From Microbacterium terregens (lineage in GTDB: Bacteria > Pseudomonadota > Alphaproteobacteria > Sphingomonadales > Sphingomonadaceae): DNA of 64,000 nt. Shown piece after piece: positions 1-64,000 of the stretch (its first letter is position 1; each line of letters starts with the position of its first letter). The translations under genes were made by a program, and so were the position numbers. The notes beneath the pieces were generated by a model that worked only from the letters and a program-made list of their open reading frames with translations, did no database searches and was not told where the DNA came from. The DNA lies in contig NZ_BSEX01000012.1 of the NCBI RefSeq assembly GCF_027922045.1, forward strand, positions 1-64,000, given 5' to 3'.

Positions 1-12
1 GGCGGTGAGCAG

Positions 13-1122
13 GTGGTGGCGGCTGGCGAGGCGGCGCGCATCGTGGCGGTGGAGGCGGTGCTGTACCGTGTGCCGCTGGCCGAGGCGCTGGTCGATGCCG
101 GGCACGGCCTGCACACGCATTTCGAGCTTGTGACCTGTCGCATCGTCTGTGCCGACGGGGTGGAGGGTGTCGGCTACACCTACACCGGCGGCACCGGGGG
201 CGGCGCGATCCGCGCGCTGCTGCGCGAGGATATCGCCCCGCTGCTCAAGGGCGCCGATGCGCATGATGTCGAGGCGCTGGCCGCGCGCATGCGCGCCACG
301 CTACACTATCTCGGTGTTGGCGGCATCTGCGGCTTCGCCATCGCCGCCGCCGACATCGCGTTGTGGGACATTCGCTGCAAGCGGCTCGGCAAGCCGCTCT
401 GGCAGGTCGCCGGCGGCACCGATCCTGCCGTCCGCTGCTATCGCGGCCTCATCGACCTTGGCTATTCCGACGACCAGCTGCTCGAGCGCGTCGCCGCCGA
501 GTTCGCCGCCGGCCATACCGGCATCAAGCTCAAGGTCGGCCGCCCCGACATCGCCACCGACATCCGTCGCGTGCGCGCCGTGCGCGAACTGATCGGCACC
601 GATCGCGCGCTCATGACCGACGCCAACTATAGCTGGGACGCCCCCGCCGCCATCGCCTTTGCCCGCGGCGTCGAAGACATGAACCTGGCCTGGTTCGAGG
701 AACCCGTCGCCCATGACGACCTCGACGCCTATGCCAGCGTCGCCGCCGCCACCGCCATCCCGCTGGCTTCCGGCGAAAACCTGCGCACCCCGGCCGAGTT
801 CGGCCAGGCCATCGCCCATCACGCCATCGCCGTCCTCCAGCCCGACGCCTCCAATATCGGCGGCATCACCCCTTGGCTCGACGTCGCCCGCCGCGCCGCA
901 GCCGCCGGCAAACCCGTCGCATCGCACGGCATGCACGAACTCCACGTCTCCCTCATGGCCGCCATCCCCAACGCCGCCACCCTCGAAATCCACTCCTTCC
1001 CCATCGACGCCTACACCACCAACCCCACCACCGTCACAAACGGTAAAACCGCCGCTCCCAACACCCCAGGATCAGGCGTCTCCTTCAATACCCAACGCCT
1101 CAAACCACACAAAATCGGATAA
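13..1122 (+). CDS. 3,6-anhydro-L-galactonate cycloisomerase (enolase superfamily)
   Basis: Mandelate racemase/muconate lactonising enzyme fold, 369 aa. It probably opens 3,6-anhydro-L-galactonate to 2-keto-3-deoxy-L-galactonate, the second step of anhydrogalactose breakdown. From memory of the Vibrio enzyme, several stretches match: GYTYTGG near residue 55, HYLGVGGI near 98, QPDASNIGGIT near 275, SHGMHELHVSL near 302 and HSFPIDAYT near 325. The KLK base motif, metal ligands in DANYSW, FEEP and SGEN, and the C-terminal His are all visible. The reading frame is open to the left edge, so the true start could lie outside. It is followed after 5 bp by the dehydrogenase, so the two are probably co-transcribed. 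The substrate is inferred from similarity and agar context. Confidence 0.8.
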   Translation: MVAAGEAARIVAVEAVLYRVPLAEALVDAGHGLHTHFELVTCRIVCADGVEGVGYTYTGGTGGGAIRALLREDIAPLLKGADAHDVEALAARMRATLHYLGVGGICGFAIAAADIALWDIRCKRLGKPLWQVAGGTDPAVRCYRGLIDLGYSDDQLLERVAAEFAAGHTGIKLKVGRPDIATDIRRVRAVRELIGTDRALMTDANYSWDAPAAIAFARGVEDMNLAWFEEPVAHDDLDAYASVAAATAIPLASGENLRTPAEFGQAIAHHAIAVLQPDASNIGGITPWLDVARRAAAAGKPVASHGMHELHVSLMAAIPNAATLEIHSFPIDAYTTNPTTVTNGKTAAPNTPGSGVSFNTQRLKPHKIG

Positions 1123-1127
1123 GTGTC

Positions 1128-2153
1128 ATGCCACTCAAAAGTGCTGTCTATGTTGAAAAGGGCCGATTCGAACTCGCCGAGGGCAAGCGCCTCGAGCCGC
1201 AGGCCGGTGAAGTCACGATCCGCGTCGGCTATGTCGGCCTGTGCGGCACCGACCTTCACGTCTATCACGGAAACATGGACCATCGCGTCTGCCCGCCGGG
1301 CGTGATCGGACACGAGATGTCGGGCGTTATCGAAGCGGTAGGCAAGGATGTCGAGGGCTTTGCCGCTGGTGAGCGCGTCGTGGTTCGCCCGCTCGACTAT
1401 TGCGGCGATTGCCCGGCGTGCTCGGCGGGTCATTCGCACATCTGCCACAACCTTAAATTTATGGGCATTGACACGGCCGGTGCCCTGCAATCCTACTGGA
1501 CAGTGAAGGCGCGCACGCTGCACAAGCTTCCCGCGAATGTTGATCTGCGCCGCGGCGCGCTGGTCGAGCCGCTAGCCGTGGCCTGTCACGATGTCGCGCG
1601 TGCGCGCGTCGCGGCAGGCGAGAAGGCCGTGGTTCTAGGCGGCGGGCCTATCGGCCAGTTGATTGCACTGGTTGCGCGCGCACGGGGCGCCGATGTGCTG
1701 ATATCGGAACCGACCGCCGTGCGGCGGGCGTATGCCGCCAATGCCGGCTTCGCGACCTTCGACCCTGCTACAGGCGACCTTGCCGCGCATGTTATGGACT
1801 GGACCGGGACCAAGGGCGCTGACGTTGTTTTCGAGGTCGCGGGTGTTCAAGCCACCGTCAGCGCCATGACCGATATCGCCGCCGTGCGCGGCCGCATCTG
1901 CATGGTCGCTATCCATTCAACCAAGCCGCAGGTGGATCTGTTCCGCTTCTTCTGGCGCGAGCTCGAACTGGTGGGTGCCCGCGTGTACGAGGCAGTCGAT
2001 TTCGATGCCGCAATTGCCCTGATCGCCAGCGGCCAGGTCGATGTCGATGCGCTGATCACATCGGTCCATCCGATCGACCAGGTTCAGGCCGCGTTCGAAA
2101 CGCTCGACAGCCCCGATCCAGGTATGAAAACATTGCTGGAGTGCGAGGCATGA
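1128..2153 (+). CDS. Zinc-dependent medium-chain dehydrogenase, probable 2-keto-3-deoxy-L-galactonate 5-dehydrogenase
   Basis: Sorbitol/threonine dehydrogenase-type MDR, 341 aa, cytosolic. The catalytic zinc site is visible in GLCGTDLH and GHE (residues about 37 to 65). The structural zinc cysteines lie in DYCGDCPACSAGHSHIC (about 88 to 107), and the NAD fold motif GGGPIG is near 170. The gene sits between the cycloisomerase (5-bp gap) and a KduD-type reductase (ATGA overlap). That is the order expected if it oxidises 2-keto-3-deoxy-L-galactonate to the 2,5-diketo acid, as in the known anhydrogalactose pathway. The family is certain; the substrate is inferred from position. Confidence 0.75.
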   Translation: MPLKSAVYVEKGRFELAEGKRLEPQAGEVTIRVGYVGLCGTDLHVYHGNMDHRVCPPGVIGHEMSGVIEAVGKDVEGFAAGERVVVRPLDYCGDCPACSAGHSHICHNLKFMGIDTAGALQSYWTVKARTLHKLPANVDLRRGALVEPLAVACHDVARARVAAGEKAVVLGGGPIGQLIALVARARGADVLISEPTAVRRAYAANAGFATFDPATGDLAAHVMDWTGTKGADVVFEVAGVQATVSAMTDIAAVRGRICMVAIHSTKPQVDLFRFFWRELELVGARVYEAVDFDAAIALIASGQVDVDALITSVHPIDQVQAAFETLDSPDPGMKTLLECEA

Positions 2154-2917
2154 ACGCCGCTGAACTATTCGACCTGACCGGCCAAGTGGCGCTGGTAACC
2201 GGTTGCCGCCGCGGCATCGGCATGGCCATGGCCCTGGCGCTTGCCGAAGCAGGAGCGGATATCATCGGCGTATCGGCTTCGCTCGAGCCGGAGGACGAGG
2301 TGGCACGCGCTATTCGCGCGGCCGGCCGCGGCTTCCGAGGCTATCGCTGCGATTTCGCCGATCGCTCCGTGCTCAAGTCGACGATCGCAGCGATCCTGTC
2401 GGACAATCCACGCATCGACATTCTGGTCAACAATGCCGGCACGATCCTGCGAGCCCCAGCCGCCGAACATCCAGACGAGTTTTGGGACAAGGTGATCGAG
2501 GTCAATTTGTCAGCGCAGTTCCTGCTCACGCGTGAGATCGGTCGCGGCATGGTCGAGCGTGGCCATGGCAAGGTCATCTTCACGGCATCGCTGCTGTCAT
2601 ATCAAGGCGGGATAACAGTGCCCGGCTACGCGGCCAGCAAGGGCGGCGTTAAACAGCTGACGATGGCTTTCGCGAATGAATGGGCTTCAAAGGGCGTGAA
2701 CGTCAACGCGATTGCCCCGGGCTATATCTCGACGGATAATACCGAGGCTTTGAGAAACGATCCGGAACGCGCGCAATCGATTCTTTCACGGATACCGGCG
2801 GGTCGCTGGGGCGAGCCCCACGACTTCAAGGGCCCGACCCTCTTCCTCGCCTCGCGCGCATCCGACTATGTGCATGGCGCGACGCTGCTGGTCGACGGCG
2901 GGTGGATGGGCCGCTGA
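2150..2917 (+). CDS. kduD: KduD-type SDR, 2-dehydro-3-deoxy-gluconate 5-dehydrogenase/reductase
   Basis: Classical SDR, 255 aa. It has the TGCRRGIG nucleotide motif near residue 18, NNAG near 92, Ser and Tyr-x-x-x-Lys (YAASKGG) near 160, and the KduD tail signature GYISTDNTEALRND followed by ASDYVHG and DGGWMGR. KduD interconverts 2,5-diketo-3-deoxygluconate and 2-keto-3-deoxygluconate, exactly the step after the upstream dehydrogenase, and the product could feed the kinase at 50 kb. The start was chosen at the ATG overlapping the preceding stop (ATGA), with GGAG 8 bp upstream, rather than the GTG nine bases earlier. Confidence 0.8.
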   Translation: MNAAELFDLTGQVALVTGCRRGIGMAMALALAEAGADIIGVSASLEPEDEVARAIRAAGRGFRGYRCDFADRSVLKSTIAAILSDNPRIDILVNNAGTILRAPAAEHPDEFWDKVIEVNLSAQFLLTREIGRGMVERGHGKVIFTASLLSYQGGITVPGYAASKGGVKQLTMAFANEWASKGVNVNAIAPGYISTDNTEALRNDPERAQSILSRIPAGRWGEPHDFKGPTLFLASRASDYVHGATLLVDGGWMGR

Positions 2918-2922
2918 TCGAA

Positions 2923-2942
2923 AGCGCCGCTCAGGCGGCGCT
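2923..2942. terminator. Hairpin after the kduD-type gene
   Basis: A perfect 7-bp stem (AGCGCCG/CGGCGCT) with a six-base loop lies five bases after the SDR stop. There is no T-run after it, so it may be only a transcript-end stabiliser. The remaining bases to about 3126 hold nothing I recognise. Confidence 0.35.
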
Positions 2943-3126
2943 ATCGGGAGGTTGGTCGCGGCTGTCCCGAGTCGAGGAAGCGCTGGCTCGTACAAGCTCC
3001 TGCGGGCATGAAGTGACGCGTCCGTGGAAGCCTGGAGCGAACCCGGACCAAGCTCGTTGTATTCGGCGATCGACGCCCCATCGCGGTGCCGAAAAACATT
3101 CTGGTCGTCGCCGCCTAGGCTGAACG

Positions 3127-3871
3127 TCAAGAAGGAGAACGCATCATTCCTTGTTCGTCGAGGTATGCAACCGCGCCGAGCAGGTTGCGGCCCTTGCCGT
3201 TCCAGCCATATTTAACGATGTCGACACCGGCATCGTCATTGGCATGCGGCGCCCAGCGCTTGCGCATGGTCTGGCGGTTGGGCGTGGCGTCGAAATCGCG
3301 GCAGGCCAATGCGTTCTCCGGCGCATCAGTGCCGGCTTTGAAAACACTTCGCCGGTGGCCGAATATCGCGGATAACGTTGTGCGGTATAGAGGAGGCGGC
3401 CGCGGTTGCGCGGATCGACCGACCCGGGAACCGTGGGGGCGATGGCGATCGTGCCGCCTTCGCCATCCAACGTACCTATAGACTCTTCTGCCCGCCCAGA
3501 ATGATGTTTGCGCCACGGCGAAGCACAACCTTGTAGCGCCAGTCGCCCGAAACATCGGGGGTAAAGTGCACCCGCCATACGTCCCCGCTCTCGCAAGAGG
3601 TCAGGGCAGCCTTGCCGCAGGCTGCGAAATAGCCGGGCACGCGATAGCGCCGGCTGTCATTGCTGAATTCGACATCCAGTCGATAGTCTACAAACGGGCT
3701 TGGCGTCGCCGTTTCGGCTGATCGTGGGCCCTTGAAGTCCAGTGTGACGGTCCGCCAGACCTGTCGCTCCCCGCTCAGCTTGGGCGTGGCGGTCGCCGGC
3801 AACACCATCGCGACGGCACTGGCGGCGCCCCACAACCAACGCGACTTCCATCGTCCTGGCGCGTGACGCAT
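3127..3871 (-). pseudogene. Relic of a secreted DUF5060-containing glycoside hydrolase
   Basis: The 5' end is intact: a signal peptide (AVAMVLPATA) is followed by a DUF5060-like beta-sandwich with TLDFKGP, DYRLDVEF, VPGYFA and WRVHFTPDVSGDWRYKV. After about 130 codons, near base 3480, the homologous reading moves to other frames (GRLLYTAQRYPRYSATGE, then KAGTDAPENALA, then YGWNGKGRNLLGAVAYL) and stops abruptly near base 3130. At least two frameshifts and a missing C-terminal catalytic part make it nonfunctional. DUF5060 commonly precedes putative glycosidase domains, which fits the agar locus. The exact activity is unknown. Confidence 0.65.
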
Positions 3872-3941
3872 TATTTTCGCTCCATTTACACCGGCGTAAA
3901 GCGCCGGTCACTGGACGAACGCGGCGCTGGCGCAGCGCAAG

Positions 3942-3977
3942 AAGGGGGCGGAAATGGCCTTCGCCACCCGCCCCCTT
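3942..3977 (-). terminator. Terminator-like hairpin after the first TonB-dependent receptor
   Basis: A ten-base perfect stem (AAGGGGGCGG/CCGCCCCCTT) encloses a smaller TGGC/GCCA stem. It lies 22 bp downstream of the receptor stop on the minus strand. The T-tract is short, so this is moderate evidence of intrinsic termination. Confidence 0.5.
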
Positions 3978-3998
3978 AAAATATCTGACGCGACTTCG

Positions 3999-6773
3999 TC
4001 AGAACTTCGCGCGCACGCCCAGCGAGTAGCGCGCACCATAGGTTTCGTAATCGATCAGCTGCTCCTTGAAGCGGCCATGGCGTCGGGTCGATTCGTTGGT
4101 GATGTTGAGGCCCTCGGCGAACACCGTCAGATTGTCCGTGACGTCGTAGCTCGCGCTGACATCGAACTGGCCATAGGCTTCGGTGAATACCGGCTCTCCC
4201 GCCCCCGCAAATCCGAGCAAGAACTTGTCGCGCCAATTGTAGGACACGCGCGCCTGAAGCCCGTTCTTTTCATAGAAGACGACGGCATTGGCCGAGTTGC
4301 TGAGGCCGGTGAGCGCGAAGGTGCTGCCTGAAACGTCATAGACATTGTATGAGATGTTTCCATCGACCAGCGTCCCGTTCAAGATCACGCCGAAGCCGGT
4401 ATCACCGAATACATGCTGCACGGCCGCTTCGAGACCACGAACAGATGCATCCCGCAGGTTGCCGGTCGAGGAAATGTCGAAGGTCACGACCGGATCGCCA
4501 GGCTGCGAGACACAGGCCGGGTTCGGCGCGGACCCGTTCTCGGGGCATCCGGGCCGTGGATTCACGCTTGGGTCGGTGATGGCATTGCCAGCCGCGTTGG
4601 TGATCGGCCCCGTAAGCCGGACCGCGCCGATGAAGTTGGACACCCACTTCTGGAAGGCGCCGACCGACACATAGCTGCCCGGGCGATAATACCATTCAAG
4701 CGAGAAATCCAGATTATCCGACGCATAGGGTAGCAGTCCTGGGTTACCCTGGCTCGCATTGAACGGCCCCCCCGGACGCCCTGAAATGGTAGTACCGGGG
4801 AACATCGCTGAAATTGAACTGCGGGCGATGGTCTTGCTGAACGCGCCTCGCATCAGGAATTTATCGAACGGCTCGTAACTGACCGCGAAGTTCGGCAGCC
4901 ATTGCTCATAGTCAGAGGTAAGCGTCTGCGCCGCCACCACGCCATCAAAGACGGGCTGCAGCCCCTGCGCGTTGAAGTAGCGGAAGCCGACCAAACCCTC
5001 GCGAACTGAAGAGCCTTCGACATTGGTCTTTTCATAGCGAAGTCCCGCATTGGCGCGGATCGGCCGGCCGCCAAGCTCACCCTTCATCGTCAGCGTGAAA
5101 TAGCCGCCATAGGTTTCCTCCTGCACGCCGTTAAATTGCGGCGGCGTGATGGTAAAAAGATTCTGGGCACGAACAATGTCGAGAAAATCCTCAACTCGAT
5201 AGATCGGAATCTTCGGGAAGACGTCAGGGTTGACCGAGTCCACGAACTGCAGGTCGAGATTGGTAATGGGCACGTTGACTAGCAAGAACGTCGCATTTGA
5301 CGCCGTATCGACGGAGTATTTTGTATAATCTGATCCGACCTTGATGGTGATGTTGTCGTTAGCCTTCCACTCGGCCGAGCCGCGCAGCTGCTTGATGTTG
5401 TTGTCCATCGAGTATCCGCGCTTCTGATAAAGATCGGAACCGATGTTTGCCTTGTTGTAGGGATCTCCGCCCGGCAGACGCGAAGCATCAAAGCTCGCCG
5501 CCGGAAGTCCGTCGGTGAACTTGCCCTTCAATGTGACGGAACTACCCGTGTTGAACAGGTCGACGATGCTTTCGGACGTCTGGCCATCCGGGTTCGACTT
5601 CGACGTCGAATCATGCGCATCGAGTTCAAAGGTCAGGCTATCGCTGACTTCCCATTTCAGATTGACCCCAAGCGAGTCATTTTCACCCTTGTGGTAGAAA
5701 TCCCACGCCCAATAGTTCAGCGTGTCATTGAACGTAGTGATATCGACCAGCGTCCCATTCTTGTCCGCGACACCACGATCGGGCGCGTCGAACCAGTAGC
5801 TCATCCGATTCATCTGGGTCGTTTCCTTGAACCGCGACATGGTATAGTCGGCAGTCAGGGTGAGCCCATCGACCGGCTCGGCCTGCAGCGTCGCCTGCGC
5901 ATTGAGGCGCTGGCGCTGCGTATCCCACAGATCCTGATCGATCGTGAACGGGACCCACCAGGACTTGGTCGGATTGACGCTCGTGTCGATCGCGCTTGTA
6001 TCGATCTGGACCGCGCGCCCCCCGGTGCGGTTGCGGCGCCAGCCGCCCGAGGTGCCGATCCGGTCCTTGTGCGAGTTGCGCTCCGAATAGGAACCAACAA
6101 GGAGGATGCCGACGCGGTTGTCGAGGAAGGTTCCACTCACCAGACCCGAGAGTTCGGGTGTCACCTTCGAATCCTTTTCGACACTCGTGTCGTAGACCGC
6201 CTTGGCGCTCACGGCAGCGCGAAAGCCTGGCTGGTCGAACGGACGCGGGGTGCGAACGTTGATGGTGGCGCCAAGGCCTCCCGAATAGATGTCGGCCTGC
6301 CCCGTCTTGTACACTTCAACTGCCGCTACACCTTCGGAGCCAAGCTCCCGAAAATTGAAGCTCCGCGAGACGCCTTCAGCCTGAAGCGAAGAGGAGTTCG
6401 GCATCTGACGGCCATTCAGCGTGACCAGGTTGAAGCTTGGCCCAAAACCACGAACCGTTACCTGGTTACCTTCGTTGTTCGATCGGTCGATCGATACGCC
6501 CGAGATGCGCTGAAGCGACTCGGCAAGGTTTGCGTCCGGAAACTTTCCAATGTCTTCCGCCGTGATCGCGTCCACCACACCGATCGCCTGACGCTTGATC
6601 TCGGCGGCACGGGCCAACGACTGACGGAACCCGGTGACGACAATTTCCGGCTCAACAACATCCGCATCAGCCTGACCTTCGCCTGCGGTCTGCGCACGCG
6701 CAGCGTCAATCGGCATGGTTACGGCCAGCGACAATCCGACTGACGCCAGCAATCGTACATGCAAGTTCCGCAT
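3999..6773 (-). CDS. TonB-dependent outer-membrane receptor
   Basis: Ligand-gated outer-membrane importer, 924 aa. Signal peptide to about residue 28 (cleavage near ARAQ). A short N-terminal stretch carries the TonB-box-like EIVVTG, then a plug domain (about 50 to 180: AEDIGKFPDANLAESLQRISGV, VTVRGFGPSFNLVTLNGRQMP) and a beta-barrel ending in an aromatic residue (GVRAKF). This is the sphingomonad/Caulobacter carbohydrate-receptor style. A GGGGGAGG ribosome site precedes the ATG. A regulon palindrome lies 56 bp upstream. It probably imports agar/porphyran oligosaccharides, judged from the neighbours only. Confidence 0.9.
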   Translation of the reverse strand: MRNLHVRLLASVGLSLAVTMPIDAARAQTAGEGQADADVVEPEIVVTGFRQSLARAAEIKRQAIGVVDAITAEDIGKFPDANLAESLQRISGVSIDRSNNEGNQVTVRGFGPSFNLVTLNGRQMPNSSSLQAEGVSRSFNFRELGSEGVAAVEVYKTGQADIYSGGLGATINVRTPRPFDQPGFRAAVSAKAVYDTSVEKDSKVTPELSGLVSGTFLDNRVGILLVGSYSERNSHKDRIGTSGGWRRNRTGGRAVQIDTSAIDTSVNPTKSWWVPFTIDQDLWDTQRQRLNAQATLQAEPVDGLTLTADYTMSRFKETTQMNRMSYWFDAPDRGVADKNGTLVDITTFNDTLNYWAWDFYHKGENDSLGVNLKWEVSDSLTFELDAHDSTSKSNPDGQTSESIVDLFNTGSSVTLKGKFTDGLPAASFDASRLPGGDPYNKANIGSDLYQKRGYSMDNNIKQLRGSAEWKANDNITIKVGSDYTKYSVDTASNATFLLVNVPITNLDLQFVDSVNPDVFPKIPIYRVEDFLDIVRAQNLFTITPPQFNGVQEETYGGYFTLTMKGELGGRPIRANAGLRYEKTNVEGSSVREGLVGFRYFNAQGLQPVFDGVVAAQTLTSDYEQWLPNFAVSYEPFDKFLMRGAFSKTIARSSISAMFPGTTISGRPGGPFNASQGNPGLLPYASDNLDFSLEWYYRPGSYVSVGAFQKWVSNFIGAVRLTGPITNAAGNAITDPSVNPRPGCPENGSAPNPACVSQPGDPVVTFDISSTGNLRDASVRGLEAAVQHVFGDTGFGVILNGTLVDGNISYNVYDVSGSTFALTGLSNSANAVVFYEKNGLQARVSYNWRDKFLLGFAGAGEPVFTEAYGQFDVSASYDVTDNLTVFAEGLNITNESTRRHGRFKEQLIDYETYGARYSLGVRAKF

Positions 6774-6828
6774 GAAACCTCCCCCTTCGTTATATCTACC
6801 CTGCTACCGTTATCTTACGACGGTCAAT

Positions 6829-6843
6829 TGTCAACAGTCTACT
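6829..6843. promoter_or_regulatory. Candidate GntR-regulon operator, TonB receptor 1
   Basis: TGTCAACAGTCTACT, a degenerate copy of the 15-bp palindrome TGTCGAC-W-GTCGACA, lies 56 bp before the receptor start. The best copies are at 27612 and 30622. Confidence 0.5.
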
Positions 6844-7046
6844 TTCTATCGGGCTGCGGTATGTCGGGGCTGTGACGAATTCTGAGACGGCCGCGGGCCG
6901 CAACTCCCCCGACCGACCGCTGAGCGGACGGAGTGACGACAGGAGCATGGATCAGTGAGAAGACCGCTACGGCCAAGCGCTAGGTGGACATGCCGCCCGA
7001 ACGCCCGCCATAGCCTCGTCCAACACATCGGCAGGTCGGCTCAACG

Positions 7047-8939
7047 TCAGCGGTTGGGCCCGGGCCGCGTGACGCGCGGCGGGTTGGGAAGCAGCGCTGG
7101 CGGAATAGCAATTTGCTTGTCATCTGCACCCCCAGCGAAGTTGCTGAGGTTATAGGCGTTCTCGCGGCCCCAGTCTGCTTCCACTCGCCCATCGCCTAGC
7201 ACGATGTTGCCGAGCTTCTCGCGGAACCAGTGCGCCAGATCGTCGTAGGCCAACGTCGTGGCAAGGTTACGCCGCTCATCCGGATCGACGCGCAGATCGT
7301 ACAGCGCCAAATCCGCCTTCTTTGGCGCTACATCCAGCGCCCAGGTGACATCCTGGTTGAGGGCAGGACTCCTCCCTTCCGTTCGGAAATTCCGGGTGCG
7401 CATTGAGAAGGCGAAATCCTTCGTACGCATATACGCCCGGTGACCGTTCACCAGGTTCATTTCGCCTAGGATATAGTCGCGCTTAAGTTTTGGATCGACG
7501 AGCGCACGGGCAAGGTCAAACCCATCGAGATAGGCGAATTCAGGCTTGCCGATATCAACGCCTGCCGCTGCCATGATTGTCGGCGCGAAGTCGACATACT
7601 CGACGAATTCCCGGAACACCTTGCCGGCGGGGAACGTTGTTTTGTCGGAGGAAATGACGATCGCCGCGCCATGGATGGATTGGTCCCATGGACCAAATTT
7701 CCCCATGATCCCCTGCTCGCCAAGTTGCCAGCCATGATCGCCAATGGTGATGACAACCATATACTCGCGTCCATTGGACTTCGAATATTCGACGAACGAG
7801 TCGACTGCCTTGCCGATCAGCGTATCGCCATAGGCGGTGAACGCATAATAGTCTCGTATCGCCTGCAGCTTTTCCCTGTTGTTCAGTCTGTCAGACTTAG
7901 CTTCATTATAGGTCTCGACGAACTGGGGAGGCAGCGCAGAGAGCTCGTCCGTATCGAAATCGGGAAGGCGATAATGTTTGCTCTTGAACCGATCTCTGAA
8001 GCTCTTGGGCGGAAGAACCGGCGTATGCGGGAAATGAAAACCCAGATTGACGAACAGCGGCTTCGTGCGGTCCGCGCCCTGCAGCGTTGCACCCCAAGTC
8101 GACTTGTAGTCGCGGTTGGCGTTGGCGAGATAATTCTGAAACTCCTCCAAGATCCTGCCGTCGATCGTTCGGCCGGCGGGCATTGGATTGACGCCGCCCA
8201 AAATCAGGGAAGTATGAATCTGGGTGCGGGCGCGAAGGATGTCGAACTCCTTGTCCACCGCAGCCTTGGTCGCCTCCTCTGCGGCGCTCAGTTCGCGGTC
8301 GGCCCAAGAGATCTGATAGGTTTTCGTCCGTCCGTCGGGATAGAATACCGTTTCAGTTCCAGCGCGCCGCAGTAGCACCGAATCGGCCAGACCGTAGCTG
8401 CCCTCCGAAGTGAAATCGCCAATGCCATTGCGCTGCATGTCGCGCGCGAAGTCGAGTTCGAGGTCATAGACCGGTTCCGACTTGTCCTTAGGCACAATAG
8501 AATAGTGCCGCTTGCCGATGACGGCCGTGCCATATCCGGCGCGCCGCACAGCCTGCGAGAAGGCCGGCCGCACGAAATCGGCGGTCTGATGCGTATTCTC
8601 CCAGCCATATTTGCCGTTGCGGAAGGGATAACGGCCAGTGAGCATCGAAGTGCGCGAGGGGCCACAGGTCGGCGCTTGATTGAACGCGTTCACGAACAGC
8701 ACGCCTTGACGGGCCAGCCGATCCAGATTGGGCGATTCGACCGGACCCAGCCTGCTCACGGCGCGTCCCGTCATCGCACGGTTGAAAGCTGCCACCGAAT
8801 CAGGGCGCTGATCATCGGTCACAATCCACAATATGTCGGGCTGCGACTGCGGCGAGGGCTGCGCCTGGGCCGCGACGCCGGAAAATGAGACAATCAACGC
8901 CGCAAGCAAAACGCCGGCGAGCCGCCCCAAATCTCCCAT
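7047..8939 (-). CDS. Formylglycine-dependent sulfatase (S1 family), secreted
   Basis: Type I sulfatase, 630 aa, with an N-terminal signal peptide ending near AAQAQ. The metal-binding start ILWIVTDDQRPD is followed near residue 90 by CGPSRTSMLTG, the C-x-P-S-R motif whose cysteine becomes formylglycine. Later metal and catalytic motifs include GKRHYS, FPHTP and GDHGWQLGE. The start was chosen at ATG 8939 because AGGAGAG lies six bases upstream and the signal peptide begins there; a longer frame upstream lacks support. It likely removes sulfate from red-algal galactans such as porphyran. Activity needs a formylglycine-generating enzyme; the only one visible in the window is damaged. Confidence 0.88.
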   Translation of the reverse strand: MGDLGRLAGVLLAALIVSFSGVAAQAQPSPQSQPDILWIVTDDQRPDSVAAFNRAMTGRAVSRLGPVESPNLDRLARQGVLFVNAFNQAPTCGPSRTSMLTGRYPFRNGKYGWENTHQTADFVRPAFSQAVRRAGYGTAVIGKRHYSIVPKDKSEPVYDLELDFARDMQRNGIGDFTSEGSYGLADSVLLRRAGTETVFYPDGRTKTYQISWADRELSAAEEATKAAVDKEFDILRARTQIHTSLILGGVNPMPAGRTIDGRILEEFQNYLANANRDYKSTWGATLQGADRTKPLFVNLGFHFPHTPVLPPKSFRDRFKSKHYRLPDFDTDELSALPPQFVETYNEAKSDRLNNREKLQAIRDYYAFTAYGDTLIGKAVDSFVEYSKSNGREYMVVITIGDHGWQLGEQGIMGKFGPWDQSIHGAAIVISSDKTTFPAGKVFREFVEYVDFAPTIMAAAGVDIGKPEFAYLDGFDLARALVDPKLKRDYILGEMNLVNGHRAYMRTKDFAFSMRTRNFRTEGRSPALNQDVTWALDVAPKKADLALYDLRVDPDERRNLATTLAYDDLAHWFREKLGNIVLGDGRVEADWGRENAYNLSNFAGGADDKQIAIPPALLPNPPRVTRPGPNR

Positions 8940-9006
8940 ATAATCTCTCCTGTCGCAGCGCTGGTCCGCATGCGAGTGCGGGAACAAGCTCAGGCACGAT
9001 ACAGAT

Positions 9007-9021
9007 TGTCAAGTGTCGACA
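9007..9021. promoter_or_regulatory. Candidate GntR-regulon operator between sulfatase and BNR gene
   Basis: TGTCAAGTGTCGACA lies 68 bp before the sulfatase start, in the 384-bp divergent gap to the BNR gene. It matches the shared palindrome at 12 of 15 positions. The rest of the gap holds nothing else I recognise. Confidence 0.55.
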
Positions 9022-9323
9022 TTGTGTTACTTTACAGTGCCGATTGCCCGCGACCACCGATAGACGGTGCTCGTTGCCAATCAGCTCATGACGTTTGAAA
9101 CGGGGAAGAGGACGATGCACTGGTCGCGCTGGAGCATGTTCGACGCGGCTGGCAATATGATTGCTGCACTGACGATATTGGCCAGTGTCGTTCACGTTGA
9201 ATGCTCCGCCGCCCTTGGGACACGCTCTGATCCGCACCATGGCCCCTGGATCGTGCCGGCCCGTTGCTCACCCGCGAGCGCCTGCCCAGGCGATTGCTGC
9301 GACGCGCCCAGGTCGGCAATGTG

Positions 9324-12050
9324 ATGCCGCGAACTTCACCCCGCCCCCTCCTCTCAATCCGGACCGTTGCGAGTGCGCTCGCAATGTCGCTTGCTACAGC
9401 AGGCTGCGCCCAGACAGCGACGATGGCGCCACGATCGGCGCCCTCCGAGCCATCCGATGCCCGCTATTTCGAGCGGCTGCGCAGTGAACGGATCGTCTCC
9501 GATCCGCGCGTAGTCTGGCATCCCGTGGGGCCGGGCATGGCGGGCTATAATGAGGAACTCTGGCCGCATCCTATCGATCCGAAAGCCATCTTCATCGGCC
9601 CGGACATGCATGTCAGCTATGGCAGCTGGGACGGTGGCAAGCGGTGGCACAGCCTAAAGGACGCTGACGGCACCGGCGACGAAATGAAGCGCGTCGTCGA
9701 TGTCGAATTCTCGCGCCAGCGAGCGGACTTGGGCCATGCGATCGATTGGAACGGCTGGCTCTACCGCACGACCGATCGGGGCCGCACCTGGACGAAGCTC
9801 ACGGAACTGACGCGCAGCTGGAAGTCATTCGGCGTTAATCCTTACGACCCTGCCGCTTTTACAAAGGGGTGGTATGACGAACAGCTGGGAACGCGGCTGT
9901 CGGAACTGACCGTCGATCCGACCGACGACCGCGTCTGGTACATCGGGCCTGGCAACTTCTGGGACGTCAAGAACAATCACCGGTCCGTGGCCCGGCCGGG
10001 TGGCAAACCGGAACGCTATGTCGACTATGGCTACATTCTAAAAAGCGTTGACGGCGGCAGAAGCTGGCAAAGGATCACTGCCGGATTGCCCGCTGACCTG
10101 GATGTCGGACGGATCATCGTCGATCCGCGGGCGCCGCAGCGGCTGGCCATGGCGTCGAACAAGGGATTATTCCTAAGCGACGATGGCGGATTGAGGTGGC
10201 ACCCAGGGGGCGCGGGCCTGCCAGCCAACTTGCCGCGCGACCTCGCAATTCATAACAACCCGTCGACAGGTCGCACCCGCCTGTTCCTGGTCGAACAGAC
10301 TGCCTATGTTCCCAAGGATCTGACGGTTCACGCCGTGGGGGGCATTTTCGTCAGTGACGATTTCGGGCGCAGCTGGCACGATATCAGCGGCAACCTGCCT
10401 TTCGACCTCGCGCGAATCGATTATCCGATCGAAGTGGAGCGCTATTACCGCACGATCAGCCATTGGCTCGGCATTTCACCGGCGGGTGCACGTAAGTCGT
10501 TTCCCGAGCTGCCGCAATCGACGCTGCCGGTCTTCAATAGGATCGCCGTGAACCCGCGCAATCCGGACGAGATCTATGTCGCACTCAACAAGAAGCACGA
10601 TCGAACATTCGGCCCGGGGGAGTTGTGGCGCACGCTTGACGGGGGGAGAAACTGGCAGGTGGTCGTGCGCTATGGCGATTACTGGGGCAGCGGCAAGGAC
10701 GCCGACTATTGGCGCGACCGTGGCAATCCAAGTTCGGCCAATGTCGAGTTTGCGCACCTGCGCCATGAACTCGACCGACAGGCTGAACTGTCAGGCAACC
10801 GCCTGTTGGCAGTGGGGCCGGATGGCACGGTCTATGTGAGCATCGACCAGCAAACGCACAAGTCCACCGACAGGGGGGAAAGCTGGCACCAGATCGACGA
10901 TATCGAGATTGACGGCGAACGAAGCCGCTGGATCGGCCGCGGCAATAGCGACCTGCCGGGTCGGCTGATCATTGTCGACACCGGCATTCCCGGCCGGCGC
11001 CTGATGGCAAGTGGCGAGCACGGCATCTGGCAGACAGTCCCGCAAACCGCTCCGATCGATCCAGCCGCCGTCCTGGTCCAGCAGATCGAGGGGCAGGTGC
11101 ATCATGGCGGGATGGTTTCCATCGCCACGATGGCAGTGCATCCGCGTGATCCGCGCATCATCTATGCATTGTCGTGGCGCCAGTCGCATGCGGGCAGGGT
11201 TCGCCGGTCCGTCGACGGCGGGAAAAGCTGGACGAACATCGGCACCTTGCTGGAAGCTGGGCGGGACGAACCAGACCAGCAGGCCGACTTCGGCAAGGGC
11301 CCGCCCGGCCTGCTGCCCGAACAGAATTCGCTGACGATTGATCCGGTCGATCCGAATAACATGTATGTGCTGGTGACGCGCAACGCGTTCACCGAGATTT
11401 ACCGGTCCAAAATCCGCACGCCATCAGTGGGGGGTTACGGATTCATGCGGTCGCGCGACGGGGGGCGGACCTGGGCCGTGAGCAATGCCGGGCTGCCGGC
11501 GTCCGTCAGCTTGCGTCGCCTGGCAATGGACCCCGACGATCCGGCAATACTCTATGCGGCGGCCAATGATGCCGATGGGGGTCTCTATGTCTCAACCGAC
11601 CGCGGGTCGAACTGGCGGCGAATGGTGCTTCCGCCGGCCATTCGCAGCGTCAACAGCGTGTTTATCGATCGAAGGACCCGCGCGTTCTACATCGCGACCG
11701 GATCCCCTTATGACGGCTCGCTTGTCGAAGGCGGTGCATGGCGCAGTCGCGATCGGGGCAAAACCTGGCACCGCATCTTTGCGGCGCCGCTGGTCACCCA
11801 GGTCGAATCTTCGCCACTCGACCCTGACCTTCTGCTTGTTACAGTGTATCGCGAGATGAAGCCGGAGGTCACCTTCCGCAACCCCGGACTCTTCCTGTCC
11901 CGCGATGGTGGGAATAGCTGGGCAAAGATCAACAACGGTCTAAACAGCCATGAAAAGATTATCGACGCAAAGCCCGATGCGCATGACCGGCGACTGCTCT
12001 GGGCCGCCGGTTGGGGAAGCGGCTGGAATGTCGGCGTCATCCGCGAATAG
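9324..12050 (+). CDS. BNR/Asp-box beta-propeller lipoprotein (VPS10/GH74-like)
   Basis: Protein of 908 aa with a lipoprotein-like leader (ALAMSLATAGC). It has at least eight Asp-box repeats of the S/T-x-D-G-G-x-x-W type, for example SWDGGKRW, TTDRGRTW, SVDGGRSW, SDDGGLRW, SVDGGKSW, SRDGGRTW and SRDGGNSW, spread along its length. This predicts two stacked propellers as in sortilin/VPS10 or GH74 proteins. No catalytic pair can be assigned with confidence. In the locus it could bind or cut extracellular galactan at the cell surface. ATG 9324 was chosen because the leader starts there; the frame is open 60 bases further upstream. Confidence 0.75.
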   Translation: MPRTSPRPLLSIRTVASALAMSLATAGCAQTATMAPRSAPSEPSDARYFERLRSERIVSDPRVVWHPVGPGMAGYNEELWPHPIDPKAIFIGPDMHVSYGSWDGGKRWHSLKDADGTGDEMKRVVDVEFSRQRADLGHAIDWNGWLYRTTDRGRTWTKLTELTRSWKSFGVNPYDPAAFTKGWYDEQLGTRLSELTVDPTDDRVWYIGPGNFWDVKNNHRSVARPGGKPERYVDYGYILKSVDGGRSWQRITAGLPADLDVGRIIVDPRAPQRLAMASNKGLFLSDDGGLRWHPGGAGLPANLPRDLAIHNNPSTGRTRLFLVEQTAYVPKDLTVHAVGGIFVSDDFGRSWHDISGNLPFDLARIDYPIEVERYYRTISHWLGISPAGARKSFPELPQSTLPVFNRIAVNPRNPDEIYVALNKKHDRTFGPGELWRTLDGGRNWQVVVRYGDYWGSGKDADYWRDRGNPSSANVEFAHLRHELDRQAELSGNRLLAVGPDGTVYVSIDQQTHKSTDRGESWHQIDDIEIDGERSRWIGRGNSDLPGRLIIVDTGIPGRRLMASGEHGIWQTVPQTAPIDPAAVLVQQIEGQVHHGGMVSIATMAVHPRDPRIIYALSWRQSHAGRVRRSVDGGKSWTNIGTLLEAGRDEPDQQADFGKGPPGLLPEQNSLTIDPVDPNNMYVLVTRNAFTEIYRSKIRTPSVGGYGFMRSRDGGRTWAVSNAGLPASVSLRRLAMDPDDPAILYAAANDADGGLYVSTDRGSNWRRMVLPPAIRSVNSVFIDRRTRAFYIATGSPYDGSLVEGGAWRSRDRGKTWHRIFAAPLVTQVESSPLDPDLLLVTVYREMKPEVTFRNPGLFLSRDGGNSWAKINNGLNSHEKIIDAKPDAHDRRLLWAAGWGSGWNVGVIRE

Positions 12051-12080
12051 CCCATGACTGGGACGCGCCGCCCCGCCCCG

Positions 12081-13376
12081 TCAGTTGCAGGATGGCGCGG
12101 CCACCCGTTCGATCTTCCCCACCAGCACCGTGTAGGCGAAAATCCCGATGAGCGTTACAACGCACATATAGATCAGCGCAGGGGTGAAATTACTGCCCTC
12201 AATCAGCAGGCCGATCACCAACGGCGTCACCACGGCGGATAGGCCACCGATGAAGTTGAACACGCCCCCTACGAGCCCGATATGGTTGCGTGGCGCCAGC
12301 AGCGAGATGAAAATCCAGGTAATCGACGCCAGCCCATTGCCGAAAAACGCCAGCGACATGATGACCATGACCTGTAGGTCGGTGTCGGCATAAATCGCAC
12401 TCACCATGCTGGTCGAAAGGGCGATGCCGATCAGGACCGGTGCCTTGCGTGCCAGTCCCTGATCGACTCCGCGTCGCACCATCCAGTCGGACAGCGTGCC
12501 GGAAAGCAGGATGCCGCAGAACGCCGCCAGGAACGGGGCGGAGGCGATGAAGCCCACCTTAGCGAACTCGATGCCGCGGCTCTCGACGAGATAGGTCGGA
12601 AACCAGGTCAGGAAAAAGATCGAGACGGTACCGATGCAGAACTGCCCCAGATATACGCCCCACAGCTTCCGGCTCGACAATGCCACCGACAGTCCGCTGA
12701 GCGCCGGCGCCTTCGCCACCTTTGCAGCGGACCCACCGTCATGCCGGTCGGCCCAGTCGATCAGCGCACCGCCCGCTGCCATCGCCCTCCGCTTCGGTTC
12801 GGTCAGCCGCGCATCCTGGTCTGGATCGCGATACAGAATGTGCCAGATCCATGCCCACACGATGCCGACCGCGCCACAGGCATAGAATAAGGCTCGCCAG
12901 CCGAACTCGGCCTGAAACGCCACGAGCAGCGGCGCAAGAAATGCGAGGCCGAGATATTGGCCGGACGTGTAGAATGCGATCGCTCCGGCCCGTTCGCGTT
13001 CGGGAAACCAACTGGTCACCACGCGATTGTTGATCGGATAGGAAGGCGCCTCGAACACGCCGACCAGGACGCGGCACACAACCAGCATGATCAAGGTGCC
13101 AGCCATCCCCTGAACGATCGTCGCGATCGACCACAGCGTCAGCAAAAGAGGGTACAGCAGGCGCGGCCGAACGCGGTCCGCCAACAGCCCGCCGGGAATC
13201 TGGAACAGCGAATAGGTCCAGGCAAAGGCTGAAAAGACGATCCCCATTTCGATCTTCGTCAGCGACAGGTCGCGCGCCAGCGCGATCGCCGCGATCGAGA
13301 TGTTGGTCCGGTCGAGATAGTTGATCACGACCGTCACGAACAGTGCGACCAGAATGGTAAAGCGACGGCGCGGCAT
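12081..13376 (-). CDS. MFS transporter, anion:cation symporter type (sugar-acid uptake)
   Basis: Twelve predicted membrane segments, 431 aa. The N-terminal motif NYLDRTNISIA and the loop LADRVRPR are typical of the ACS family that carries galactonate, glucarate and other hexonates. It is the last gene of a minus-strand set (GH50, galactonate-dehydratase-like enzyme, MFS), starting 5 bp after the dehydratase stop. The likely cargo is a galactose-derived acid or a neoagaro-oligosaccharide product; the substrate is inferred. It converges with the BNR gene. Confidence 0.85.
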   Translation of the reverse strand: MPRRRFTILVALFVTVVINYLDRTNISIAAIALARDLSLTKIEMGIVFSAFAWTYSLFQIPGGLLADRVRPRLLYPLLLTLWSIATIVQGMAGTLIMLVVCRVLVGVFEAPSYPINNRVVTSWFPERERAGAIAFYTSGQYLGLAFLAPLLVAFQAEFGWRALFYACGAVGIVWAWIWHILYRDPDQDARLTEPKRRAMAAGGALIDWADRHDGGSAAKVAKAPALSGLSVALSSRKLWGVYLGQFCIGTVSIFFLTWFPTYLVESRGIEFAKVGFIASAPFLAAFCGILLSGTLSDWMVRRGVDQGLARKAPVLIGIALSTSMVSAIYADTDLQVMVIMSLAFFGNGLASITWIFISLLAPRNHIGLVGGVFNFIGGLSAVVTPLVIGLLIEGSNFTPALIYMCVVTLIGIFAYTVLVGKIERVAAPSCN

Positions 13377-13381
13377 CGTCG

Positions 13382-14530
13382 TTACCAGTTGGTGTAGGAA
13401 CCGTCGGGCTTATACCGCCGCGGGCATTCCCAGAATGCGAAGCTGCCAGCGCGCACCGCTGCTTCATCGACTTCAAGGCCCAGGCCGGGCGCGGTCGGAA
13501 TGGCAAAGCGGTTCCTCTCCAACTGCGGCCGATTCGGGAACAGGCGGTCATAATCGACCGTGCTTCGCCCATAGGGATCGACCTCCTGCCAGGACAGGTT
13601 CGGCACCGCCGCCGACATATGGATCGTCGCCATCGTGCATATCGGCCCGAGCGGGTCATGAGGCATGATGTCGATATAATGCGCTTCCGCCATCGCCGCG
13701 ATCTTCATCGCCTCGGTAAAACCCCCGACATTGCAGATGTCGATCCGCGCGAAATTTGTGAGGCCGCTTTCGATATAGGGGAGGAAATCCCATTTCGACG
13801 CGAACTCCTCGCCGATCGCAAAGGGCATGTCGGTCATGCTGCGCAGCTGGGTATAGGCCGCCGGGCATTGCTGGCGGATCGGTTCCTCCAGGAAATCGAG
13901 TGTACCGCTCGGCATGCGCTGGCAGAATGACGCCGCTTCGGCCGGTTGCAGGCGATGGTGGAAGTCGATACCCAGCACAACTTCGCTTCCTAAAGCGGCA
14001 CGCGCTTCGATCAGCGCGTCGGCGGCAACGGCGATCGCCTTGCGCGGATCATAAACGTGCGGGCCAGCGACAGACTCACCGGTGGTCGCGCGAATACAGT
14101 CCCACCCCATGTCCTTGAGCCGCACCATGTCGGCGATCATCGCTTCGCCATGCGCTTCGGTCGTGGTGATGAAACATGGAATATGGTCGCGTTGTGCTCC
14201 GCCGAGCAATTGATGTATTGGTACGCCCAGCGCCTTCCCGGCGATATCCCAAAGCGCAATGTCGATTGCGGAGATCGCCGCGGTGATCGTGCGTCCGCCC
14301 TCAAAGTAAGCGCCGCGATACATTTCCTGCCACAGCGCGCCAATCCTTCGCGCGTCCTGACCAACCAAAAATTGCTTCAGGTGCTCGACCATCGCTGTGA
14401 CCGCGAGCTCGCGCCCCGACAGCCCGGACTCGCCCCATCCAGCAATCCCCTCATCGGTATCGACTTTGACCAGGCAGATGTTGCGGTGATCCGCCCACAA
14501 GGGAAACGCCGAGATGTCGGTTATCTTCAT
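13382..14530 (-). CDS. D-galactonate dehydratase-like enolase-superfamily enzyme
   Basis: Protein of 382 aa resembling DgoD along its length: start MKITDISAFPL, metal ligands in GIDFHHRL, FLEEPI and IGEEF, and the base histidine in MPHDPLGPICTMA. The expected reaction is dehydration of a galactonate to 2-keto-3-deoxygalactonate. The start codon overlaps the stop of the GH50 gene (ATGA), so hydrolysis and galactose-acid catabolism are translationally coupled. The SMP-30 lactonase nearby could supply the acid. Other acid-sugar dehydratases of this superfamily cannot be excluded. Confidence 0.75.
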   Translation of the reverse strand: MKITDISAFPLWADHRNICLVKVDTDEGIAGWGESGLSGRELAVTAMVEHLKQFLVGQDARRIGALWQEMYRGAYFEGGRTITAAISAIDIALWDIAGKALGVPIHQLLGGAQRDHIPCFITTTEAHGEAMIADMVRLKDMGWDCIRATTGESVAGPHVYDPRKAIAVAADALIEARAALGSEVVLGIDFHHRLQPAEAASFCQRMPSGTLDFLEEPIRQQCPAAYTQLRSMTDMPFAIGEEFASKWDFLPYIESGLTNFARIDICNVGGFTEAMKIAAMAEAHYIDIMPHDPLGPICTMATIHMSAAVPNLSWQEVDPYGRSTVDYDRLFPNRPQLERNRFAIPTAPGLGLEVDEAAVRAGSFAFWECPRRYKPDGSYTNW

Positions 14531-16880
14531 TCTATCACCTGTAACTGCGCCAGCTCGCGCACGTAGATCGGCAGCATGGTCGCCGCCCCGATTGCGGGAC
14601 GGCGCCTGCTCATTTTTTTCTCGAAGCGGCGCTGATACAGGCCGTAATTCACGCGCCGGGCTGATTCAGCCATCTCCGGATAGGGAATATCGGTGGTCGT
14701 GACCCAGCCGACATTATAGTTCTCGCCATCATAGGAGCGGCCGGTCACATCGTCGTCAATATACTGGAACCAGTGCGCGCCGACCATCATCGGATGATCG
14801 ATGACGCTGTTGATATACTGCTCATAGATTCGCGCCCGATCCTTCTGGTCGGACCCAGCGATCAGTCCGGGATGATAAAAGGGGGTGTCGGATGTAGCGC
14901 CGATATGGAACTCACCGATGATGACGGGCTTGTCATAGGCGTTCAGGAAATCCCATTTGTCAGGATGCATGACTTCCTTGTAGTTATTGAAGCTCAGTAC
15001 GTCCGAACGCTTCAACGACGCCTCGATAATCTCTTCGGGCATGCCCCACTGCGCCATGCGCACGCCCATATACATGTGGTTGGGCATGACACGCTTGAGC
15101 TCGCTTTGGACGGTGCTGAAATATCTCTCGCCATAATCGCGCATCAGCCGCGACAGATCCGGTCGCGCCGCTTCCAGCTGTACCGGAACGGCGCCCGCGC
15201 CGAACTCTCCCCAGCTGGCGAACTTCGTGCCCCACACAGCGTTGAGCGCCGCAACCGTCTTGTACTGGTCACGCAGCATCTGCGTGAAGCGTGCCTTGGC
15301 CGGGCTCTCGGAGATTTTCTTACTCAGCGCGTCCAGTACCACGCCATATCGCGCCGCTGTCGTGTCGCCGCGGCCCCAGCTCTTTTCATTGTCCACGAAC
15401 ACGCCGACGCACCAAGGCGAATTCTGAACTTCGCGTGCGATCTGCTCGATGGTCAGTCGTGCGCGGCGCACAAAGTTTGGATCATAAACGTCCGGCAGCG
15501 GCGACCATACGTCGTCGCCCGACGACAGCGTCTTGAAGTTTCCGATGATCCAGCCATTGGCGAAATAGGGGATGCGGCCATTCTGGTAGAAGCTGGGATC
15601 CACCCAATTGCCAAATGAGGTCATGCCCCAATCGCGCATCCGGTCAATCGTCACCTTGCGCCAGGTCGCCATGTAATCCTTGCCATGGCGACGCTCGAGA
15701 TTGGCCTTGTAGAAGCTGAAGATCTCGCCGTGTTGGACGGCGCCGCGCTTCGTCTCGCGGGCATAGCCATAATGGCTGCCGAGCGGGTCGTCATAGGTCG
15801 GCAGCCACTCGAACATCTGCCGCCTGAGTGGAGAGGCGAGAAACCGGCTGGCGCGGTATTTCTTGTCGACCGGTACGATGTCAACCGAATCGTCGGGTGT
15901 GAGCTCCTCGGGATCGATGAACCGCACTTCGGGATCGTTGAAATCATACCCTGTGATCGTCCCCATGTTCGCCATACGGATATTGGCCAAGCCGTTCGAA
16001 AAGAACAGGTGGCCGTCCGGATCGATCATCCACCATTTTCCGTCGACTTTCTCCGCTCGGAAGAACCCCGTGCCCTTGCGCTTCGGCCCATCGGCCCACC
16101 CGCCCCATCTGGACCGGCCTGGAGCCCCTTTTGAGGCCGCCAGCACCGCCATTTCCTGTTTCGCCTTCGCGCGAAGCTCGGCTTCGCTTGAAATCTTGAC
16201 CGGATACTGTTTCTTCGCGGCTTGACCGAAGCGGTCGACGATATCTGCAAGGAAGAAGGCGTCGGCCGGCGGATTGGCACGCACTCGAATGTTGTCGACG
16301 ACGATCTCGCGCGCACCCGGGTTGGCCTGGGTGCTGAACTCGATCTGCCGGATTTTCGATGGCTCGAGTGGGCCACCGCTGTGACCGCCGATAAGCTTTT
16401 GGTCAGGCGTCTTCCAAGAAGGGGGGATCTCACGAAGGCCAGTTTCCACCTTGGCCTCATACCCCGTCAGCACGGTGTAAAGCGTTTCGGTCTTGCCAGC
16501 GCCAATCACGCCGCTGGCGCGCTGGCGCGTGCCGTCATCGGTGATCAGCGTCACGAACAGATGGATCGACACGCCGCCGGCGTTGGTCACGTCGAGCGCC
16601 AGGTTGGTCTCGCCCATCGCGTTCACCTCCGCAGGAATCGAAAGGGAAACCGTGACCATGTCCTCGTCGCGCGGCTCAAACCGCAAGCGCAGCCCCTTGC
16701 GCCCCTGGTCGCCCCGGCCGCGACAACAATTTCTGCAGAGGCATTGCTGGTCCTGATCGGACCGGTCCGGCCCTCGAAGCCTTCCACCAGGCGCTCGGAT
16801 GGTGCAGCCGAGGCAGCCATCACGAATGGAGACGAAACCAATAGCGCAGCAGCGCGGCTGAGCCGACCAGTCCCCAGCAT
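14527..16880 (-). pseudogene. GH50 beta-agarase, frameshifted near the N-terminus
   Basis: The catalytic part (about 700 aa) is a GH50 agarase: the acid/base Glu is in VDNEKSWG, the nucleophile Glu in VIIGEFHIG, and the end matches family layout (HWFQYIDDDVTGRSYDGENYNVGW). The proper start is ATG 16880 with GGAGAG five bases upstream and a signal peptide (LLVSSPFVMAASA). About 55 codons later, near 16708 to 16730, the frame changes inside a run of G and C, so the secreted start and the enzyme are in different frames. A one-base indel or a sequencing error explains this. The closest relative in the window is the intact GH50 at 28 kb. It is preceded by an operator and followed by an ATGA overlap. 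Confidence 0.8.
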
Positions 16881-16942
16881 TACACTCTCCAGTCCGTCAT
16901 TGTCGGATCGCCTGACTCTTGCATGGTCGACTCGCCGTCCGT

Positions 16943-16957
16943 CGTCAACTGTCTACA
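16943..16957. promoter_or_regulatory. Candidate GntR-regulon operator, GH50 copy 1
   Basis: CGTCAACTGTCTACA lies 63 bp before the GH50 start and touches the end of the SMP-30 gene. It is a degenerate form of the shared 15-bp palindrome. Confidence 0.45.
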
Positions 16958-17996
16958 ATGCGCGAAACCCTAGTCCGCCTACTTTGGTTCGCACACGGAG
17001 TAGGATGTCGTCCGATGTGATGAACAGCGTTGATCCGCCCTCGCCAAAGCAGCAATTTCCGGTCGCCCGTCCAGTACGGATCATCCCCAGCAATTGTGCC
17101 TCGGGCGTCAGGATCGCGACGCCCCCCGGCGCCGTTGCAAAGACGACCCCGTTGGAAGCTATTGCCATGCCGTCCGGGGCGCCCGGTGTATTGCCTGCCA
17201 GAAAGCGCGACATGTCAAACCAGGTGCTCTGGTCGCGCAGCCATCCTGATCCCGCTCGCGCATAGCGCACGATCCACGGACTGGCTGCGTCGGACACGGA
17301 AACGTAAAGGTGCTGGTCGCCCGGCGACAGGCCGATGCCGTTGGGAGCCACCAGCGTACCGTCAATTAGATCGATCTGCCCCGAGGGGGCGCGACAATAA
17401 ACGCCGTTCACGGAGCGCATACGCGCAATCGACTTCAGTCCTCCATCGAGGCCGAACGGCGGATCGGTGAAAAACAGCCGCCCATCGCTTGCAATGACCA
17501 GATCATTGGGGCTGTTGAACGCCGCCCCGGTGGCGCCACGCACAACCACATCCGGTGCCGCCGGCCGTCCCAGCGCATATTTGAGGATCGAACGCGTATC
17601 TTGGTCGCACACCAGCAGGGCATCTTCACCGGGCAGATAGAGCAGGCCATTGGTTCCCGGGTTCGCACCTGGGCCGGCGCCCCCGGCCCCTGCGGGTGAT
17701 CGCCAGACCGATATGCCGGTGCCCGATTGCCACGACATCATCTTGTTTGGCGGAATGTCGGAAAAATAGAGACGACGGCGCTTCTGGTCCCAGGTCGGCC
17801 CCTCGGCCCATTCGAAACCGCGACCGATCACTTCACAGGTCGGTGAGGCTCCAAGGACGGCGTCGAGGCGGCTGTCGAGACGCTCAATCCTGTTTTGAGG
17901 CTCAGCCTCCACTGCCCGCGAGCTTCCAATCAGTCCGGCAACAAGCCCGCCCGCCGTCATCGCCAGGCATCGCCGGCGCGGTATAACGCTGTTCAT
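16953..17996 (-). CDS. SMP-30/gluconolactonase-type lactonase, exported
   Basis: Six-bladed SMP-30/gluconolaconase fold, 347 aa. The metal-site Glu is in FEWAEGPTW (about residue 65), Asn in FNSPNDLVI (about 165) and Asp in GAPDGMAI (about 270). The leader MNSVIPRRRCLAMTAGGLVAG resembles a Tat signal. A lactonase would open galactono- or anhydrogalactonolactone made during agar sugar oxidation. It lies 145 bp after the sulfatase stop and 72 bp before the GH50 start, all on the minus strand. Confidence 0.8.
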   Translation of the reverse strand: MNSVIPRRRCLAMTAGGLVAGLIGSSRAVEAEPQNRIERLDSRLDAVLGASPTCEVIGRGFEWAEGPTWDQKRRRLYFSDIPPNKMMSWQSGTGISVWRSPAGAGGAGPGANPGTNGLLYLPGEDALLVCDQDTRSILKYALGRPAAPDVVVRGATGAAFNSPNDLVIASDGRLFFTDPPFGLDGGLKSIARMRSVNGVYCRAPSGQIDLIDGTLVAPNGIGLSPGDQHLYVSVSDAASPWIVRYARAGSGWLRDQSTWFDMSRFLAGNTPGAPDGMAIASNGVVFATAPGGVAILTPEAQLLGMIRTGRATGNCCFGEGGSTLFITSDDILLRVRTKVGGLGFRAL

Positions 17997-18141
17997 TGAG
18001 ATTCTCCTTCTGAATTCAAGAGATCGGCATGACCGAATGTGGCCCGGAAGGCACCGCGATGAAGCCTAAATCAGAGGCACAGATCTCGGCTCGGTCCGGC
18101 TGCTCTACCGTTGCTTGCAGCTTAGGCCGTCCATGCGCCAC

Positions 18142-19641
18142 TCACTGGCAAACAAGAGAACGCGTCAGTCCGCGCGAGCATCTGTTGTGCATGGAATCAA
18201 GCCCACGCCAGGTCTCGGAAGGCGTGCGATAATGGTCCATCCACTCGATATCGGATCGGTCATATTCGCCGCGCAACATCCAGAGCGGTCGCTCCAGCTT
18301 CGTCTCCCAGGCAAATAGCTTCCGGAACAGCATCCTCAGGATGTCCGGTCGTCGGCTGGCAAGGTCACGCTGCTCCCCGACATCGCGGCGCAGATCGAAC
18401 AACTCGGCCGGACGATCCGAATGCCGCAGCAGCTTCCAGTCATGGTCACGGATTGCGGCGCGCGCGCCTCGCTTCCAGAACAATGTCCGATGCGGCCGTC
18501 CCGCCTTGTTGCCGGTGAGATAAGGAAGCAGCGATGTCCCATCGAGACCGGGAATGGCAGATGGATCGCCGCCTGCGGCGTCAAGGAAGGTGGGCAGGAG
18601 ATCGAGCAGGCTGACGGGCTGATGATATACTCGACCCGTCGCCACGCGACCGGGCCATCGCATCAGCATCGGGATCCGCAGCCCGCCTTCCAAAAAGGTA
18701 GCCTTGGTGCCGGCCAGCGGATAGTTGACCGAGCCGTTATGGGGCACTTCCCCGCCATTGTCGTTTGCGAACACGACCAGCGTTTCCCCCTCAAGACCAC
18801 TTGCCATCAACTCCGCCAGGATCGCGCCACTTGCCCGATCGAGCGCGAGCATCTGCGCGGCCGCGAGCCTGCGGACGCCCAAAAGGGTCCGAAAGGCTGC
18901 GAGATCTTCGGGTAACGCCTCCATCGGGGTGTGCACGGCGTTGAACGACACGAATAAAAAGAACGGTCGCTCACGATTGCGCCGGATGAACGACACCGCT
19001 TCCATCGCCAGAGCATCAGTGAGATACCCTTCATGCTCGCGATAGTTGCCGAAGCCTCGCTCCATTTTGTTCTGAGGCGATGGCTGAAGGGGATCGGTAT
19101 AGGGCCAGTAGCTGCGGGATCCTCCGCGAAAGCCGTAGAATTCATCAAAGCCACGTCGCAAGGGATGGTAGTGGTCCGCGTCCCCCTGATGCCATTTGCC
19201 CAACAGACCAGTGCGATAACCGCGCGCGCGCAGATGATCTGCAATCGTACGCTCGGCAAGAGGCAGTCCCATTTCCGCCCCGTCCAGCTTGCTGTTAGCA
19301 CTCATATAGCCGGGGACATTATTCTCCTCGAAGCCGAAACGCTGCTGATAGCGGCCGGTCAACAGGCCCGCCCGCGACGGTCCACAGGTGGGGTCGGTGA
19401 CATAGGCTTGGGAAAAGCGCGTGCCCTCGCGCGCCAACCGATCGAGATGCGGCGTGCGCATCGTGCGACTGCCCTGGAACCCGAAGTCACGATATCCTGC
19501 ATCATCCGCAAACAGCAAGACGATGTTCGGCTTCCGCAGCTTGGTCGCATCCCCGTCCCCCGCCAAGGCCGGAAGCGAACTGCAAAGCCCAAAGCCGACC
19601 AGCACACGCAAGCAGCTACGGGCGAATGCCAGACCGATCAT
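18142..19641 (-). CDS. Formylglycine-dependent sulfatase (S1 family), secreted
   Basis: Arylsulfatase-like enzyme, 499 aa. Signal peptide ends near LPALAG. NIVLLFADDAGYRDFG supplies the metal aspartates, TCGPSRAGLLTGRY near residue 80 is the modification site, then GKWHQGD, HTPMEAL and NDNGGEVPHNGS. ATG 19641 is preferred over an ATG five codons earlier because GGGGGAGAG lies just upstream. It differs clearly from the sulfatase at 7 kb, so the two probably remove different sulfate esters. A regulon palindrome lies 41 bp upstream. Confidence 0.88.
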   Translation of the reverse strand: MIGLAFARSCLRVLVGFGLCSSLPALAGDGDATKLRKPNIVLLFADDAGYRDFGFQGSRTMRTPHLDRLAREGTRFSQAYVTDPTCGPSRAGLLTGRYQQRFGFEENNVPGYMSANSKLDGAEMGLPLAERTIADHLRARGYRTGLLGKWHQGDADHYHPLRRGFDEFYGFRGGSRSYWPYTDPLQPSPQNKMERGFGNYREHEGYLTDALAMEAVSFIRRNRERPFFLFVSFNAVHTPMEALPEDLAAFRTLLGVRRLAAAQMLALDRASGAILAELMASGLEGETLVVFANDNGGEVPHNGSVNYPLAGTKATFLEGGLRIPMLMRWPGRVATGRVYHQPVSLLDLLPTFLDAAGGDPSAIPGLDGTSLLPYLTGNKAGRPHRTLFWKRGARAAIRDHDWKLLRHSDRPAELFDLRRDVGEQRDLASRRPDILRMLFRKLFAWETKLERPLWMLRGEYDRSDIEWMDHYRTPSETWRGLDSMHNRCSRGLTRSLVCQ

Positions 19642-19681
19642 GTAGCTCTCCCCCATCCACTCTGTTGATACCGCCGCAAAA

Positions 19682-19696
19682 TGTCAACACTCGACA
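19682..19696. promoter_or_regulatory. Candidate GntR-regulon operator, sulfatase 2
   Basis: TGTCAACACTCGACA lies 41 bp before the sulfatase start, with an extra TGTCGACA half-site at 19698 to 19705. Confidence 0.5.
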
Positions 19697-19789
19697 ATGT
19701 CGACACGTTCCTAGCCATAAGCCGCCCATTCGGGAGGGATGCGATAACTTCGAGTTTACGGATCATGTCGAAATTCGCCTGCATGCCAG

Positions 19790-20312
19790 GTGCCCGGTTA
19801 ACGACGGTCGGCACCGTCTATCAACTGCGGTCCAGAGAGGCCTTCCCTGCCGACGGTCGCTTGCAGACGCGCTGGGTTTCATCGAAGCACGGTCTCTAAA
19901 TGGCTCGAGATCGAGTGGGACGAGGCGCAAATCGTCGGCGCGGTTCAGATCATGAATGGCTGGCCGGCAGGCAATGGCACCGACCGGAATCTGATGACGG
20001 ACTAAACGCTTGAATATTGGGATGACGGCAAATAGGCCGAACTCGACCGGTTCGATGCCGCGACGATCCCGGACCAGGCCGCCGACTACCACACTTACGG
20101 CTTCGAACGGTCGGAAGATTTTCAAATGGTATCTCGACGGGAAGCGCTATCATGCCGAGCGCAATGATATTTGCTTCAGCGCGATGAACATCCTGCTCAG
20201 CATGGCCATTCTAAACCAGGAAATTGAGGGGACCGTGACCGACAAGATCGACGGGACCAGCATGAGGGTCAATTATGTCCGCTATTATCGCCGCAAGTCG
20301 CTGGCCGCGGAA
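19790..20312 (+). pseudogene. Relic of a GH16-type galactanase with F5/8 (CBM32-like) domain
   Basis: The first part reads like a discoidin/CBM32 domain (DGRLQTRWVSS, then WLEIEWDEAQIVGAVQIMNGW). The same frame contains TAA where TDYTLEY would be expected and TAG where a Trp is expected (DDGK-stop-AELD). It then jumps to a GH16 C-terminus (DQAADYHTYGFE; after a frameshift KWYLDGKRYH, then MNILLSM and VRYY). The two stops, one frameshift and an internal deletion that removed the catalytic core show old decay. It lies between sulfatase 2 and a halogenase, so the locus once had a further endo-galactanase. Confidence 0.65.
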
Positions 20313-20403
20313 GTAAGATGGCGGAGGCACCATCCACCGCTTCGCAGCTGCCATTCGCCCATGCGGTCGCAATGCTTTACAAGGGTCTCGATTGCAGACA
20401 GAT

Positions 20404-20418
20404 TGTTGACAGATAACA
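20404..20418. promoter_or_regulatory. Candidate GntR-regulon operator, halogenase 1
   Basis: TGTTGACAGATAACA is an imperfect 15-bp palindrome 33 bp before the halogenase ATG. It is the most divergent of the set. Confidence 0.4.
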
Positions 20419-20451
20419 GCGCGATCAGTCGGCTCGGCGGGAGGGCCCCGT

Positions 20452-21969
20452 ATGGCACCGGATATAAAGAATATCCTCATCCTAGGCGGCGGAACGGCAG
20501 GCTGGGCCTGCGCGGCCGTCCTCGCTCAACGGTCGGCGGAGCACGGCGTATCGTTGACCGTCGTCGACGCCGCGGACATTCCGACGATTGGCGTCGGCGA
20601 AGCGACTATCCCGACAATCTATGATTTGCTGAACCATGTCGGCATGACCGACAGTGAAGTGGTGAAAGCGGCGCAGGCCACCTTTAAATATGGCATTCAG
20701 TTCGAAGGCTGGTCGCGCCCGGGCGAAACCTATATGCACGGTTTTGGCACCACCGGCACGCCGCGGGGCGAGGATGATTTCTTCACTACATGGCTGGGAG
20801 GCGGCGCCTATTTTTCCAGTCGCACGCTCGATGCGTTTACGCCTGCCGTGGCAGCTGCGCGAAAGGGCCGGTTCGCCCGCGTAGCCGAGCGGCCGGCAGG
20901 TGCCGCGCAGCATCTCTACTATCCGTTGTGCGAGCTGAGCTATGCGCTGCATTTTGACGCGGCGTTGCTGGCGCGCGAGTTGCGGGCCAATGCGCTGCGC
21001 AACGGCGTTGTTCATCGCTCCAGCAAGATTGTCGCGGTGGAAACCGGCGAGCGCGGCATTGCCGCCTTGCGAACCCGAGACGGCGAGTTGATCGAGGCGG
21101 ATTTCTTCATCGATTGCTCCGGGCTGACAGGCGTGCTGAGCCGTGCGGCGCTGGGGGGCACGTTCGAAGACTGGCGCACCTATCTTCCCTGTGATCGCGC
21201 CATCGCCGTCCAGACCACGCGGAGCACGGCGCCCAACCCCTATACACGGTCGGTAGCCCATCGGGCTGGCTGGCGCTGGGAGATTCAGCTGCAATCGCGC
21301 ACCGGTAATGGCTGCGTCTACAGCTCTGACCATATGAGCGATGATGAAGCGACCGATTTGCTGATGAGCGAAGTCGCGGGCGAACCGATCAACCAGCCGC
21401 GACGCATCGACTTTCGAACAGGTCGGCTTGCGGAGCCGTGGGATGCAAATTGTGTTGCGCTAGGCTTGGCCGCGGGGTTTTTGGAGCCGCTGGAATCGAC
21501 CAGTATCCATCTCATCTCGAAATATGCGCTGCTTCTGGAACAGATGCTGTTCGACAATGCCGGAGAAGCCGATGATCGCGGCCGCTTTAACGCGATGTGG
21601 CGCGCGGAAACGGAAGAAATCCGCGATTTCCTGTCGGCGCATTATGTCATCAATCAGCGCGATGAGCCTTTTTGGACCGAGCGACGCAACGCAAAGCGAC
21701 CCTCGTCGCTCGATTGCAAGTTACAGGCGTTCGCACAGACCGGCTGGTTCGATCTGCCGGACCATGCGCTGTTCGGGCATGACAGCTGGTTTCAGGTGCT
21801 GATCGGTCAGGGATTCGCGCTCGATTACCTGCGATTTGCCATTCCACGCGCCGACGCGCCCGGCCTGCTTCAGTTTCTCCAGAATGTCGCGCGGGCCGTT
21901 GATGTGGAGACCTCAGCCATTCCGCGTTCGCATCAACAAGTGATCCACAGCCTAGTCGAAGGCGGCTGA
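20452..21969 (+). CDS. FAD-dependent tryptophan-halogenase-like protein
   Basis: Flavin halogenase family, 505 aa. The FAD motif GGGTAGW is at residues 12 to 18, the catalytic Lys is at 79 (ATFKYGIQFEGW), and the Glu-bearing segment FLEPLESTS is present. The family signature W-x-W-x-I-P is altered here to WRWEIQ, with Gln in place of Pro, which may change chemistry or substrate. Such genes often accompany TonB-dependent receptor loci in sphingomonads and Caulobacter; their role there is unclear. It converges on the second halogenase with an 11-bp gap. Confidence 0.82.
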   Translation: MAPDIKNILILGGGTAGWACAAVLAQRSAEHGVSLTVVDAADIPTIGVGEATIPTIYDLLNHVGMTDSEVVKAAQATFKYGIQFEGWSRPGETYMHGFGTTGTPRGEDDFFTTWLGGGAYFSSRTLDAFTPAVAAARKGRFARVAERPAGAAQHLYYPLCELSYALHFDAALLARELRANALRNGVVHRSSKIVAVETGERGIAALRTRDGELIEADFFIDCSGLTGVLSRAALGGTFEDWRTYLPCDRAIAVQTTRSTAPNPYTRSVAHRAGWRWEIQLQSRTGNGCVYSSDHMSDDEATDLLMSEVAGEPINQPRRIDFRTGRLAEPWDANCVALGLAAGFLEPLESTSIHLISKYALLLEQMLFDNAGEADDRGRFNAMWRAETEEIRDFLSAHYVINQRDEPFWTERRNAKRPSSLDCKLQAFAQTGWFDLPDHALFGHDSWFQVLIGQGFALDYLRFAIPRADAPGLLQFLQNVARAVDVETSAIPRSHQQVIHSLVEGG

Positions 21970-21980
21970 CCCGCCAGTCC

Positions 21981-23600
21981 TTATCGAGGCGACGCTGCCG
22001 CAAAATCTAGCCCAAGCATCCGCTCGAGCGCCAGGTCCGGATCGGTCGCCGCAGCGCCTTGCTCGGCAGGCAACCCCGCCCGCAACCGCGCAAGTGCGTC
22101 CGCCTGCGGCAGGTGGTTGAGCGTGCAGCGTTCGAAGAAATCGCGAATCGATGCCAGCGGCACCTTGTCCAGCTGCTCCCTACTGGCGGGAGTCAGCGCA
22201 ACGCCGCGCGGGTAGATGCCCATCCCGCTCAGCAAATAGAGCCATGAGTTCAGCTTGTAATGACGACCCAGCCCAGTCTCGTGGAGCACCGGGGCTATGT
22301 CGCCCCCGCTAAACCAGGTCTCGATCACCGCCTTGAGCCGCGGCGAGATGGCGGACCCGTTCGCGCGACAAGCTCGCCAATAGCCGCTGTCGTCGCGGTT
22401 CGACGTTAAATAGTGGGTATGGAGATAATCCTTCACGTTGGCATAGGCGTCCGCGATCTCGTCGTTCAGCTGTGAGGCATAGCGCGCGTTCCCCTGGCCT
22501 GCGCGCCAGTAACGAATAAACCGGGCCAGCGTGAGTTGTACCAGCGCCAGCGCGGTGGCTTCCAACGGCTCAAGAAACCCCTGCGCGAGTCCGACCGCCA
22601 GCGTATTGCGGTTCCATACCGTCGTCGCTCGCCCGGTGCTGAAGCGCAGCGTGCGCGGGGTCATCGCATTCTCCGCGATGCCCAGATGGGCTGCCAGTTC
22701 GCTTGCTGCCTGGTCTTCAGAGCGATAGGCGGAACTATAGACATAGCCGTTACCGGTGCGTTCCTGCTGGGGAATGTGCCACACCCATCCGCAGGGAAGC
22801 GCGGTTGCGGTGGTATGGCTGGCCGCCACCGGTACTGGCGGCGTGACAAAGGTGACGGCCCGGTCGTTGAGCAGCGCATCACCATAGGTCTCGTATGAGA
22901 TGCCGAGCGCATTCTTCGTAATCACCGAGGCGAACCCGCTACAATCGATGAAGAAGTCGGCGGCAATCGTTGCGCCGTCATCCAATTCGACCGAGCTGAC
23001 ATCTCCACGCTCGTCCCGTCGAACATGCCGCGCCAGCCCGTCGCGGCAGATGACGCCGCGGGCTTGGGCGCTCGCCTTCATGAATGCTGCCAACCGATTG
23101 GCGTCAAAATGATAGCCATATTGTACATCGAACGGAAATGAATGTGGCGGCACCGGACACAGCGCGCGATCCGCCAAATAAGCGGAATAGCAGTAGAGAT
23201 CGGGGTGAGCGTGGACATCGACCCCGCGCCGCCGCAATTCAGAATTATATGCAAGCGCCCGGATGTGATCGCGGTCGAACTGGGTCAGGAAGGGATGGAA
23301 GTAGCTTTCAAACCCCGGGACCCGCGACCAGTCGTCGAAACGAATGCCGGATTTGAACGTGGCGCCGCAGGCGGGCATCCATGAATATTCTTCGATACCG
23401 ACCGCATCGAAGAAGCTTTTGAGCGCAGGCGTTGAGCCTTCGCCCACGCCGATCGTTCCTATCGCGGAAGACTCAAGCAGGGTGAGGCTGGCATTGGGAA
23501 AAGCGCGCTGGAGCAGGAGCGCCGCCATCCAGCCGGCGGTTCCGCCGCCCAGAATCAGGAAACGGGTTGGCGCACGCGCTGAAGAATGCACAGCATCCAT
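21981..23600 (-). CDS. FAD-dependent tryptophan-halogenase-like protein
   Basis: Second halogenase homologue, about 539 aa. It has GGGTAGW near the N-terminus, a Lys in ATFKSGIRFDDW, the complete family signature WVWHIP and the conserved FLEPLEATA. It lies directly downstream of the large TonB receptor, separated by a strong hairpin, and has no regulon palindrome of its own, so expression probably depends on readthrough. ATG 23600 was chosen (AGGA eight bases upstream); in-frame ATG 23609 is possible. Confidence 0.82.
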   Translation of the reverse strand: MDAVHSSARAPTRFLILGGGTAGWMAALLLQRAFPNASLTLLESSAIGTIGVGEGSTPALKSFFDAVGIEEYSWMPACGATFKSGIRFDDWSRVPGFESYFHPFLTQFDRDHIRALAYNSELRRRGVDVHAHPDLYCYSAYLADRALCPVPPHSFPFDVQYGYHFDANRLAAFMKASAQARGVICRDGLARHVRRDERGDVSSVELDDGATIAADFFIDCSGFASVITKNALGISYETYGDALLNDRAVTFVTPPVPVAASHTTATALPCGWVWHIPQQERTGNGYVYSSAYRSEDQAASELAAHLGIAENAMTPRTLRFSTGRATTVWNRNTLAVGLAQGFLEPLEATALALVQLTLARFIRYWRAGQGNARYASQLNDEIADAYANVKDYLHTHYLTSNRDDSGYWRACRANGSAISPRLKAVIETWFSGGDIAPVLHETGLGRHYKLNSWLYLLSGMGIYPRGVALTPASREQLDKVPLASIRDFFERCTLNHLPQADALARLRAGLPAEQGAAATDPDLALERMLGLDFAAASPR

Positions 23601-23634
23601 ATCGGCCATCCTATCGAGCGACGCAGACAAAGAA

Positions 23635-23664
23635 AGGCGCCGCATTCAGGGGAATGCGGCGCCT
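23635..23664 (-). terminator. Strong intrinsic terminator/attenuator after TonB receptor 2
   Basis: A perfect 13-bp stem (AGGCGCCGCATTC/GAATGCGGCGCCT) with a four-base loop is followed on the minus strand by TTTCTTTGTCT. It lies 30 bp after the receptor stop and 35 bp before the halogenase start, so it can cut most transcripts and leave low readthrough. Confidence 0.75.
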
Positions 23665-23694
23665 AGGCTCAGGGAGAGAGGTGTGCCCCCCCGA

Positions 23695-26600
23695 TCAGAA
23701 TTCCGCCCTCACACCGAAGCGGAAAATCCGGCCGGTATTATACTCCTGAACAGTGCGGGACTTGGGTGCCCCTTCATAGATTGACCCTTCGTCGAAGTTG
23801 ACCATCGCGCCATTTGCATCAGGCAAACGGATGATACGACTGGTAAAATAGGTCCGTACGGGCGCATCCGTGATATTGGCTGCGTCAAAGGTGAAGCTAA
23901 ATTTGGGCGTTACCTGATAGGCTGCCGAGAAGTCCAACGTGCTGCGGCCTTCCTGCCACAAGGCGCCACCAGAGAAGGATCGCTGAACCAGCGAATCGCT
24001 GCTACCTGCGTAGGCCAGACGAAGCTGATGGCCAGCCTTCTGCCAGTAGCCGGTCACGTTGTAGGAGTGCCGGGGCGTTCCGGGAATCGGGAACTTGGAG
24101 TCCTGGAACTCGGATTTTGAGAAGGTGTAGTTCGCCGCAATGCCGAGGCCAGACAGCAGACCCGGCAAGAAGGTGAAGCTCTGCACATATTGGACTTCTG
24201 CACCCATCACGCGGGCTGATTCCGAATTCTGCCGTCGCGTCACATTATATTCGTTACACAGCGCCCGGCCGTCCCCTCCATAAAGCCAGCTGGTGGCCTG
24301 CTGGAGCGTCCCCTCGCCCTGCAAGCGACGTGGCATGCACTGGCCGATATCCGGCACAGCGGAGACATCCGAAGATGGCGTCAGCAAAAGATCGGTCGTG
24401 CGGCCCGACGAGTCGGTAAAATTCAGGCCATCAACTGTCGCCCCATTCGGATCTGCAGCGATCCTTCGCAGATCGCCAATAAACCAGCGCTGGTCGACCG
24501 TTTCGACCAGATTACTGATATCCTTGTAGAAGAGGTTCGCGGACAGCATTGCATCGCGCTTGAAGTACCATTCGACAGCAATGTCGACATTGTTTGCTTT
24601 TAGCGGATTGAGTTGCGCCGAATAGAGGTCGACCGTCGAGGTCGGGCGGAACTGCGTGGTCCCTTCAAAGACAGATCCTTCGCTCATGCGAAAGCCGGCG
24701 CGTAGATCGTCAATCGGCGGGCGCGACATTGTACGATATGCCGAGAAGCGGGCAATAAGCTTGTCCGTTGCCAGGAAGCTGAGATTGAGGCTCGGCAGGA
24801 AGACATTGTAATCATATGCATCCGCCGCCGCGATTGACGCGCGGCTGCGGTCGGAAAGCGTCCGACCACCGATTGTGCCGAATTGTTCGGTCGACAGATC
24901 GGAGTAACGGATCAGGTTGCGCTCGAGAAACGCATTCGGAATGGCGCCTGGCTCAAGCAACGGATCGTAGCAGACCCCGCCAGGGACTGCAGGCGAAGTC
25001 CCCTGCCCGTCGATACGGGCCTGTCGATTTCGCGCCTGGAAGTTCGAAAGATTGTAATTCCGGCCATCATTGAAGTCCGTTGGGACTGGCCCAGCACCCG
25101 TCCAATATGCCGATGAAGGGCCCCGACCCAGCGGCGAAGGTGTTTCGCTCAGCACCGGGCAACGGTTACCCTTGTTCGAATTCCGCAGGGTATTGAGCGC
25201 GATCGGATCGATGATCCGGCCTTGCCCCTGGGCGTCAAACGCAAAGTTCGCGCCGGCAAAGCCCGTTGTGTCGAGCTTTGTGCGGACATAGCGCAGACCG
25301 ATATCGCCCTTCAGGCGGTCCTCGAAATAGGCGAAGTTCGCTTTGATATAAGCTGCGATGTTCCGGAACTCGGCTCCGCGCGTTTGAGTGCGGTCGAGCG
25401 TGAAATCGCGCTCGCCCGTGGTCACTGCCTGAAGAGCAGCGACAGGATCAAAGGTCGCCCAGCCGTCGCTGATATGATCTCGCTGAACGCCCAGACCGCT
25501 CAGCAAATTGTTGGCAGAGGTAGTGCCGCTGGAGAAAATGCCGGCGGAGATCAGCGAGATGGCGGCAGGGTCCACAAAGATCGTTTGTCCGGTGAACGGG
25601 CTAATCGCCTCGACAAGCTGACTGCTGGCGCGCGGCGTGCCTGACTGGGCATCGACGAACTTCTTGCGCTCCGTATATTTAGCGCCGAATTCGAAACTGT
25701 TGATACCGGCAAAGTCGACATCCCAGTCGAAGTCGGCAAACGCCGCCCGCTGCTCGTCACTCACCCGTGTCACACTGGACTGGATATACGACAGCGTGTG
25801 CGAATTGAGGTCGTCCGGATTGAATCCGGTACGGCCAACATTGTCCCACAAATCATTCTGGTCGGCCCGAATGTCGATGATTTGGCCAAGATTGGGGGTA
25901 GATGTGCCGCCGACGAGACGGCAAGCGCTTCCTGAACAATCATAACCCGCAGGCTGTAAATAATCCGCCGGCACATGATGCAGGTTCCAAGGGCCGACCA
26001 CGCGGTTCCGGTTTGCCACCATGTAGATGCTGCGTTCGGGCTTCTGCTCGGACTTGGCCAATGAAGCGCCCGCGCTCATTCTCAGCCGGTCTGTAAAGCC
26101 ATGCTCGAATTCCGCGCCGAATAGATAATTCTCGACGGTGTAGTTGTTGACCGAGTTCGTGGTGCTGCCAGTCGAGAAGCGGTTCAGATATTGCGTATAG
26201 GTTCGAGTACCAGTGTCAAGAAGACGCCACTTCTGGACCGGATCGGTCCACATCAAGCCGTTGTTCAGTCCTGGGTTGGTGACCGGGTCACCAGGATTCT
26301 GGACAGTTCCCCCATAAGGAACGGTGTTCGTGTCGTACACGGATGTACGGTCAAGAAAATTCGGCGCCAGGCCGAGATTTGGCTGCTGCACACCATCGAT
26401 ATGCCCCCCGAAGTTCGACTGGCTGACGGACACACCCGTCATTTTGCCGCGAAATTTCTGCTGATTATAGGTGCCGTTCAGGGTCAGCGACGTTCGATCG
26501 GAGAAGCGCCACTGCATCGACGCGTCCGCACCACGCCTGCTATATTCGTTCTCGTAAATTTCGTAACCCGCCGTGGTCGGCGCGAGTCCATAGGCGATGT

Positions 26601-27498
26601 TGGCATAAGGGCCCCTTCCCGCCGCGACGCCTTCTACGCCGGCGAATGCGCTCGGCCGGTTGAACATCGCCGCCCGCGTCGCCTCTGCTGCAATCGCGTC
26701 GGCTGCGCCAAACGCCTTGCCGTTCTGGTCGGTGTAGAAGTTCGTGCCAAAGGCATTGTAGTCGGAAAAAGCCAGCTGGTCGCGACGCACCGAAGTTTTT
26801 TCGTCATAAGCAGTGACAATTACGCCAAAGCGATCCTCGAAGAAACGCTGCGAGATGGTACCCGAGATCTTGTGATCGAACGACTTGGACAGGCCATTGT
26901 AGCGCTGTTGCAAGGAGATGGTCCGCACGTCTCGCTTCAGATCAAGCGGTTTGCGGGTAATCAGGTTCACGACCGCGGAGAGCGACCCCTCCTCGTCATC
27001 GGCCGAGGGGGTTTTGACCACTTCTACCTTCGCCAGAATGTCAGCGGAGTAAGCCGAAAGGTCGACACCCTGCGAGAAGCCAGTCGAGCCGAGGGCAACA
27101 CCGTTGAGCGTGACGACAGTCTGATCCGCGTTCGCACCGCGAACTGAAATCGTGGCCCCCTGGCCATCGACCGTGTTGACGCTGACGCCTGAGATACGAT
27201 TCAGGGCCTCGGCTATGTTCTGATCGGTGGACTTGCCAATATCTTCGGCATTGATCGTATCGACGATCTGACCCGAACGACGCTTGTCGTCGATGGACTG
27301 ATTAATGCTGCCTCGGATACCCGTAACAATAATGTCGCCTTCGCGATCAACCGTCTCGTCGTCCTGGTCGTCGGCGGTGGCGGCTGGGCCGGACGGGGCA
27401 GGTGCGCCGGCCTGAGCAAAAGCGGGATTCCCATGAATGGCAATCGCCATGGTCAGCGCGGCGGTCGTGTGCAGCAAATCATTTTTGGAAAATCGCAT
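23695..27498 (-). CDS. Large TonB-dependent outer-membrane receptor
   Basis: About 1267 aa, larger than the first receptor. Signal peptide ends near PAFAQA. The TonB-box-like DIIVTG is followed by a plug domain (AEDIGKSTDQNIAEALNRISGV, ISVRGANADQTVVTLNGVAL) and a long barrel ending RFGVRAEF. The second of two adjacent ATG codons is six bases from GGAGG and is preferred. Two regulon palindromes lie upstream, one of them perfect, so this is probably a main controlled gene. With the GH50 and small secreted gene upstream in the same direction, it likely takes up agaro-oligosaccharides. Confidence 0.9.
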   Translation of the reverse strand: MRFSKNDLLHTTAALTMAIAIHGNPAFAQAGAPAPSGPAATADDQDDETVDREGDIIVTGIRGSINQSIDDKRRSGQIVDTINAEDIGKSTDQNIAEALNRISGVSVNTVDGQGATISVRGANADQTVVTLNGVALGSTGFSQGVDLSAYSADILAKVEVVKTPSADDEEGSLSAVVNLITRKPLDLKRDVRTISLQQRYNGLSKSFDHKISGTISQRFFEDRFGVIVTAYDEKTSVRRDQLAFSDYNAFGTNFYTDQNGKAFGAADAIAAEATRAAMFNRPSAFAGVEGVAAGRGPYANIAYGLAPTTAGYEIYENEYSRRGADASMQWRFSDRTSLTLNGTYNQQKFRGKMTGVSVSQSNFGGHIDGVQQPNLGLAPNFLDRTSVYDTNTVPYGGTVQNPGDPVTNPGLNNGLMWTDPVQKWRLLDTGTRTYTQYLNRFSTGSTTNSVNNYTVENYLFGAEFEHGFTDRLRMSAGASLAKSEQKPERSIYMVANRNRVVGPWNLHHVPADYLQPAGYDCSGSACRLVGGTSTPNLGQIIDIRADQNDLWDNVGRTGFNPDDLNSHTLSYIQSSVTRVSDEQRAAFADFDWDVDFAGINSFEFGAKYTERKKFVDAQSGTPRASSQLVEAISPFTGQTIFVDPAAISLISAGIFSSGTTSANNLLSGLGVQRDHISDGWATFDPVAALQAVTTGERDFTLDRTQTRGAEFRNIAAYIKANFAYFEDRLKGDIGLRYVRTKLDTTGFAGANFAFDAQGQGRIIDPIALNTLRNSNKGNRCPVLSETPSPLGRGPSSAYWTGAGPVPTDFNDGRNYNLSNFQARNRQARIDGQGTSPAVPGGVCYDPLLEPGAIPNAFLERNLIRYSDLSTEQFGTIGGRTLSDRSRASIAAADAYDYNVFLPSLNLSFLATDKLIARFSAYRTMSRPPIDDLRAGFRMSEGSVFEGTTQFRPTSTVDLYSAQLNPLKANNVDIAVEWYFKRDAMLSANLFYKDISNLVETVDQRWFIGDLRRIAADPNGATVDGLNFTDSSGRTTDLLLTPSSDVSAVPDIGQCMPRRLQGEGTLQQATSWLYGGDGRALCNEYNVTRRQNSESARVMGAEVQYVQSFTFLPGLLSGLGIAANYTFSKSEFQDSKFPIPGTPRHSYNVTGYWQKAGHQLRLAYAGSSDSLVQRSFSGGALWQEGRSTLDFSAAYQVTPKFSFTFDAANITDAPVRTYFTSRIIRLPDANGAMVNFDEGSIYEGAPKSRTVQEYNTGRIFRFGVRAEF

Positions 27499-27559
27499 CA
27501 TTTTCCTCCCCCATTTTATACATTCTGGCCGCCAATCCGACAGCCATTGACGACTTAAA

Positions 27560-27626
27560 TGTCGATTGTCGACGCCATCTAGTCCGGGTTCCTGGCCGCG
27601 GTCAATTATTTTGTCGACAGTCGACA
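27560..27626. promoter_or_regulatory. Twin GntR-regulon operators, TonB receptor 2
   Basis: TGTCGATTGTCGACG (27560 to 27574) and the perfect palindrome TGTCGACAGTCGACA (27612 to 27626; 17 bp with flanking T and A) lie 62 and 114 bp before the receptor start. Their centres are 52 bp apart, about five helical turns, which would allow cooperative binding. Confidence 0.65.
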
Positions 27627-27641
27627 ATGAATTGCGAGCAG

Positions 27642-28214
27642 TTAGTCGGTGGCCTGCGCGCTGCTTTTGACCTTGCGGGCGCAGGGCAGCTGCGTCTCGC
27701 TGCCCGTCGCGCGCGTCGTAACCATGTAAGGGCCAAGATCGACGACCTGCTTTGCGCCGGCAACGTGAAGCGTCAAACGACCTTGCTTGTCGCCAACATC
27801 AACCGGCGAGATGCCTTCGACGCAATGAAACCGAATCTCGTCATCGAGCTCCACGCGACCCACCGCAGCGGCCTTAAAGGGTGGCGTCACGCTTCCGACG
27901 ACGGCGTTGACCCATGCCGGCTTGCCCGGCTCGCCCGACCGCGCAAAAAAACCGATGGTTACGATGTCGCCTTTCTTAACCGCCTTTGAGATCGCACCTG
28001 TCGCCGAACTGTCCCAGAAATTCGCACCGGCACGTGGCACCGAAATGCGGACCAATGTGCCGCCCGGTGCCTTTGGTTCGCTCAGCCGACTGACCTTTAT
28101 GTCACCGTAGCTGCCCCAAACCGGACGTTGTGCATCGCTGATGATCTGTTCACTCGAAGCCTGCGCTGCGACGGCACCCATCAGTGCGATAGCGATTTCA
28201 ATCGAAAGCTGCAT
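27642..28214 (-). CDS. Small secreted protein with beta-sandwich (CBM-like) fold
   Basis: Protein of 190 aa with an N-terminal signal peptide (IAIALMGAVAAQA). The middle (VPRAGANFWDSSATGAI then KKGDIVTIGFFARSG) resembles the jelly-roll pattern of CBM4/9-type carbohydrate-binding domains, as I recall it. It lies 57 bp after the GH50 stop and upstream of the TonB receptor, all in one direction, so it may bind agar oligomers in the periplasm or outside. No catalytic motif is visible. Function is inferred only from fold pattern and position. Confidence 0.55.
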   Translation of the reverse strand: MQLSIEIAIALMGAVAAQASSEQIISDAQRPVWGSYGDIKVSRLSEPKAPGGTLVRISVPRAGANFWDSSATGAISKAVKKGDIVTIGFFARSGEPGKPAWVNAVVGSVTPPFKAAAVGRVELDDEIRFHCVEGISPVDVGDKQGRLTLHVAGAKQVVDLGPYMVTTRATGSETQLPCARKVKSSAQATD

Positions 28215-28271
28215 GTTTCTGCTCTCTACTCGTCAATATCAAATGTTCCCCGGCCGACCGAACTGCTCCTC

Positions 28272-30572
28272 CTACTTCAACGCCTTCTTTCCGAACCGGA
28301 CAGGATATAGTCGCCCGTTAATGCGCTTTGCCGCAGCGACCATTTCGGGATAGGGCACGTCCGCGACCGACACGAAGCCGACATTGTAATTTTCACCGTC
28401 ATAGGAACGGCCGGTCAGGGGTGAGTCGACATACTGGAACCAGTGCGCGCCGACGAACCACGGATTGGCGATCACGGCGTCCATGTACCGCTCATATTGC
28501 GCGGCGCGATCTTTCTGGTCGGACGCGAGGATCAGGCCGGGGTGATATAGTCCGGCGTCGCTCGCTCCCATGTGGAATTCACCGATCAAGCTGGGCTTGT
28601 CGATCTTCGCAAGGAAACTCCACGCGCCTTCGTGCGGGATCTCGCGATATTCGTTGTAGCTCATGATGTCGACGAACTCGCTTGCCGCCTCGATAACCTC
28701 CGGCGTCATGCCCCAGGTCGCAAAACGCACACCCATATAGAGGTGCTTGGGCAACACCTCATTGAGCGCGCCATCGACGACGCGGAAATATTCGCGCGCA
28801 TATGCCTTGAGCAGCATCGCGTAATCGGCCTGTCGCGCGGCGCCATGCTCCTTCAGCACGACACCCTTGGCGAGCGCGTCCCAGGACGCGATGTCTGCAC
28901 CCCACGCCGTATTGAGCGCGGCCACGGTGCCATATTTCTTGCGCAACAAGTTGACGAACACGGCCTTGGTTGGACTGTCGGAGGCGCTGCGCGATAAGGT
29001 ATTGATCACGATGCCATATTGGCCTTGGGGCGTGCCCATGCGGCCCCAGCTCTTCTCATTGTCGATGAAGATGCCGGCGCACCACGGACTACCCCGCACC
29101 TCCGAAGCCACCGACCGTGCGGTAACCCGGGCGCGTTCGGCAAAAAGGGGGTCGAAAGGATCGGGTAGCGGTGCCCAATAATCGTCACCGCTGCTCACCG
29201 TCTTGAAATTGCCGGTGATCCAGCCGTTGGCAAAATAGGGAAGCTGGGCCGTGGCGTAGTAGCTAGGTTCCAGCCAGTTGCCGAACGAGGTGAACCCCCA
29301 ATCAATCATGCGCTTGGTCGTCACATCTCGCCAGACCTTCATATAGGACGCGGGCGAAGTCTGGCCGTATCGCCGCTCTAGGTTGGCGCGGTAAAAGCTA
29401 TAGGCCTCCCCCTTCTTGAGTGGGCCGGAATGGACTTCGCTGCGATAGTCGAAATGGTCGCCCAGCGGATCGCTATAACTGGGAATCCACTGGAACATTT
29501 CGCGCCGCAGCTGGGACGCCACGAAGCGGCCAGGCAATGCCGAATCCGGCACCCGATAGAGGCCGGCGGAATCCTCGGGCGTCACGTCGTTCGCATCGCG
29601 CGGCTTCACCGACCCCGGCTTGAAATCATAGCCGGTCATGGTCGTCAGATTGGCCATGCGAATATTGTCGATTCCGGTGGCGAAGTAGAGATATCCCTCG
29701 GGATCGACCATCGCCCATTTTCCGTCGACCTTTTCGGTGCGGAAGAAACCGGTCGCCTTGAGCTTGGGTCCATTTTTCCAGCCGCCGTAGCGCGAGCGGT
29801 CAGACAGTGCCGCGCCGCGCAGTTGCGCGACCTCGGCGCGCGCCGCCGCCTGCAGTTGGGCATCTGATTTGACCTTGCCCACAAAGTCGATTTTCGCCGC
29901 CTGGCCATAGCGATCAACGATGCCCTTCAGATAGCTAGGGTCGGTAGACGGATTGCGTACGAGCCGGACCTTGTCGATCGTGATGCTCCGGTCGCTCGCT
30001 AGGCTGATCGACCCAATCTTGAATTCGCGAATGCCTGCCAGATCGAGTTCCTTGCTGCCCCACATCCACGTAAATTTACGCCCGACGCCGCGCCAATAAT
30101 TGGGATCGTCGCGCAAGCCGGTGTCCGCTTTGAGATCCGGCCCCTTGAGCGGCGCATAGTAGGTGCCGCCCCCACGGGCGGGAATGACCGTACTGCGCGT
30201 TGCGGCTCGTCCCGCTCCATCGACGATGTCGAGATTGAGCTGAACCGATTCACCGCCGGGATTGCGGATTTCCAAGGCGAGGCCAACAACATCCCCGCCG
30301 CGCCAGTCCCATGGCTTGGCGGGCCGGAAAGTAAGAGAGGTGTACAAATTCTCACGTGACTGGAGGTCGGCTCTCAGCGCATGCCCCTCAATGGTCTTTG
30401 CAATCGAAACCTGTGCATTGGCGGCTTGGAGCGAGGCGGGCACGATGCCATCCTCGAAATCGAAAATCATATCCTGGGTAGCGGCAGAACTTGAAACAGG
30501 GGACTGCGAGCTGGCGCCGACCGCCATCGTCGTTGTCAACAGCGCCAGAACTGCAATACTGCCTCGCTTCAT
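28272..30572 (-). CDS. GH50 beta-agarase, secreted
   Basis: Intact GH50 enzyme, 766 aa. Signal peptide (VLALLTTTMAVGASS), N-terminal CBM-like sandwich to about residue 200, then the TIM barrel. The acid/base Glu is in IDNEKSWG and the nucleophile in SLIGEFHMG; HWFQYVDSPLTGRSYDGENYNVGF matches the family end. GH50 exo-agarases release neoagarobiose. It is a paralogue of the frameshifted copy at 14.5 to 16.9 kb and may now carry that activity alone. ATG 30572 was chosen because GGGAGAG lies five bases upstream. A perfect regulon palindrome lies 50 bp upstream. Confidence 0.9.
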   Translation of the reverse strand: MKRGSIAVLALLTTTMAVGASSQSPVSSSAATQDMIFDFEDGIVPASLQAANAQVSIAKTIEGHALRADLQSRENLYTSLTFRPAKPWDWRGGDVVGLALEIRNPGGESVQLNLDIVDGAGRAATRSTVIPARGGGTYYAPLKGPDLKADTGLRDDPNYWRGVGRKFTWMWGSKELDLAGIREFKIGSISLASDRSITIDKVRLVRNPSTDPSYLKGIVDRYGQAAKIDFVGKVKSDAQLQAAARAEVAQLRGAALSDRSRYGGWKNGPKLKATGFFRTEKVDGKWAMVDPEGYLYFATGIDNIRMANLTTMTGYDFKPGSVKPRDANDVTPEDSAGLYRVPDSALPGRFVASQLRREMFQWIPSYSDPLGDHFDYRSEVHSGPLKKGEAYSFYRANLERRYGQTSPASYMKVWRDVTTKRMIDWGFTSFGNWLEPSYYATAQLPYFANGWITGNFKTVSSGDDYWAPLPDPFDPLFAERARVTARSVASEVRGSPWCAGIFIDNEKSWGRMGTPQGQYGIVINTLSRSASDSPTKAVFVNLLRKKYGTVAALNTAWGADIASWDALAKGVVLKEHGAARQADYAMLLKAYAREYFRVVDGALNEVLPKHLYMGVRFATWGMTPEVIEAASEFVDIMSYNEYREIPHEGAWSFLAKIDKPSLIGEFHMGASDAGLYHPGLILASDQKDRAAQYERYMDAVIANPWFVGAHWFQYVDSPLTGRSYDGENYNVGFVSVADVPYPEMVAAAKRINGRLYPVRFGKKALK

Positions 30573-30621
30573 GCCCACTCTCCCGTCACACTCGGCGAGC
30601 TTCGCCGATCCAGCCCTACAC

Positions 30622-30636
30622 TGTCGACTGTCGACA
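30622..30636. promoter_or_regulatory. Perfect GntR-regulon operator, GH50 copy 2
   Basis: TGTCGACTGTCGACA is a perfect 15-bp palindrome 50 bp before the GH50 start. Together with 27612 to 27626 it defines the consensus. Confidence 0.65.
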
Positions 30637-30704
30637 TTGTGTCAAGTAGTGCGTGCGCTGGAGTTCGATAATTCGATCGTCCACCGATCAGCCAAAAAGG
30701 CCTT

Positions 30705-31664
30705 TAGGTGTTTGATCCCACGGTTTGATGGTGCGATCCTTTCGTTTGAATCGAAGGAAGCCGTATGGGTTAGGTACGTCGTCGGTGCGCCACGACCACG
30801 CACGCCGTCCGAGCAGCAATACAGCGATCGCAAGCTTCGCTCGCGACGCTGAGCCGGAAATTCGAATCAACCCGAAAACGGTCGCGAAGTGGCGTAAGAG
30901 GGCGACTGTCGAGGATATGAAGACCGGGCCGAAGGCCACTCATTCAACGACCCTGTCCGAAGCGGAGGAGGTAGTGGTTGTAACGTTCCGCCGGCATACA
31001 CTGCTGCCGTTGGATGACTGTCTCTATGCATTGCAGCCGTCGATTCCAAAGCTAACCCGGTCAGCGCTCCACCGCTGCCTCCAGCGACATGGTATCTCCC
31101 GCCTGCCAGACATCGAAGGCGACAAGCCGAAGCGGCAGCGCTTCAAGCGCTACCCGATCGGCTTCTTCCACATCGATATTGCCGAGGTGCAGACCGCCGA
31201 AGACAAACTGTACCTGTTTGTCGGCATCGACCGCACCAGCAAGTTCTCGGTCACCCAACCGGTTGAGAAGGCTGACACACGATCCTCACCGATAACTGCA
31301 TGCAGTTCGCCGAGCAGCCGCGTAATCGCAACACCGCCTGGTCGCACCAGATGCGCTTCGACATGATTTGCGACGCAAATGGCATCGAGCACCGACTCAC
31401 GAAACCGAATTACCCGTGGACCAACGGTCAGGTCGAGCGAATGAACCGCACCATAAAAGAGGCGACCGTCAAACGCTTCCACTACTAAAGCCACGACCAA
31501 TTGCGCACGCACCTCGCCGACTTCATGGCCGCCTACAATTTCGCCCGCCGGCTCAAGACGCTCAGCGGGCTCACGCCCTACGAGTCTATCGCCAAGATCT
31601 GGACGTCAGAGCCAGACCGGTTCATCGTCGACCCGATCCACCAGATGCCGGGACTAAACACCTA
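30705..31664 (+). mobile_element. Decayed IS481-family element
   Basis: Terminal inverted repeats TAGGTGTTTGATCCC and TAGGTGTTTAGTCCC (13 of 15 match) bound 960 bp. Inside is a broken IS481 transposase: helix-turn-helix INPKTVAKWRKR, then the catalytic-domain start RYPIGFFHIDIAEVQTAEDKLYLFVGIDRTSKF (shown in part), a frameshift and deletion near 31275, then NGQVERMNRTIKEATV, a TAA stop and the family C-terminus (AAYNFARRLKTL, IHQMPGLNT). It is not mobile by itself. Confidence 0.8.
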
Positions 31665-31935
31665 GGTGGCTCCAGGCGCGCGAGTCAGCGTATGAAGCCG
31701 CGCATGTCTGTTATCGGATGCCGCCACTGGCTCGCACGCATCTGCTGCGGCAAAAGACAACCGCCTGATTTCTCCGCTAAATATTGCCGCGAGCAGTGAC
31801 GACTGCCGGTGCCAACAAGTTGCAAGCCGTCACCATGATACGAATGTCCCAGCGAGAGCATTGTTCGTTCCTCAGCCTGTTTTGGCAATTAGGCGATCGT
31901 CCGCACGCGCCCAACCCCGCGGCGGGGCCTGTTGG
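31665..31935. other. Intergenic stretch without recognised feature
   Basis: About 270 bp between the IS481 relic and the 3' end of the SDR. I see no convincing gene, RNA or strong hairpin. Confidence 0.5.
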
Positions 31936-32688
31936 TCAATAGGTCGTCCGCCCGCCGGACATATCAAATGTCGCCGCGGTGGAAAAAGTCGCGCGATCGG
32001 AGGCAAGGAAGCATATCATCTCCGCTACCTCGTCTGGCGTACCCGTACGGCCCATCGGAATCTTGGAAACCATGTAGCGGATTTGATCCTCGCTCACGTC
32101 ACTGAGCATTTCGGTCGCGATAACGGCCGGCGTAATGGTATTCGCGGTGATGTTCGTGTCGGCCAATTCCTTGCCAAGCGCCTTGGTCAAGTTGATCACC
32201 CCCGCTTTCGAAGCGGAATAGGCCGAGGCATTGGGATTGCCTTCCTTGCCTGCGACTGATGCGATCGTGACGATCCGGCCATAGTTCTGCCGGCGCATAT
32301 GCGGCACAACCGCACGGCAGCACAGGAACACGCCGCCGAGATTAACGCGCATCACCTGATCCCACACATCGGGGGGAAAGCTCTCAACCGGGGCATTGAC
32401 ACCGGCGATACCCGCCGCTGTGACTAGGATGTCGATCCCGCCCATCAGTGCCACCGCCCGCTCGGTCACGGCGGTGACCTCGTCCGCATCCGCGACATCC
32501 ACCGTTTGAATGTAAAGGCATCCCGTCGGAGCAAGCTTGCGCTCCACCTCCGCCAGTTGCTCGGCGTTGCGGTCCCACAGGCTCACAGTTGCTCCGCGCT
32601 CCAGCAGCATCCGCGCCGCCACAGCGCCTACGCCGCGCGCCCCGCCCGTGATGACCGCACGCTTGCCCGCAAATTCCCGGCTGCTCAT
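31936..32688 (-). CDS. SDR oxidoreductase, probable 2-keto-3-deoxy-acid 4-dehydrogenase
   Basis: Classical SDR, 250 aa: TGGARGVG, AAGIAG, catalytic Ser in IASVAG and YSASKAG. It resembles the 2-keto-3-deoxy-L-fuconate dehydrogenase type that oxidises C4 to give a 2,4-diketo acid. It is the last gene of a four-gene minus-strand operon (kinase, enolase paralogue, FAH hydrolase, SDR), 22 bp after the hydrolase, and would make the hydrolase's substrate. ATG 32688 was chosen because AGGAG lies just upstream; the longer frame lacks a site. Confidence 0.78.
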   Translation of the reverse strand: MSSREFAGKRAVITGGARGVGAVAARMLLERGATVSLWDRNAEQLAEVERKLAPTGCLYIQTVDVADADEVTAVTERAVALMGGIDILVTAAGIAGVNAPVESFPPDVWDQVMRVNLGGVFLCCRAVVPHMRRQNYGRIVTIASVAGKEGNPNASAYSASKAGVINLTKALGKELADTNITANTITPAVIATEMLSDVSEDQIRYMVSKIPMGRTGTPDEVAEMICFLASDRATFSTAATFDMSGGRTTY

Positions 32689-32710
32689 TATGCTCTCCTG
32701 CTGCCGCTCG

Positions 32711-33562
32711 TCAGGCAAGCGGCTCAACGGTCTGGGCCTGTTCACCCAAGCCCTCGATGCCCAGCGTCACGCGATCACCCGCTTTCAGCCATTGCGGCGG
32801 CTTCATACCCGCGCCCACGCCCGGTGGCGTGCCGGTGCAGATCAGATCGCCGGGCTCCAGCCGTGTAAATTCACTCATGTATGAAACGATGGTTGCGACG
32901 TCGAAGATCATCCTGGAAGTACTGCCCGTCTGCTTGCGCTCCCCGTTGACGTCGAGCCACATGGACAGCGACTGCACGTCATCCACGGCTTGGCGCGTCG
33001 CCAGATACGGCCCGACCGGACAGAAGTTCGGGAACGACTTGCCCTTCACCCACTGACCCTCGCGCTCCATTTGCCAGGCGCGTTCTGACACGTCGTTCAC
33101 CAGCACATAACCAAACACATGTTCGAGCGCAGCGTCGTGCGACACGTTCAGCGCCGCTTTGCCGATCACGATCCCAAGTTCGACTTCCCAGTCGAGCTTG
33201 GTCATTTGTGGCGACATCAGGATCGGATCGTTCGGTCCGCAATAGGTGACGGCCGCCTTGTTGAAGAGGATCGGCTCCTTCGGGATCGCCATCCCCGCCT
33301 CCGCCGCGTGGTCGCTATAGTTCAGGCCGATGCACCAGATCGTCCCTGGCTGCGCCATCGGCGCGTCGATCCGCCGGCCGGTCAGATCGACCAGCGGCAG
33401 CGATGTGATTTCAGTTTCCGCAATCCGCTCGATCAGCGCATCGCGAAGTGTTCCTGGCCTAAGATCGGACACCAAGGTAGAAATATCCCGGGCGCTGCCG
33501 TCAGCATGGAGGATGCAAGGCACGACCCTCCCGTCCCCCATGTCTACCCGAAGAAACCGCAT
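32711..33562 (-). CDS. FAH-family hydrolase, 2,4-diketo-3-deoxy-acid hydrolase type
   Basis: Fumarylacetoacetate hydrolase fold, 283 aa: CIGLNYSDHAAEAG near residue 90, metal ligands in DWEVELGIVIG near 150, then NDVSERAWQ, GKSFPNFCPVGP and the end signature GDLICTGTPPGVGAGM. This matches the L-2,4-diketo-3-deoxyfuconate hydrolase/ureidoglycolate lyase group. It would cut a 2,4-diketo-3-deoxyhexonate into pyruvate and a C3 acid: lactate from a 6-deoxy sugar, glycerate from a normal hexose. It lies 16 bp after the enolase paralogue; AAGGAA lies seven bases before the ATG. Confidence 0.8.
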   Translation of the reverse strand: MRFLRVDMGDGRVVPCILHADGSARDISTLVSDLRPGTLRDALIERIAETEITSLPLVDLTGRRIDAPMAQPGTIWCIGLNYSDHAAEAGMAIPKEPILFNKAAVTYCGPNDPILMSPQMTKLDWEVELGIVIGKAALNVSHDAALEHVFGYVLVNDVSERAWQMEREGQWVKGKSFPNFCPVGPYLATRQAVDDVQSLSMWLDVNGERKQTGSTSRMIFDVATIVSYMSEFTRLEPGDLICTGTPPGVGAGMKPPQWLKAGDRVTLGIEGLGEQAQTVEPLA

Positions 33563-33578
33563 GTATAATTCCTTTCGT

Positions 33579-34889
33579 TCATCTGCCTAAGGGCCGCTTC
33601 GCGCCCCACCAAGTTCCCTCGATCGGACGTCCGCCGACGAACGCGCCCATCCCCCCCTGTCCCTGAAAGCGCAGGCATTCGTTCCATTTCGCCATCCGTT
33701 CGGACCGCGCGAACGAGCCGACTTTCAGCTGTCTGGCATCAAGCCCGGCCGCGAGGTGACAGATCGACACATCCTCAGTTTCGCCCGATCGTGCTGAGAC
33801 CAGCGTGCCAAAGCCCCGCTCCTTAGATACGCGCAGCGCCTCGATCGTCTCGGTCACCGTACCGGCCTGATTGACCTTGATGAGCGAAGCGTTGCAGCCG
33901 CCCGCGTCTGCTGCAGCCTCGATCAGCCTCGCATTGGTGACGAGATAATCATCGCCGACGATCTGGAGCCGGTCGCCCCAGCGCGCGGTGAAGGCGCGCA
34001 TGCCTTCTGGGTCGCGCTCCGATGCGGGATCCTCGATCGATACAATGGGATAGCGATCGACCCAATTGCCTAACCGCTCGAGCCACTCGCCGCTATCCAG
34101 TTCAAGTCCGTCTAGGCCAAGGATGTAGCGGCCGTCCCGCTCAAACTCGGACGCCGCGACATCGAGCGAGATGACGACGCGCTCGCCGGGCACCTCACCT
34201 GCCGCCTCGATCGCCTGGACCAGCAGCTCGAGCGCCTCCTCGTTGGTCGAAACCGTCGGCCACCATCCGCCTTCATCGGCGACCCCAACGGCCCCGCCGC
34301 GCGCCTCCATGAGCCGGCCGGCAGCGTGATAGACCGCGTTGGTGACTTCCATGGCCTCCTCGAGATCGTCTGCGCCGGGCACCATGATCATGAAATCTTG
34401 GATATCCACGCGCCGCCCGGCATGCGCGCCCCCGCCAAAGATCTGAATTTCCGGCAGCGGGATGGTGGGCGTCGCGTCGTGCCCGTCGGCCAGGTATCGC
34501 CATAGGGGCAAACGAGCGCTGGCCGCAGCGGCGTGCAATATTGCGAGCGAAACCGCGACGATCGCGTTGCCGCCAAGCTCCGTCTTGAGCGGTGTGCCGT
34601 CCAGCGCGAGCATGGCCGCATCCACGCCGGCCTGATCCGTCGCGGGCATGCCCCGCAGTCTTGCTGCGATCGGCCCGTTGACGTTGGCGACGGCGCGCGA
34701 AACGTCTTTGCCACCGAGGCGCTCGCCCCCATCCCGAAGCTCGATCGCCTCGCGCTCGCCGCGCGACGCGCCGGACGGCGCGATCGCACGCCCGATGCTG
34801 CCGTCGGTGAGCGTCACTTCGGCCTCAACGGTCGGGTTGCCGCGCGAATCCCACACGCGGCGACCAAGTATCGATTGGATGGTGCTCAT
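33579..34889 (-). CDS. Enolase paralogue with altered active site
   Basis: Full-length enolase, 436 aa. Metal ligands are kept (D243, E286 in SIED, the VGDD Asp near 313), as are the base K338 (LIKVNQ), the acid Glu in DEGG (E206), H156 and K389. Two usual active-site residues differ: the Glu of DIQEFM is Asp (D165), and the His of S-H-R-S-G-E-T is Ala (A366). The first loop reads SGASRGERE instead of the usual SGASTG. It overlaps the kinase gene by four bases and is followed by an FAH hydrolase and an SDR. So it is a catabolic paralogue, not the housekeeping eno, and may act on a non-standard 2-phospho-hydroxyacid. Confidence 0.82.
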   Translation of the reverse strand: MSTIQSILGRRVWDSRGNPTVEAEVTLTDGSIGRAIAPSGASRGEREAIELRDGGERLGGKDVSRAVANVNGPIAARLRGMPATDQAGVDAAMLALDGTPLKTELGGNAIVAVSLAILHAAAASARLPLWRYLADGHDATPTIPLPEIQIFGGGAHAGRRVDIQDFMIMVPGADDLEEAMEVTNAVYHAAGRLMEARGGAVGVADEGGWWPTVSTNEEALELLVQAIEAAGEVPGERVVISLDVAASEFERDGRYILGLDGLELDSGEWLERLGNWVDRYPIVSIEDPASERDPEGMRAFTARWGDRLQIVGDDYLVTNARLIEAAADAGGCNASLIKVNQAGTVTETIEALRVSKERGFGTLVSARSGETEDVSICHLAAGLDARQLKVGSFARSERMAKWNECLRFQGQGGMGAFVGGRPIEGTWWGAKRPLGR

Positions 34890-35887
34890 GCGCGTCGCGC
34901 CTCCATTCGGGTAGCAATGTGCTTAATGGTGGCAGCTGGACGGTCGATCAGATCAAGTGCGATGGAGCGGACGGTCTGTTTCGCCTCGGCATTCAGATAT
35001 TCGACCGGCGATTTGCCATCGACTCGTGCCAACAGCAGCAGTGGGGCCAGATCAGCAACACGCCTCTCCAGCGCCGCCACCGGCTCCCAATCGAGATGCT
35101 CGCAATAGCCGTCCCATAGCGCCCGCGCGGCGCGGAGCAGCGCTGCATTGCTGTCGGGAATGTGCACCCACTTCAAGAGCAGGTGGTTGAGGCAGAAGCC
35201 GATATCGAAGGCGGGATCCCCCATCGTGGCGCATTCGGCGTCGAGCAGCACCGGCACGCCGTCGCGCACTAAAATGTTCTTGGGGCTGACATCCCCATGA
35301 ATGAGCGCGATCCGACAAACACGGTATTGTTCAGCCAGCGCCAGCACCCGCGCTTCGAGCTGCGGATATGTTGCGACCAGATGGATGAAATAAGGCTCGA
35401 CGCGGAGCGCGAAGAAATCCTCTGCCGTGCCGAAACGGTCGGGGTCTAGCACGCGGCCCGCGGATGCGTCGTGGAGGCGACCGAGCAGCCTGCCCGCTTC
35501 CCGCGCAATCCCGGAATCGACCCTGCCGGCAACCAGTTCATCTTTCCAGTTTCGAGCTCCTCCGGCAACCATTTCCATGGCAAAGCCTTGTTCGCGCTCA
35601 CTATGGCCATATAGTCGCGGCACCGAGTCCGGCGCCACAGAGGCCGCAAACTTCAGCCACGCATATTCCGTGCGATTGCGGTGGATGGGCGCCTCCCATC
35701 GAGCCGCCACTCGGAGCACTTCGAGGGCGAACTTTGCGCAATATGCCTGACCGTCGACATCGACGCGAAGCACGTCCGACGACACTCCGCCCGTCAGGCA
35801 TGTTGCGGCAATCACGGCCTGAGGCCCTGCGAGGCCGAACTCTTGCATCAATCGCCGGCATCGTTCCATCAGTTCTCGGTGAACCAT
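34886..35887 (-). CDS. APH-fold small-molecule kinase
   Basis: Aminoglycoside-phosphotransferase/choline-kinase fold, about 333 aa. The catalytic loop IHGDVSPKNIL and the metal Asp in VLLDAECATMGDPAFD are intact; the nucleotide loop TGGVSSDVLRV and Lys in YCAKFA are near the N-terminus. It is first in a four-gene operon and overlaps the enolase paralogue start (ATGA). That coupling suggests it makes the enolase's phosphorylated substrate, for example by 2-phosphorylating a glycerate. A GTG at 35905 lies inside a palindromic operator, so ATG 35887 is preferred. The substrate is inference. Confidence 0.72.
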   Translation of the reverse strand: MVHRELMERCRRLMQEFGLAGPQAVIAATCLTGGVSSDVLRVDVDGQAYCAKFALEVLRVAARWEAPIHRNRTEYAWLKFAASVAPDSVPRLYGHSEREQGFAMEMVAGGARNWKDELVAGRVDSGIAREAGRLLGRLHDASAGRVLDPDRFGTAEDFFALRVEPYFIHLVATYPQLEARVLALAEQYRVCRIALIHGDVSPKNILVRDGVPVLLDAECATMGDPAFDIGFCLNHLLLKWVHIPDSNAALLRAARALWDGYCEHLDWEPVAALERRVADLAPLLLLARVDGKSPVEYLNAEAKQTVRSIALDLIDRPAATIKHIATRMEARRA

Positions 35888-35898
35888 CTCAAATCCAA

Positions 35899-35912
35899 TG
35901 TTCACGTGAACA
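35899..35912. promoter_or_regulatory. Palindromic operator, LacI type
   Basis: TGTTCACGTGAACA, a perfect 14-bp palindrome, sits between the divergent kinase operon and the LacI gene, 12 bp before the kinase ATG and 66 bp before the LacI start. The even-length, central CG-type palindrome is typical for LacI family regulators. Confidence 0.6.
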
Positions 35913-35977
35913 ATGGCGCTATTGCATATTTAAGGATATCATTGCAAGCGAATAGTTCCCCGTCAGAAAGATCCGCT

Positions 35978-37018
35978 GTGCCGGCCAAGGTAACTGTCAA
36001 GACACTGGCTCGGGAGCTCGGCATTTCGCACATGACGGTATCGCGCGCGATAAATAATCATCCCAACGTCAGCGTCGATATGCGCGAGCGGGTACTGAAA
36101 CTGGCGTTCGATCGGGGCTACATCCAGTCGTCCGCCGCCAAGGCGCTGCGCGGGATGAAATCCGGCACGATCGGGCTGCTGCTGCCCAATATCGTCAACG
36201 ACTTCTACGCCCGGTTTGCCCAGGCCTTTGGCGACCTGTGCGCAGCGCGGCGGCTTAACGTCGTTATCCATCTGACAAGCGAGGACCCCGAACGTGAGCG
36301 GCAGGCTCTCGAGCAACTGCGCGGGTTGCACGCCGATGTTGCGATCATTGTTCCCACCCTGGCAGCTGAGGGACGGGCAGCGGAAACCTCCGGGGAAGCC
36401 ATACGTCGTCTATACTTGATCCGAAGCCCGGCGGTGCTACGGCCCGCGCAATTCGTAGGTATCGATGATACCGCCGCGATCGACGAAGCGGTTGCGCACC
36501 TCGTTCAGCGCGGGCATCGCTTGATCGCATTCATTGGTCCGTCCTTGGCGCTGTCGTCGGGACGCGGCCGGCGGGAAGCGTTCGCGCGAGCGATGGCTGC
36601 TGCGGGCCTCTCGCCCAGCGATGAGCGCACATTGTCCGGACCTGCCGTCTACGATCACGGTCGGGACAGCGTACGTAAATGTCTGGCACTCGAGTTTCCG
36701 CCCACTGCAATCCTGTGCGCCGGCGTTGAGATCGCTCGAGGCGCGCTTGAACAATTGCTGGAGAACGATGTGCTCCTCGGCGAACAACTGGCGTTTATCG
36801 GCTATGGGGATCCCGCCGTTTATCGTTGGCTCAATGGCGGCGTCTCGACGATTGGCCTCCCGACCGAAGCCCTCGCGCGATCAACGTTCGAACTGGCCAT
36901 CTCAGACGACCCGACGACCGAAGCTGCAATTCAGCACCTAGCTAGGCTGATCATCCGGCCCTCATCGGGACCGACCGAACCGAGGCACGTTCCACGCGCT
37001 GCCTCGGCGGTGTCATAG
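35978..37018 (+). CDS. LacI-family transcriptional regulator
   Basis: About 346 aa. The N-terminal LacI helix-turn-helix (TVKTLARELGISHMTVSRAIN) is followed by a periplasmic-binding-protein-like effector domain (GTIGLLLPNIVNDFYARFAQ, FVGIDDTAA, FIGYGDPAVYRWLNGG). It is divergent from the four-gene kinase operon across a perfect palindrome, so it probably represses that operon and itself until a sugar acid binds. GTG 35978 is taken as the start because the domain begins within a few residues; the ribosome site is weak. Its 3' end overlaps the converging formylglycine-generating enzyme relic by 88 bp. Confidence 0.82.
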   Translation: MPAKVTVKTLARELGISHMTVSRAINNHPNVSVDMRERVLKLAFDRGYIQSSAAKALRGMKSGTIGLLLPNIVNDFYARFAQAFGDLCAARRLNVVIHLTSEDPERERQALEQLRGLHADVAIIVPTLAAEGRAAETSGEAIRRLYLIRSPAVLRPAQFVGIDDTAAIDEAVAHLVQRGHRLIAFIGPSLALSSGRGRREAFARAMAAAGLSPSDERTLSGPAVYDHGRDSVRKCLALEFPPTAILCAGVEIARGALEQLLENDVLLGEQLAFIGYGDPAVYRWLNGGVSTIGLPTEALARSTFELAISDDPTTEAAIQHLARLIIRPSSGPTEPRHVPRAASAVS

Positions 37019-38083
37019 ACCAGACGGAATCCGACATTGCTGGCACCCATGCCGCTGTCTCGACCCGTCCACGCAGCAGGGCAATAGCGGCGACAATAGT
37101 TGGGCGCGCAGAGATAGGACCCGCCCTCGATCACGCGCGACATGCCTGGATTGCCCGAATCATAAGCGTCATTCTCGGATGGGCCCTTGGGTTCGCGCGT
37201 CGGCCTGGCTGGATCGTGACCTGGCGCATAGAAATCGCTGGTCATTTCCCACATGTTACCGACCACATCATAGAGGCCGAGCGCATTGGGAGCGTAACAG
37301 CCAACCGGGGCGAGGCCTTCAAAACCATCGGTCTTTTCATTCGCGACCGGGAAGACGCCCTGCCAGCTATTAGCCTCTGCCGGTTGGGCGATGTAGTCGG
37401 GCTGGCCGGCCTTGGCCGCGAACTCCCATTCTGCTTCGGTCGGAATTCGGCCGCCGCGCCAACGGGCAAATGCCGCCATATCGGCATAGGCCAGGTGCAA
37501 CACCGGCTCATTGGGGCGATATTCAGCACCGGTCGGACCGTAAGGCCTGCGCCAGCTTGCGCCCGGCACATATGCCCACCAGTCGCTATAGCGGTTACTG
37601 GCGCGCGAAGGTTTGGTGAACACCGCTGACCCTGGCTTCAGCATGTCGGGCGGAATCTGCTCCGCTGGAACCTGGAAAATGTCGGGGTCGACTGGCTTCT
37701 CAGCCACCGTCACATATCCGGTTGCAGTTACAAACGTTGCGAAGGCGGCGTTCGTCACCTCGCCGCGGTCGATCCAGAAGGGGCTGACCTCGACCATGCG
37801 GACCGGCCCCTCCTCGGGTAAACACCCAATTGTCCCATCTCGAACTTGCCGCCCGCGACCTAGACCGCGCTAGCCGCCTTTTCGCGGGCGCATCGGCGCG
37901 CCAACCCTGAGGTTCTGTCCATCTGCGCGACTGCATTGTCCGGTTCCGCGCCGCCGCACGCCGACAGCGCAGCGAAAGCCGCACCAATCGCCACGCCAGC
38001 AACGACCTTGCCATATGCCGTGCACGTGGCGAATGAGCCTGCGAGCGGGAACGAGCGAACAAAGCCGATCAGGTACTCAACAT
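36931..38083 (-). pseudogene. Formylglycine-generating enzyme (sulfatase-modifying factor), damaged
   Basis: The 3' two thirds read as a lipoprotein-type FGE: VSPFWIDRGEVTN, RIPTEAEWEFAAKAG, GLYDVVGNMWEMTSDFY, and the active-site segment GGSYLCAPNYCRRYC with both cysteines four residues apart. Upstream, the same protein continues in another frame (lipobox ALSACGG, then AGGKFEMGQLGVYP), but a TAG at 37860 to 37862 replaces the expected Trp before VAGGKF. The frame shifts near 37815, and the likely ATG at 38083 is also out of frame. So it cannot make a normal product. FGE activates the two sulfatases of this locus. A true start downstream (ATG 37797) would lack the first strand. Confidence 0.75.
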
Positions 38084-39106
38084 TTATCCGTCAGCGAGCT
38101 GGATCTTACCAACCGTCGTTCCACTGAATGCAAGTTCAAACGCCTGCTCGATCTCACTCAGCGCAAACACTCGTGCGATCAACTTGCCGAAGTCAAACTG
38201 TCCACCCGCGATCATCTCAACCGCCTCGCGAAATTCCCGATTGAACTGAAATGATCCAATCAAGCTGATCTCCTTAAGCATAATTCGCTGTAGGTCGGGC
38301 GCGGTCGAGCCGGCTTGCAGATTGGACAGGACGACGATTCTGCCTTGGCGGCGTACTGACTGAAACCCTTGATTGAGCGCCACGATGCTGCCGCTTGCCT
38401 CGATCACGCAATCATAGGCGCTGTCGGCCGGGGGCTCGCCCTCGCCGATGACGAAGCCTTGGCTTGCGCCGATTTCACATCCGCGCTCGACTGCCTCCGA
38501 GCGCAGGTCGGAGCAGTGAACGGTCGCTCCGCGCGAGGCTGCCGCGATAACACTGAGCAACCCCATCGGCCCGCACCCCAATACGAGCACGCGTGACCCC
38601 TCACCCACTTCGCCCAGCGTGGCGGCGTGGAGGGAGCAGGCCAGCGGTTCGGCAAAGGAGAGATGCTCAGCGGCCACTGGCGACGAAACCGGGATGCAAC
38701 ATTCCGCCGGAAAGTCGATTACACTGCGGAAGAATCCATCGACATGCGGATAGGTCAGCGCGGAGCCGGGGAAGCGCTTTGCGGTACAAAGATTTTCGTG
38801 CCCGCGACGGCACGCATCACATTGGTGGCAGGCAATAATGGGGTTAAGCGCTACCAGCGCGCCGCTGGCTAGGTCGCTCCCATTCGGATCGACGACATGG
38901 GCGCTGGCTTCATGACCGAGCGTGACCGGGTTTCGCAGTGGGAAACCGGCATTTCCGAAATGCCGGAAATAGTGCATGTCGGTGCCGCAGATGCCAGCGC
39001 GCGCGAGCTTCAGCCGCACCCAGCCAGGCGGCGGGGGCATGGCAGGCTCACCCGGCATGACGGTGACTTCGCCGGCGGCGACCAACTGGGTGACTAGGTT
39101 TTCCAT
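38084..39106 (-). CDS. Zinc-dependent L-idonate 5-dehydrogenase-like alcohol dehydrogenase
   Basis: MDR family, 340 aa. Catalytic zinc motifs GICGTDMHYF and GHEAS, structural zinc cysteines in CHQCDACRRGHENLC, and the NAD fold motif GCGPMG near residue 175. Closest recalled type is L-idonate 5-dehydrogenase (HYFRHFGNAGFPLRNPVTLGHE in part). It sits directly after an SDR of the gluconate 5-dehydrogenase kind, the usual partner in idonate/gluconate interconversion. ATG 39106 has GGAG six bases upstream. The substrate is uncertain. Confidence 0.75.
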   Translation of the reverse strand: MENLVTQLVAAGEVTVMPGEPAMPPPPGWVRLKLARAGICGTDMHYFRHFGNAGFPLRNPVTLGHEASAHVVDPNGSDLASGALVALNPIIACHQCDACRRGHENLCTAKRFPGSALTYPHVDGFFRSVIDFPAECCIPVSSPVAAEHLSFAEPLACSLHAATLGEVGEGSRVLVLGCGPMGLLSVIAAASRGATVHCSDLRSEAVERGCEIGASQGFVIGEGEPPADSAYDCVIEASGSIVALNQGFQSVRRQGRIVVLSNLQAGSTAPDLQRIMLKEISLIGSFQFNREFREAVEMIAGGQFDFGKLIARVFALSEIEQAFELAFSGTTVGKIQLADG

Positions 39107-39117
39107 GTTGCTCCGTT

Positions 39118-39843
39118 TCAAAATCCGATTGAGAATCCGGCGTCCACGGGCAGTGCCACGCCATTGATATAAACGGCCTCGTCGCTCGCCAGGAAGAAGC
39201 AGGCATTGGCAACATCCTCGGCCCTACCGAAGCGGCCCGTGGGGATACGTCCTTCGATCTTTGCACGGCGCGCTGGATCTTTGGCGAGTACGGCGCGCGT
39301 CATGTCGGTTTCGATGAAGCCGGGGCAAACCGCGTTGCAGCGGATGCCATGCTGAGCCGCATCCACGGCGATACTGCGCGTCAGGCCGATCACTGCGGTC
39401 TTTGAAGTGACGTACGCGGCAGCGCTTGGCAATGCGATCAGTCCCGCCATCGACGAGATGTTGACGATCGCCCCTCCCCGCTTCCGGTTCAGCTCGACGA
39501 ACCTCGCGCTCGCCGCGAACGGCGCCATCAAATTGATGGCAATTACCGTCTCCAGTTCATCGGGCTCGACCTGTTCAAGGGGCTTCTTGAGGTGCACGCC
39601 GGCATTGTTGATCAGCACGTCGATCCCGCCGACATCATCGGCGATCCGGTCGAGAAAGTCGGCGTTGCGCCACTCCGACAAATCGGCGGCCACGAATGAC
39701 AGACCCTCGCCGGCACTCAGTCCGTCCAGATCGCCGCGCGAACGGGCCACGACATGGACGCGGTATCCGCCCGCCAGGAACCGGCGCGTCTGCGCCAGCC
39801 CCAGCCCGCGGTTGCCTCCGGTAATAACTGCAACGCGGCTCAT
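39118..39843 (-). CDS. SDR oxidoreductase, 5-keto-sugar-acid reductase type
   Basis: Classical SDR, 241 aa: TGGNRGLG, NNAG near residue 88, Ser in ISSMAG and YVTSKTA, with end GVALPVDAGFS. It overlaps the solute-binding-like gene by four bases and lies 11 bp before the idonate-dehydrogenase-like gene, so the pair probably shuttles a hexonate through a keto intermediate. No sequence feature fixes the substrate. Confidence 0.72.
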   Translation of the reverse strand: MSRVAVITGGNRGLGLAQTRRFLAGGYRVHVVARSRGDLDGLSAGEGLSFVAADLSEWRNADFLDRIADDVGGIDVLINNAGVHLKKPLEQVEPDELETVIAINLMAPFAASARFVELNRKRGGAIVNISSMAGLIALPSAAAYVTSKTAVIGLTRSIAVDAAQHGIRCNAVCPGFIETDMTRAVLAKDPARRAKIEGRIPTGRFGRAEDVANACFFLASDEAVYINGVALPVDAGFSIGF

Positions 39844-40958
39844 GTCCGGACTCCTGAATGATGCCGATAAGCGCGGTCGACCATGGCGCAGAAAGCAACG
39901 CCGTCGCCGCGGACAATAAGCGGTGAGATATTCTCGCAGACGGTATCGACGAAGTCAGGGAACCACGACTCGCGCGGGCGTGTCCAGGCGGCGTCAATCG
40001 TTGCGAAGCCGCCCCCGAAAAATCCTCCGGTGCGCGCGTCGTTGCCACGATGTTCCCAGCAATGCCGATGCGCAGGCTGACCATTGCCGGCGAGATACAG
40101 CCCGTTCTGCACCGGCAGCGATGCGGCCCATTTGGCAAAGGCAACCGCCGCCTCAGGATCGCGGCAATGCGCGGAGACGGCCAACCCCGCTCCGCCTAGG
40201 ATCGCACGTCGCACGCCGCCCGGTTCGAAGATCGGCAGGTCGTAATACGCCAGCCGACGCCGCCGCACGCCAGGCACGGCGTAATTTACATAGCCGAATA
40301 GACAGGGCGACTGTTCAAACTCACCGTCCCCGTCCGAAAGCAGCTCAAGTATGTGAATCGGGTTCCAGCTCAGCGCCTCATCCGGTCCAAGGCGATAAAG
40401 CGCGTGCAAGATCGCAAAGGCGCGTTCGCCAGCGCGCGAGGTAGCGAATGTCTGGCCGGTGGCCGGCAAGGCGCATCCCAGGCTCGCCAGCAACGTCAGC
40501 CACATGTCGAACGCATCGACAGGCTTGAGCGGTGTCACGGCGCGCAGCTTGGCTGCATCGTCGGCCAAGAACTCATGCCAGTATCGCGGCAGCGGCGCAG
40601 TGGCATGCTCGATGCGCACCGCCATCTGACAGGCGGCATCGATCGCATAGGCCCAGCGCAAACCTTCCCAGACATAACTCTCCGCCGATCCGCCGATCGA
40701 CGCGGTCGAATCCGGCTCGATTTCAGGCAGCGGCAACAGGCAGCGTTCGGCTGCCACCGCGCCGATATGGGGATGATCAAGAACGATCAGGTCGTAGCGC
40801 TCCGCCAACCGGCGGATCGGATAGTCCGCGAAATCCTGAAGCGAGCGCCGGTCCCATTGGATCGTCGTGCCATGCTCCCGCAGATAGTCTGTCGAGATCA
40901 CCACCAGCGGATCATATCCGCGGGGATGATCCCAAGTGATACCTCGAAGCGTGGTCAT
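39840..40958 (-). CDS. Solute-binding-protein-like cytosolic protein
   Basis: Protein of 372 aa. It resembles ABC sugar-binding proteins in its first part (TLRGITWDHPRGYDPL, IQWDRRSLQDFADYP, LIVLDHPHIG) but starts without a signal peptide, and no ABC permease or ATPase is nearby. It overlaps both the CoA-transferase (ATGA) and the SDR. So it is made with catabolic enzymes in the cytosol. It may be a sensor or an enzyme recruited from a binding protein; I cannot assign a reaction. Confidence 0.6.
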   Translation of the reverse strand: MTTLRGITWDHPRGYDPLVVISTDYLREHGTTIQWDRRSLQDFADYPIRRLAERYDLIVLDHPHIGAVAAERCLLPLPEIEPDSTASIGGSAESYVWEGLRWAYAIDAACQMAVRIEHATAPLPRYWHEFLADDAAKLRAVTPLKPVDAFDMWLTLLASLGCALPATGQTFATSRAGERAFAILHALYRLGPDEALSWNPIHILELLSDGDGEFEQSPCLFGYVNYAVPGVRRRRLAYYDLPIFEPGGVRRAILGGAGLAVSAHCRDPEAAVAFAKWAASLPVQNGLYLAGNGQPAHRHCWEHRGNDARTGGFFGGGFATIDAAWTRPRESWFPDFVDTVCENISPLIVRGDGVAFCAMVDRAYRHHSGVRT

Positions 40959-42148
40959 AGCGCCGGTTTCACGGCTGACACCAGCGGCGCATCATTGCCT
41001 GCGAGTTCGCGACGCAGCGCCTCGCTGTGCGCGCCAAGCGCCGGCGCCGGCGCATGTCCTCGCGGTCGGACGCCGTCAATCGAGATCGGCATGCGGGTCG
41101 TCCGGACCGAGGCTGCGTCCACGCTTGGCAGATCCTGAAGCATATCGAGTGCCGCAAACTGCTCCGTTCGCAGGAGTGCGGTCCAGTCCATGACCTCGGC
41201 GCACCAGATATCATGCGGCTGCAGCGCGGCAGCCCAGTGCGCCGTGCTGCGCATCACGATTCGCTCGGCGATCCGCCGCTTAATCTGATCCCGCTCAACC
41301 AGGAGCGAGAGATGGTCGCCTTCCCAAGCCGGATCCGGATCGAGATCCAGCAGTGGCGCAAGCCGCTGGAGGGGCGTCATCGCCAGTGCGAGATAGCCAT
41401 CGCTAGTACGATAAACGCCATAAGGCGGTGGCGCGTTGATATTGCCGTTCGAGGCTTCGGATCGGAAACGCATGGTGTTCTGGTTGGCGAAATATTCGGT
41501 GATCATTTCGAACTGAAGGTCGACCAGGCTTTCGAGCAGGCTGGTTTCGACCAGCGCGCCTCGACCGGTCACGCCGCGCCGCACCAGCGCCGCGAGAATA
41601 CCTTGCACAGCCATCGCGCCAGTATAGATGTCACCAACCGCCAAGCCGACCGGTGTCGGCGGCGACGCCTGACCCCCGCTCAGCCACATGATACCGGACC
41701 GCGCCTGGGCGAGCAGATCCTGCCCTGGCAGCTTGGCCCAGGGACCGTCCCTGCCATAGCCCGATATGCTGGCATATATGACGCGGGGATTGATCGCGCG
41801 CACCGCCTCATAGCCGATGCCCAGCCGCTCAGCGATGCCCGGGCGATAGTTCTGGATCACGACATCCGCGCGCTCCAGCGCCTGACGTAGGACCGCAAGA
41901 TCATCAGCCAGCTTCAGATCGAGCGCGAGGCTTTCCTTGCCTCGATTGATCGCCTGGAAAAGGGTCGAAATGCGCTGGTCTCGCGTCTTGTAAAGATCGC
42001 GACATGGGTCACCTCCGTCGGGGCGCTCCACTTTGATTACACGCGCACCCAGGTCGAGCAGTCTTAATGCCGCATAGGGGCCGGCCAAAAACTGGCTGAG
42101 GTCCACGACCAAAAGCCCACCCAGCGGCAGATCCGCTTCGCTCATCAT
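40955..42148 (-). CDS. CaiB/BaiF-type class III CoA-transferase
   Basis: About 397 aa. Starts with LLVVDLSQFLAGPYAALRLLDLGARVIKVERPDGGDPCR, shown in part, which is the family opening; the catalytic Asp is expected in PGQDLLAQARSG. It moves CoA between carboxylic acids. It is the first gene of the minus-strand block and faces an enoyl-CoA hydratase across a palindrome. The start was chosen at ATG 42148, four bases after GGGAGGAG; the next ATG also fits. The acid substrate is unknown. Confidence 0.82.
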   Translation of the reverse strand: MMSEADLPLGGLLVVDLSQFLAGPYAALRLLDLGARVIKVERPDGGDPCRDLYKTRDQRISTLFQAINRGKESLALDLKLADDLAVLRQALERADVVIQNYRPGIAERLGIGYEAVRAINPRVIYASISGYGRDGPWAKLPGQDLLAQARSGIMWLSGGQASPPTPVGLAVGDIYTGAMAVQGILAALVRRGVTGRGALVETSLLESLVDLQFEMITEYFANQNTMRFRSEASNGNINAPPPYGVYRTSDGYLALAMTPLQRLAPLLDLDPDPAWEGDHLSLLVERDQIKRRIAERIVMRSTAHWAAALQPHDIWCAEVMDWTALLRTEQFAALDMLQDLPSVDAASVRTTRMPISIDGVRPRGHAPAPALGAHSEALRRELAGNDAPLVSAVKPAL

Positions 42149-42189
42149 CCGCTCCTCCCGTCGGGACTCAGACACCCGGTCCTTGCTAA

Positions 42190-42227
42190 TTTGCATATAA
42201 CGAAGTTATTTGCAAATACCGAAATTA
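42190..42227. promoter_or_regulatory. Near-perfect palindrome, candidate IclR operator
   Basis: A 27-bp imperfect palindrome (42190 to 42216; arms TTTGCAT-ATAAC and GTTAT-TTGCAAA around GAA) overlaps two tandem 19-bp repeats (42190 to 42208 and 42209 to 42227, 16 of 19 identical). It lies 42 bp from the CoA-transferase start and 28 bp from the enoyl-CoA hydratase start. It is AT-rich in a GC-rich region. Confidence 0.6.
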
Positions 42228-42243
42228 TGGATAGGCTTGTGAT

Positions 42244-43005
42244 ATGGAAGAAACCGTCGATCTTCAGATCAGCGGGCGCGTCGCAGAGATCGTCCTCAAC
42301 CGCCCCGCCAAGCACAACGCGCTGACGCCAGCGATGTACGAGCAGATCGCGGCGCATTGCGCGACTGTGAATCGCGACGATGCAGTGTACGTCGCGATCA
42401 TCTGCGGGGCCGGCGAGCGTGCGTTCTGCGCAGGATCGGATATTGGCGGGCTGGCCACCTATCGAGACCCCTGGGCGTGGCGCAACCGCAACGACTATAT
42501 CGCGAGCATTCGCAGTTTGCGCAAACCATGCATCGCCGCGGTGAAGGGCTGGGCATTGGGTGGCGGACTTGAGATCGCACTCGCCTGCGATCTGCGCGTC
42601 GCGACGCGTTCAGCCACATTTGGCGCGCCGGAAGTCCAGCTCGGCTGGACCGGTGCCGGCGGGGCGGCGCAGCATCTGACCCGGTTGGCAGGGTATGGCA
42701 GGGCCATGCGCTATCTCCTCACCGGCGACCGTTTTTCGGCCCAGGAGGCATTTGACATGGGGATGATCGAATGGCTGGTCGAGCCAGGGGAAGAGCTTGA
42801 AAGAGCGCGGCGCATTGCAGCCGCCATCGCCGGTCATTCGTCGATTGCCACGCAATCGGTGAAGGCGGCCGTTCGTAGCGCGATGGATCATCCGGTCGAC
42901 CACGGCCTCATGATTGAAAACGAGCTGATGACGATCTGCTTCGCCATGGCCGCAAAGGATCCCGCTTCCAATTTGTTTGGAGGCGTGCAAGAAGCGGGCG
43001 AATGA
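42244..43005 (+). CDS. Enoyl-CoA hydratase/isomerase family protein
   Basis: Crotonase fold, 253 aa: LNRPAKHNALTPAM near the start, oxyanion-hole motifs GAGERAFCAGSDI and GWALGGGLEIALACD, then FGAPEVQLGWTGAGGA. The crotonase Glu-pair position near residue 120 to 140 has Glu in PEVQLG. It acts on a CoA thioester, probably one made by the divergent CoA-transferase. It overlaps the IclR gene start (ATGA), so regulator and enzyme are coupled. Confidence 0.82.
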   Translation: MEETVDLQISGRVAEIVLNRPAKHNALTPAMYEQIAAHCATVNRDDAVYVAIICGAGERAFCAGSDIGGLATYRDPWAWRNRNDYIASIRSLRKPCIAAVKGWALGGGLEIALACDLRVATRSATFGAPEVQLGWTGAGGAAQHLTRLAGYGRAMRYLLTGDRFSAQEAFDMGMIEWLVEPGEELERARRIAAAIAGHSSIATQSVKAAVRSAMDHPVDHGLMIENELMTICFAMAAKDPASNLFGGVQEAGE

Positions 43006-43814
43006 CCGACAAAGCTGTTCCAGCCGCCGCACGCCGGGCACGGGTGCACCGCCCCCGGGGCGAGGCGGCACCAGCGCAGGTACCCGCGCTCGGCAAAGGA
43101 CTCGATGTCATCGAGTTGCTGGCGAGTTCGCCCGATCGGCTGGCCATGAATGAAATCGCCGACCGTCTCGGCCGCACCATGGGCGAGATCTACCGCATCG
43201 TCCTCTACCTCGCCGATCGTGGCTACGTTCAGCAGGATGTTGCGGGTCGATATGGCCTCACGCTCAGATTGTTCGAGTTGTCTCATCGGTTCGAACCGAC
43301 TGAACGGCTGATTTCACTGGCCCTGCCACTGATGGAGAGCCTTTCTCGCCGCGCCGAACAGTCCTGTCACCTGGCCGTTCTGAACGGTGACTCGATCCTT
43401 GTCCTCGCTTCGGTGCCAAGTCCACGACCTGCGGGGTATTCGGTTCGAACGGGCGCCATTTTTCCCGCGCTTGCTACCAGCTCTGGCGTCGTGATTGCGG
43501 CATTTCTGCCCCAAGACCGTCTGGACCTCCTCGTCAAGCCAGCGCCATCTAACGAAGCCGCAAGCTTCATCGCGCGCGTTGCTGCCGCAAGAAGGCTGGG
43601 CTTCGAGACAATTGAGAGCGTGCTGGTGAACGGCGTCATCAACAGCAGCGTCCCGGTATTCGGGCGGGGGGGCATTCTCGCCGCGCTCAGCATGGGATAT
43701 GTCAATCAGGCGGGCGACTCGATGCCGCTCAAAGGCGCCATCGAAGCGATCAAGGACACTGCCGCCAGTATCAGCGCCGCGATGGGCTCATCTCCCGCAC
43801 CAAGCCTTGTTTGA
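43002..43814 (+). CDS. IclR-family transcriptional regulator
   Basis: Protein of 270 aa. The winged-helix part (LGKGLDVIELLASSPDRLAMNEIADRLG, in part) is followed by the IclR effector domain (CHLAVLNGDSILVLA, SVRTGAIFPALATSSG, GRGGILAALSMGY). It has an extended basic N-terminus of about 25 residues. It is co-translated with the enoyl-CoA hydratase and probably acts at the palindrome at 42190. Confidence 0.82.
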   Translation: MTDKAVPAAARRARVHRPRGEAAPAQVPALGKGLDVIELLASSPDRLAMNEIADRLGRTMGEIYRIVLYLADRGYVQQDVAGRYGLTLRLFELSHRFEPTERLISLALPLMESLSRRAEQSCHLAVLNGDSILVLASVPSPRPAGYSVRTGAIFPALATSSGVVIAAFLPQDRLDLLVKPAPSNEAASFIARVAAARRLGFETIESVLVNGVINSSVPVFGRGGILAALSMGYVNQAGDSMPLKGAIEAIKDTAASISAAMGSSPAPSLV

Positions 43815-43936
43815 AACTGATCCTCAGCTAAGGCTCACTCCCAAGGCATCGCGACCGTCATTTCGGCCTTAAAGCCTTTGGCACCCCGCTCTTGACGTTG
43901 TCTATTGCTCAAGCCAACGATGGTTCGCGAACAAAT

Positions 43937-43951
43937 TATGGACAATCGACA
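43937..43951. promoter_or_regulatory. Candidate autoregulatory operator of the GntR gene
   Basis: On the minus strand this reads TGTCGATTGTCCATA, a partial copy of the shared palindrome, ending directly before the ATG at 43952. Binding there would block the gene's own start. Confidence 0.45.
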
Positions 43952-44563
43952 ATGGCCGATGGCGACAACATGATCATCGCGGTACGGGAGCAAATCGCGG
44001 ATCGGCTCCGATCAGATATCATTTCAGGCGCGCTCGCTCCCAACCAGAAGCTTACCGAGGAGGCGTTGGCTCAGCGGTTTGGAGTCTCCCGCGGCCGCAT
44101 CCGCGACGTATTGCTGGAGCTTTCCAAGGAAGGGCTTCTTATCACCCGAGCCCACCGGGGGACGATGGTCAATGATATTCCAGCGCCCGACCTGCAGGCG
44201 CTGATGATCAAATTGCGACGGCAGATCGAGATTTTTGCTATCAAGCGAGTGATCAAGGATCGGCCAGAAGGATTGTTTGATCAGCTTCAGGCGGCATTTC
44301 AGGAATTGACCAAGCGCTTGCGCGAGCATGATTTTGCCGAGGTCACTAAGGCGGACATTGCGTTTCATCGGGTGATCCTCCTCGCCGCCGGCGGCGAGGA
44401 CCTGGTCAATCTCTGGCAGCCTGTCATCTTGCGCATGCGAATGAACTATCAGCGCATTAGCACGCCGGAACAGGCGCTCGCCGAGCATGAAGCGATAATC
44501 CATGCCATCCAGACAGGTGATGTCAAGGCAGCCATAGCCGCCATGGAGGGCAACATTCGCTAG
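43952..44563 (+). CDS. GntR-family regulator, FadR/FCD subfamily
   Basis: About 203 aa. The winged helix-turn-helix (VREQIADRLRSDIISGALAPNQKL in part, then ALAQRFGVSRGRIRDVLLELSKEGLL) is followed by an all-helical FCD effector domain (DIAFHRVILLAAGGEDL, AEHEAIIHAIQTGDVKAA). FCD regulators often respond to sugar acids and bind short palindromes. It adjoins the GH86 remains, and a palindrome of the agar regulon lies at its start, so it is the best candidate for the regulon's repressor. No strong ribosome site is visible; TTG 43892 or ATG 43970 are alternative starts. Confidence 0.72.
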   Translation: MADGDNMIIAVREQIADRLRSDIISGALAPNQKLTEEALAQRFGVSRGRIRDVLLELSKEGLLITRAHRGTMVNDIPAPDLQALMIKLRRQIEIFAIKRVIKDRPEGLFDQLQAAFQELTKRLREHDFAEVTKADIAFHRVILLAAGGEDLVNLWQPVILRMRMNYQRISTPEQALAEHEAIIHAIQTGDVKAAIAAMEGNIR

Positions 44564-44930
44564 TTCCTTCCAACCCTGCCTTAGGCGACGCTATTGTCTT
44601 GCCAATGACCGGGTGGAAACTGAGTTATCGAGCACAACGGAGGAAATGGCGCCTCCTGAGTCTGGGAATCGAACTCCGATATTGTTGCTTGCTCTCAGGG
44701 CGCTGAGGGGCACCGGTATCTCCAGCACTCCAAAGAAACGAGACCGCCCCGCTCCCCCATTATACTGATCGTATCCACGATAGTCCGTGGGTACGCTTAG
44801 CGTCACTCCGTTGAATGTGATGACCGGCTGTAGCGACTTGCCATGCTCGCGACCTGAGCTGGCCCCCATTTCGACCGGACGGATTTAAGCCTAAGAAGGA
44901 GGCTTGGGGCTATCCCCTGAGCATAGGCTT

Positions 44931-45308
44931 ATGTCCGTGTCCGAGATCATCACCGACGGCGGTCGTCGCCGTCACTGGGGTGCCGCTGAGAAGCTGAGGA
45001 TCGTCGAGGAGACGCTCGATGGTCGCGAGAGCATATCGGTGGTGGCGCGCCGCAACGGCGTGGCGCCGAACCTGCTGTACCGCTGGCGACGCCTGATGCT
45101 GGAAGGCGGGAGCGTCGCGGTCGCCGGCGACGATGACGTGACCAGCAACCGCCAGGTCCGCGAGATGGAGACCCGCATCCGCGAACTGGAGCGCCAACTC
45201 GGCCGCAAGACGCTGGAGGTCGAGATCCTGAAGGAGGCGCTGGAGCGCTCGCGCCCAAAAAAAGCGAGCTTGCTCATGCACTTGCCGTTGCCGGAGACTA
45301 TCCGGTGA
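44931..45308 (+). CDS. IS2-group transposase OrfA
   Basis: About 125 aa with an N-terminal helix-turn-helix (KLRIVEETLDGRESISVVARRNGVAPN in part) and a leucine-zipper-like stretch (METRIRELERQLGRKTLEVEILKEALERS in part). A run of seven A at 45257 to 45263 allows a minus-one frameshift into OrfB. ATG 44931 is preferred to an upstream TTG. Confidence 0.85.
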   Translation: MSVSEIITDGGRRRHWGAAEKLRIVEETLDGRESISVVARRNGVAPNLLYRWRRLMLEGGSVAVAGDDDVTSNRQVREMETRIRELERQLGRKTLEVEILKEALERSRPKKASLLMHLPLPETIR

Positions 45309-46138
45309 GCCTGGTCGCCAAGACGCTCGGGGTCGGGCGCTCGACGGTGTACGACCGCCTGACCGGCAGCACCCGGACCCGCGGGCCGTACGCCAAGGCC
45401 GACGACGCGGACCTGCTGCCTCGTATTCGCCAGATCGCCGCGCAGCGGCCCACCTACGGCTACCGCCGCATCGCGGCGGTCCTCAATCGACAGCAACGCG
45501 CCGAGGGGCTGGCGCCGGTCAATCACAAGCGCGTCTACCGCATCATGGCCGCGGACCGCCTGCTGCTGGCGCGGCGCTACACCGAGCGGGCCGACTATGG
45601 CCATGACGGCGTCGTGGTGGCGATCCGCTCGAACCTGCGCTGGTGCTCGGACGGCTTCGAGTTCACCTGCTGGAACGGCGAGGTCGTGCGCGGCGCCTTC
45701 ATCATCGACGCCCATGACCGCGAGATCATCGCCTGGCGCGCGGTCGCCAATGCGGGCATCAGCGGCTCGGACGTGCGCGACATCATGCTGGAAGCCGTGG
45801 AAACCCGCTTCGGCGGTATGCGCGCGCCCATGCCGGTCGAGATGCTGTCCGATAACGGCTCGGCCTATACCGCTCGCGAAACACGCACCTTTGCCAGGCA
45901 ACTGGGCCTCAAACCCTGCTTCACGCCCGTCCGCAGCCCGCAGTCCAACGGCATCTCGGAGGCCTTCGTTCATACGCTCAAGCGCGATTACGTCCGCGTC
46001 TCGCCGCTGCCCGATGCTCCCAACGCGTTGACATCCCTTGCCGGATGGATCGAGGACTACAACGACAACCACCCGCATTCCGGGCTAAAAATGCGTTCGC
46101 CGCGCGAACACCGCGCACTGGTTTCTGCAACCGCTTGA
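45305..46138 (+). CDS. IS2-group transposase OrfB (DDE integrase)
   Basis: Protein of 277 aa with an rve integrase core: aspartates in FIIDAHDREII and LSDNGSAY, and Glu in NGISEAFVHTLKRDY. In the shifted frame, upstream codons read AHALAVAGDYPVSLVAKTLGV, in part, which is how the OrfAB fusion of this group continues after the A7 slip. The frame is intact, so the insertion is probably recent. Confidence 0.88.
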   Translation: MSLVAKTLGVGRSTVYDRLTGSTRTRGPYAKADDADLLPRIRQIAAQRPTYGYRRIAAVLNRQQRAEGLAPVNHKRVYRIMAADRLLLARRYTERADYGHDGVVVAIRSNLRWCSDGFEFTCWNGEVVRGAFIIDAHDREIIAWRAVANAGISGSDVRDIMLEAVETRFGGMRAPMPVEMLSDNGSAYTARETRTFARQLGLKPCFTPVRSPQSNGISEAFVHTLKRDYVRVSPLPDAPNALTSLAGWIEDYNDNHPHSGLKMRSPREHRALVSATA

Positions 46139-46367
46139 ACCCGTCCGGTCAAACGGGGGCCAGATCACGACCGACGCCCAGCCGAAGAACGGCCTCCCCA
46201 TTCGCGCCCGGAGTAACGTTGGGAACGGTGAAATTATGCGTTGATCCGGCGACGATATTCGTCAACATCGTTGACGGACCTACCGTCGCGTAATGCCTGG
46301 ATTTGACGTGACCCCCGTTTCATCATCCACCTGGAACTAGAGACCGGCCTTTGAAGGGACGGACGGA

Positions 46368-46634
46368 ATGAAGCGGAAGCAGTTTTCGGAAGAGCAGGTC
46401 ATCGGCATCCTGAAGAAGGCCGAGGCAGGTGCGGTGGTGACGGAGCTGTGCCGGAAGCACGGGATGTCGAGCGCCACCTACTATGCGTGGAAGGCGAAGT
46501 TTGGCGGCCTGGAGGTGTCCGACGCAAAGCGTCTGCGGTCGCTCGAGGAAGAGAACGCACGGCTCAAGCGCCTGCTCGCCGACACGATGCTGGACAACGC
46601 CGGTCTGAAGGACCTGCTGTCAAAAAAATGGTAG
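46368..46634 (+). CDS. IS407-group transposase OrfA
   Basis: Protein of 88 aa with the family opening [19 protein letters not shown] and [21 protein letters not shown], followed by a coiled-coil stretch. A run of seven A (46622 to 46628) near its end marks a minus-one frameshift site into OrfB. Confidence 0.88.
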
Positions 46635-47533
46635 CGCCCGCCGCGAAGCGGCAAGCAGTCGCGCATCTCCAGACGACGCTGGGGATGAGCGAGCGGCGGG
46701 CGTGTGCTGTCGTCGGAGCGGATCGCACGAGTATGCGATATCGCTCGTGCCGAGCGGATGATGGTGACCTTCGGTCGAGGTTATGTGAGCTGGCGCAGCA
46801 GCGCCGGCGGTTCGGCTATCGACGTCTACACATCCTGCTTCGCCGTGACGGCATCACGATCAACCGCAAGAAGACCCAGCGGCTCTACCGCGAGGAGGGG
46901 CTGACGGTCAGGCGCAGGAAGGGACGCAAGCGCGCCGTCGGCGCGCGGGCACCGGCGCCAGTGCTGGCGCTTCCCAACCAGCGCTGGAGCCTGGACTTCG
47001 TTCACGATCAACTCGCCACCGGCCGCCGGTTTCGGGTGCTGCACGTCGTTGATGATGTGACCCGCGAGTGCCTGGCGGCGGTGGTCGATACGTCGATCTC
47101 GGGCCATCGGGTGGTGCGCGAACTAGGTGATCTGATTGCCAGACGTGGTGCGCCGAAGATGATCGTCAGCGATAACGGCACCGAGCTGACGTCGAACGCG
47201 GTGCTGGCCTGGTCCGGCGATGTGGGCGTCGAGTGGCATCACATTGCGCCGGGCAAGCCGACCCAGAACGGGTTCGTCGAGAGCTTCAACGGTCGCATGC
47301 GCGACGAGCTGCTCAACGAGACGCTGTTCTTTACCATCGGCCAGGCCCGCTCGATCCTCGCGCGCTGGGTCGATGACTACAACACCGAGCGGCCGCACTC
47401 GTCGCTCGGCTACGCTACCCCGGCGGCATTCGCTGCCGGGCTTGAACAGCAACGGGCGGGGTTAACCCCGCCCGTTGCTTCACCCGCGCTTATGCGCGAC
47501 AACACCGGTCAGTCTCTGGTTGCCGCTGGATGA
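46628..47533 (+). CDS. IS407-group transposase OrfB (DDE integrase)
   Basis: About 301 aa: [27 protein letters not shown] (first Asp), IVSDNGTEL (second Asp), [18 protein letters not shown] (Glu) and [12 protein letters not shown]. All three catalytic acids are present. The ATG 46628 lies inside the slippery A run, so most product is probably the OrfAB fusion. Confidence 0.88.
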
Positions 47534-48705
47534 AAGACTGGGGTCACGTCAGATTGAGACAGCGTATGCGGCTGCGCCGGCGCGGTGCTGTAGCGAATTC
47601 GCAAGACCATCGTCGCTTCGGACCCAAGCACGACGGAACCAGGAACCGAAGCAGACGTGCTCGTGCTCAATATCGGGCGACCGTTTGCGTCCGGGTATAG
47701 ATGCCGTTGCTCGACTTGGATTACGGTGCTCCCGGCTGGGACGCCAAGAAGCTTGAGATCGACCGTGCGGGGGGTGGACTCAAGGCTGTTGATGATAACG
47801 TACAGATCCTTCGCCGCTCCATCGACATAGGCATCGACGAGGAAGTCTCGATCCGCTGCCCAACTCTCCAGCCGCGTACCTTTTACGCCGTTCCATAGCC
47901 GGTAAAGATTGACCATCTCGGTGTACACCCAGCTGCCATTGCCGGCGTTTGCCGGGGTACCGTCCTCGAATGCCTGGCGCAGCAGGCGCCAGTTATAGGG
48001 TACGCTGGTCCTCCCCCATTCCCCTTTCAGGACTACAAAGGGTATTGCCTTGGCAATTCGGTCAGCCCGCTCCATGAATTGAAGCATCAGCGAATTCATC
48101 GCTTTCAGATAGAACCAGTCGCGTTGCGGGGTCCATCCATTCGGCTCCACCTGATGTGCTCGGGCACCATATTCAGAGATCACCAAGGGCTTTAGCTGTC
48201 CTCCATATGCCCAGTTCATAGCGTAATCGAGCATGTCGAAGGTCGCCTCGACATTGCTGCCCTTTCGGTACTGTTTGTAGACGTTTCCGTTCTTTGGAAT
48301 TCCCTCAAAATCATACAGATGCAGCGATACGAAATCCATGTTTCGGCCCGCCCCACCTAGCCAGGCGCCATCTCGCGCGTTCCACCGCGCAAACAATGCG
48401 GCATTGGAGGGTTCGGCTTCCTCGAAGTCCGGAAAGGCGGGCGTATAGCCACCAACCTGAACCTGGCGGGCTGTATTCAAAGGCCGGACCTGGTTTCGGA
48501 CGCCGTCATGATAGCGAAAAACATCATTGTAGGTCGGGCGCGGGTATCCCGCGAGATGGGGAGCCGGATCGTCGATCAAGGTGTATAGCGGCTCGTTGAT
48601 TGCTTCCACGAACTTGGGCTTGATGATGCCGGCGCCAGCTCCAACCGATCCGCTCTGGTTGAAGTAGCGGGCGAGATAGTTGCCGGTGAAATGGCCAGTG
48701 GTCTC

Positions 48706-49674
48706 AGCAAAGGCTCGACCGCGCTGAAACCGGTGTTCGAAGAAGCTGGAATCGGCATGCAGCTGTTCCACGGCCGCGGCGGCGCGGTGGGCCGCGGCGG
48801 CGGATCGTCGTTCCAAGCAATTCAGGCGCAACCCGCCGGCACGGTGCAGGGCCGCATCCGCATCACTGAACAAGGTGAGGTGATCGCCGCCAAATACGGC
48901 ACGCGCGAAAGCGCGGCGACTAATCTCGAGGCGATGGCCTCGGCGACGCTGCTCGCCAGCCTCGAGCCGCAGCGACTGAGCGAAGCCGATGCAAGCCGCT
49001 TCGAAGCCGCGATGGAACAGCTCTCCGGCACCGCATTCAAGGCCTATCGCGACCTTGTCTACGGCACCGATGGTTTCCGCAGCTTCTTCCGCCAGATGAC
49101 GCCAATCGCTGAGATTGCCGGGCTAAAGATCGGAAGCCGTCCCGCCAGCCGCAAAAAGTCCGACGCCATCGAGGATTTGCGGGCAATTCCTTGGGTATTC
49201 AGCTGGGCCCAAGCCCGGGTCATGCTACCCGGCTGGTTCGGCGTCGGCGAGGCGCTGGCGGCATTTCCCGATCGCGGTCTGCTGCGCGAGATGGCGTCGG
49301 ATTGGCCGCTGTTTGCCTCGACTCTCGCCAATCTCGAGATGGTGCTCGCTAAGTCGGATATGGGCATCGCCGAACGCTATGCCGAATTGGTCGAGGACCG
49401 CAGCTTAGCCGATTCAATTTTTTTCCGCATTCGCGAAGATTGGCACGTGACGCATGACCAGTTGCTCGACGTTACGGGCCAGGCCCGGCTGCTCGGAAAG
49501 CACCCGGCGCTCGAATCCTCGATCCGCCTACGCCTACCCTATATCGAGCCGCTCAACCTGCTCCAGGTCGAGCTGCTTAAACGCCATCGCGCGGGCGAGT
49601 CCGGTTCCAAGATCGAGCAGGGCATCTTGCTGTCGATCAACGCGATTGCGACGGCGCTCAGGAACTCGGGTTGA
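48706..49674 (+). pseudogene. ppc: Phosphoenolpyruvate carboxylase, C-terminal fragment
   Basis: About 320 residues of the C-terminal half: LFHGRGGAVGRGGG, RITEQGEVIAAKYG, and the normal family end TALRNSG. The N-terminal two thirds, with the first catalytic His and the Lys of the KDG-type motif, are missing. The fragment begins at the junction with the GH86 remains near 48700 and has no promoter of its own, so it is dead. The cell must have another route or another ppc copy. Confidence 0.85.
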
Positions 49675-50061
49675 GCGGCACGGGGAGTCGAGTTCGGCAA
49701 CAACACCTAGCGAGTTCACCGCATCGGCATCGCAGACGAACGCCCGCCCTACCAATCCGGCTGCCACACACTGTCCGTCGGCTCCGTCTTGGTCATACCT
49801 ATCACCTCGCGGCGATAGCCATCAGGAACGCGATCAGGCGCGCAGCGACGATGAAGTGGACATGCGCCGTTGCTTCCTTAGTCCCGGTGGCCGAACAAAT
49901 ATTTCAACGATGCAGCCTATCGCCGTCAGCCCGATCAGTTAAAGCAGCCGTTGCTGTCGCGGAAGTCCGCCTCATGCGCATCACGCTATGTGCAGGGCCG
50001 CTTTCTCGGGGTAGACGACAGTGGCCTGGCGCGCTGATCCGGGCATAGCTGAGGAGACATC
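49675..50061. other. Gap without recognised gene
   Basis: About 390 bp between the ppc fragment and the kinase. Only short frames occur and none is convincing. A good ribosome site (GAGGAG) for the kinase lies at its end. Confidence 0.5.
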
Positions 50062-51072
50062 ATGGCTGGCCGTATCGTTTGTTTCGGGGAATTATTGTTT
50101 CGTCTCACTGCCCCTGGACGCGAGCTCCTGATGCAGACCGGCAATCTCGATGTGCATGTTGGCGGCGCTGAGGCAAACGTCGGCATTGGCCTCGCCAATC
50201 TGGGCCATGCGGTTTCGATGGTCAGCGCAGTACCGGACAATCCGCTGGGCCAGGCGGCGATCCGCTTCGTGCGAGGACAGGGCCTGAATACGCATAATGT
50301 ACAGATACGCGACGGGCGGATGGGGCTGTACTTCCTTTCGGCCGGCGCAGGGCTGCGCGCATCGGACATCGTCTATGATCGCGCGGCATCAAGTTTCGCG
50401 GCCGCGCCCACAGACGCATTTGACTGGCGCGCGATTCTAGACGGCGCAGCGATGTTGCATCTGTCGGGCATTACCCCCGCGCTCGGTCCAGCAACCGCAC
50501 AGGCCACACTCTCCGCGGCACGCGCTGCTAGAGGACTTGGGGTGCAAGTGAGCTTCGACGGCAACTACCGCGCGCGCTTGTGGGAAACGTGGGACAGCGA
50601 TCCGCGCGCGGTCCTGACGGAACTGGTCAGCCTCACCGACACAATGTTCGGCAACCATCGAGACATCTCGCTGCTGCTGGGCGAGCAATTCTCGGGTGAC
50701 GGCCCTAACCGTCGGCGCGAGGCCGCTGAAGCCGCCTTTGCCGCCTTCCCCAACCTACAGCGAATCGCCTCGACCGCGCGGCACATCGATGACACTGACC
50801 GTCACCGCATTGCTGCGCGCGTCGATACGCGCGAACGAGGATATCAGACCGAAGATGTGGTTGTGGCCGGCATTGTAGACCGAATTGGTGGAGGCGACGC
50901 ATATGCCGCGGGAATCCTTCACGGTGTGCTGTCGGGTCAGGACCTGGAGGCGATCGTCGCCACTGGCCTCGCGCTCACTTGTCTCAAACACTCGCTGCCA
51001 GGCGATGCAAGCTTGTTCAGCCAAGCAGATATCGCTGCCTTCCTCCAGGGCGCATTAGACGTACGCAGATGA
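50062..51072 (+). CDS. kdgK: 2-keto-3-deoxygluconate kinase (PfkB family)
   Basis: PfkB/ribokinase fold, 336 aa: N-terminal motif VCFGELLFRLTAPG, GGAEANVGIGLANLG near residue 35, SFDGNYRARLW near 165, and the C-terminal anion-hole motif DRIGGGDAYAAGIL with the catalytic Asp. 2-keto-3-deoxygluconate kinases share this layout. The product KDPG would go to an aldolase outside the window. It completes the route from anhydrogalactose via the KduD-type reductase at 2 kb. Start ATG has GAGGAG six bases upstream. Confidence 0.82.
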   Translation: MAGRIVCFGELLFRLTAPGRELLMQTGNLDVHVGGAEANVGIGLANLGHAVSMVSAVPDNPLGQAAIRFVRGQGLNTHNVQIRDGRMGLYFLSAGAGLRASDIVYDRAASSFAAAPTDAFDWRAILDGAAMLHLSGITPALGPATAQATLSAARAARGLGVQVSFDGNYRARLWETWDSDPRAVLTELVSLTDTMFGNHRDISLLLGEQFSGDGPNRRREAAEAAFAAFPNLQRIASTARHIDDTDRHRIAARVDTRERGYQTEDVVVAGIVDRIGGGDAYAAGILHGVLSGQDLEAIVATGLALTCLKHSLPGDASLFSQADIAAFLQGALDVRR

Positions 51073-51255
51073 CAGGGCCGTGAAGGCTGGCGACAGCTTA
51101 ATGCACCGCTGCGGTTGCCTTGCCTGAGCACCGGTCGTCTCTAGCGCCATGTGGTATCCCGCCATGCCCGATGGCTGGCAGTCCATCCTGCCAGGAAGGA
51201 CGACGGACGCTTGGGCAATCGTTGCACGCGCGTCCGCGGTTCGGGCGTGCATGAC

Positions 51256-52073
51256 TAAGGCTCAAACTCATTCATAGCCAGAATGCGATGGCGGTTGCGA
51301 GCGCGACGCCTGAGAGGAAGTTGGCGGCCAGCTTGTCGTAGCGGGTAGCGACGCGGCGGAAGTCCTTGAGGCGGCAGAAGGCGTTTTTGATGAGGTGGCG
51401 GACGCGATAGCGGTCCTTGTCGTAGCGGATGGTGCGCTTGCGGTTGCGCCGGCCCGGGATGACCGGAACAGCGCCTCCATCGCGCAGCGAGCGCCGCAGC
51501 CGGTCGGCATCGTAGCCTTTGTCGCCGAGTAGGTAACGCATGCGCCCGGCGCGTTCGAGAAGAGCCGGTGCCACCTTCACATCGCTGACGTTGCCGGCCG
51601 TCAGCATCAGCGCGTACGGGCGTCCGATGACGTCGGTGAGCGCGTGGACCTTGGTGGTCCAGCCACCGCGCGAAGGACCGATCGCCTGCGTCGAGTGCCC
51701 CCTTTTGCGCCGAACGCTGCGCGCTGTGCCTTGACGTAGGTGCTGTCGATCGAGGTGCTTTTCGTCACCGCGCCGGTGTCCACCAGGACATCGAGCAGTT
51801 TCACCCAGAAGCCTCGGTGCGACCAGCGGTTGAAGCGGTTGTAGACCGTCGTCGACGGACCATAGTCGGCGGGGCAGTCGCACCAGCGGCAACCAACCTT
51901 CAGCACGTGCAGGATGCCCGAGATCACCCGCCGGCCATCAACCCGCCGTGTGCCGGGTTGGTTCTTCGGCAGATGCGGCTCGATCGCTGCCCACGCCTCA
52001 TCCGACAACCAGAACAGCGCCATCACGCACCTCCCTTGATCTACACCACCGGCGAATTAGGAAAGTCTCACTC
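51256..52073 (-). mobile_element. IS5-family element, IS427-like
   Basis: A two-frame transposase with short flanks. Ends are approximate: I see only a weak inverted-repeat resemblance near 51256 and 52060, and the target duplication was not resolved. The 180 bp before it (51073 to 51255) hold nothing recognised. Confidence 0.65.
51272..52023 (-). CDS. IS5-family transposase, two frames
   Basis: The first frame (ATG 52023, GGAGG upstream) gives MALFWLSDEAWAAIEPHLPKNQPG and WVKLLDVLVDTGAV; the second frame (to 51272) gives TKVHALTDVIGRPYALMLTAGN, YLLGDKGYDADRLR and the end FRRVATRYDKLAANFLSGVALA, in part. The change of frame falls near 51700, in line with the programmed shift of IS427-group elements. 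The catalytic Asp residues are in STYVKAQ region, LGDKGYD and the Glu is in the C-terminal part; I did not confirm each. Confidence 0.75.
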
Positions 52074-52343
52074 CTTCAACCCGCTGATTGGGTTTGGGCC
52101 CCAAGAAGGGCGGCTATGTTGTCGTTGACGGGAAAGACGTAACACGACCAAGCCCGGTTCAAGGTTGCAAAGGCCCCCGGCAATTGTCAGACATTGCTCG
52201 GTCACGTCCGACGCACAGAAGCGCAAAGCCGCCACGCTGAATATCACGGCATGTCGCTTACGCTTATTTAGATCATCCTCTATAACGGCGACCCTATGCT
52301 CAAGACACGAATGAAGCGGCTCTCCAACCGCAGCTAGCAAGCC

Positions 52344-52493
52344 GTGCAGCGCCTCGCTGACATCGAGGCCTCGATCGCCGCGCTCGCCAGTGAAGATCTC
52401 CTCGACCTCGCGGACATCTTCAAGGAAGAGCCTCGCACGCCTCTGGGCGATATCGGCTTTGCTGAAATGTTAAGGCGCAACATCACCCTTTAG
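52344..52493 (+). CDS. Small hypothetical protein
   Basis: A 49-codon frame from GTG (VQRLADIEASIAAL, then DLADIFKEEPRTPLGDIGFAEML). Eight more codons upstream from an ATG are cut off by TAG, so it may be the rest of a slightly longer gene. Composition looks coding-like and acidic. No function is suggested. The bases before it (52074 to 52343) show nothing else. Confidence 0.3.
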   Translation: MQRLADIEASIAALASEDLLDLADIFKEEPRTPLGDIGFAEMLRRNITL

Positions 52494-52579
52494 TGTAGAA
52501 TTTCACGAAGCTAACATCGTGGAAGACCGCCAGCAATTGTGCGTCCGCCCCCGTCGCAGCCTGTGAGGCGAGAGAATAC

Positions 52580-53027
52580 TATGTCCGAACCATTCAATGC
52601 GGTTGCGCTTGCCACCGGACTCACCATCGCGTGACTGAGCAACCCGAACACCCGTACATCTACCGATGACGTCCCGGCGTTTCTTCAGTCGATGCAAGCC
52701 GCGGTCGTAAAGCTGGAAACGTCGGCCGAGCCCGAACCGGCGTCCGATGTTCAGGATCATCCGCCTGCGGTTTCGGTCCGCAAGTCGCTTGCGTCCGCCG
52801 ACCACATCATCTCGATGATCGACGGCAAGCCGTACAAGACGTTGCGCCGGCACCTGTCGACCCACGGGCTGACGCCCGACGACTATCGCCAGCGTTATGG
52901 CCTTAAGGCTGATTACCCGATGGTCGCACCCGGTTATAGCAAGGCGCGCAGCTCGATGGCCAAGTCCATCGGCCTTGGCCGCAAGGCGACGCCAGCGGCT
53001 AGCAGCGAAGATCCTGCCGGCGAATGA
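52580..53027 (+). pseudogene. MucR/Ros-type regulator with premature stop and no zinc cysteines
   Basis: Reading from ATG 52580 (MSEPFNAVALATGLTIA), codon 18 is TGA at 52631 to 52633 where a Trp is expected. The same frame then runs to 53027 with the MucR core: KPYKTLRRHLSTHGLTPDDYRQRYG, in part, and DYPMVAPGYSKARSSMAKSIGLGRK. The two cysteines of the Ros zinc finger are Ser and Asp here (IISMIDGKPYK), as in some zinc-free relatives. A shorter protein could start at ATG 52692. Either the gene is broken or it makes the DNA-binding half only. Confidence 0.65.
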
Positions 53028-53163
53028 GACGTAGGACGGGTGCCATGCGCCCGTCCTCACGCTATCACCGCTTAACCGGTACTGGCGCCCGTTCCGCAGA
53101 CACCTGAATGGAAAGCCGACCGATTGGTAGCCTTGTCGCCGGCGGCTCCATCAACCGCCGGCA

Positions 53164-53859
53164 TCACACATTCGACGGACGCTCTTCTTCCGGGAGCTCG
53201 TTCGCCGATAGTCCGCCGGCCTTCGCACGGTGCAACGCCGTGACACGCTTCACCTGCGCGATGCTGCAACCCGCCAGCTCGGCGGTTCGGGCGATGCTCA
53301 TGCCCGCTTCGCGAAGACCGATGATCCGGCGGTGGTGCGCGAGGTCGGGTTTGCGGCCAGTGTATCGCCCTGCCCGTTTGGCGATCTCGATCCCCTCGCG
53401 TTGACGTTCACGCCGCGTCTCGTAATCGTCGCGGGCGGTCTGCAGCGCGACGCGCAGCAACATGTCCTGCACCGCTTCGAGCACGATCCGGGCGACACCG
53501 GAGCTGTCGGCGACCAAGTCCGACAGATCGACGATCCCCGGCACCGCGAGCCGCGCCCCCTTCCCCCTGATCGTCGCCACCAGCAACTCTGCCTCCGGCA
53601 AAGGCAGACGACTGATCCGGTCGATCTTTTCGGCCACCACCACTTCACCTGGCTGCAGGTCGGCCACCATGCGGAGCAGCTCTGGCCGATCGGGCCGCGC
53701 GCCTGACGCCTTCTCCCGATAGACCGCCGCCACATAGAAGCCGGCCGCCCGCGCGCCCGCGACGATCGCTTCCTGCCGGGCAAGGTCCTGCTCTTCGGTA
53801 CTGACCCGCAGATACACGCGCGCCGCCTGGATCGTGCTGCGCTTTTCCTGTTCGCTCAT
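53164..53859 (-). CDS. Serine recombinase (resolvase/invertase)
   Basis: Protein of 231 aa. The N-terminal catalytic domain carries RVYLRVSTEEQD with the nucleophile Ser and the Arg-containing DRISRLPLPEAELL. A C-terminal helix-turn-helix follows (GMSIARTAELAGCSIAQVKRV in part). The start was set at ATG 53859, with GAGGA seven bases before. It belongs to the small resolvase type used by transposons and integrative elements. It opens the accessory island that carries the defence genes. Confidence 0.82.
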   Translation of the reverse strand: MSEQEKRSTIQAARVYLRVSTEEQDLARQEAIVAGARAAGFYVAAVYREKASGARPDRPELLRMVADLQPGEVVVAEKIDRISRLPLPEAELLVATIRGKGARLAVPGIVDLSDLVADSSGVARIVLEAVQDMLLRVALQTARDDYETRRERQREGIEIAKRAGRYTGRKPDLAHHRRIIGLREAGMSIARTAELAGCSIAQVKRVTALHRAKAGGLSANELPEEERPSNV

Positions 53860-54097
53860 CGTTCCTCGGCTCTGCTGGATATACTCTTGTGAGCCACCGC
53901 TGCGGCAACCGGCTCGAAATAGCAAGCGCCGATCCTGTCGAGCCTAGCTCAGCAAGCCAGGCCTAAGTAGCTACCGGGCACGGACATGAACGACGACCGA
54001 TCACCAAACGCGTTGAAGCGCCCTCCTTCGCGCTATCCGTCGACGGCGAGATCGGGTAAGGTCTGGTGATTGGGTGACCAAAGTGGGTTTGGTGCAG

Positions 54098-54346
54098 ATG
54101 GAAGCACAGAGGGTCAAGATCGTGGACGGTGGTAAGCTCGTGATCCCGGCAGCGATGCGGCGTGAGCTCGGGATCACCACGGGTGACACCGTTCTCGTCG
54201 ATGTGGACGATGGCGAGTTGCGGGTACGATCCGTACCGAGAGCACTCGAACGGGCTCGCGCAATCCTGCGCAAGTATGTGCCTAAAGGCGTCGGCTTGGC
54301 TAACGAGCTGATCGCGGAACGCCGGCGTGAGGCGGAGCGTGAGTAG
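54098..54346 (+). CDS. AbrB/VapB-type antitoxin
   Basis: About 82 aa with a SpoVT/AbrB swapped-hairpin DNA-binding motif: QRVKIVDGGKLVIPAAMRREL, in part, then GDTVLVDVDDGELRV. The C-terminal tail (KYVPKGVGLANELIAERR) would cover the toxin. It overlaps the PIN toxin start by eight bases. GTG 54074 is an alternative start. Confidence 0.75.
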   Translation: MEAQRVKIVDGGKLVIPAAMRRELGITTGDTVLVDVDDGELRVRSVPRALERARAILRKYVPKGVGLANELIAERRREAERE

Positions 54347-54737
54347 CAAGGTCGTACTCGACGCCTCCGCCCTGCTCTGCCTTTTGAACGACGAGCCCGG
54401 GGCGGATCGGGTAGTCGATGTCCTGACGCGCAGCATCATCGGAACGGCCAACCTCGCCGAGGTCGTCTCCAAGCTTCGGGACCGAGGATTGCCGCTCGAC
54501 GAGGTGCGTGAAGCGCTTGGCGGGCTGCACCTCGACGTCCGACCGCTCACTCCTGCTCAGGCACTCATAGTAGGCGACCTCCGGCCAGCGACGAAGGCGC
54601 TCGGTCTGTCTCTCGGCGACCGGGCATGCCTTGCGTTGGCGATCGACCTGCAAGCCGAGATGCTCACGACGGACGGACCACTAGCGAGCGCCGATGTAGG
54701 CATCACCATCACCAACGTGCGCCCTCCGGCAGAGTAG
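54339..54737 (+). CDS. VapC-type PIN-domain toxin RNase
   Basis: PIN domain, 132 aa. The acidic residues are visible in VVLDASALLC, NLAEVVSK, LSLGDRACLALA and TTDGPLAS. VapC toxins cleave tRNA or rRNA and are inhibited by the co-translated antitoxin. GTG 54339 was chosen because it overlaps the antitoxin's end and gives the usual PIN start. It lies 48 bp before the SPARTA pair. Confidence 0.8.
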   Translation: MSSKVVLDASALLCLLNDEPGADRVVDVLTRSIIGTANLAEVVSKLRDRGLPLDEVREALGGLHLDVRPLTPAQALIVGDLRPATKALGLSLGDRACLALAIDLQAEMLTTDGPLASADVGITITNVRPPAE

Positions 54738-54785
54738 TCGCACATTCGTGCTTTTAGGTACGGCACTCTGCAGGCGGGGACTCCC

Positions 54786-56180
54786 ATGACTACCGCTCCG
54801 ACATCAATGCGCGACACCATTCTGATCACGCACGCCAACCCTGAGGACAATCGCTTCGCCCGGTGGCTTGCCGGGCGCCTAACCACTGCCGGATACAAGG
54901 TCTGGGTCGACGTTCGCGCGCTTCGGGGTGGTGACGATTTCTGGGACAAGATCGAGCACGTGCTGCGGCACGAGGCGATCAAGCAGATCGTTGTCGTGTC
55001 CGAGCACATCGGCAAGCAAGGCGTAAAGAAGGAACTCGCCCTCGGCGACGTCATGCGTCGCAAGCTCAGCGATGCGGAGTTCATGATTCCAATCCGGATC
55101 GCCGATGTGGATTTCGGCGATTTCCCAACGGAGATCCTCCGCCAGAACGCACATAATGCGTTCCCTAACTGGGCGGCCTGCCTTCAACCCCTGTTCGAGA
55201 CGCTCGACACCTCAAGTGTGCCGAAAGTCGAGCATGCGGACGCCGAGCAGCTTGCGATGATCGTCGCTGCCCAAGAGGACGGTCGAAAGCTGGTCACTCC
55301 AAATCCCGAAACGCTTTACAGCAACTGGTTCGAACTCCGGGCGAGGCCTGACGTCTGGATCCTGGAGGCGAAGGGGACGACTGCGCAGCTGGAAGCGTGG
55401 AGCCAGTTCACCAAGGTTCCGCACGTCCTTCACGAGGGAGGCGCTATCACCTTCTGCGGACCCGATGCGATCGAGCACCTCGACAATGGTACTCCGCCGT
55501 TGAAGGCGCGCGCCAGCCTGCCTTTCAACGGCGTAATCGACGGTACATATAGCCGCCACTTCGGTGAGCGTTCCAATGCACGGCGGATCGCCGTCAACCT
55601 TATGCGCCAGCATTGGGACCTGGCCATGCATCGTCTTGGGCTACTTCCTGTCGATTTCGCATCGGGCGCCCGCGGCCGCTTCTTCCCCGACGGTCTCATT
55701 GACGGAAGGGTGAAGCTGACGCTGAGCGACGGACATCGGATCGACCGGGTCCTGAGCGGCAAGTTCAAAGATCGGCGCTGGCATCTGTGCCTTGTCGCTC
55801 AACCCAAGCTCTGGCCGGATGCTCTCTTCCGGGTCCATGCCAATGTTGCGGTGACGACCGACGGCCGAACCCCGCTCCCGGGTGAACAGCTGCAGCGCAT
55901 TCGATTGCGCCTCACGCGGTCCTGGTTCAATGACAAATGGCGCGACATGCTGCTCGCCGCGATGGGCTGGCTTGCCGAAGGTGAAGCGGCACTAGACATT
56001 GCCGCGTCCGGTGAGCGCCTCACCGTCGCTAGCTTACCGATGAGCTACGCCTTTCCGGTCAGCTTCGCCGCGGAAGAAGACCGCCGAGCCGAGGAAGACG
56101 AGGGAGGCCAGATAAATCTGTCAGAGGACTTCGAAACGGCCTTCGATCGGGATGAAATACCGGAGGAGGCCGACGCATGA
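54786..56180 (+). CDS. SPARTA TIR-APAZ effector
   Basis: Protein of 464 aa. Residues 9 to about 140 are a TIR domain (ILITHANPEDNRFARWLAGRL, in part; YKVWVDVRALRGGDDFWDKIEHVL, in part), with W53 and E57 in the segment expected to carry the NADase Glu. From about residue 150 to the end is an APAZ region, which in SPARTA pairs with the short Argonaute. On guide-directed invader detection the complex destroys NAD, aborting infection. A GGGGA ribosome site lies six bases upstream. It overlaps the Argonaute gene (ATGA). Confidence 0.85.
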   Translation: MTTAPTSMRDTILITHANPEDNRFARWLAGRLTTAGYKVWVDVRALRGGDDFWDKIEHVLRHEAIKQIVVVSEHIGKQGVKKELALGDVMRRKLSDAEFMIPIRIADVDFGDFPTEILRQNAHNAFPNWAACLQPLFETLDTSSVPKVEHADAEQLAMIVAAQEDGRKLVTPNPETLYSNWFELRARPDVWILEAKGTTAQLEAWSQFTKVPHVLHEGGAITFCGPDAIEHLDNGTPPLKARASLPFNGVIDGTYSRHFGERSNARRIAVNLMRQHWDLAMHRLGLLPVDFASGARGRFFPDGLIDGRVKLTLSDGHRIDRVLSGKFKDRRWHLCLVAQPKLWPDALFRVHANVAVTTDGRTPLPGEQLQRIRLRLTRSWFNDKWRDMLLAAMGWLAEGEAALDIAASGERLTVASLPMSYAFPVSFAAEEDRRAEEDEGGQINLSEDFETAFDRDEIPEEADA

Positions 56181-57712
56181 CAATCCTCACGCACCGCATC
56201 GCCGAGCCTTTGCTCGAGTTCGGTCACGGGCAGCAGATGGAAGCGCCAAAAGATGGGCTCTTCCTCTTCGGGCCGCTCGAAGGTCCAGACGGCCGCTCCC
56301 AGGTACGCTTGGGCGTCATCGGGACGGAGAGCGGCGTCGGCCTGTCCCGCCGCTGGTTAGAGCGGATCGGCCTGCATATCCCCGGCAAAGTCGATACGAA
56401 GGGGAAGCCCGTCCTATGGGCACCCGCATGGCCAGGCTTCGAGGCCTGCTTCGGCATCGCGCTGCCGACCCGCGGCATGGTCGAGCTAGCGGTCAAGAGC
56501 GGCGACATCGATCATTGCATCAAGAAGAACAATCGCGCGGACGCGGTTCGTTCCACGGTGCTGCTGTTCGCCGACGCGATCCGCTCGCACATCCGCGCCG
56601 AGGAGCGCCGTCCCGACGTCTGGCTCGTTGTCGTTCCGGACGTCGTCTACCGCTATGGACGCCCCCAGGTCGCACCACCGCCCAAGGACGAGCGCACCCC
56701 CTCCGACATCACGAGCTTCAAGGACGCCAAACGCTTCTTCCAGATGGGCGGCGACCTGTTCCCCGACACAGTGCGGGATGCCGAAACCTACCTGTTCTCG
56801 AGCAATTTCCACCATCAGTTGAAAGCCGAGTTGCTGCAGGACGGCGTCGTCCTCCAGCTAATCCTCGAAAGCACGTTGGTCGACCGCAACCTCAACATTG
56901 CCAACGACCGCCGGCGCGGCCTCCAGGACGAGGCAACGGTTGCCTGGAACTTCTGCACCACGCTCTACTTCAAGATGGACGCCAAGCCGTGGGCGCTGGC
57001 CCAAGTCCGCCCTGGCGTTTGCTACGTCGGACTGGTGTTTAAGAACGACGACACGCCTGCGGCCACGGGCGAGGCCTGTTGCGCCGCGCAGATGTTCCTC
57101 AACTCAGGCGACGGCCTCGTCTTTCGCGGCGCCCTTGGCCCCTGGTACTCCGACGAGCGCAAGGAATATCACCTGTCGCGAAGCGCGGCGGCGAACTTGA
57201 TGACCTCGGTGGTCGACGGCTATAAACTCAAGCACGGCAAGCCACCGAAACAGCTGTTCATCCATGGGCGTCACCGCTTTTCCGACGATGAGTGGGACGG
57301 CTTTTGCAGCGCAGTGCCCACTGAAACACAGCTGGTAGGAGTCAGGATCAAGCAGCTCGATGATGTTCGGCTGTTCCGCCCCTCCGCATCGACACCGGTC
57401 CTGCGCGGCACGGCCCTTACCGTGGGTGACTGGTCAGGTTACCTTTGGGCGCGGGGGTTCGTACCCCGGCTGGCAGGTTATCAAGGGTTCGAGACACCCA
57501 AGCCGCTCACCGTCGACGTGACGCATGGCGAAGGGGACATCGTAGAGGTGCTCGGCGACATCCTTGCGCTCACCAAGGTCAACTACAACGCCTGCGATTT
57601 CGCGAGCGCCCTGCCCGTGACGCTCAAGTTCGCCGATCGAGTGGGTGAGATCCTGATGGCGTCGCCACATACCGTTACCGCACCGCCGCTGCCGTTCCGG
57701 CACTACATCTGA
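56177..57712 (+). CDS. Short prokaryotic Argonaute (MID-PIWI) of SPARTA
   Basis: Protein of 511 aa without N and PAZ domains. The first half fits a MID-type lobe (DVWLVVVPDVVYRYGRPQV in part) and the second a PIWI lobe (PPKQLFIHGRHRFSDDEW, ALTKVNYNACDFASALPVTLKFADRVGEIL in part). I find no full DEDX tetrad, in line with catalytically inactive short Argonautes. It overlaps the TIR-APAZ gene by four bases, the normal SPARTA order, so the heterodimer is made together. Guide-RNA binding is inferred from the family. Confidence 0.85.
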   Translation: MTILTHRIAEPLLEFGHGQQMEAPKDGLFLFGPLEGPDGRSQVRLGVIGTESGVGLSRRWLERIGLHIPGKVDTKGKPVLWAPAWPGFEACFGIALPTRGMVELAVKSGDIDHCIKKNNRADAVRSTVLLFADAIRSHIRAEERRPDVWLVVVPDVVYRYGRPQVAPPPKDERTPSDITSFKDAKRFFQMGGDLFPDTVRDAETYLFSSNFHHQLKAELLQDGVVLQLILESTLVDRNLNIANDRRRGLQDEATVAWNFCTTLYFKMDAKPWALAQVRPGVCYVGLVFKNDDTPAATGEACCAAQMFLNSGDGLVFRGALGPWYSDERKEYHLSRSAAANLMTSVVDGYKLKHGKPPKQLFIHGRHRFSDDEWDGFCSAVPTETQLVGVRIKQLDDVRLFRPSASTPVLRGTALTVGDWSGYLWARGFVPRLAGYQGFETPKPLTVDVTHGEGDIVEVLGDILALTKVNYNACDFASALPVTLKFADRVGEILMASPHTVTAPPLPFRHYI

Positions 57713-57792
57713 TCCCATGAGCGCCGACCGATGCCGAGCGTGAGGCGAAGACGCTGCCGTCCACCAATTTAGGTACAGATCCGCTATTTCGG

Positions 57793-58137
57793 GTGCGTGC
57801 CGCCGGGCGGATGCCGTCCACCATTTCAGGAAAACCTACAGAAGCCGCCATACCGCTGTTTCGGCGGCTGACCCGCGGCGACCAGCTCACCACGTTCCCG
57901 ATGTCTGACAAGGCGGTGGCCCGGCTCGTGAAGCACTGCGCCGGCGCCGCCGGCTATGACGCAAGCAAGTTTTCGGGTCACTCACTGCGCGCGGGGTTCC
58001 TGACCGAGGCAGCCAGCCAAGGCGCGACCATCTTCAAGATGCAGGAAGTGAGCCGGCACAAGACGGTCCAGATCCTCTCCGAATATGTCCGCTCGGCCGA
58101 TCGGTTTCGCGACCACGCTGGCGACCGGTTCCTCTAG
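57793..58137 (+). pseudogene. Tyrosine recombinase C-terminal fragment
   Basis: About 100 residues of a phage-type integrase: HSLRAGFLTEAASQGATIFK in part, VSRHKTVQILSEYVR, holding the catalytic His-x-x-Arg, His and Tyr. The N-terminal domain and first Arg are missing, and upstream codons are unrelated. It marks a former integrated element next to the SPARTA genes. Confidence 0.75.
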
Positions 58138-58168
58138 GAACGGCTGAGGAAGAAGGAGCTGCTGGGCA

Positions 58169-59680
58169 GTGCAAGAGCGTATCACGATCGACATCCCGAA
58201 CTTCGCCGCCATGGATGACGATCAGGTCGCTGGACACATCCTTACGCGTGTGGTGGACGGGCGTTGGAGCCACCTCACGCGGTCTTTGATGTAGAAGCTG
58301 CAGGCGTCAAAGCTCGATCTGAACAGCCACTGGGCGTCGACATGGCAGGGGTGGGAATGTCCGTGCTGTCAGCGTGCGAAAGCGTCTATCGCGCGGGTGA
58401 CCGCCGATGGGGTCCTCCTGTGCAAGCTCGTGTGGCATCATGATCACCTCGGAGATTTCGCCAAGACGCTGCTGCGCCCGGTCAAGGAACTCGACGGCAG
58501 CGACGACGAGCGGGCTAGGCGACAGGTGGCGCATACCCTCGTCTTTCCGTTGGTCGAGCGGTTTGCGGCCACGCTGGTCTGCGAGGATTGCAACAACGCC
58601 GACGCGGACATGAAGTCGGCGCTCGCGCCGGATATCGACAGATGGTTCAGCTTTTCGCCCGACGAGATCAGCCGCTTCATCCGAGTGCGCGCCAACGAGC
58701 GGCACGAACTCGACGCCAACGCCGCACGCAGTGCCTGGCAAGCAGCCGAACCCGTTTTTCGCGACCGGGCTTCCTTCGCGCGGATGCTTGCCGAGCGTGT
58801 GAACGCCGGTCGGCACGATCGTGAGACCCACGGCACCGGTCAGGTGGATTCCTCTACAAATGCCACCATGCTATATCGCATGGCCTCGGAAAGGAGCGGT
58901 CCTCGCTCCGGGCTCTCAGACATGGAGGCAGGGCTTTGGGCACGGTCGCGCGCCACTGAGGCGCATTCCGTCGCCAAGAGAAAGGGGCAGCGGGTGGTGG
59001 CGCCGAGTACAGCCGACTTCGCCGCCGTTTGCACCGCCAATGCGGCCTCTCGCCTGTGGCTGCGCGCCGGGGAGGATTGGATCTGCGCCATCTGCGAGCG
59101 GAGCAAGTTCGAGGTCACCAGGCGGGGCAACAGCGGCAAGTTCGGTGCCCGGATCCAGCAACTGCGCGACTTCTGCGTCGAGGGTAGCCCCGAGAGCCTG
59201 GCATGGCGCTGGCGAGCCCATGACATACCCCTGATCTTCGCCGCACATCGGACCTATGCGGTGTGTCAGGACTGCCGATCGATCGTCGTTGAAGCGGGCA
59301 AGGTGGTGCCGGGGATTGGCGAGGATGCCTTGCGCCCCGCCGACTTGCGAGCCCTGATCGGCGAACCGACGCCCCACGCCCGCCACCAGGTCGACCGGGC
59401 GGAGCTCACCGAAGCAGTGACGGCTAGCGCTGCATGGCAGAGTGCGGCCAAAGATTATTGGGCGCACTTCAACGAGGCCTCGGACGCGCAGGCTTCGGTG
59501 GCGATCTTCGCCCGCCAACTTCCGATGCCAAGGGCCAAAGAGCTCGCTCTCGCCCGGCACGAGGAGCGTTTCGACCTCGCTGCGGGCACTGCGCGCGAGC
59601 GGTTCGAGTGGCTCGTCTCGGAAGGGATCCGCTTGATCGCCATCGCCAAACAGGACCGCCAGCAAATGGGTGATGCGTAG
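58169..59680 (+). pseudogene. HNH endonuclease-like protein with in-frame amber codon
   Basis: A frame of 503 codons from GTG 58169 (AAGGAG ten bases before) is cut at codon 42 by TAG (58292 to 58294); both sides look coding. After it, CPCC (64 to 67), WHHDH (89 to 93) and VCEDCNN (137 to 143) make a zinc-bound HNH/beta-beta-alpha-metal core. A second zinc ribbon may be formed by WICAIC (near 305) and VCQDC (near 366). Without readthrough, a start at 58397 would lose the first cysteine pair. It overlaps the next gene, which overlaps a GIY-YIG gene. Whether the amber codon is real, read through, or an error is open. Confidence 0.6.
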
Positions 59681-60566
59681 CGCCGTCCCGACGCAAGAGC
59701 TTAGAAGCTTGGACGTGCGCAGGCCGGCCCGCTATCCATTTGCCATGGCTCGCGAGTGGACAGACGAGGAGCGGCGACGCGCTGACGAGGAGGAGGAGGC
59801 TCATTATTGGGCCACCGTCGAGGAGCAACGCCGCGAGGAAGAGGAGCGGAAGGCGGCCCGGGAGGCAGCCGTCGAAACGATGGTCGCCTGGTTCCACGAG
59901 CAGTTCGAAGACCCGCAGGTGCAAACCCCGCGCGACAACGAGACCGACAGCTACATCTATCCGTGGGGCGGACCGTTCGAGGCAAGTGACGTGCTCTACG
60001 GCCACTTCCAAGAGGAGCACGATGAGGAGTTGATCCTGACCGCCGTCAAGGCGATCGAAAGCGATGGCACCACGGAGTGGGCCCCCTCCTCCTCGGGCGA
60101 CTATTACGAGCATCCCGAGGATGAGGACGGCGGGCTTGGCGACGCCAAGGCGGCGCAGCTCACGGCGTCCGCGCTTGAACGGCTGGACGCACTGGAAGCC
60201 ATCATCGCCGAACTTCCCAGGGTTCCGGCACAGCTCGGGCACAATGCTCCCCCCGACGAGGTCGGCATTCCACCCTACTCCGATGAGGATCGCGAGACCG
60301 TCAGGGCGACGATCGTCGAGGCACGGGCGGCGCTCGCTGATCCTGCGCCCGATGCACTCGAGCTTGCGACGCTCGGTCGCCGCTTCGAGCGATGGGGAGC
60401 CAGGATCATGGTGTGGCTCGGCAAGAAGGCGGACCTCGCCGTCGACGAGGTCATCAAGAACTCCATCCGGGCCGTGACCTGGACCCAGGCGGCAGGAGCC
60501 GCCGCGGCCACCGCCGACATCTTGCTGCACCTGGCGAAGCATCTACTTGCCGGCGGTCGACCATGA
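59673..60566 (+). CDS. Acidic protein of unknown function between two nuclease genes
   Basis: About 297 aa. It has a highly charged helical N-terminal part (TDEERRRADEEEEAHYW, EERKAAREAA), a middle with SYIYPWGGPFEASDVLYGHF and TEWAPSSSG, and a C-terminal amphipathic stretch with Ala-rich end. No recognised domain. The gene overlaps the HNH gene at one end and the GIY-YIG gene at the other (ATGA), so the three are coupled. ATG 59745 (MAREW) is an alternative start; neither has a clear ribosome site. Confidence 0.65.
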   Translation: MRSAVPTQELRSLDVRRPARYPFAMAREWTDEERRRADEEEEAHYWATVEEQRREEEERKAAREAAVETMVAWFHEQFEDPQVQTPRDNETDSYIYPWGGPFEASDVLYGHFQEEHDEELILTAVKAIESDGTTEWAPSSSGDYYEHPEDEDGGLGDAKAAQLTASALERLDALEAIIAELPRVPAQLGHNAPPDEVGIPPYSDEDRETVRATIVEARAALADPAPDALELATLGRRFERWGARIMVWLGKKADLAVDEVIKNSIRAVTWTQAAGAAAATADILLHLAKHLLAGGRP

Positions 60567-61540
60567 GCGAGCGCTTCGAACAGGTTGAACTGCAACCATT
60601 CCGCGTGCTCGGCGAGCGCCGCACACCGAAGCGCTGCTACGTCTATGCGCATCTCGGGCCCGACCGGATCCCCTTCTATATCGGCAAGGGATCAGGCTTT
60701 CGGGCCTGGTCGACGGACCGCGATGCGCAATGGCACCACTTCGTCCGGAGCCGGTGTGGCTGTGCATACGAAGTCGTGATCGTCGCCGAGGATCTGGACG
60801 AGGGGGACGCCCTCGAACTCGAGGGCGAACTGATCGCACGCCACGGCAAGACCCTTACCAATTGGGTCAACCCAGGGCGTCAATTCGACTATGCGGCGCT
60901 CGACCGCTTTCACAAGCTGCGAGATGCGACAACCAGCTTCATCTCGGAAACGCGGCCGCTGGAGATCAGCGATCCGGAACGGGCGGTCGCACGGTATCGC
61001 GAGGCAATCGCGCAGATGCACGAATACAGCGCGATCACCTACGAGACGGGCCTTGTCGCTGACTTGAGACGTGAGATCGGTGTCTCTGCTCAGGGTGACA
61101 TCGCAGCTCTGGATCGTTTGACGCTGGTCCTGCGCAAGCATGGCCGCTTCGGAGAAATCGTAGAAAGTGTCGACGAGTATTTCGGCCGCTACCCCGATAG
61201 CGTAACGCCGAACCATCCCGTGCTCAGGCGGCGCGCGGAGGCTGGCACTATCCTGGCAGGCGAACGGAAGGCGCCGAAGATCCCGGTCGGCAAACCTCGT
61301 GCCCGAAAGACCGGCACCGTTCCGGAGGGCGAACTGGCGCCGCTACTGGCGAAAGCGCGGCGCGACCGCGCGCCCTGGGACTGGCTGGTGGCCGCACGGC
61401 TTTGTCGCACGCATCATGATCATGACCGCGAGATCGCGCTGCTGGAGGAGTTCCTGAGCGGAGCGCGTGTCCCGGGGCGATCGTGGCTCGAGCTGGAGGA
61501 GCGCCTGTTCAAACTGCGGGCGATGCTCGCCTCGGGGTAA
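60563..61540 (+). CDS. GIY-YIG endonuclease-like protein
   Basis: Protein of 325 aa. The N-terminal GIY-YIG domain has CYVYAHLG (25 to 32) and PFYIGKGSGFRAW (37 to 49) with the conserved Arg. The Glu in LELEGELIARHG and Asn in TNWVNPGR follow. The rest, about 200 residues, is helical with no domain I recognise (possibly TPR-like repeats). It starts inside the stop of the acidic-protein gene. Joined with an HNH protein it suggests a nucleic-acid-cutting defence unit. Confidence 0.75.
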   Translation: MSERFEQVELQPFRVLGERRTPKRCYVYAHLGPDRIPFYIGKGSGFRAWSTDRDAQWHHFVRSRCGCAYEVVIVAEDLDEGDALELEGELIARHGKTLTNWVNPGRQFDYAALDRFHKLRDATTSFISETRPLEISDPERAVARYREAIAQMHEYSAITYETGLVADLRREIGVSAQGDIAALDRLTLVLRKHGRFGEIVESVDEYFGRYPDSVTPNHPVLRRRAEAGTILAGERKAPKIPVGKPRARKTGTVPEGELAPLLAKARRDRAPWDWLVAARLCRTHHDHDREIALLEEFLSGARVPGRSWLELEERLFKLRAMLASG

Positions 61541-61683
61541 CTCAGCCGAAGCCTGCGGCCCCGCAAGCACCGCTTCGATGCCGATCTAAGCGTGTCCAGC
61601 AGCGTAAGGTTGGGTGCGATCGATCAACCCACCTTGCAAGCTCTGCTCAGATGAGCCATATAACTGCTCAAAGGAGCATTCCC

Positions 61684-62163
61684 GTGGCCCGCGCATCCGC
61701 CGCTCAGAGGAAAGCCGACCCGGCGTTCCCGCCCTCATTTCCCTATGTCGACCTGTTTCGGGCCGCACCCGTGGAGCGCATCGAATTCATCAAGGCCGGC
61801 GTTTCTGCCCGCAAGGTCAAGATCCTCATCACCGAGCTCCACCTGGACCAGAACGTCATGTTCGATGCGCTCAGCCTCAAGACCGCGACCGTCAACCGAA
61901 AGGCCGCTCGAGACGAGGTTCTGTCCGTCGAGGAGAGCGAGCGCGTCGTGGGTCTCGCGAAGCTCGTCGGCCAGCTGGAAGCAATGGTCGAAGAGTCCGG
62001 AGCGGGTGAGGATTTCGATGCGCCCACCTGGCTATCCCGCTGGCTGCGCGAGCCGCTGCCTGCGCTCAAAGGCGCCAAGCCGATCGATTTTCTGGATACG
62101 ATGGAGGGCCAAGCTCTCGTGTCGCGTGCGCTCGCTCAGATCCAGAGCGGAGCCTATGCGTGA
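61684..62163 (+). CDS. Xre/MbcA/ParS-type antitoxin
   Basis: Protein of 159 aa with the DUF2384 layout: an Xre-like helix region (RIEFIKAGVSARKVKILITEL in part, then LKTATVNRKA) and the C-terminal toxin-binding part (FDAPTWLSRWLREPLPALKG, then PIDFLDTMEGQALVSRALAQI in part). GTG 61684 was chosen because AAGGAG lies seven bases before; the long frame upstream is unsupported. It overlaps the RES toxin start by four bases. Confidence 0.82.
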   Translation: MARASAAQRKADPAFPPSFPYVDLFRAAPVERIEFIKAGVSARKVKILITELHLDQNVMFDALSLKTATVNRKAARDEVLSVEESERVVGLAKLVGQLEAMVEESGAGEDFDAPTWLSRWLREPLPALKGAKPIDFLDTMEGQALVSRALAQIQSGAYA

Positions 62164-62645
62164 GCCAGCGGCTGTTTCGGATTGCCACGGATACCAAGAC
62201 CTACACGGCCGACGACATGACGGGCACGGGCGCCAAGCTTACCGGCGGCCGCTGGAATGATGTGGGGGTCGCTGTCGTCTATTCCTCCCCCACGCGTGCC
62301 CTCGCCTGCCTCGAAACTCTCGTCCATCTGAATGCTGGCGGTTTGCCGCTCAATCGGTATCTTGTCGAAATCGAGCTTCCGGACGATCTATGGGCGGCCG
62401 CAGAGAGCACGGCGGCTTCGTCGCTGCCCGTAGGCTGGGATGCGGAGCCGGCGGGCCTGGTGAGCACGACCTTCGGGACCGACTGGGCCAATAGTGGCCG
62501 ATCTGCGCTTCTGATGGTTCCTTCGGTGGTCATCCCGGAAGAACTGAACGTCCTGATCAATCCGGGGCATCGCGATGCCGGAAGGATTGCGGCCCGAAAG
62601 GTGCGCAAATGGATCTACGATCCGAGGATGGACAGAAGAGCTTGA
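62160..62645 (+). CDS. RES-domain toxin
   Basis: Protein of 161 aa: R at LFRIAT, GGRWN near residue 32 with the catalytic Arg, VYSSPTRALACLETLVHL with the Glu, and ISTE-like end WANSGRSALLMVPSVV. RES toxins break down NAD by phosphorolysis or ADP-ribosylation, as known for RES-Xre systems. Two NAD-acting effectors (SPARTA and RES) thus occur in one island. Confidence 0.82.
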   Translation: MSQRLFRIATDTKTYTADDMTGTGAKLTGGRWNDVGVAVVYSSPTRALACLETLVHLNAGGLPLNRYLVEIELPDDLWAAAESTAASSLPVGWDAEPAGLVSTTFGTDWANSGRSALLMVPSVVIPEELNVLINPGHRDAGRIAARKVRKWIYDPRMDRRA

Positions 62646-62672
62646 GTTCGAGGGCCCCAAACGTCCCCGCGA

Positions 62673-63485
62673 ATGACGCTCGCGTTTCCGCGAACACTCC
62701 AGCTTGAGATGATCAAGCAACGCTTCATAGAATTGCAGGTCGCCAAGTGCCGCGCGGGAAAACGCACGACGCCCTTCCTGCGCCGGCTCGTCGCCGGGAC
62801 CGTCGACGAAGTTGCCCGGATCCACTACGCCGAGGCCTACCCTACCAAGTGCGTGCAATCCAGTATCGCGGTCCAGCGGCTGCTCGGCCGCCTGGGGATC
62901 GCGTCCCGGGTGTGGCTGGGAGCATTCTGCGCCGCGGAGGTCTTCGAAAACCCAAACGTTGCGGGATGGGGCGGCTTCTGGGGTGACGACCGTCATGCCT
63001 GGACGACGACGGAGTTCTACGAGCTCGTGGACCTCCCGGTTGGCGAAATGACCAAGCACCCCCGCTCCGCCCGATCGGATGGCATTCCGATGCCGCCGCT
63101 TTGGTGGGACGACATCTCTCAGTGGCCGCCGGTACTGCGCTACTTGCCCGATCGCGCCGTGGAGCCGGCTTTCCTGGATCCTGCCGACATGGAGGATCTC
63201 GCTCGTTTTCTGCAGCGCGTCGATCAATCGTTCGACGAGAGGCTTGCGAGCGGAAGTGTCGAAGCTGTGCGGTTCGGTCCCATGCTTCACGGCGCGGACT
63301 CGATGAACGAGCTTCACCATACCGGTCATCCGTGGCTCGAACGCGCGAGCTTGTTCCTCGACCGCGGAGCAGTTCTTCCACCCTGGATCCAGGAGCGAGA
63401 GCAGGAGCTGATCGCCGCGCATCGAGCGGGGCAGCGGGCGCCGACAAGGCTGAGCCACGTAACGGGCGAAGTAAGAAACGGCTGA
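62673..63485 (+). CDS. Transglutaminase-like cysteine-hydrolase fold protein
   Basis: Protein of 270 aa, not assigned to a named family. Candidate catalytic triad C60 (YPTKCVQSSIAVQRLLGRLG in part), H108 (DDRHAWTT) and D120 (YELVDL) is spaced as in transglutaminase-like proteins. The C-terminal part is rich in Trp and charged residues. It follows the RES toxin by 27 bp and may be part of that unit or a separate effector. ATG 62709 is an alternative start. Function inferred only from the triad. Confidence 0.55.
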   Translation: MTLAFPRTLQLEMIKQRFIELQVAKCRAGKRTTPFLRRLVAGTVDEVARIHYAEAYPTKCVQSSIAVQRLLGRLGIASRVWLGAFCAAEVFENPNVAGWGGFWGDDRHAWTTTEFYELVDLPVGEMTKHPRSARSDGIPMPPLWWDDISQWPPVLRYLPDRAVEPAFLDPADMEDLARFLQRVDQSFDERLASGSVEAVRFGPMLHGADSMNELHHTGHPWLERASLFLDRGAVLPPWIQEREQELIAAHRAGQRAPTRLSHVTGEVRNG

Positions 63486-63692
63486 TCCGGCCCCGGGCTT
63501 AGGCTTCTCGCACTCTCCTCCCCCGACTGATCTAGCGCAGGGCGAGGCAACCACTCCGATTCTGATCGTAACGTCGCCTTGGCAGCGGATGCGGCCATCT
63601 CGATCGCCCGCCGCCGAAAGAATTCGGACCGGTGTCCCTCTTGGGAAAGCGCTGCTTTCCCCAGGGACTTAGCGAAAGAGGGGCGAGATCCC

Positions 63693-64000
63693 ATGCAGTT
63701 GATCCCTGTCATCCTGTCCGGTGGCTCTGGGACAAGGCTGTGGCCACTTTCGACCGAACAGACGCCTAAGCAGTTTCTGCCCTTGGCCGGCGAAAAGAGC
63801 CTTCTGCAACAAACCGTCCTTCGGGCCAGGAGCATGAGAGGCGCATTATCGCCGAGTTGAGTGCGGTGGGCTGCGCTCCCTCGCGACTGCTCCTCGAGCC
63901 CATTGGGCGCAACACCGCCCCCGCCCTTGCGATGGCTGCGCTCGAGAGCGTGGAGGAGGACAGCCTGCTGCTGGTCATGCCAAGCGATCATGTGATCAGG
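63693..64000 (+). pseudogene. manC: Mannose-1-phosphate guanylyltransferase, broken and running off the window
   Basis: Starts MQLIPVILSGGSGTRLWPLS with the nucleotidyltransferase signature and QTPKQFLPL. After TVLRAR the frame ends, while the homologous reading resumes out of frame as QEHERRIIAEL and then LEPIGRNTAPALAMAALE. About a dozen residues (the VICNEEH region) seem to be missing. So a small out-of-frame deletion lies near 63826. The rest is beyond the edge. GDP-mannose supply for polysaccharide would need another copy. GAGGGG precedes the ATG. Confidence 0.75.

Follow-up and report, generated by a model that had tools for sequence, protein, structure and literature searches.

In the non-phosphorylative L-rhamnose/L-fucose route, a KDR or KDF 4-dehydrogenase is followed by a 2,4-diketo-3-deoxy acid hydrolase. 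KDR-type SDRs are described as 4R, and the L-KDF dehydrogenase (L-KDFDH), whose Trp252 binds the methyl group, is reported to use L-KDGal as well, with a kcat/Km about 20 times its value for D-KDGlu. The bacterial 3,6-anhydro-L-galactose route proceeds via L-KDGal, and the passages of PMC11219438 on KDGal give two fates for it, an aldolase or a kinase plus an aldolase. Glycerate kinases of classes I (PF02595) and II (MOFRL, PF13660) lead, together with the housekeeping enolase, to PEP; three such kinases tabulated in PMC2063504 show 13-34% activity with L-glycerate. A paper from 1979 names in its title the conversion of L-galactose to lactate plus glycerate.

With these systems we compare a four-gene cassette in a window of 64,000 nucleotides (the whole stretch of DNA that was analysed). 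All four genes lie on the minus strand: an APH-fold small-molecule kinase (34886..35905, GTG start; PF01636), probably a glycerate 2-kinase; an enolase paralogue (33579..34889; TIGR01060, 458.6 bits, exceeding the cut-off of 300); an FAH-family hydrolase, probably for 2,4-diketo-3-deoxy acids (32711..33562; PF01557); and an SDR that is probably a KDR-type (4R) 4-dehydrogenase for 2-keto-3-deoxy acids (31936..32688; PF13561/PF00106). The true start of the kinase is likely the ATG near position 35887 (approximately), since this inner ATG is the start in most aligned homologues. A LacI-family regulator is divergent on the plus strand (about 35978..37018; PF00356, PF13377). The sequence-only reading had proposed this layout and these four families; re-reading the window confirms gaps of 16 and 22 bp and an ATGA kinase/enolase junction, and the family profiles agree. 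The nearest genome compared (G001) carries the cassette at 95-98% protein identity. The cluster is also conserved farther afield: FAH and a KDR- or KDF-type SDR occur near the enolase, on the same strand, in 18 of 76 kinase-plus-enolase loci, with FAH proteins that are 63-68% identical, and this recurrence of all four families rules out chance clustering. L020 and L028, both among these 18, have the kinase oriented away from the other three genes.

The cassette probably has its own operator. A perfect palindrome, TGTTCACGTGAACA, is found once in the window (35899..35912), and its 12-base core lies upstream of the kinase in 16 of 17 LacI-kinase loci. Sites with at most one mismatch number 1-4 per genome, compared with 0-1 for the control. 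We take the palindrome to be the LacI site, at which the LacI protein probably represses the cassette. An automated inverted-repeat search returned no match; the palindrome is evident by eye and by pattern. For one-mismatch sites far from the cassette (G352, G355, G358, G362) no clear link was found, and G364 has two further one-mismatch sites.

Our preferred reading, to which we give a probability of roughly 0.47, is that the SDR and FAH hydrolase yield pyruvate and glycerate, and that the kinase and enolase take L-glycerate through 2-phospho-L-glycerate to PEP. By the chemistry of their families, the SDR would oxidise a 2-keto-3-deoxyhexonate at C4 and the hydrolase would cleave the 2,4-diketo acid to pyruvate and glycerate; the kinase would then add a phosphate to O2 of glycerate, giving a 2-phosphoglycerate from which the altered enolase would remove water to form PEP. 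L-galactose-type acids of red-algal galactans would be the source of L-glycerate. The intermediate is most likely 2-phospho-L-glycerate rather than the D form, because classical kinases turned up in nearly all of the carriers examined and the enolase has two invariant pocket changes with its chemistry kept. If the module does handle L-glycerate, it would close a gap in the full use of L-galactose and related red-algal sugars and would provide an enolase with a different phosphoglycerate substrate. We put forward more tentatively the general form of this idea, a mirror-image end of glycolysis in bacteria, in which a dedicated kinase makes 2-phospho-L-glycerate and an Asp168/Ala370 enolase subfamily converts it to PEP; if true, this would give cells a way to salvage L-glycerate that arises from L-sugars or elsewhere.

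The core of the cluster is the kinase-enolase pair. The variant enolase is present in 76 of 80 kinase loci and is adjacent on the same strand in 62 (pair counts are from tblastn, because gene calling lost some genes). In a 289-genome class sample, 26 genomes are kinase-positive; 21 of these have the variant enolase, adjacent in 20, and all 21 enolases have the Asp/Ala signature, while the other five have no enolase within the stretch fetched, which in one case ends at a contig edge. Neither FAH/SDR nor a 2-hydroxyacid dehydrogenase (2HADH) is nearby in 34 of the 76 loci, and the pair is therefore a module of its own. It is found in Alpha-, Beta- and Gammaproteobacteria, Actinomycetota, Acidobacteriota and halophilic archaea. 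Existing annotations read "phosphopyruvate hydratase" and "aminoglycoside phosphotransferase", labels that hide the two-enzyme module.

The kinase differs from both classical glycerate kinase classes: PF02595 and PF13660 are absent, PF01636 (APH) is the sole domain match, and the best solved folds for its AlphaFold model (mean pLDDT 90) are methylthioribose kinases (TMq about 0.71-0.82). The models show the fold alone, with no ligand placed, and do not decide between D and L. An antibiotic-resistance enzyme was considered and set aside, given the pairing with enolase and the methylthioribose kinase folds.

The enolase shares with phosphopyruvate hydratase (TIGR01060) its fold, length, metal ligands, Lys base, Glu acid, loop Ser and phosphate-binding Arg/Ser, but its gene travels with that of the APH kinase and its family differs at specific residues. 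We aligned 192 paralogues with seven housekeeping enolases (E. coli numbering throughout). E168D is found in 190/190 and H370A in 191/191 paralogues (D165 and A366 in the window enolase), compared with Glu and His in 7/7 housekeeping enolases; G207A occurs in 192/192 and A213W in 188/192. Two relatives outside the alignment (L062, L095) have Gly rather than Ala at 370. The base Lys342, acid Glu209, metal ligands Asp246, Glu290 and Asp317, and also Ser42, Arg371 and Lys393, are retained. Positions 168 and 370, both of which now have smaller side chains, presumably sit beside the leaving group. According to the part of PMC4450660 on the Chloroflexus enolase, Glu165 of that enzyme touches 2-PGA; we take this residue to be the changed position 168, because its partner residues share numbering with the window enolase. 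The His of HRS373-375 is listed among substrate-pocket residues of enolase (PMC9933520). The cassette enolase is thus a probable 2-phospho-(L-)glycerate dehydratase forming PEP. It had been called an extra, non-housekeeping copy, and indeed G001 holds a second enolase, 44% identical to it, with standard residues.

Is a D-glycerate route sufficient? Under this alternative, which we regard as unlikely though the most serious one, the kinase is one more glycerate 2-kinase and its partner enolase takes 2-phospho-D-glycerate; their D-glycerate would come from D-galactonate by way of a 4R SDR and FAH or, at other loci, from hydroxypyruvate converted by a D-2-hydroxyacid dehydrogenase. However, a classical glycerate kinase (MOFRL or class I) already coexists in 34 of 36 chosen carriers, and a normal enolase would be enough, yet the kinase pairs with a changed one whose changes are invariant in the alignment. 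This upholds the earlier argument from duplication, that an ordinary product needs no enolase of its own. The companion argument, that ordinary glycerate kinases cannot handle L-glycerate, was too strong in view of the 13-34% activities in the table cited above (PMC2063504). The two carriers in which no classical glycerate kinase was found (L040, L064) favour the D-glycerate route. A MOFRL kinase is present in 20 of 21 paired-module genomes of the class sample, compared with 130 of 263 kinase-negative genomes (Fisher p 1.8e-5, genome size uncontrolled).

The neighbouring genes point in both directions and weaken the proposal that the C3 acid is L-glycerate. The window SDR, whose best solved relative is 6D9Y (264.9 bits; PMC11199699 names it a putative L-KDR dehydrogenase), belongs to the KDR type, which would be better suited to D-KDGal than to L-KDGal and so to D-glycerate; KDF-type SDRs of the same KDR- or KDF-dehydrogenase clade occur in relatives. 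D-galactonate-dehydratase-like genes also count against L: one near L011 scores 415.6 bits (cut-off 311) and one near L037 is 55% identical to E. coli DgoD. The window homologue, an MR/MLE acid-sugar dehydratase and possible galactonate dehydratase (13382..14530, minus strand; NF010624, 279.1 bits, cut-off 311; best solved relative 3RR1), is just 33.5% identical to DgoD; its substrate is possibly D- or L-galactonate, and it possibly feeds the cassette. In 18 of 76 loci the pair has a 2HADH of the D-specific family nearby (closest to phosphoglycerate dehydrogenase and glyoxylate reductase, with scores below cut-off). This favours the D-glycerate route and suggests D-acids at those loci, where the enolase signature is unchanged.

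Counted for the L series are the preference of L-KDFDH for L-KDGal over D-KDGlu and an L-fuconolactonase-like gene adjoining the pair in L022 (202.6 bits, cut-off 400). In all 15 KDF-type SDRs beside the module, Ile occupies the presumed position of the methyl-binding Trp252, which we also count as an L-series pointer. At the position of the first of four L-KDFDH ligand residues, 4 of the 15 have Arg, 10 have Lys and one has Asn, and retention of Arg in only four counts against L; the Thr ligand is replaced by Val in two. A KDF-type SDR occurs elsewhere in the genome in G001 (51% identity) and G010 (55%), whereas the same search of the L040 and L064 genomes yielded none. Annotated ppc, 2HADH and kinase genes are consecutive in Rhizobium indicum (L092); L074 has a gene 78% identical to this ppc and L082 one of the same cluster (ppc neighbours were noted in these three loci, outside any systematic survey). 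The PEP carboxylase in L092 would fit PEP as the product and counts for the L-glycerate reading, and for D-glycerate as well.

It also speaks against a further, rather improbable explanation, that the pair acts on some other 2-phospho-3-substituted acid, the kinase using a C4 aldonate or a glycerate with a C3 sulfate or sulfonate. The side chains shrunk by E168D and H370A would enlarge the pocket and permit a bulkier or different leaving group; two sulfatases lie in the window and sulfatase-like genes near the cassettes of L016, L042 and L096; and the 34 loci lacking FAH/SDR and 2HADH fit as well. Nevertheless, the phosphate- and metal-binding residues of enolase are kept, and no window gene was seen to dictate a C4 or sulfonated substrate.

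That SDR and FAH form an ordinary L-rhamnose/L-fucose-type route to pyruvate and L-lactate, the pair having a separate job, is very improbable: FAH is indeed closest to 2,4-didehydro-3-deoxy-L-rhamnonate hydrolase (NF053535; best solved relative 8GSR, L-2,4-diketo-3-deoxyrhamnonate hydrolase, 259.5 bits), the SDR to a putative KDR dehydrogenase, and the pair also occurs without them, but FAH, at 336 bits, falls short of the cut-off of 500, all four families are found together repeatedly, the methyl-binding Trp is replaced in the KDF-type SDRs, and an enolase would find no 3-hydroxyl to eliminate on phospho-lactate. The cassette adds to that route a kinase and enolase, which implies that the C3 acid carries a 3-hydroxyl. 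The earlier suggestion that the route is undescribed fits the kinase-enolase half alone; the first half has forerunners in the 1979 title and the activity of L-KDF dehydrogenase on L-KDGal. We found no open-licence paper that joins 2-phospho-L-glycerate or an L-glycerate kinase with enolase; related matches concern CpgD. 2-Phospho-L-glycerate is sold commercially, with a catalogue number given in PMC13228409.

The suggested agar/porphyran setting is supported. A trio on the plus strand resembles the 3,6-anhydro-L-galactose (AHG) route, which shares this polysaccharide setting: an MR/MLE protein, probably a 3,6-anhydro-L-galactonate cycloisomerase (13..1122; best solved relative 5XD7, 348 bits), a Zn-dependent alcohol dehydrogenase, possibly a KDGal 5-dehydrogenase (1128..2153; NCBIfam below cut-off), and a KduD-like SDR (2150..2917; TIGR01832, 322.3 bits, cut-off 338.85). 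The route as set out in the relevant passages of PMC11219438 mentions neither a hydrolase nor an enolase paralogue, whereas the cassette has both. Also present are an SMP-30/gluconolactonase-like protein, possibly an aldonolactonase (16953..17996, minus strand; PF08450), and a KDG kinase-like sugar kinase (50062..51072, plus strand; NF041633, 271.6 bits, and NF041332, 182.2 bits, both under cut-off). Because the window thus carries its own probable cycloisomerase-to-KDG route, anhydro-L-galactose, which had also been proposed as an input to the cassette, is a less likely though conceivable one, and we set it aside. For our preferred reading we also count that an AHG-type trio lies beside the cassette in L011 and in L155 (the same genome as L028), and the trio or its KduD-like member in L011, L155 and L064.

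On the minus strand of the window the cassette reads, as transcribed, APH-fold kinase (34886-35905), enolase paralogue (33579-34889), FAH hydrolase (32711-33562) and SDR (31936-32688), with one ATGA junction followed by gaps of 16 and 22 bp; a LacI gene (35978-37018, plus strand) diverges from the kinase gene. This is the layout that the sequence-only reading described. Cassette and LacI gene are also present in the nearest genome compared (G001), with proteins 95-98% identical to those of the window. The gene content suggests a red-algal galactan locus: agarase CBM domains occur in two proteins (14527-16686; 28272-30578) and a porphyranase domain in another (47509-48873), accompanied by two sulfatases, a pair of TonB receptors and a lactonase-like protein of the SMP-30 type. 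Two tryptophan-halogenase-family genes face each other between a sulfatase and a TonB receptor gene (20452-23645), and a mobile or defence-like stretch (53164-56180) holds genes for a resolvase, a PIN-domain protein and a TIR-domain protein. A weak solute-binding-like protein adjoins a CoA-transferase-like gene (39840-42196); this duo recurs (L040, 4596-8010; L164, 2-1785) beside the Hirschia cassette and, by eye, in G001 near a KDF-type SDR (the clade of the L-fucose route) and an aldo-keto-reductase-like gene.

The core of the cassette is the kinase-enolase pair, a module that is real and widespread. Scanning the kinase alignment against genomes of named species confirmed at least 555 relatives, of which we retained the best 80, a set skewed to close relatives. 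Among these best 80 of at least 555, tblastn finds the variant enolase in 76 loci, within 200 bases of the kinase and on the same strand in 62 (kinase first in 58, enolase first in 4), and does not find it in the examined stretches of L049, L058, L065 and L085. In an evenly drawn class sample of 289 genomes, 26 have the kinase; 21 of these carry the variant enolase in the stretch examined, adjacent in 20, and none was found around the kinase in G064, G080 (where the contig stops just past it), G125, G312 and G331. Haladaptatus also carries the pair, with an identical enolase signature. Our literature search found no paper on the pair, and as far as our searches reach the module is undescribed.

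What distinguishes this enolase? To seven housekeeping enolases, from E. coli and six relatives from the same order, we aligned 72 paralogues from the loci, among them the window's, together with the top 120 homologues in the database. In E. coli numbering, position 168 is Asp in all 190 paralogues with a residue there and position 370 is Ala in all 191, as against Glu and His, respectively, in 7/7 housekeeping enolases; further changes are G207A (192/192) and A213W (188/192). By tblastn over the 76 loci, from the best 80 of at least 555, Asp-168 is read in 75 (one uncovered) and Ala-370 in 74 (one uncovered; Gly in L062). The paralogues keep the base, acid, metal and phosphate residues; the variant shares the catalytic machinery of the housekeeping enzyme but differs at two pocket positions, where the G001 housekeeping enolase has the standard residues. 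Both positions presumably sit near the leaving hydroxyl. Base and acid in yeast enolase are Lys345 and Glu211, and Glu165, which from matching numbers would be the changed Glu, is among the 2-PGA contacts in Chloroflexus (excerpt of PMC4450660). The His belongs to the substrate pocket (excerpt of PMC9933520). A distant protein on an Enterobacter plasmid (L095) also has Gly at the Ala position; there the enolase relative lies on the opposite strand from a distant kinase relative, among U32 peptidase, aminotransferase, M14 peptidase, nucleotidyltransferase and MFS genes, which may be a biosynthetic cluster.

The neighbourhoods of the pair vary. Over the 76 loci (from the best 80 of at least 555), counted with identity and distance thresholds of our own choosing and on contigs sometimes short enough to hide genes, FAH and SDR lie near the enolase in 18, a 2-hydroxyacid dehydrogenase (2HADH) is near in 18, and none has both; FAH alone occurs in 4 (3 also in the 2HADH group), SDR alone in 5, and none of the three in 34. 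All four families of the cassette come together in 18 of these 76 loci. In L071 a 2HADH gene lies at greater distance. In this cassette the module is coupled to an SDR and an FAH that probably split a keto acid. Several Rhodobacterales and Roseibium FAH-SDR operons also have a sugar ABC transporter and a sugar 1-dehydrogenase-like SDR, and carry both KDF-type and KDR-type SDRs (KDR being the L-rhamnose clade). Some 2HADH-group clusters contain VOC dioxygenase, carboxymuconolactone decarboxylase, ADH, cupin and FAH genes; this catabolic cluster, with kinase, enolase, 2HADH and a VOC protein, is common to two phyla (Rhizobium L092, Rhodococcus L093, Paraburkholderia L063, Arthrobacter L057). Rhizobium indicum has a PEP carboxylase gene followed by 2HADH and the kinase, with the enolase 4.7 kb off on the opposite strand. 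The window itself has a C-terminal PEP carboxylase fragment (48691-49671; profile positions 575-898 of 898) near transposase genes, 54% identical to the ppc adjoining the kinase in L092.

The cassette is tied to agar-type sugars by a recurring trio found at the window start (cycloisomerase-like, Zn-ADH, KduD-like). In Ruegeria (L155; 50, 57 and 71% identity) the trio directly precedes an enolase-FAH-SDR-SDR-ABC operon, in Cognatishimia (L011; 48, 58 and 66%) it adjoins the cassette, and in Sphingopyxis (L064) a KduD-like gene (76%) lies near the cassette. In 15 aligned KDF-type SDRs the L-KDFDH ligand positions are Arg 4/Lys 10/Asn 1, Thr 13/Val 2, Arg 15 and Arg 15, and the putative Trp252 position, located by counting along the alignment, is Ile in 15/15. 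Trp252 holds the C6 methyl in L-KDFDH, whose kcat/Km falls from 7900 with L-KDF to 1480 with L-KDGal and 75.2 with D-KDGlu (excerpt of PMC11199699). These residues and kinetics favour L-series hydroxylated substrates. Against this, the only SDR of the window cassette is of KDR type, and D-type galactonate-dehydratase-like enzymes lie near L011 and L037. Both lines would fit if the route received acids of D-galactose as well as L-galactose, with a classical kinase handling D-glycerate and the pair handling L-glycerate.

The pair likely yields PEP from a glycerate. We favour, with a probability slightly below one half (about 0.47), the reading that L-glycerate, released with pyruvate by SDR and FAH, would be converted via 2-phospho-L-glycerate; retention of the first KDFDH ligand residue in only 4/15 lowered this from 0.48. 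D-glycerate, made slightly more probable by the same residue, and another acid as substrate are both live rivals. A kinase making only 2-phospho-D-glycerate should, however, leave a special enolase needless. Classical glycerate kinases are also common in carriers. The MOFRL type (PF13660) occurs in 152/289 class genomes and class I (PF02595) in 9/289; with genome size uncontrolled, MOFRL is in 22/26 kinase-positive genomes (Fisher, p = 7e-4) and in 20/21 pair-bearing versus 130/263 kinase-negative ones (p = 1.8e-5). Among 36 chosen carriers (18 with FAH and SDR, 18 with 2HADH), 26 have MOFRL, 10 class I and 34 at least one (16/18 and 18/18, respectively). The pair probably does not simply serve a D-glycerate route. 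The earlier suggestion that ordinary glycerate kinase and enolase fail on L-glycerate is weakened in its kinase half, since three glycerate kinases have 13-34% activity with L-glycerate (excerpt of PMC2063504), making a dedicated kinase less needed; the need for a dedicated enolase is untouched. Two titles cited in PMC13406643 are forerunners: that of Chan et al. 1979 foreshadows glycerate from L-galactose, and that of Watanabe et al. 2019 foreshadows non-phosphorylative L-galactose pathways in bacteria. Fates given for 2-keto-3-deoxygalactonate are an aldolase, or a kinase plus aldolase (excerpt of PMC11219438).

The palindrome TGTTCACGTGAACA occurs once in the window (35899-35912). Of the 17 loci where a divergent LacI gene adjoins the kinase, 16 have the palindrome's 12-base core without a mismatch; for the remaining one, L021, a site with one mismatch is present in the genome. 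With at most one mismatch the 14-mer occurs 1-4 times per genome, versus 0-1 for a reversed control (19 genomes). Conserved ahead of the kinase gene and scarce in the genomes of carriers, the palindrome probably marks the regulon of the LacI protein. Further sites precede ABC transporters in L149 and L096 and a tripartite tricarboxylate transporter in L096, and in L037 one precedes a TRAP operon that lies downstream of genes for IlvD, a KDR-type SDR and a DgoD-like protein.
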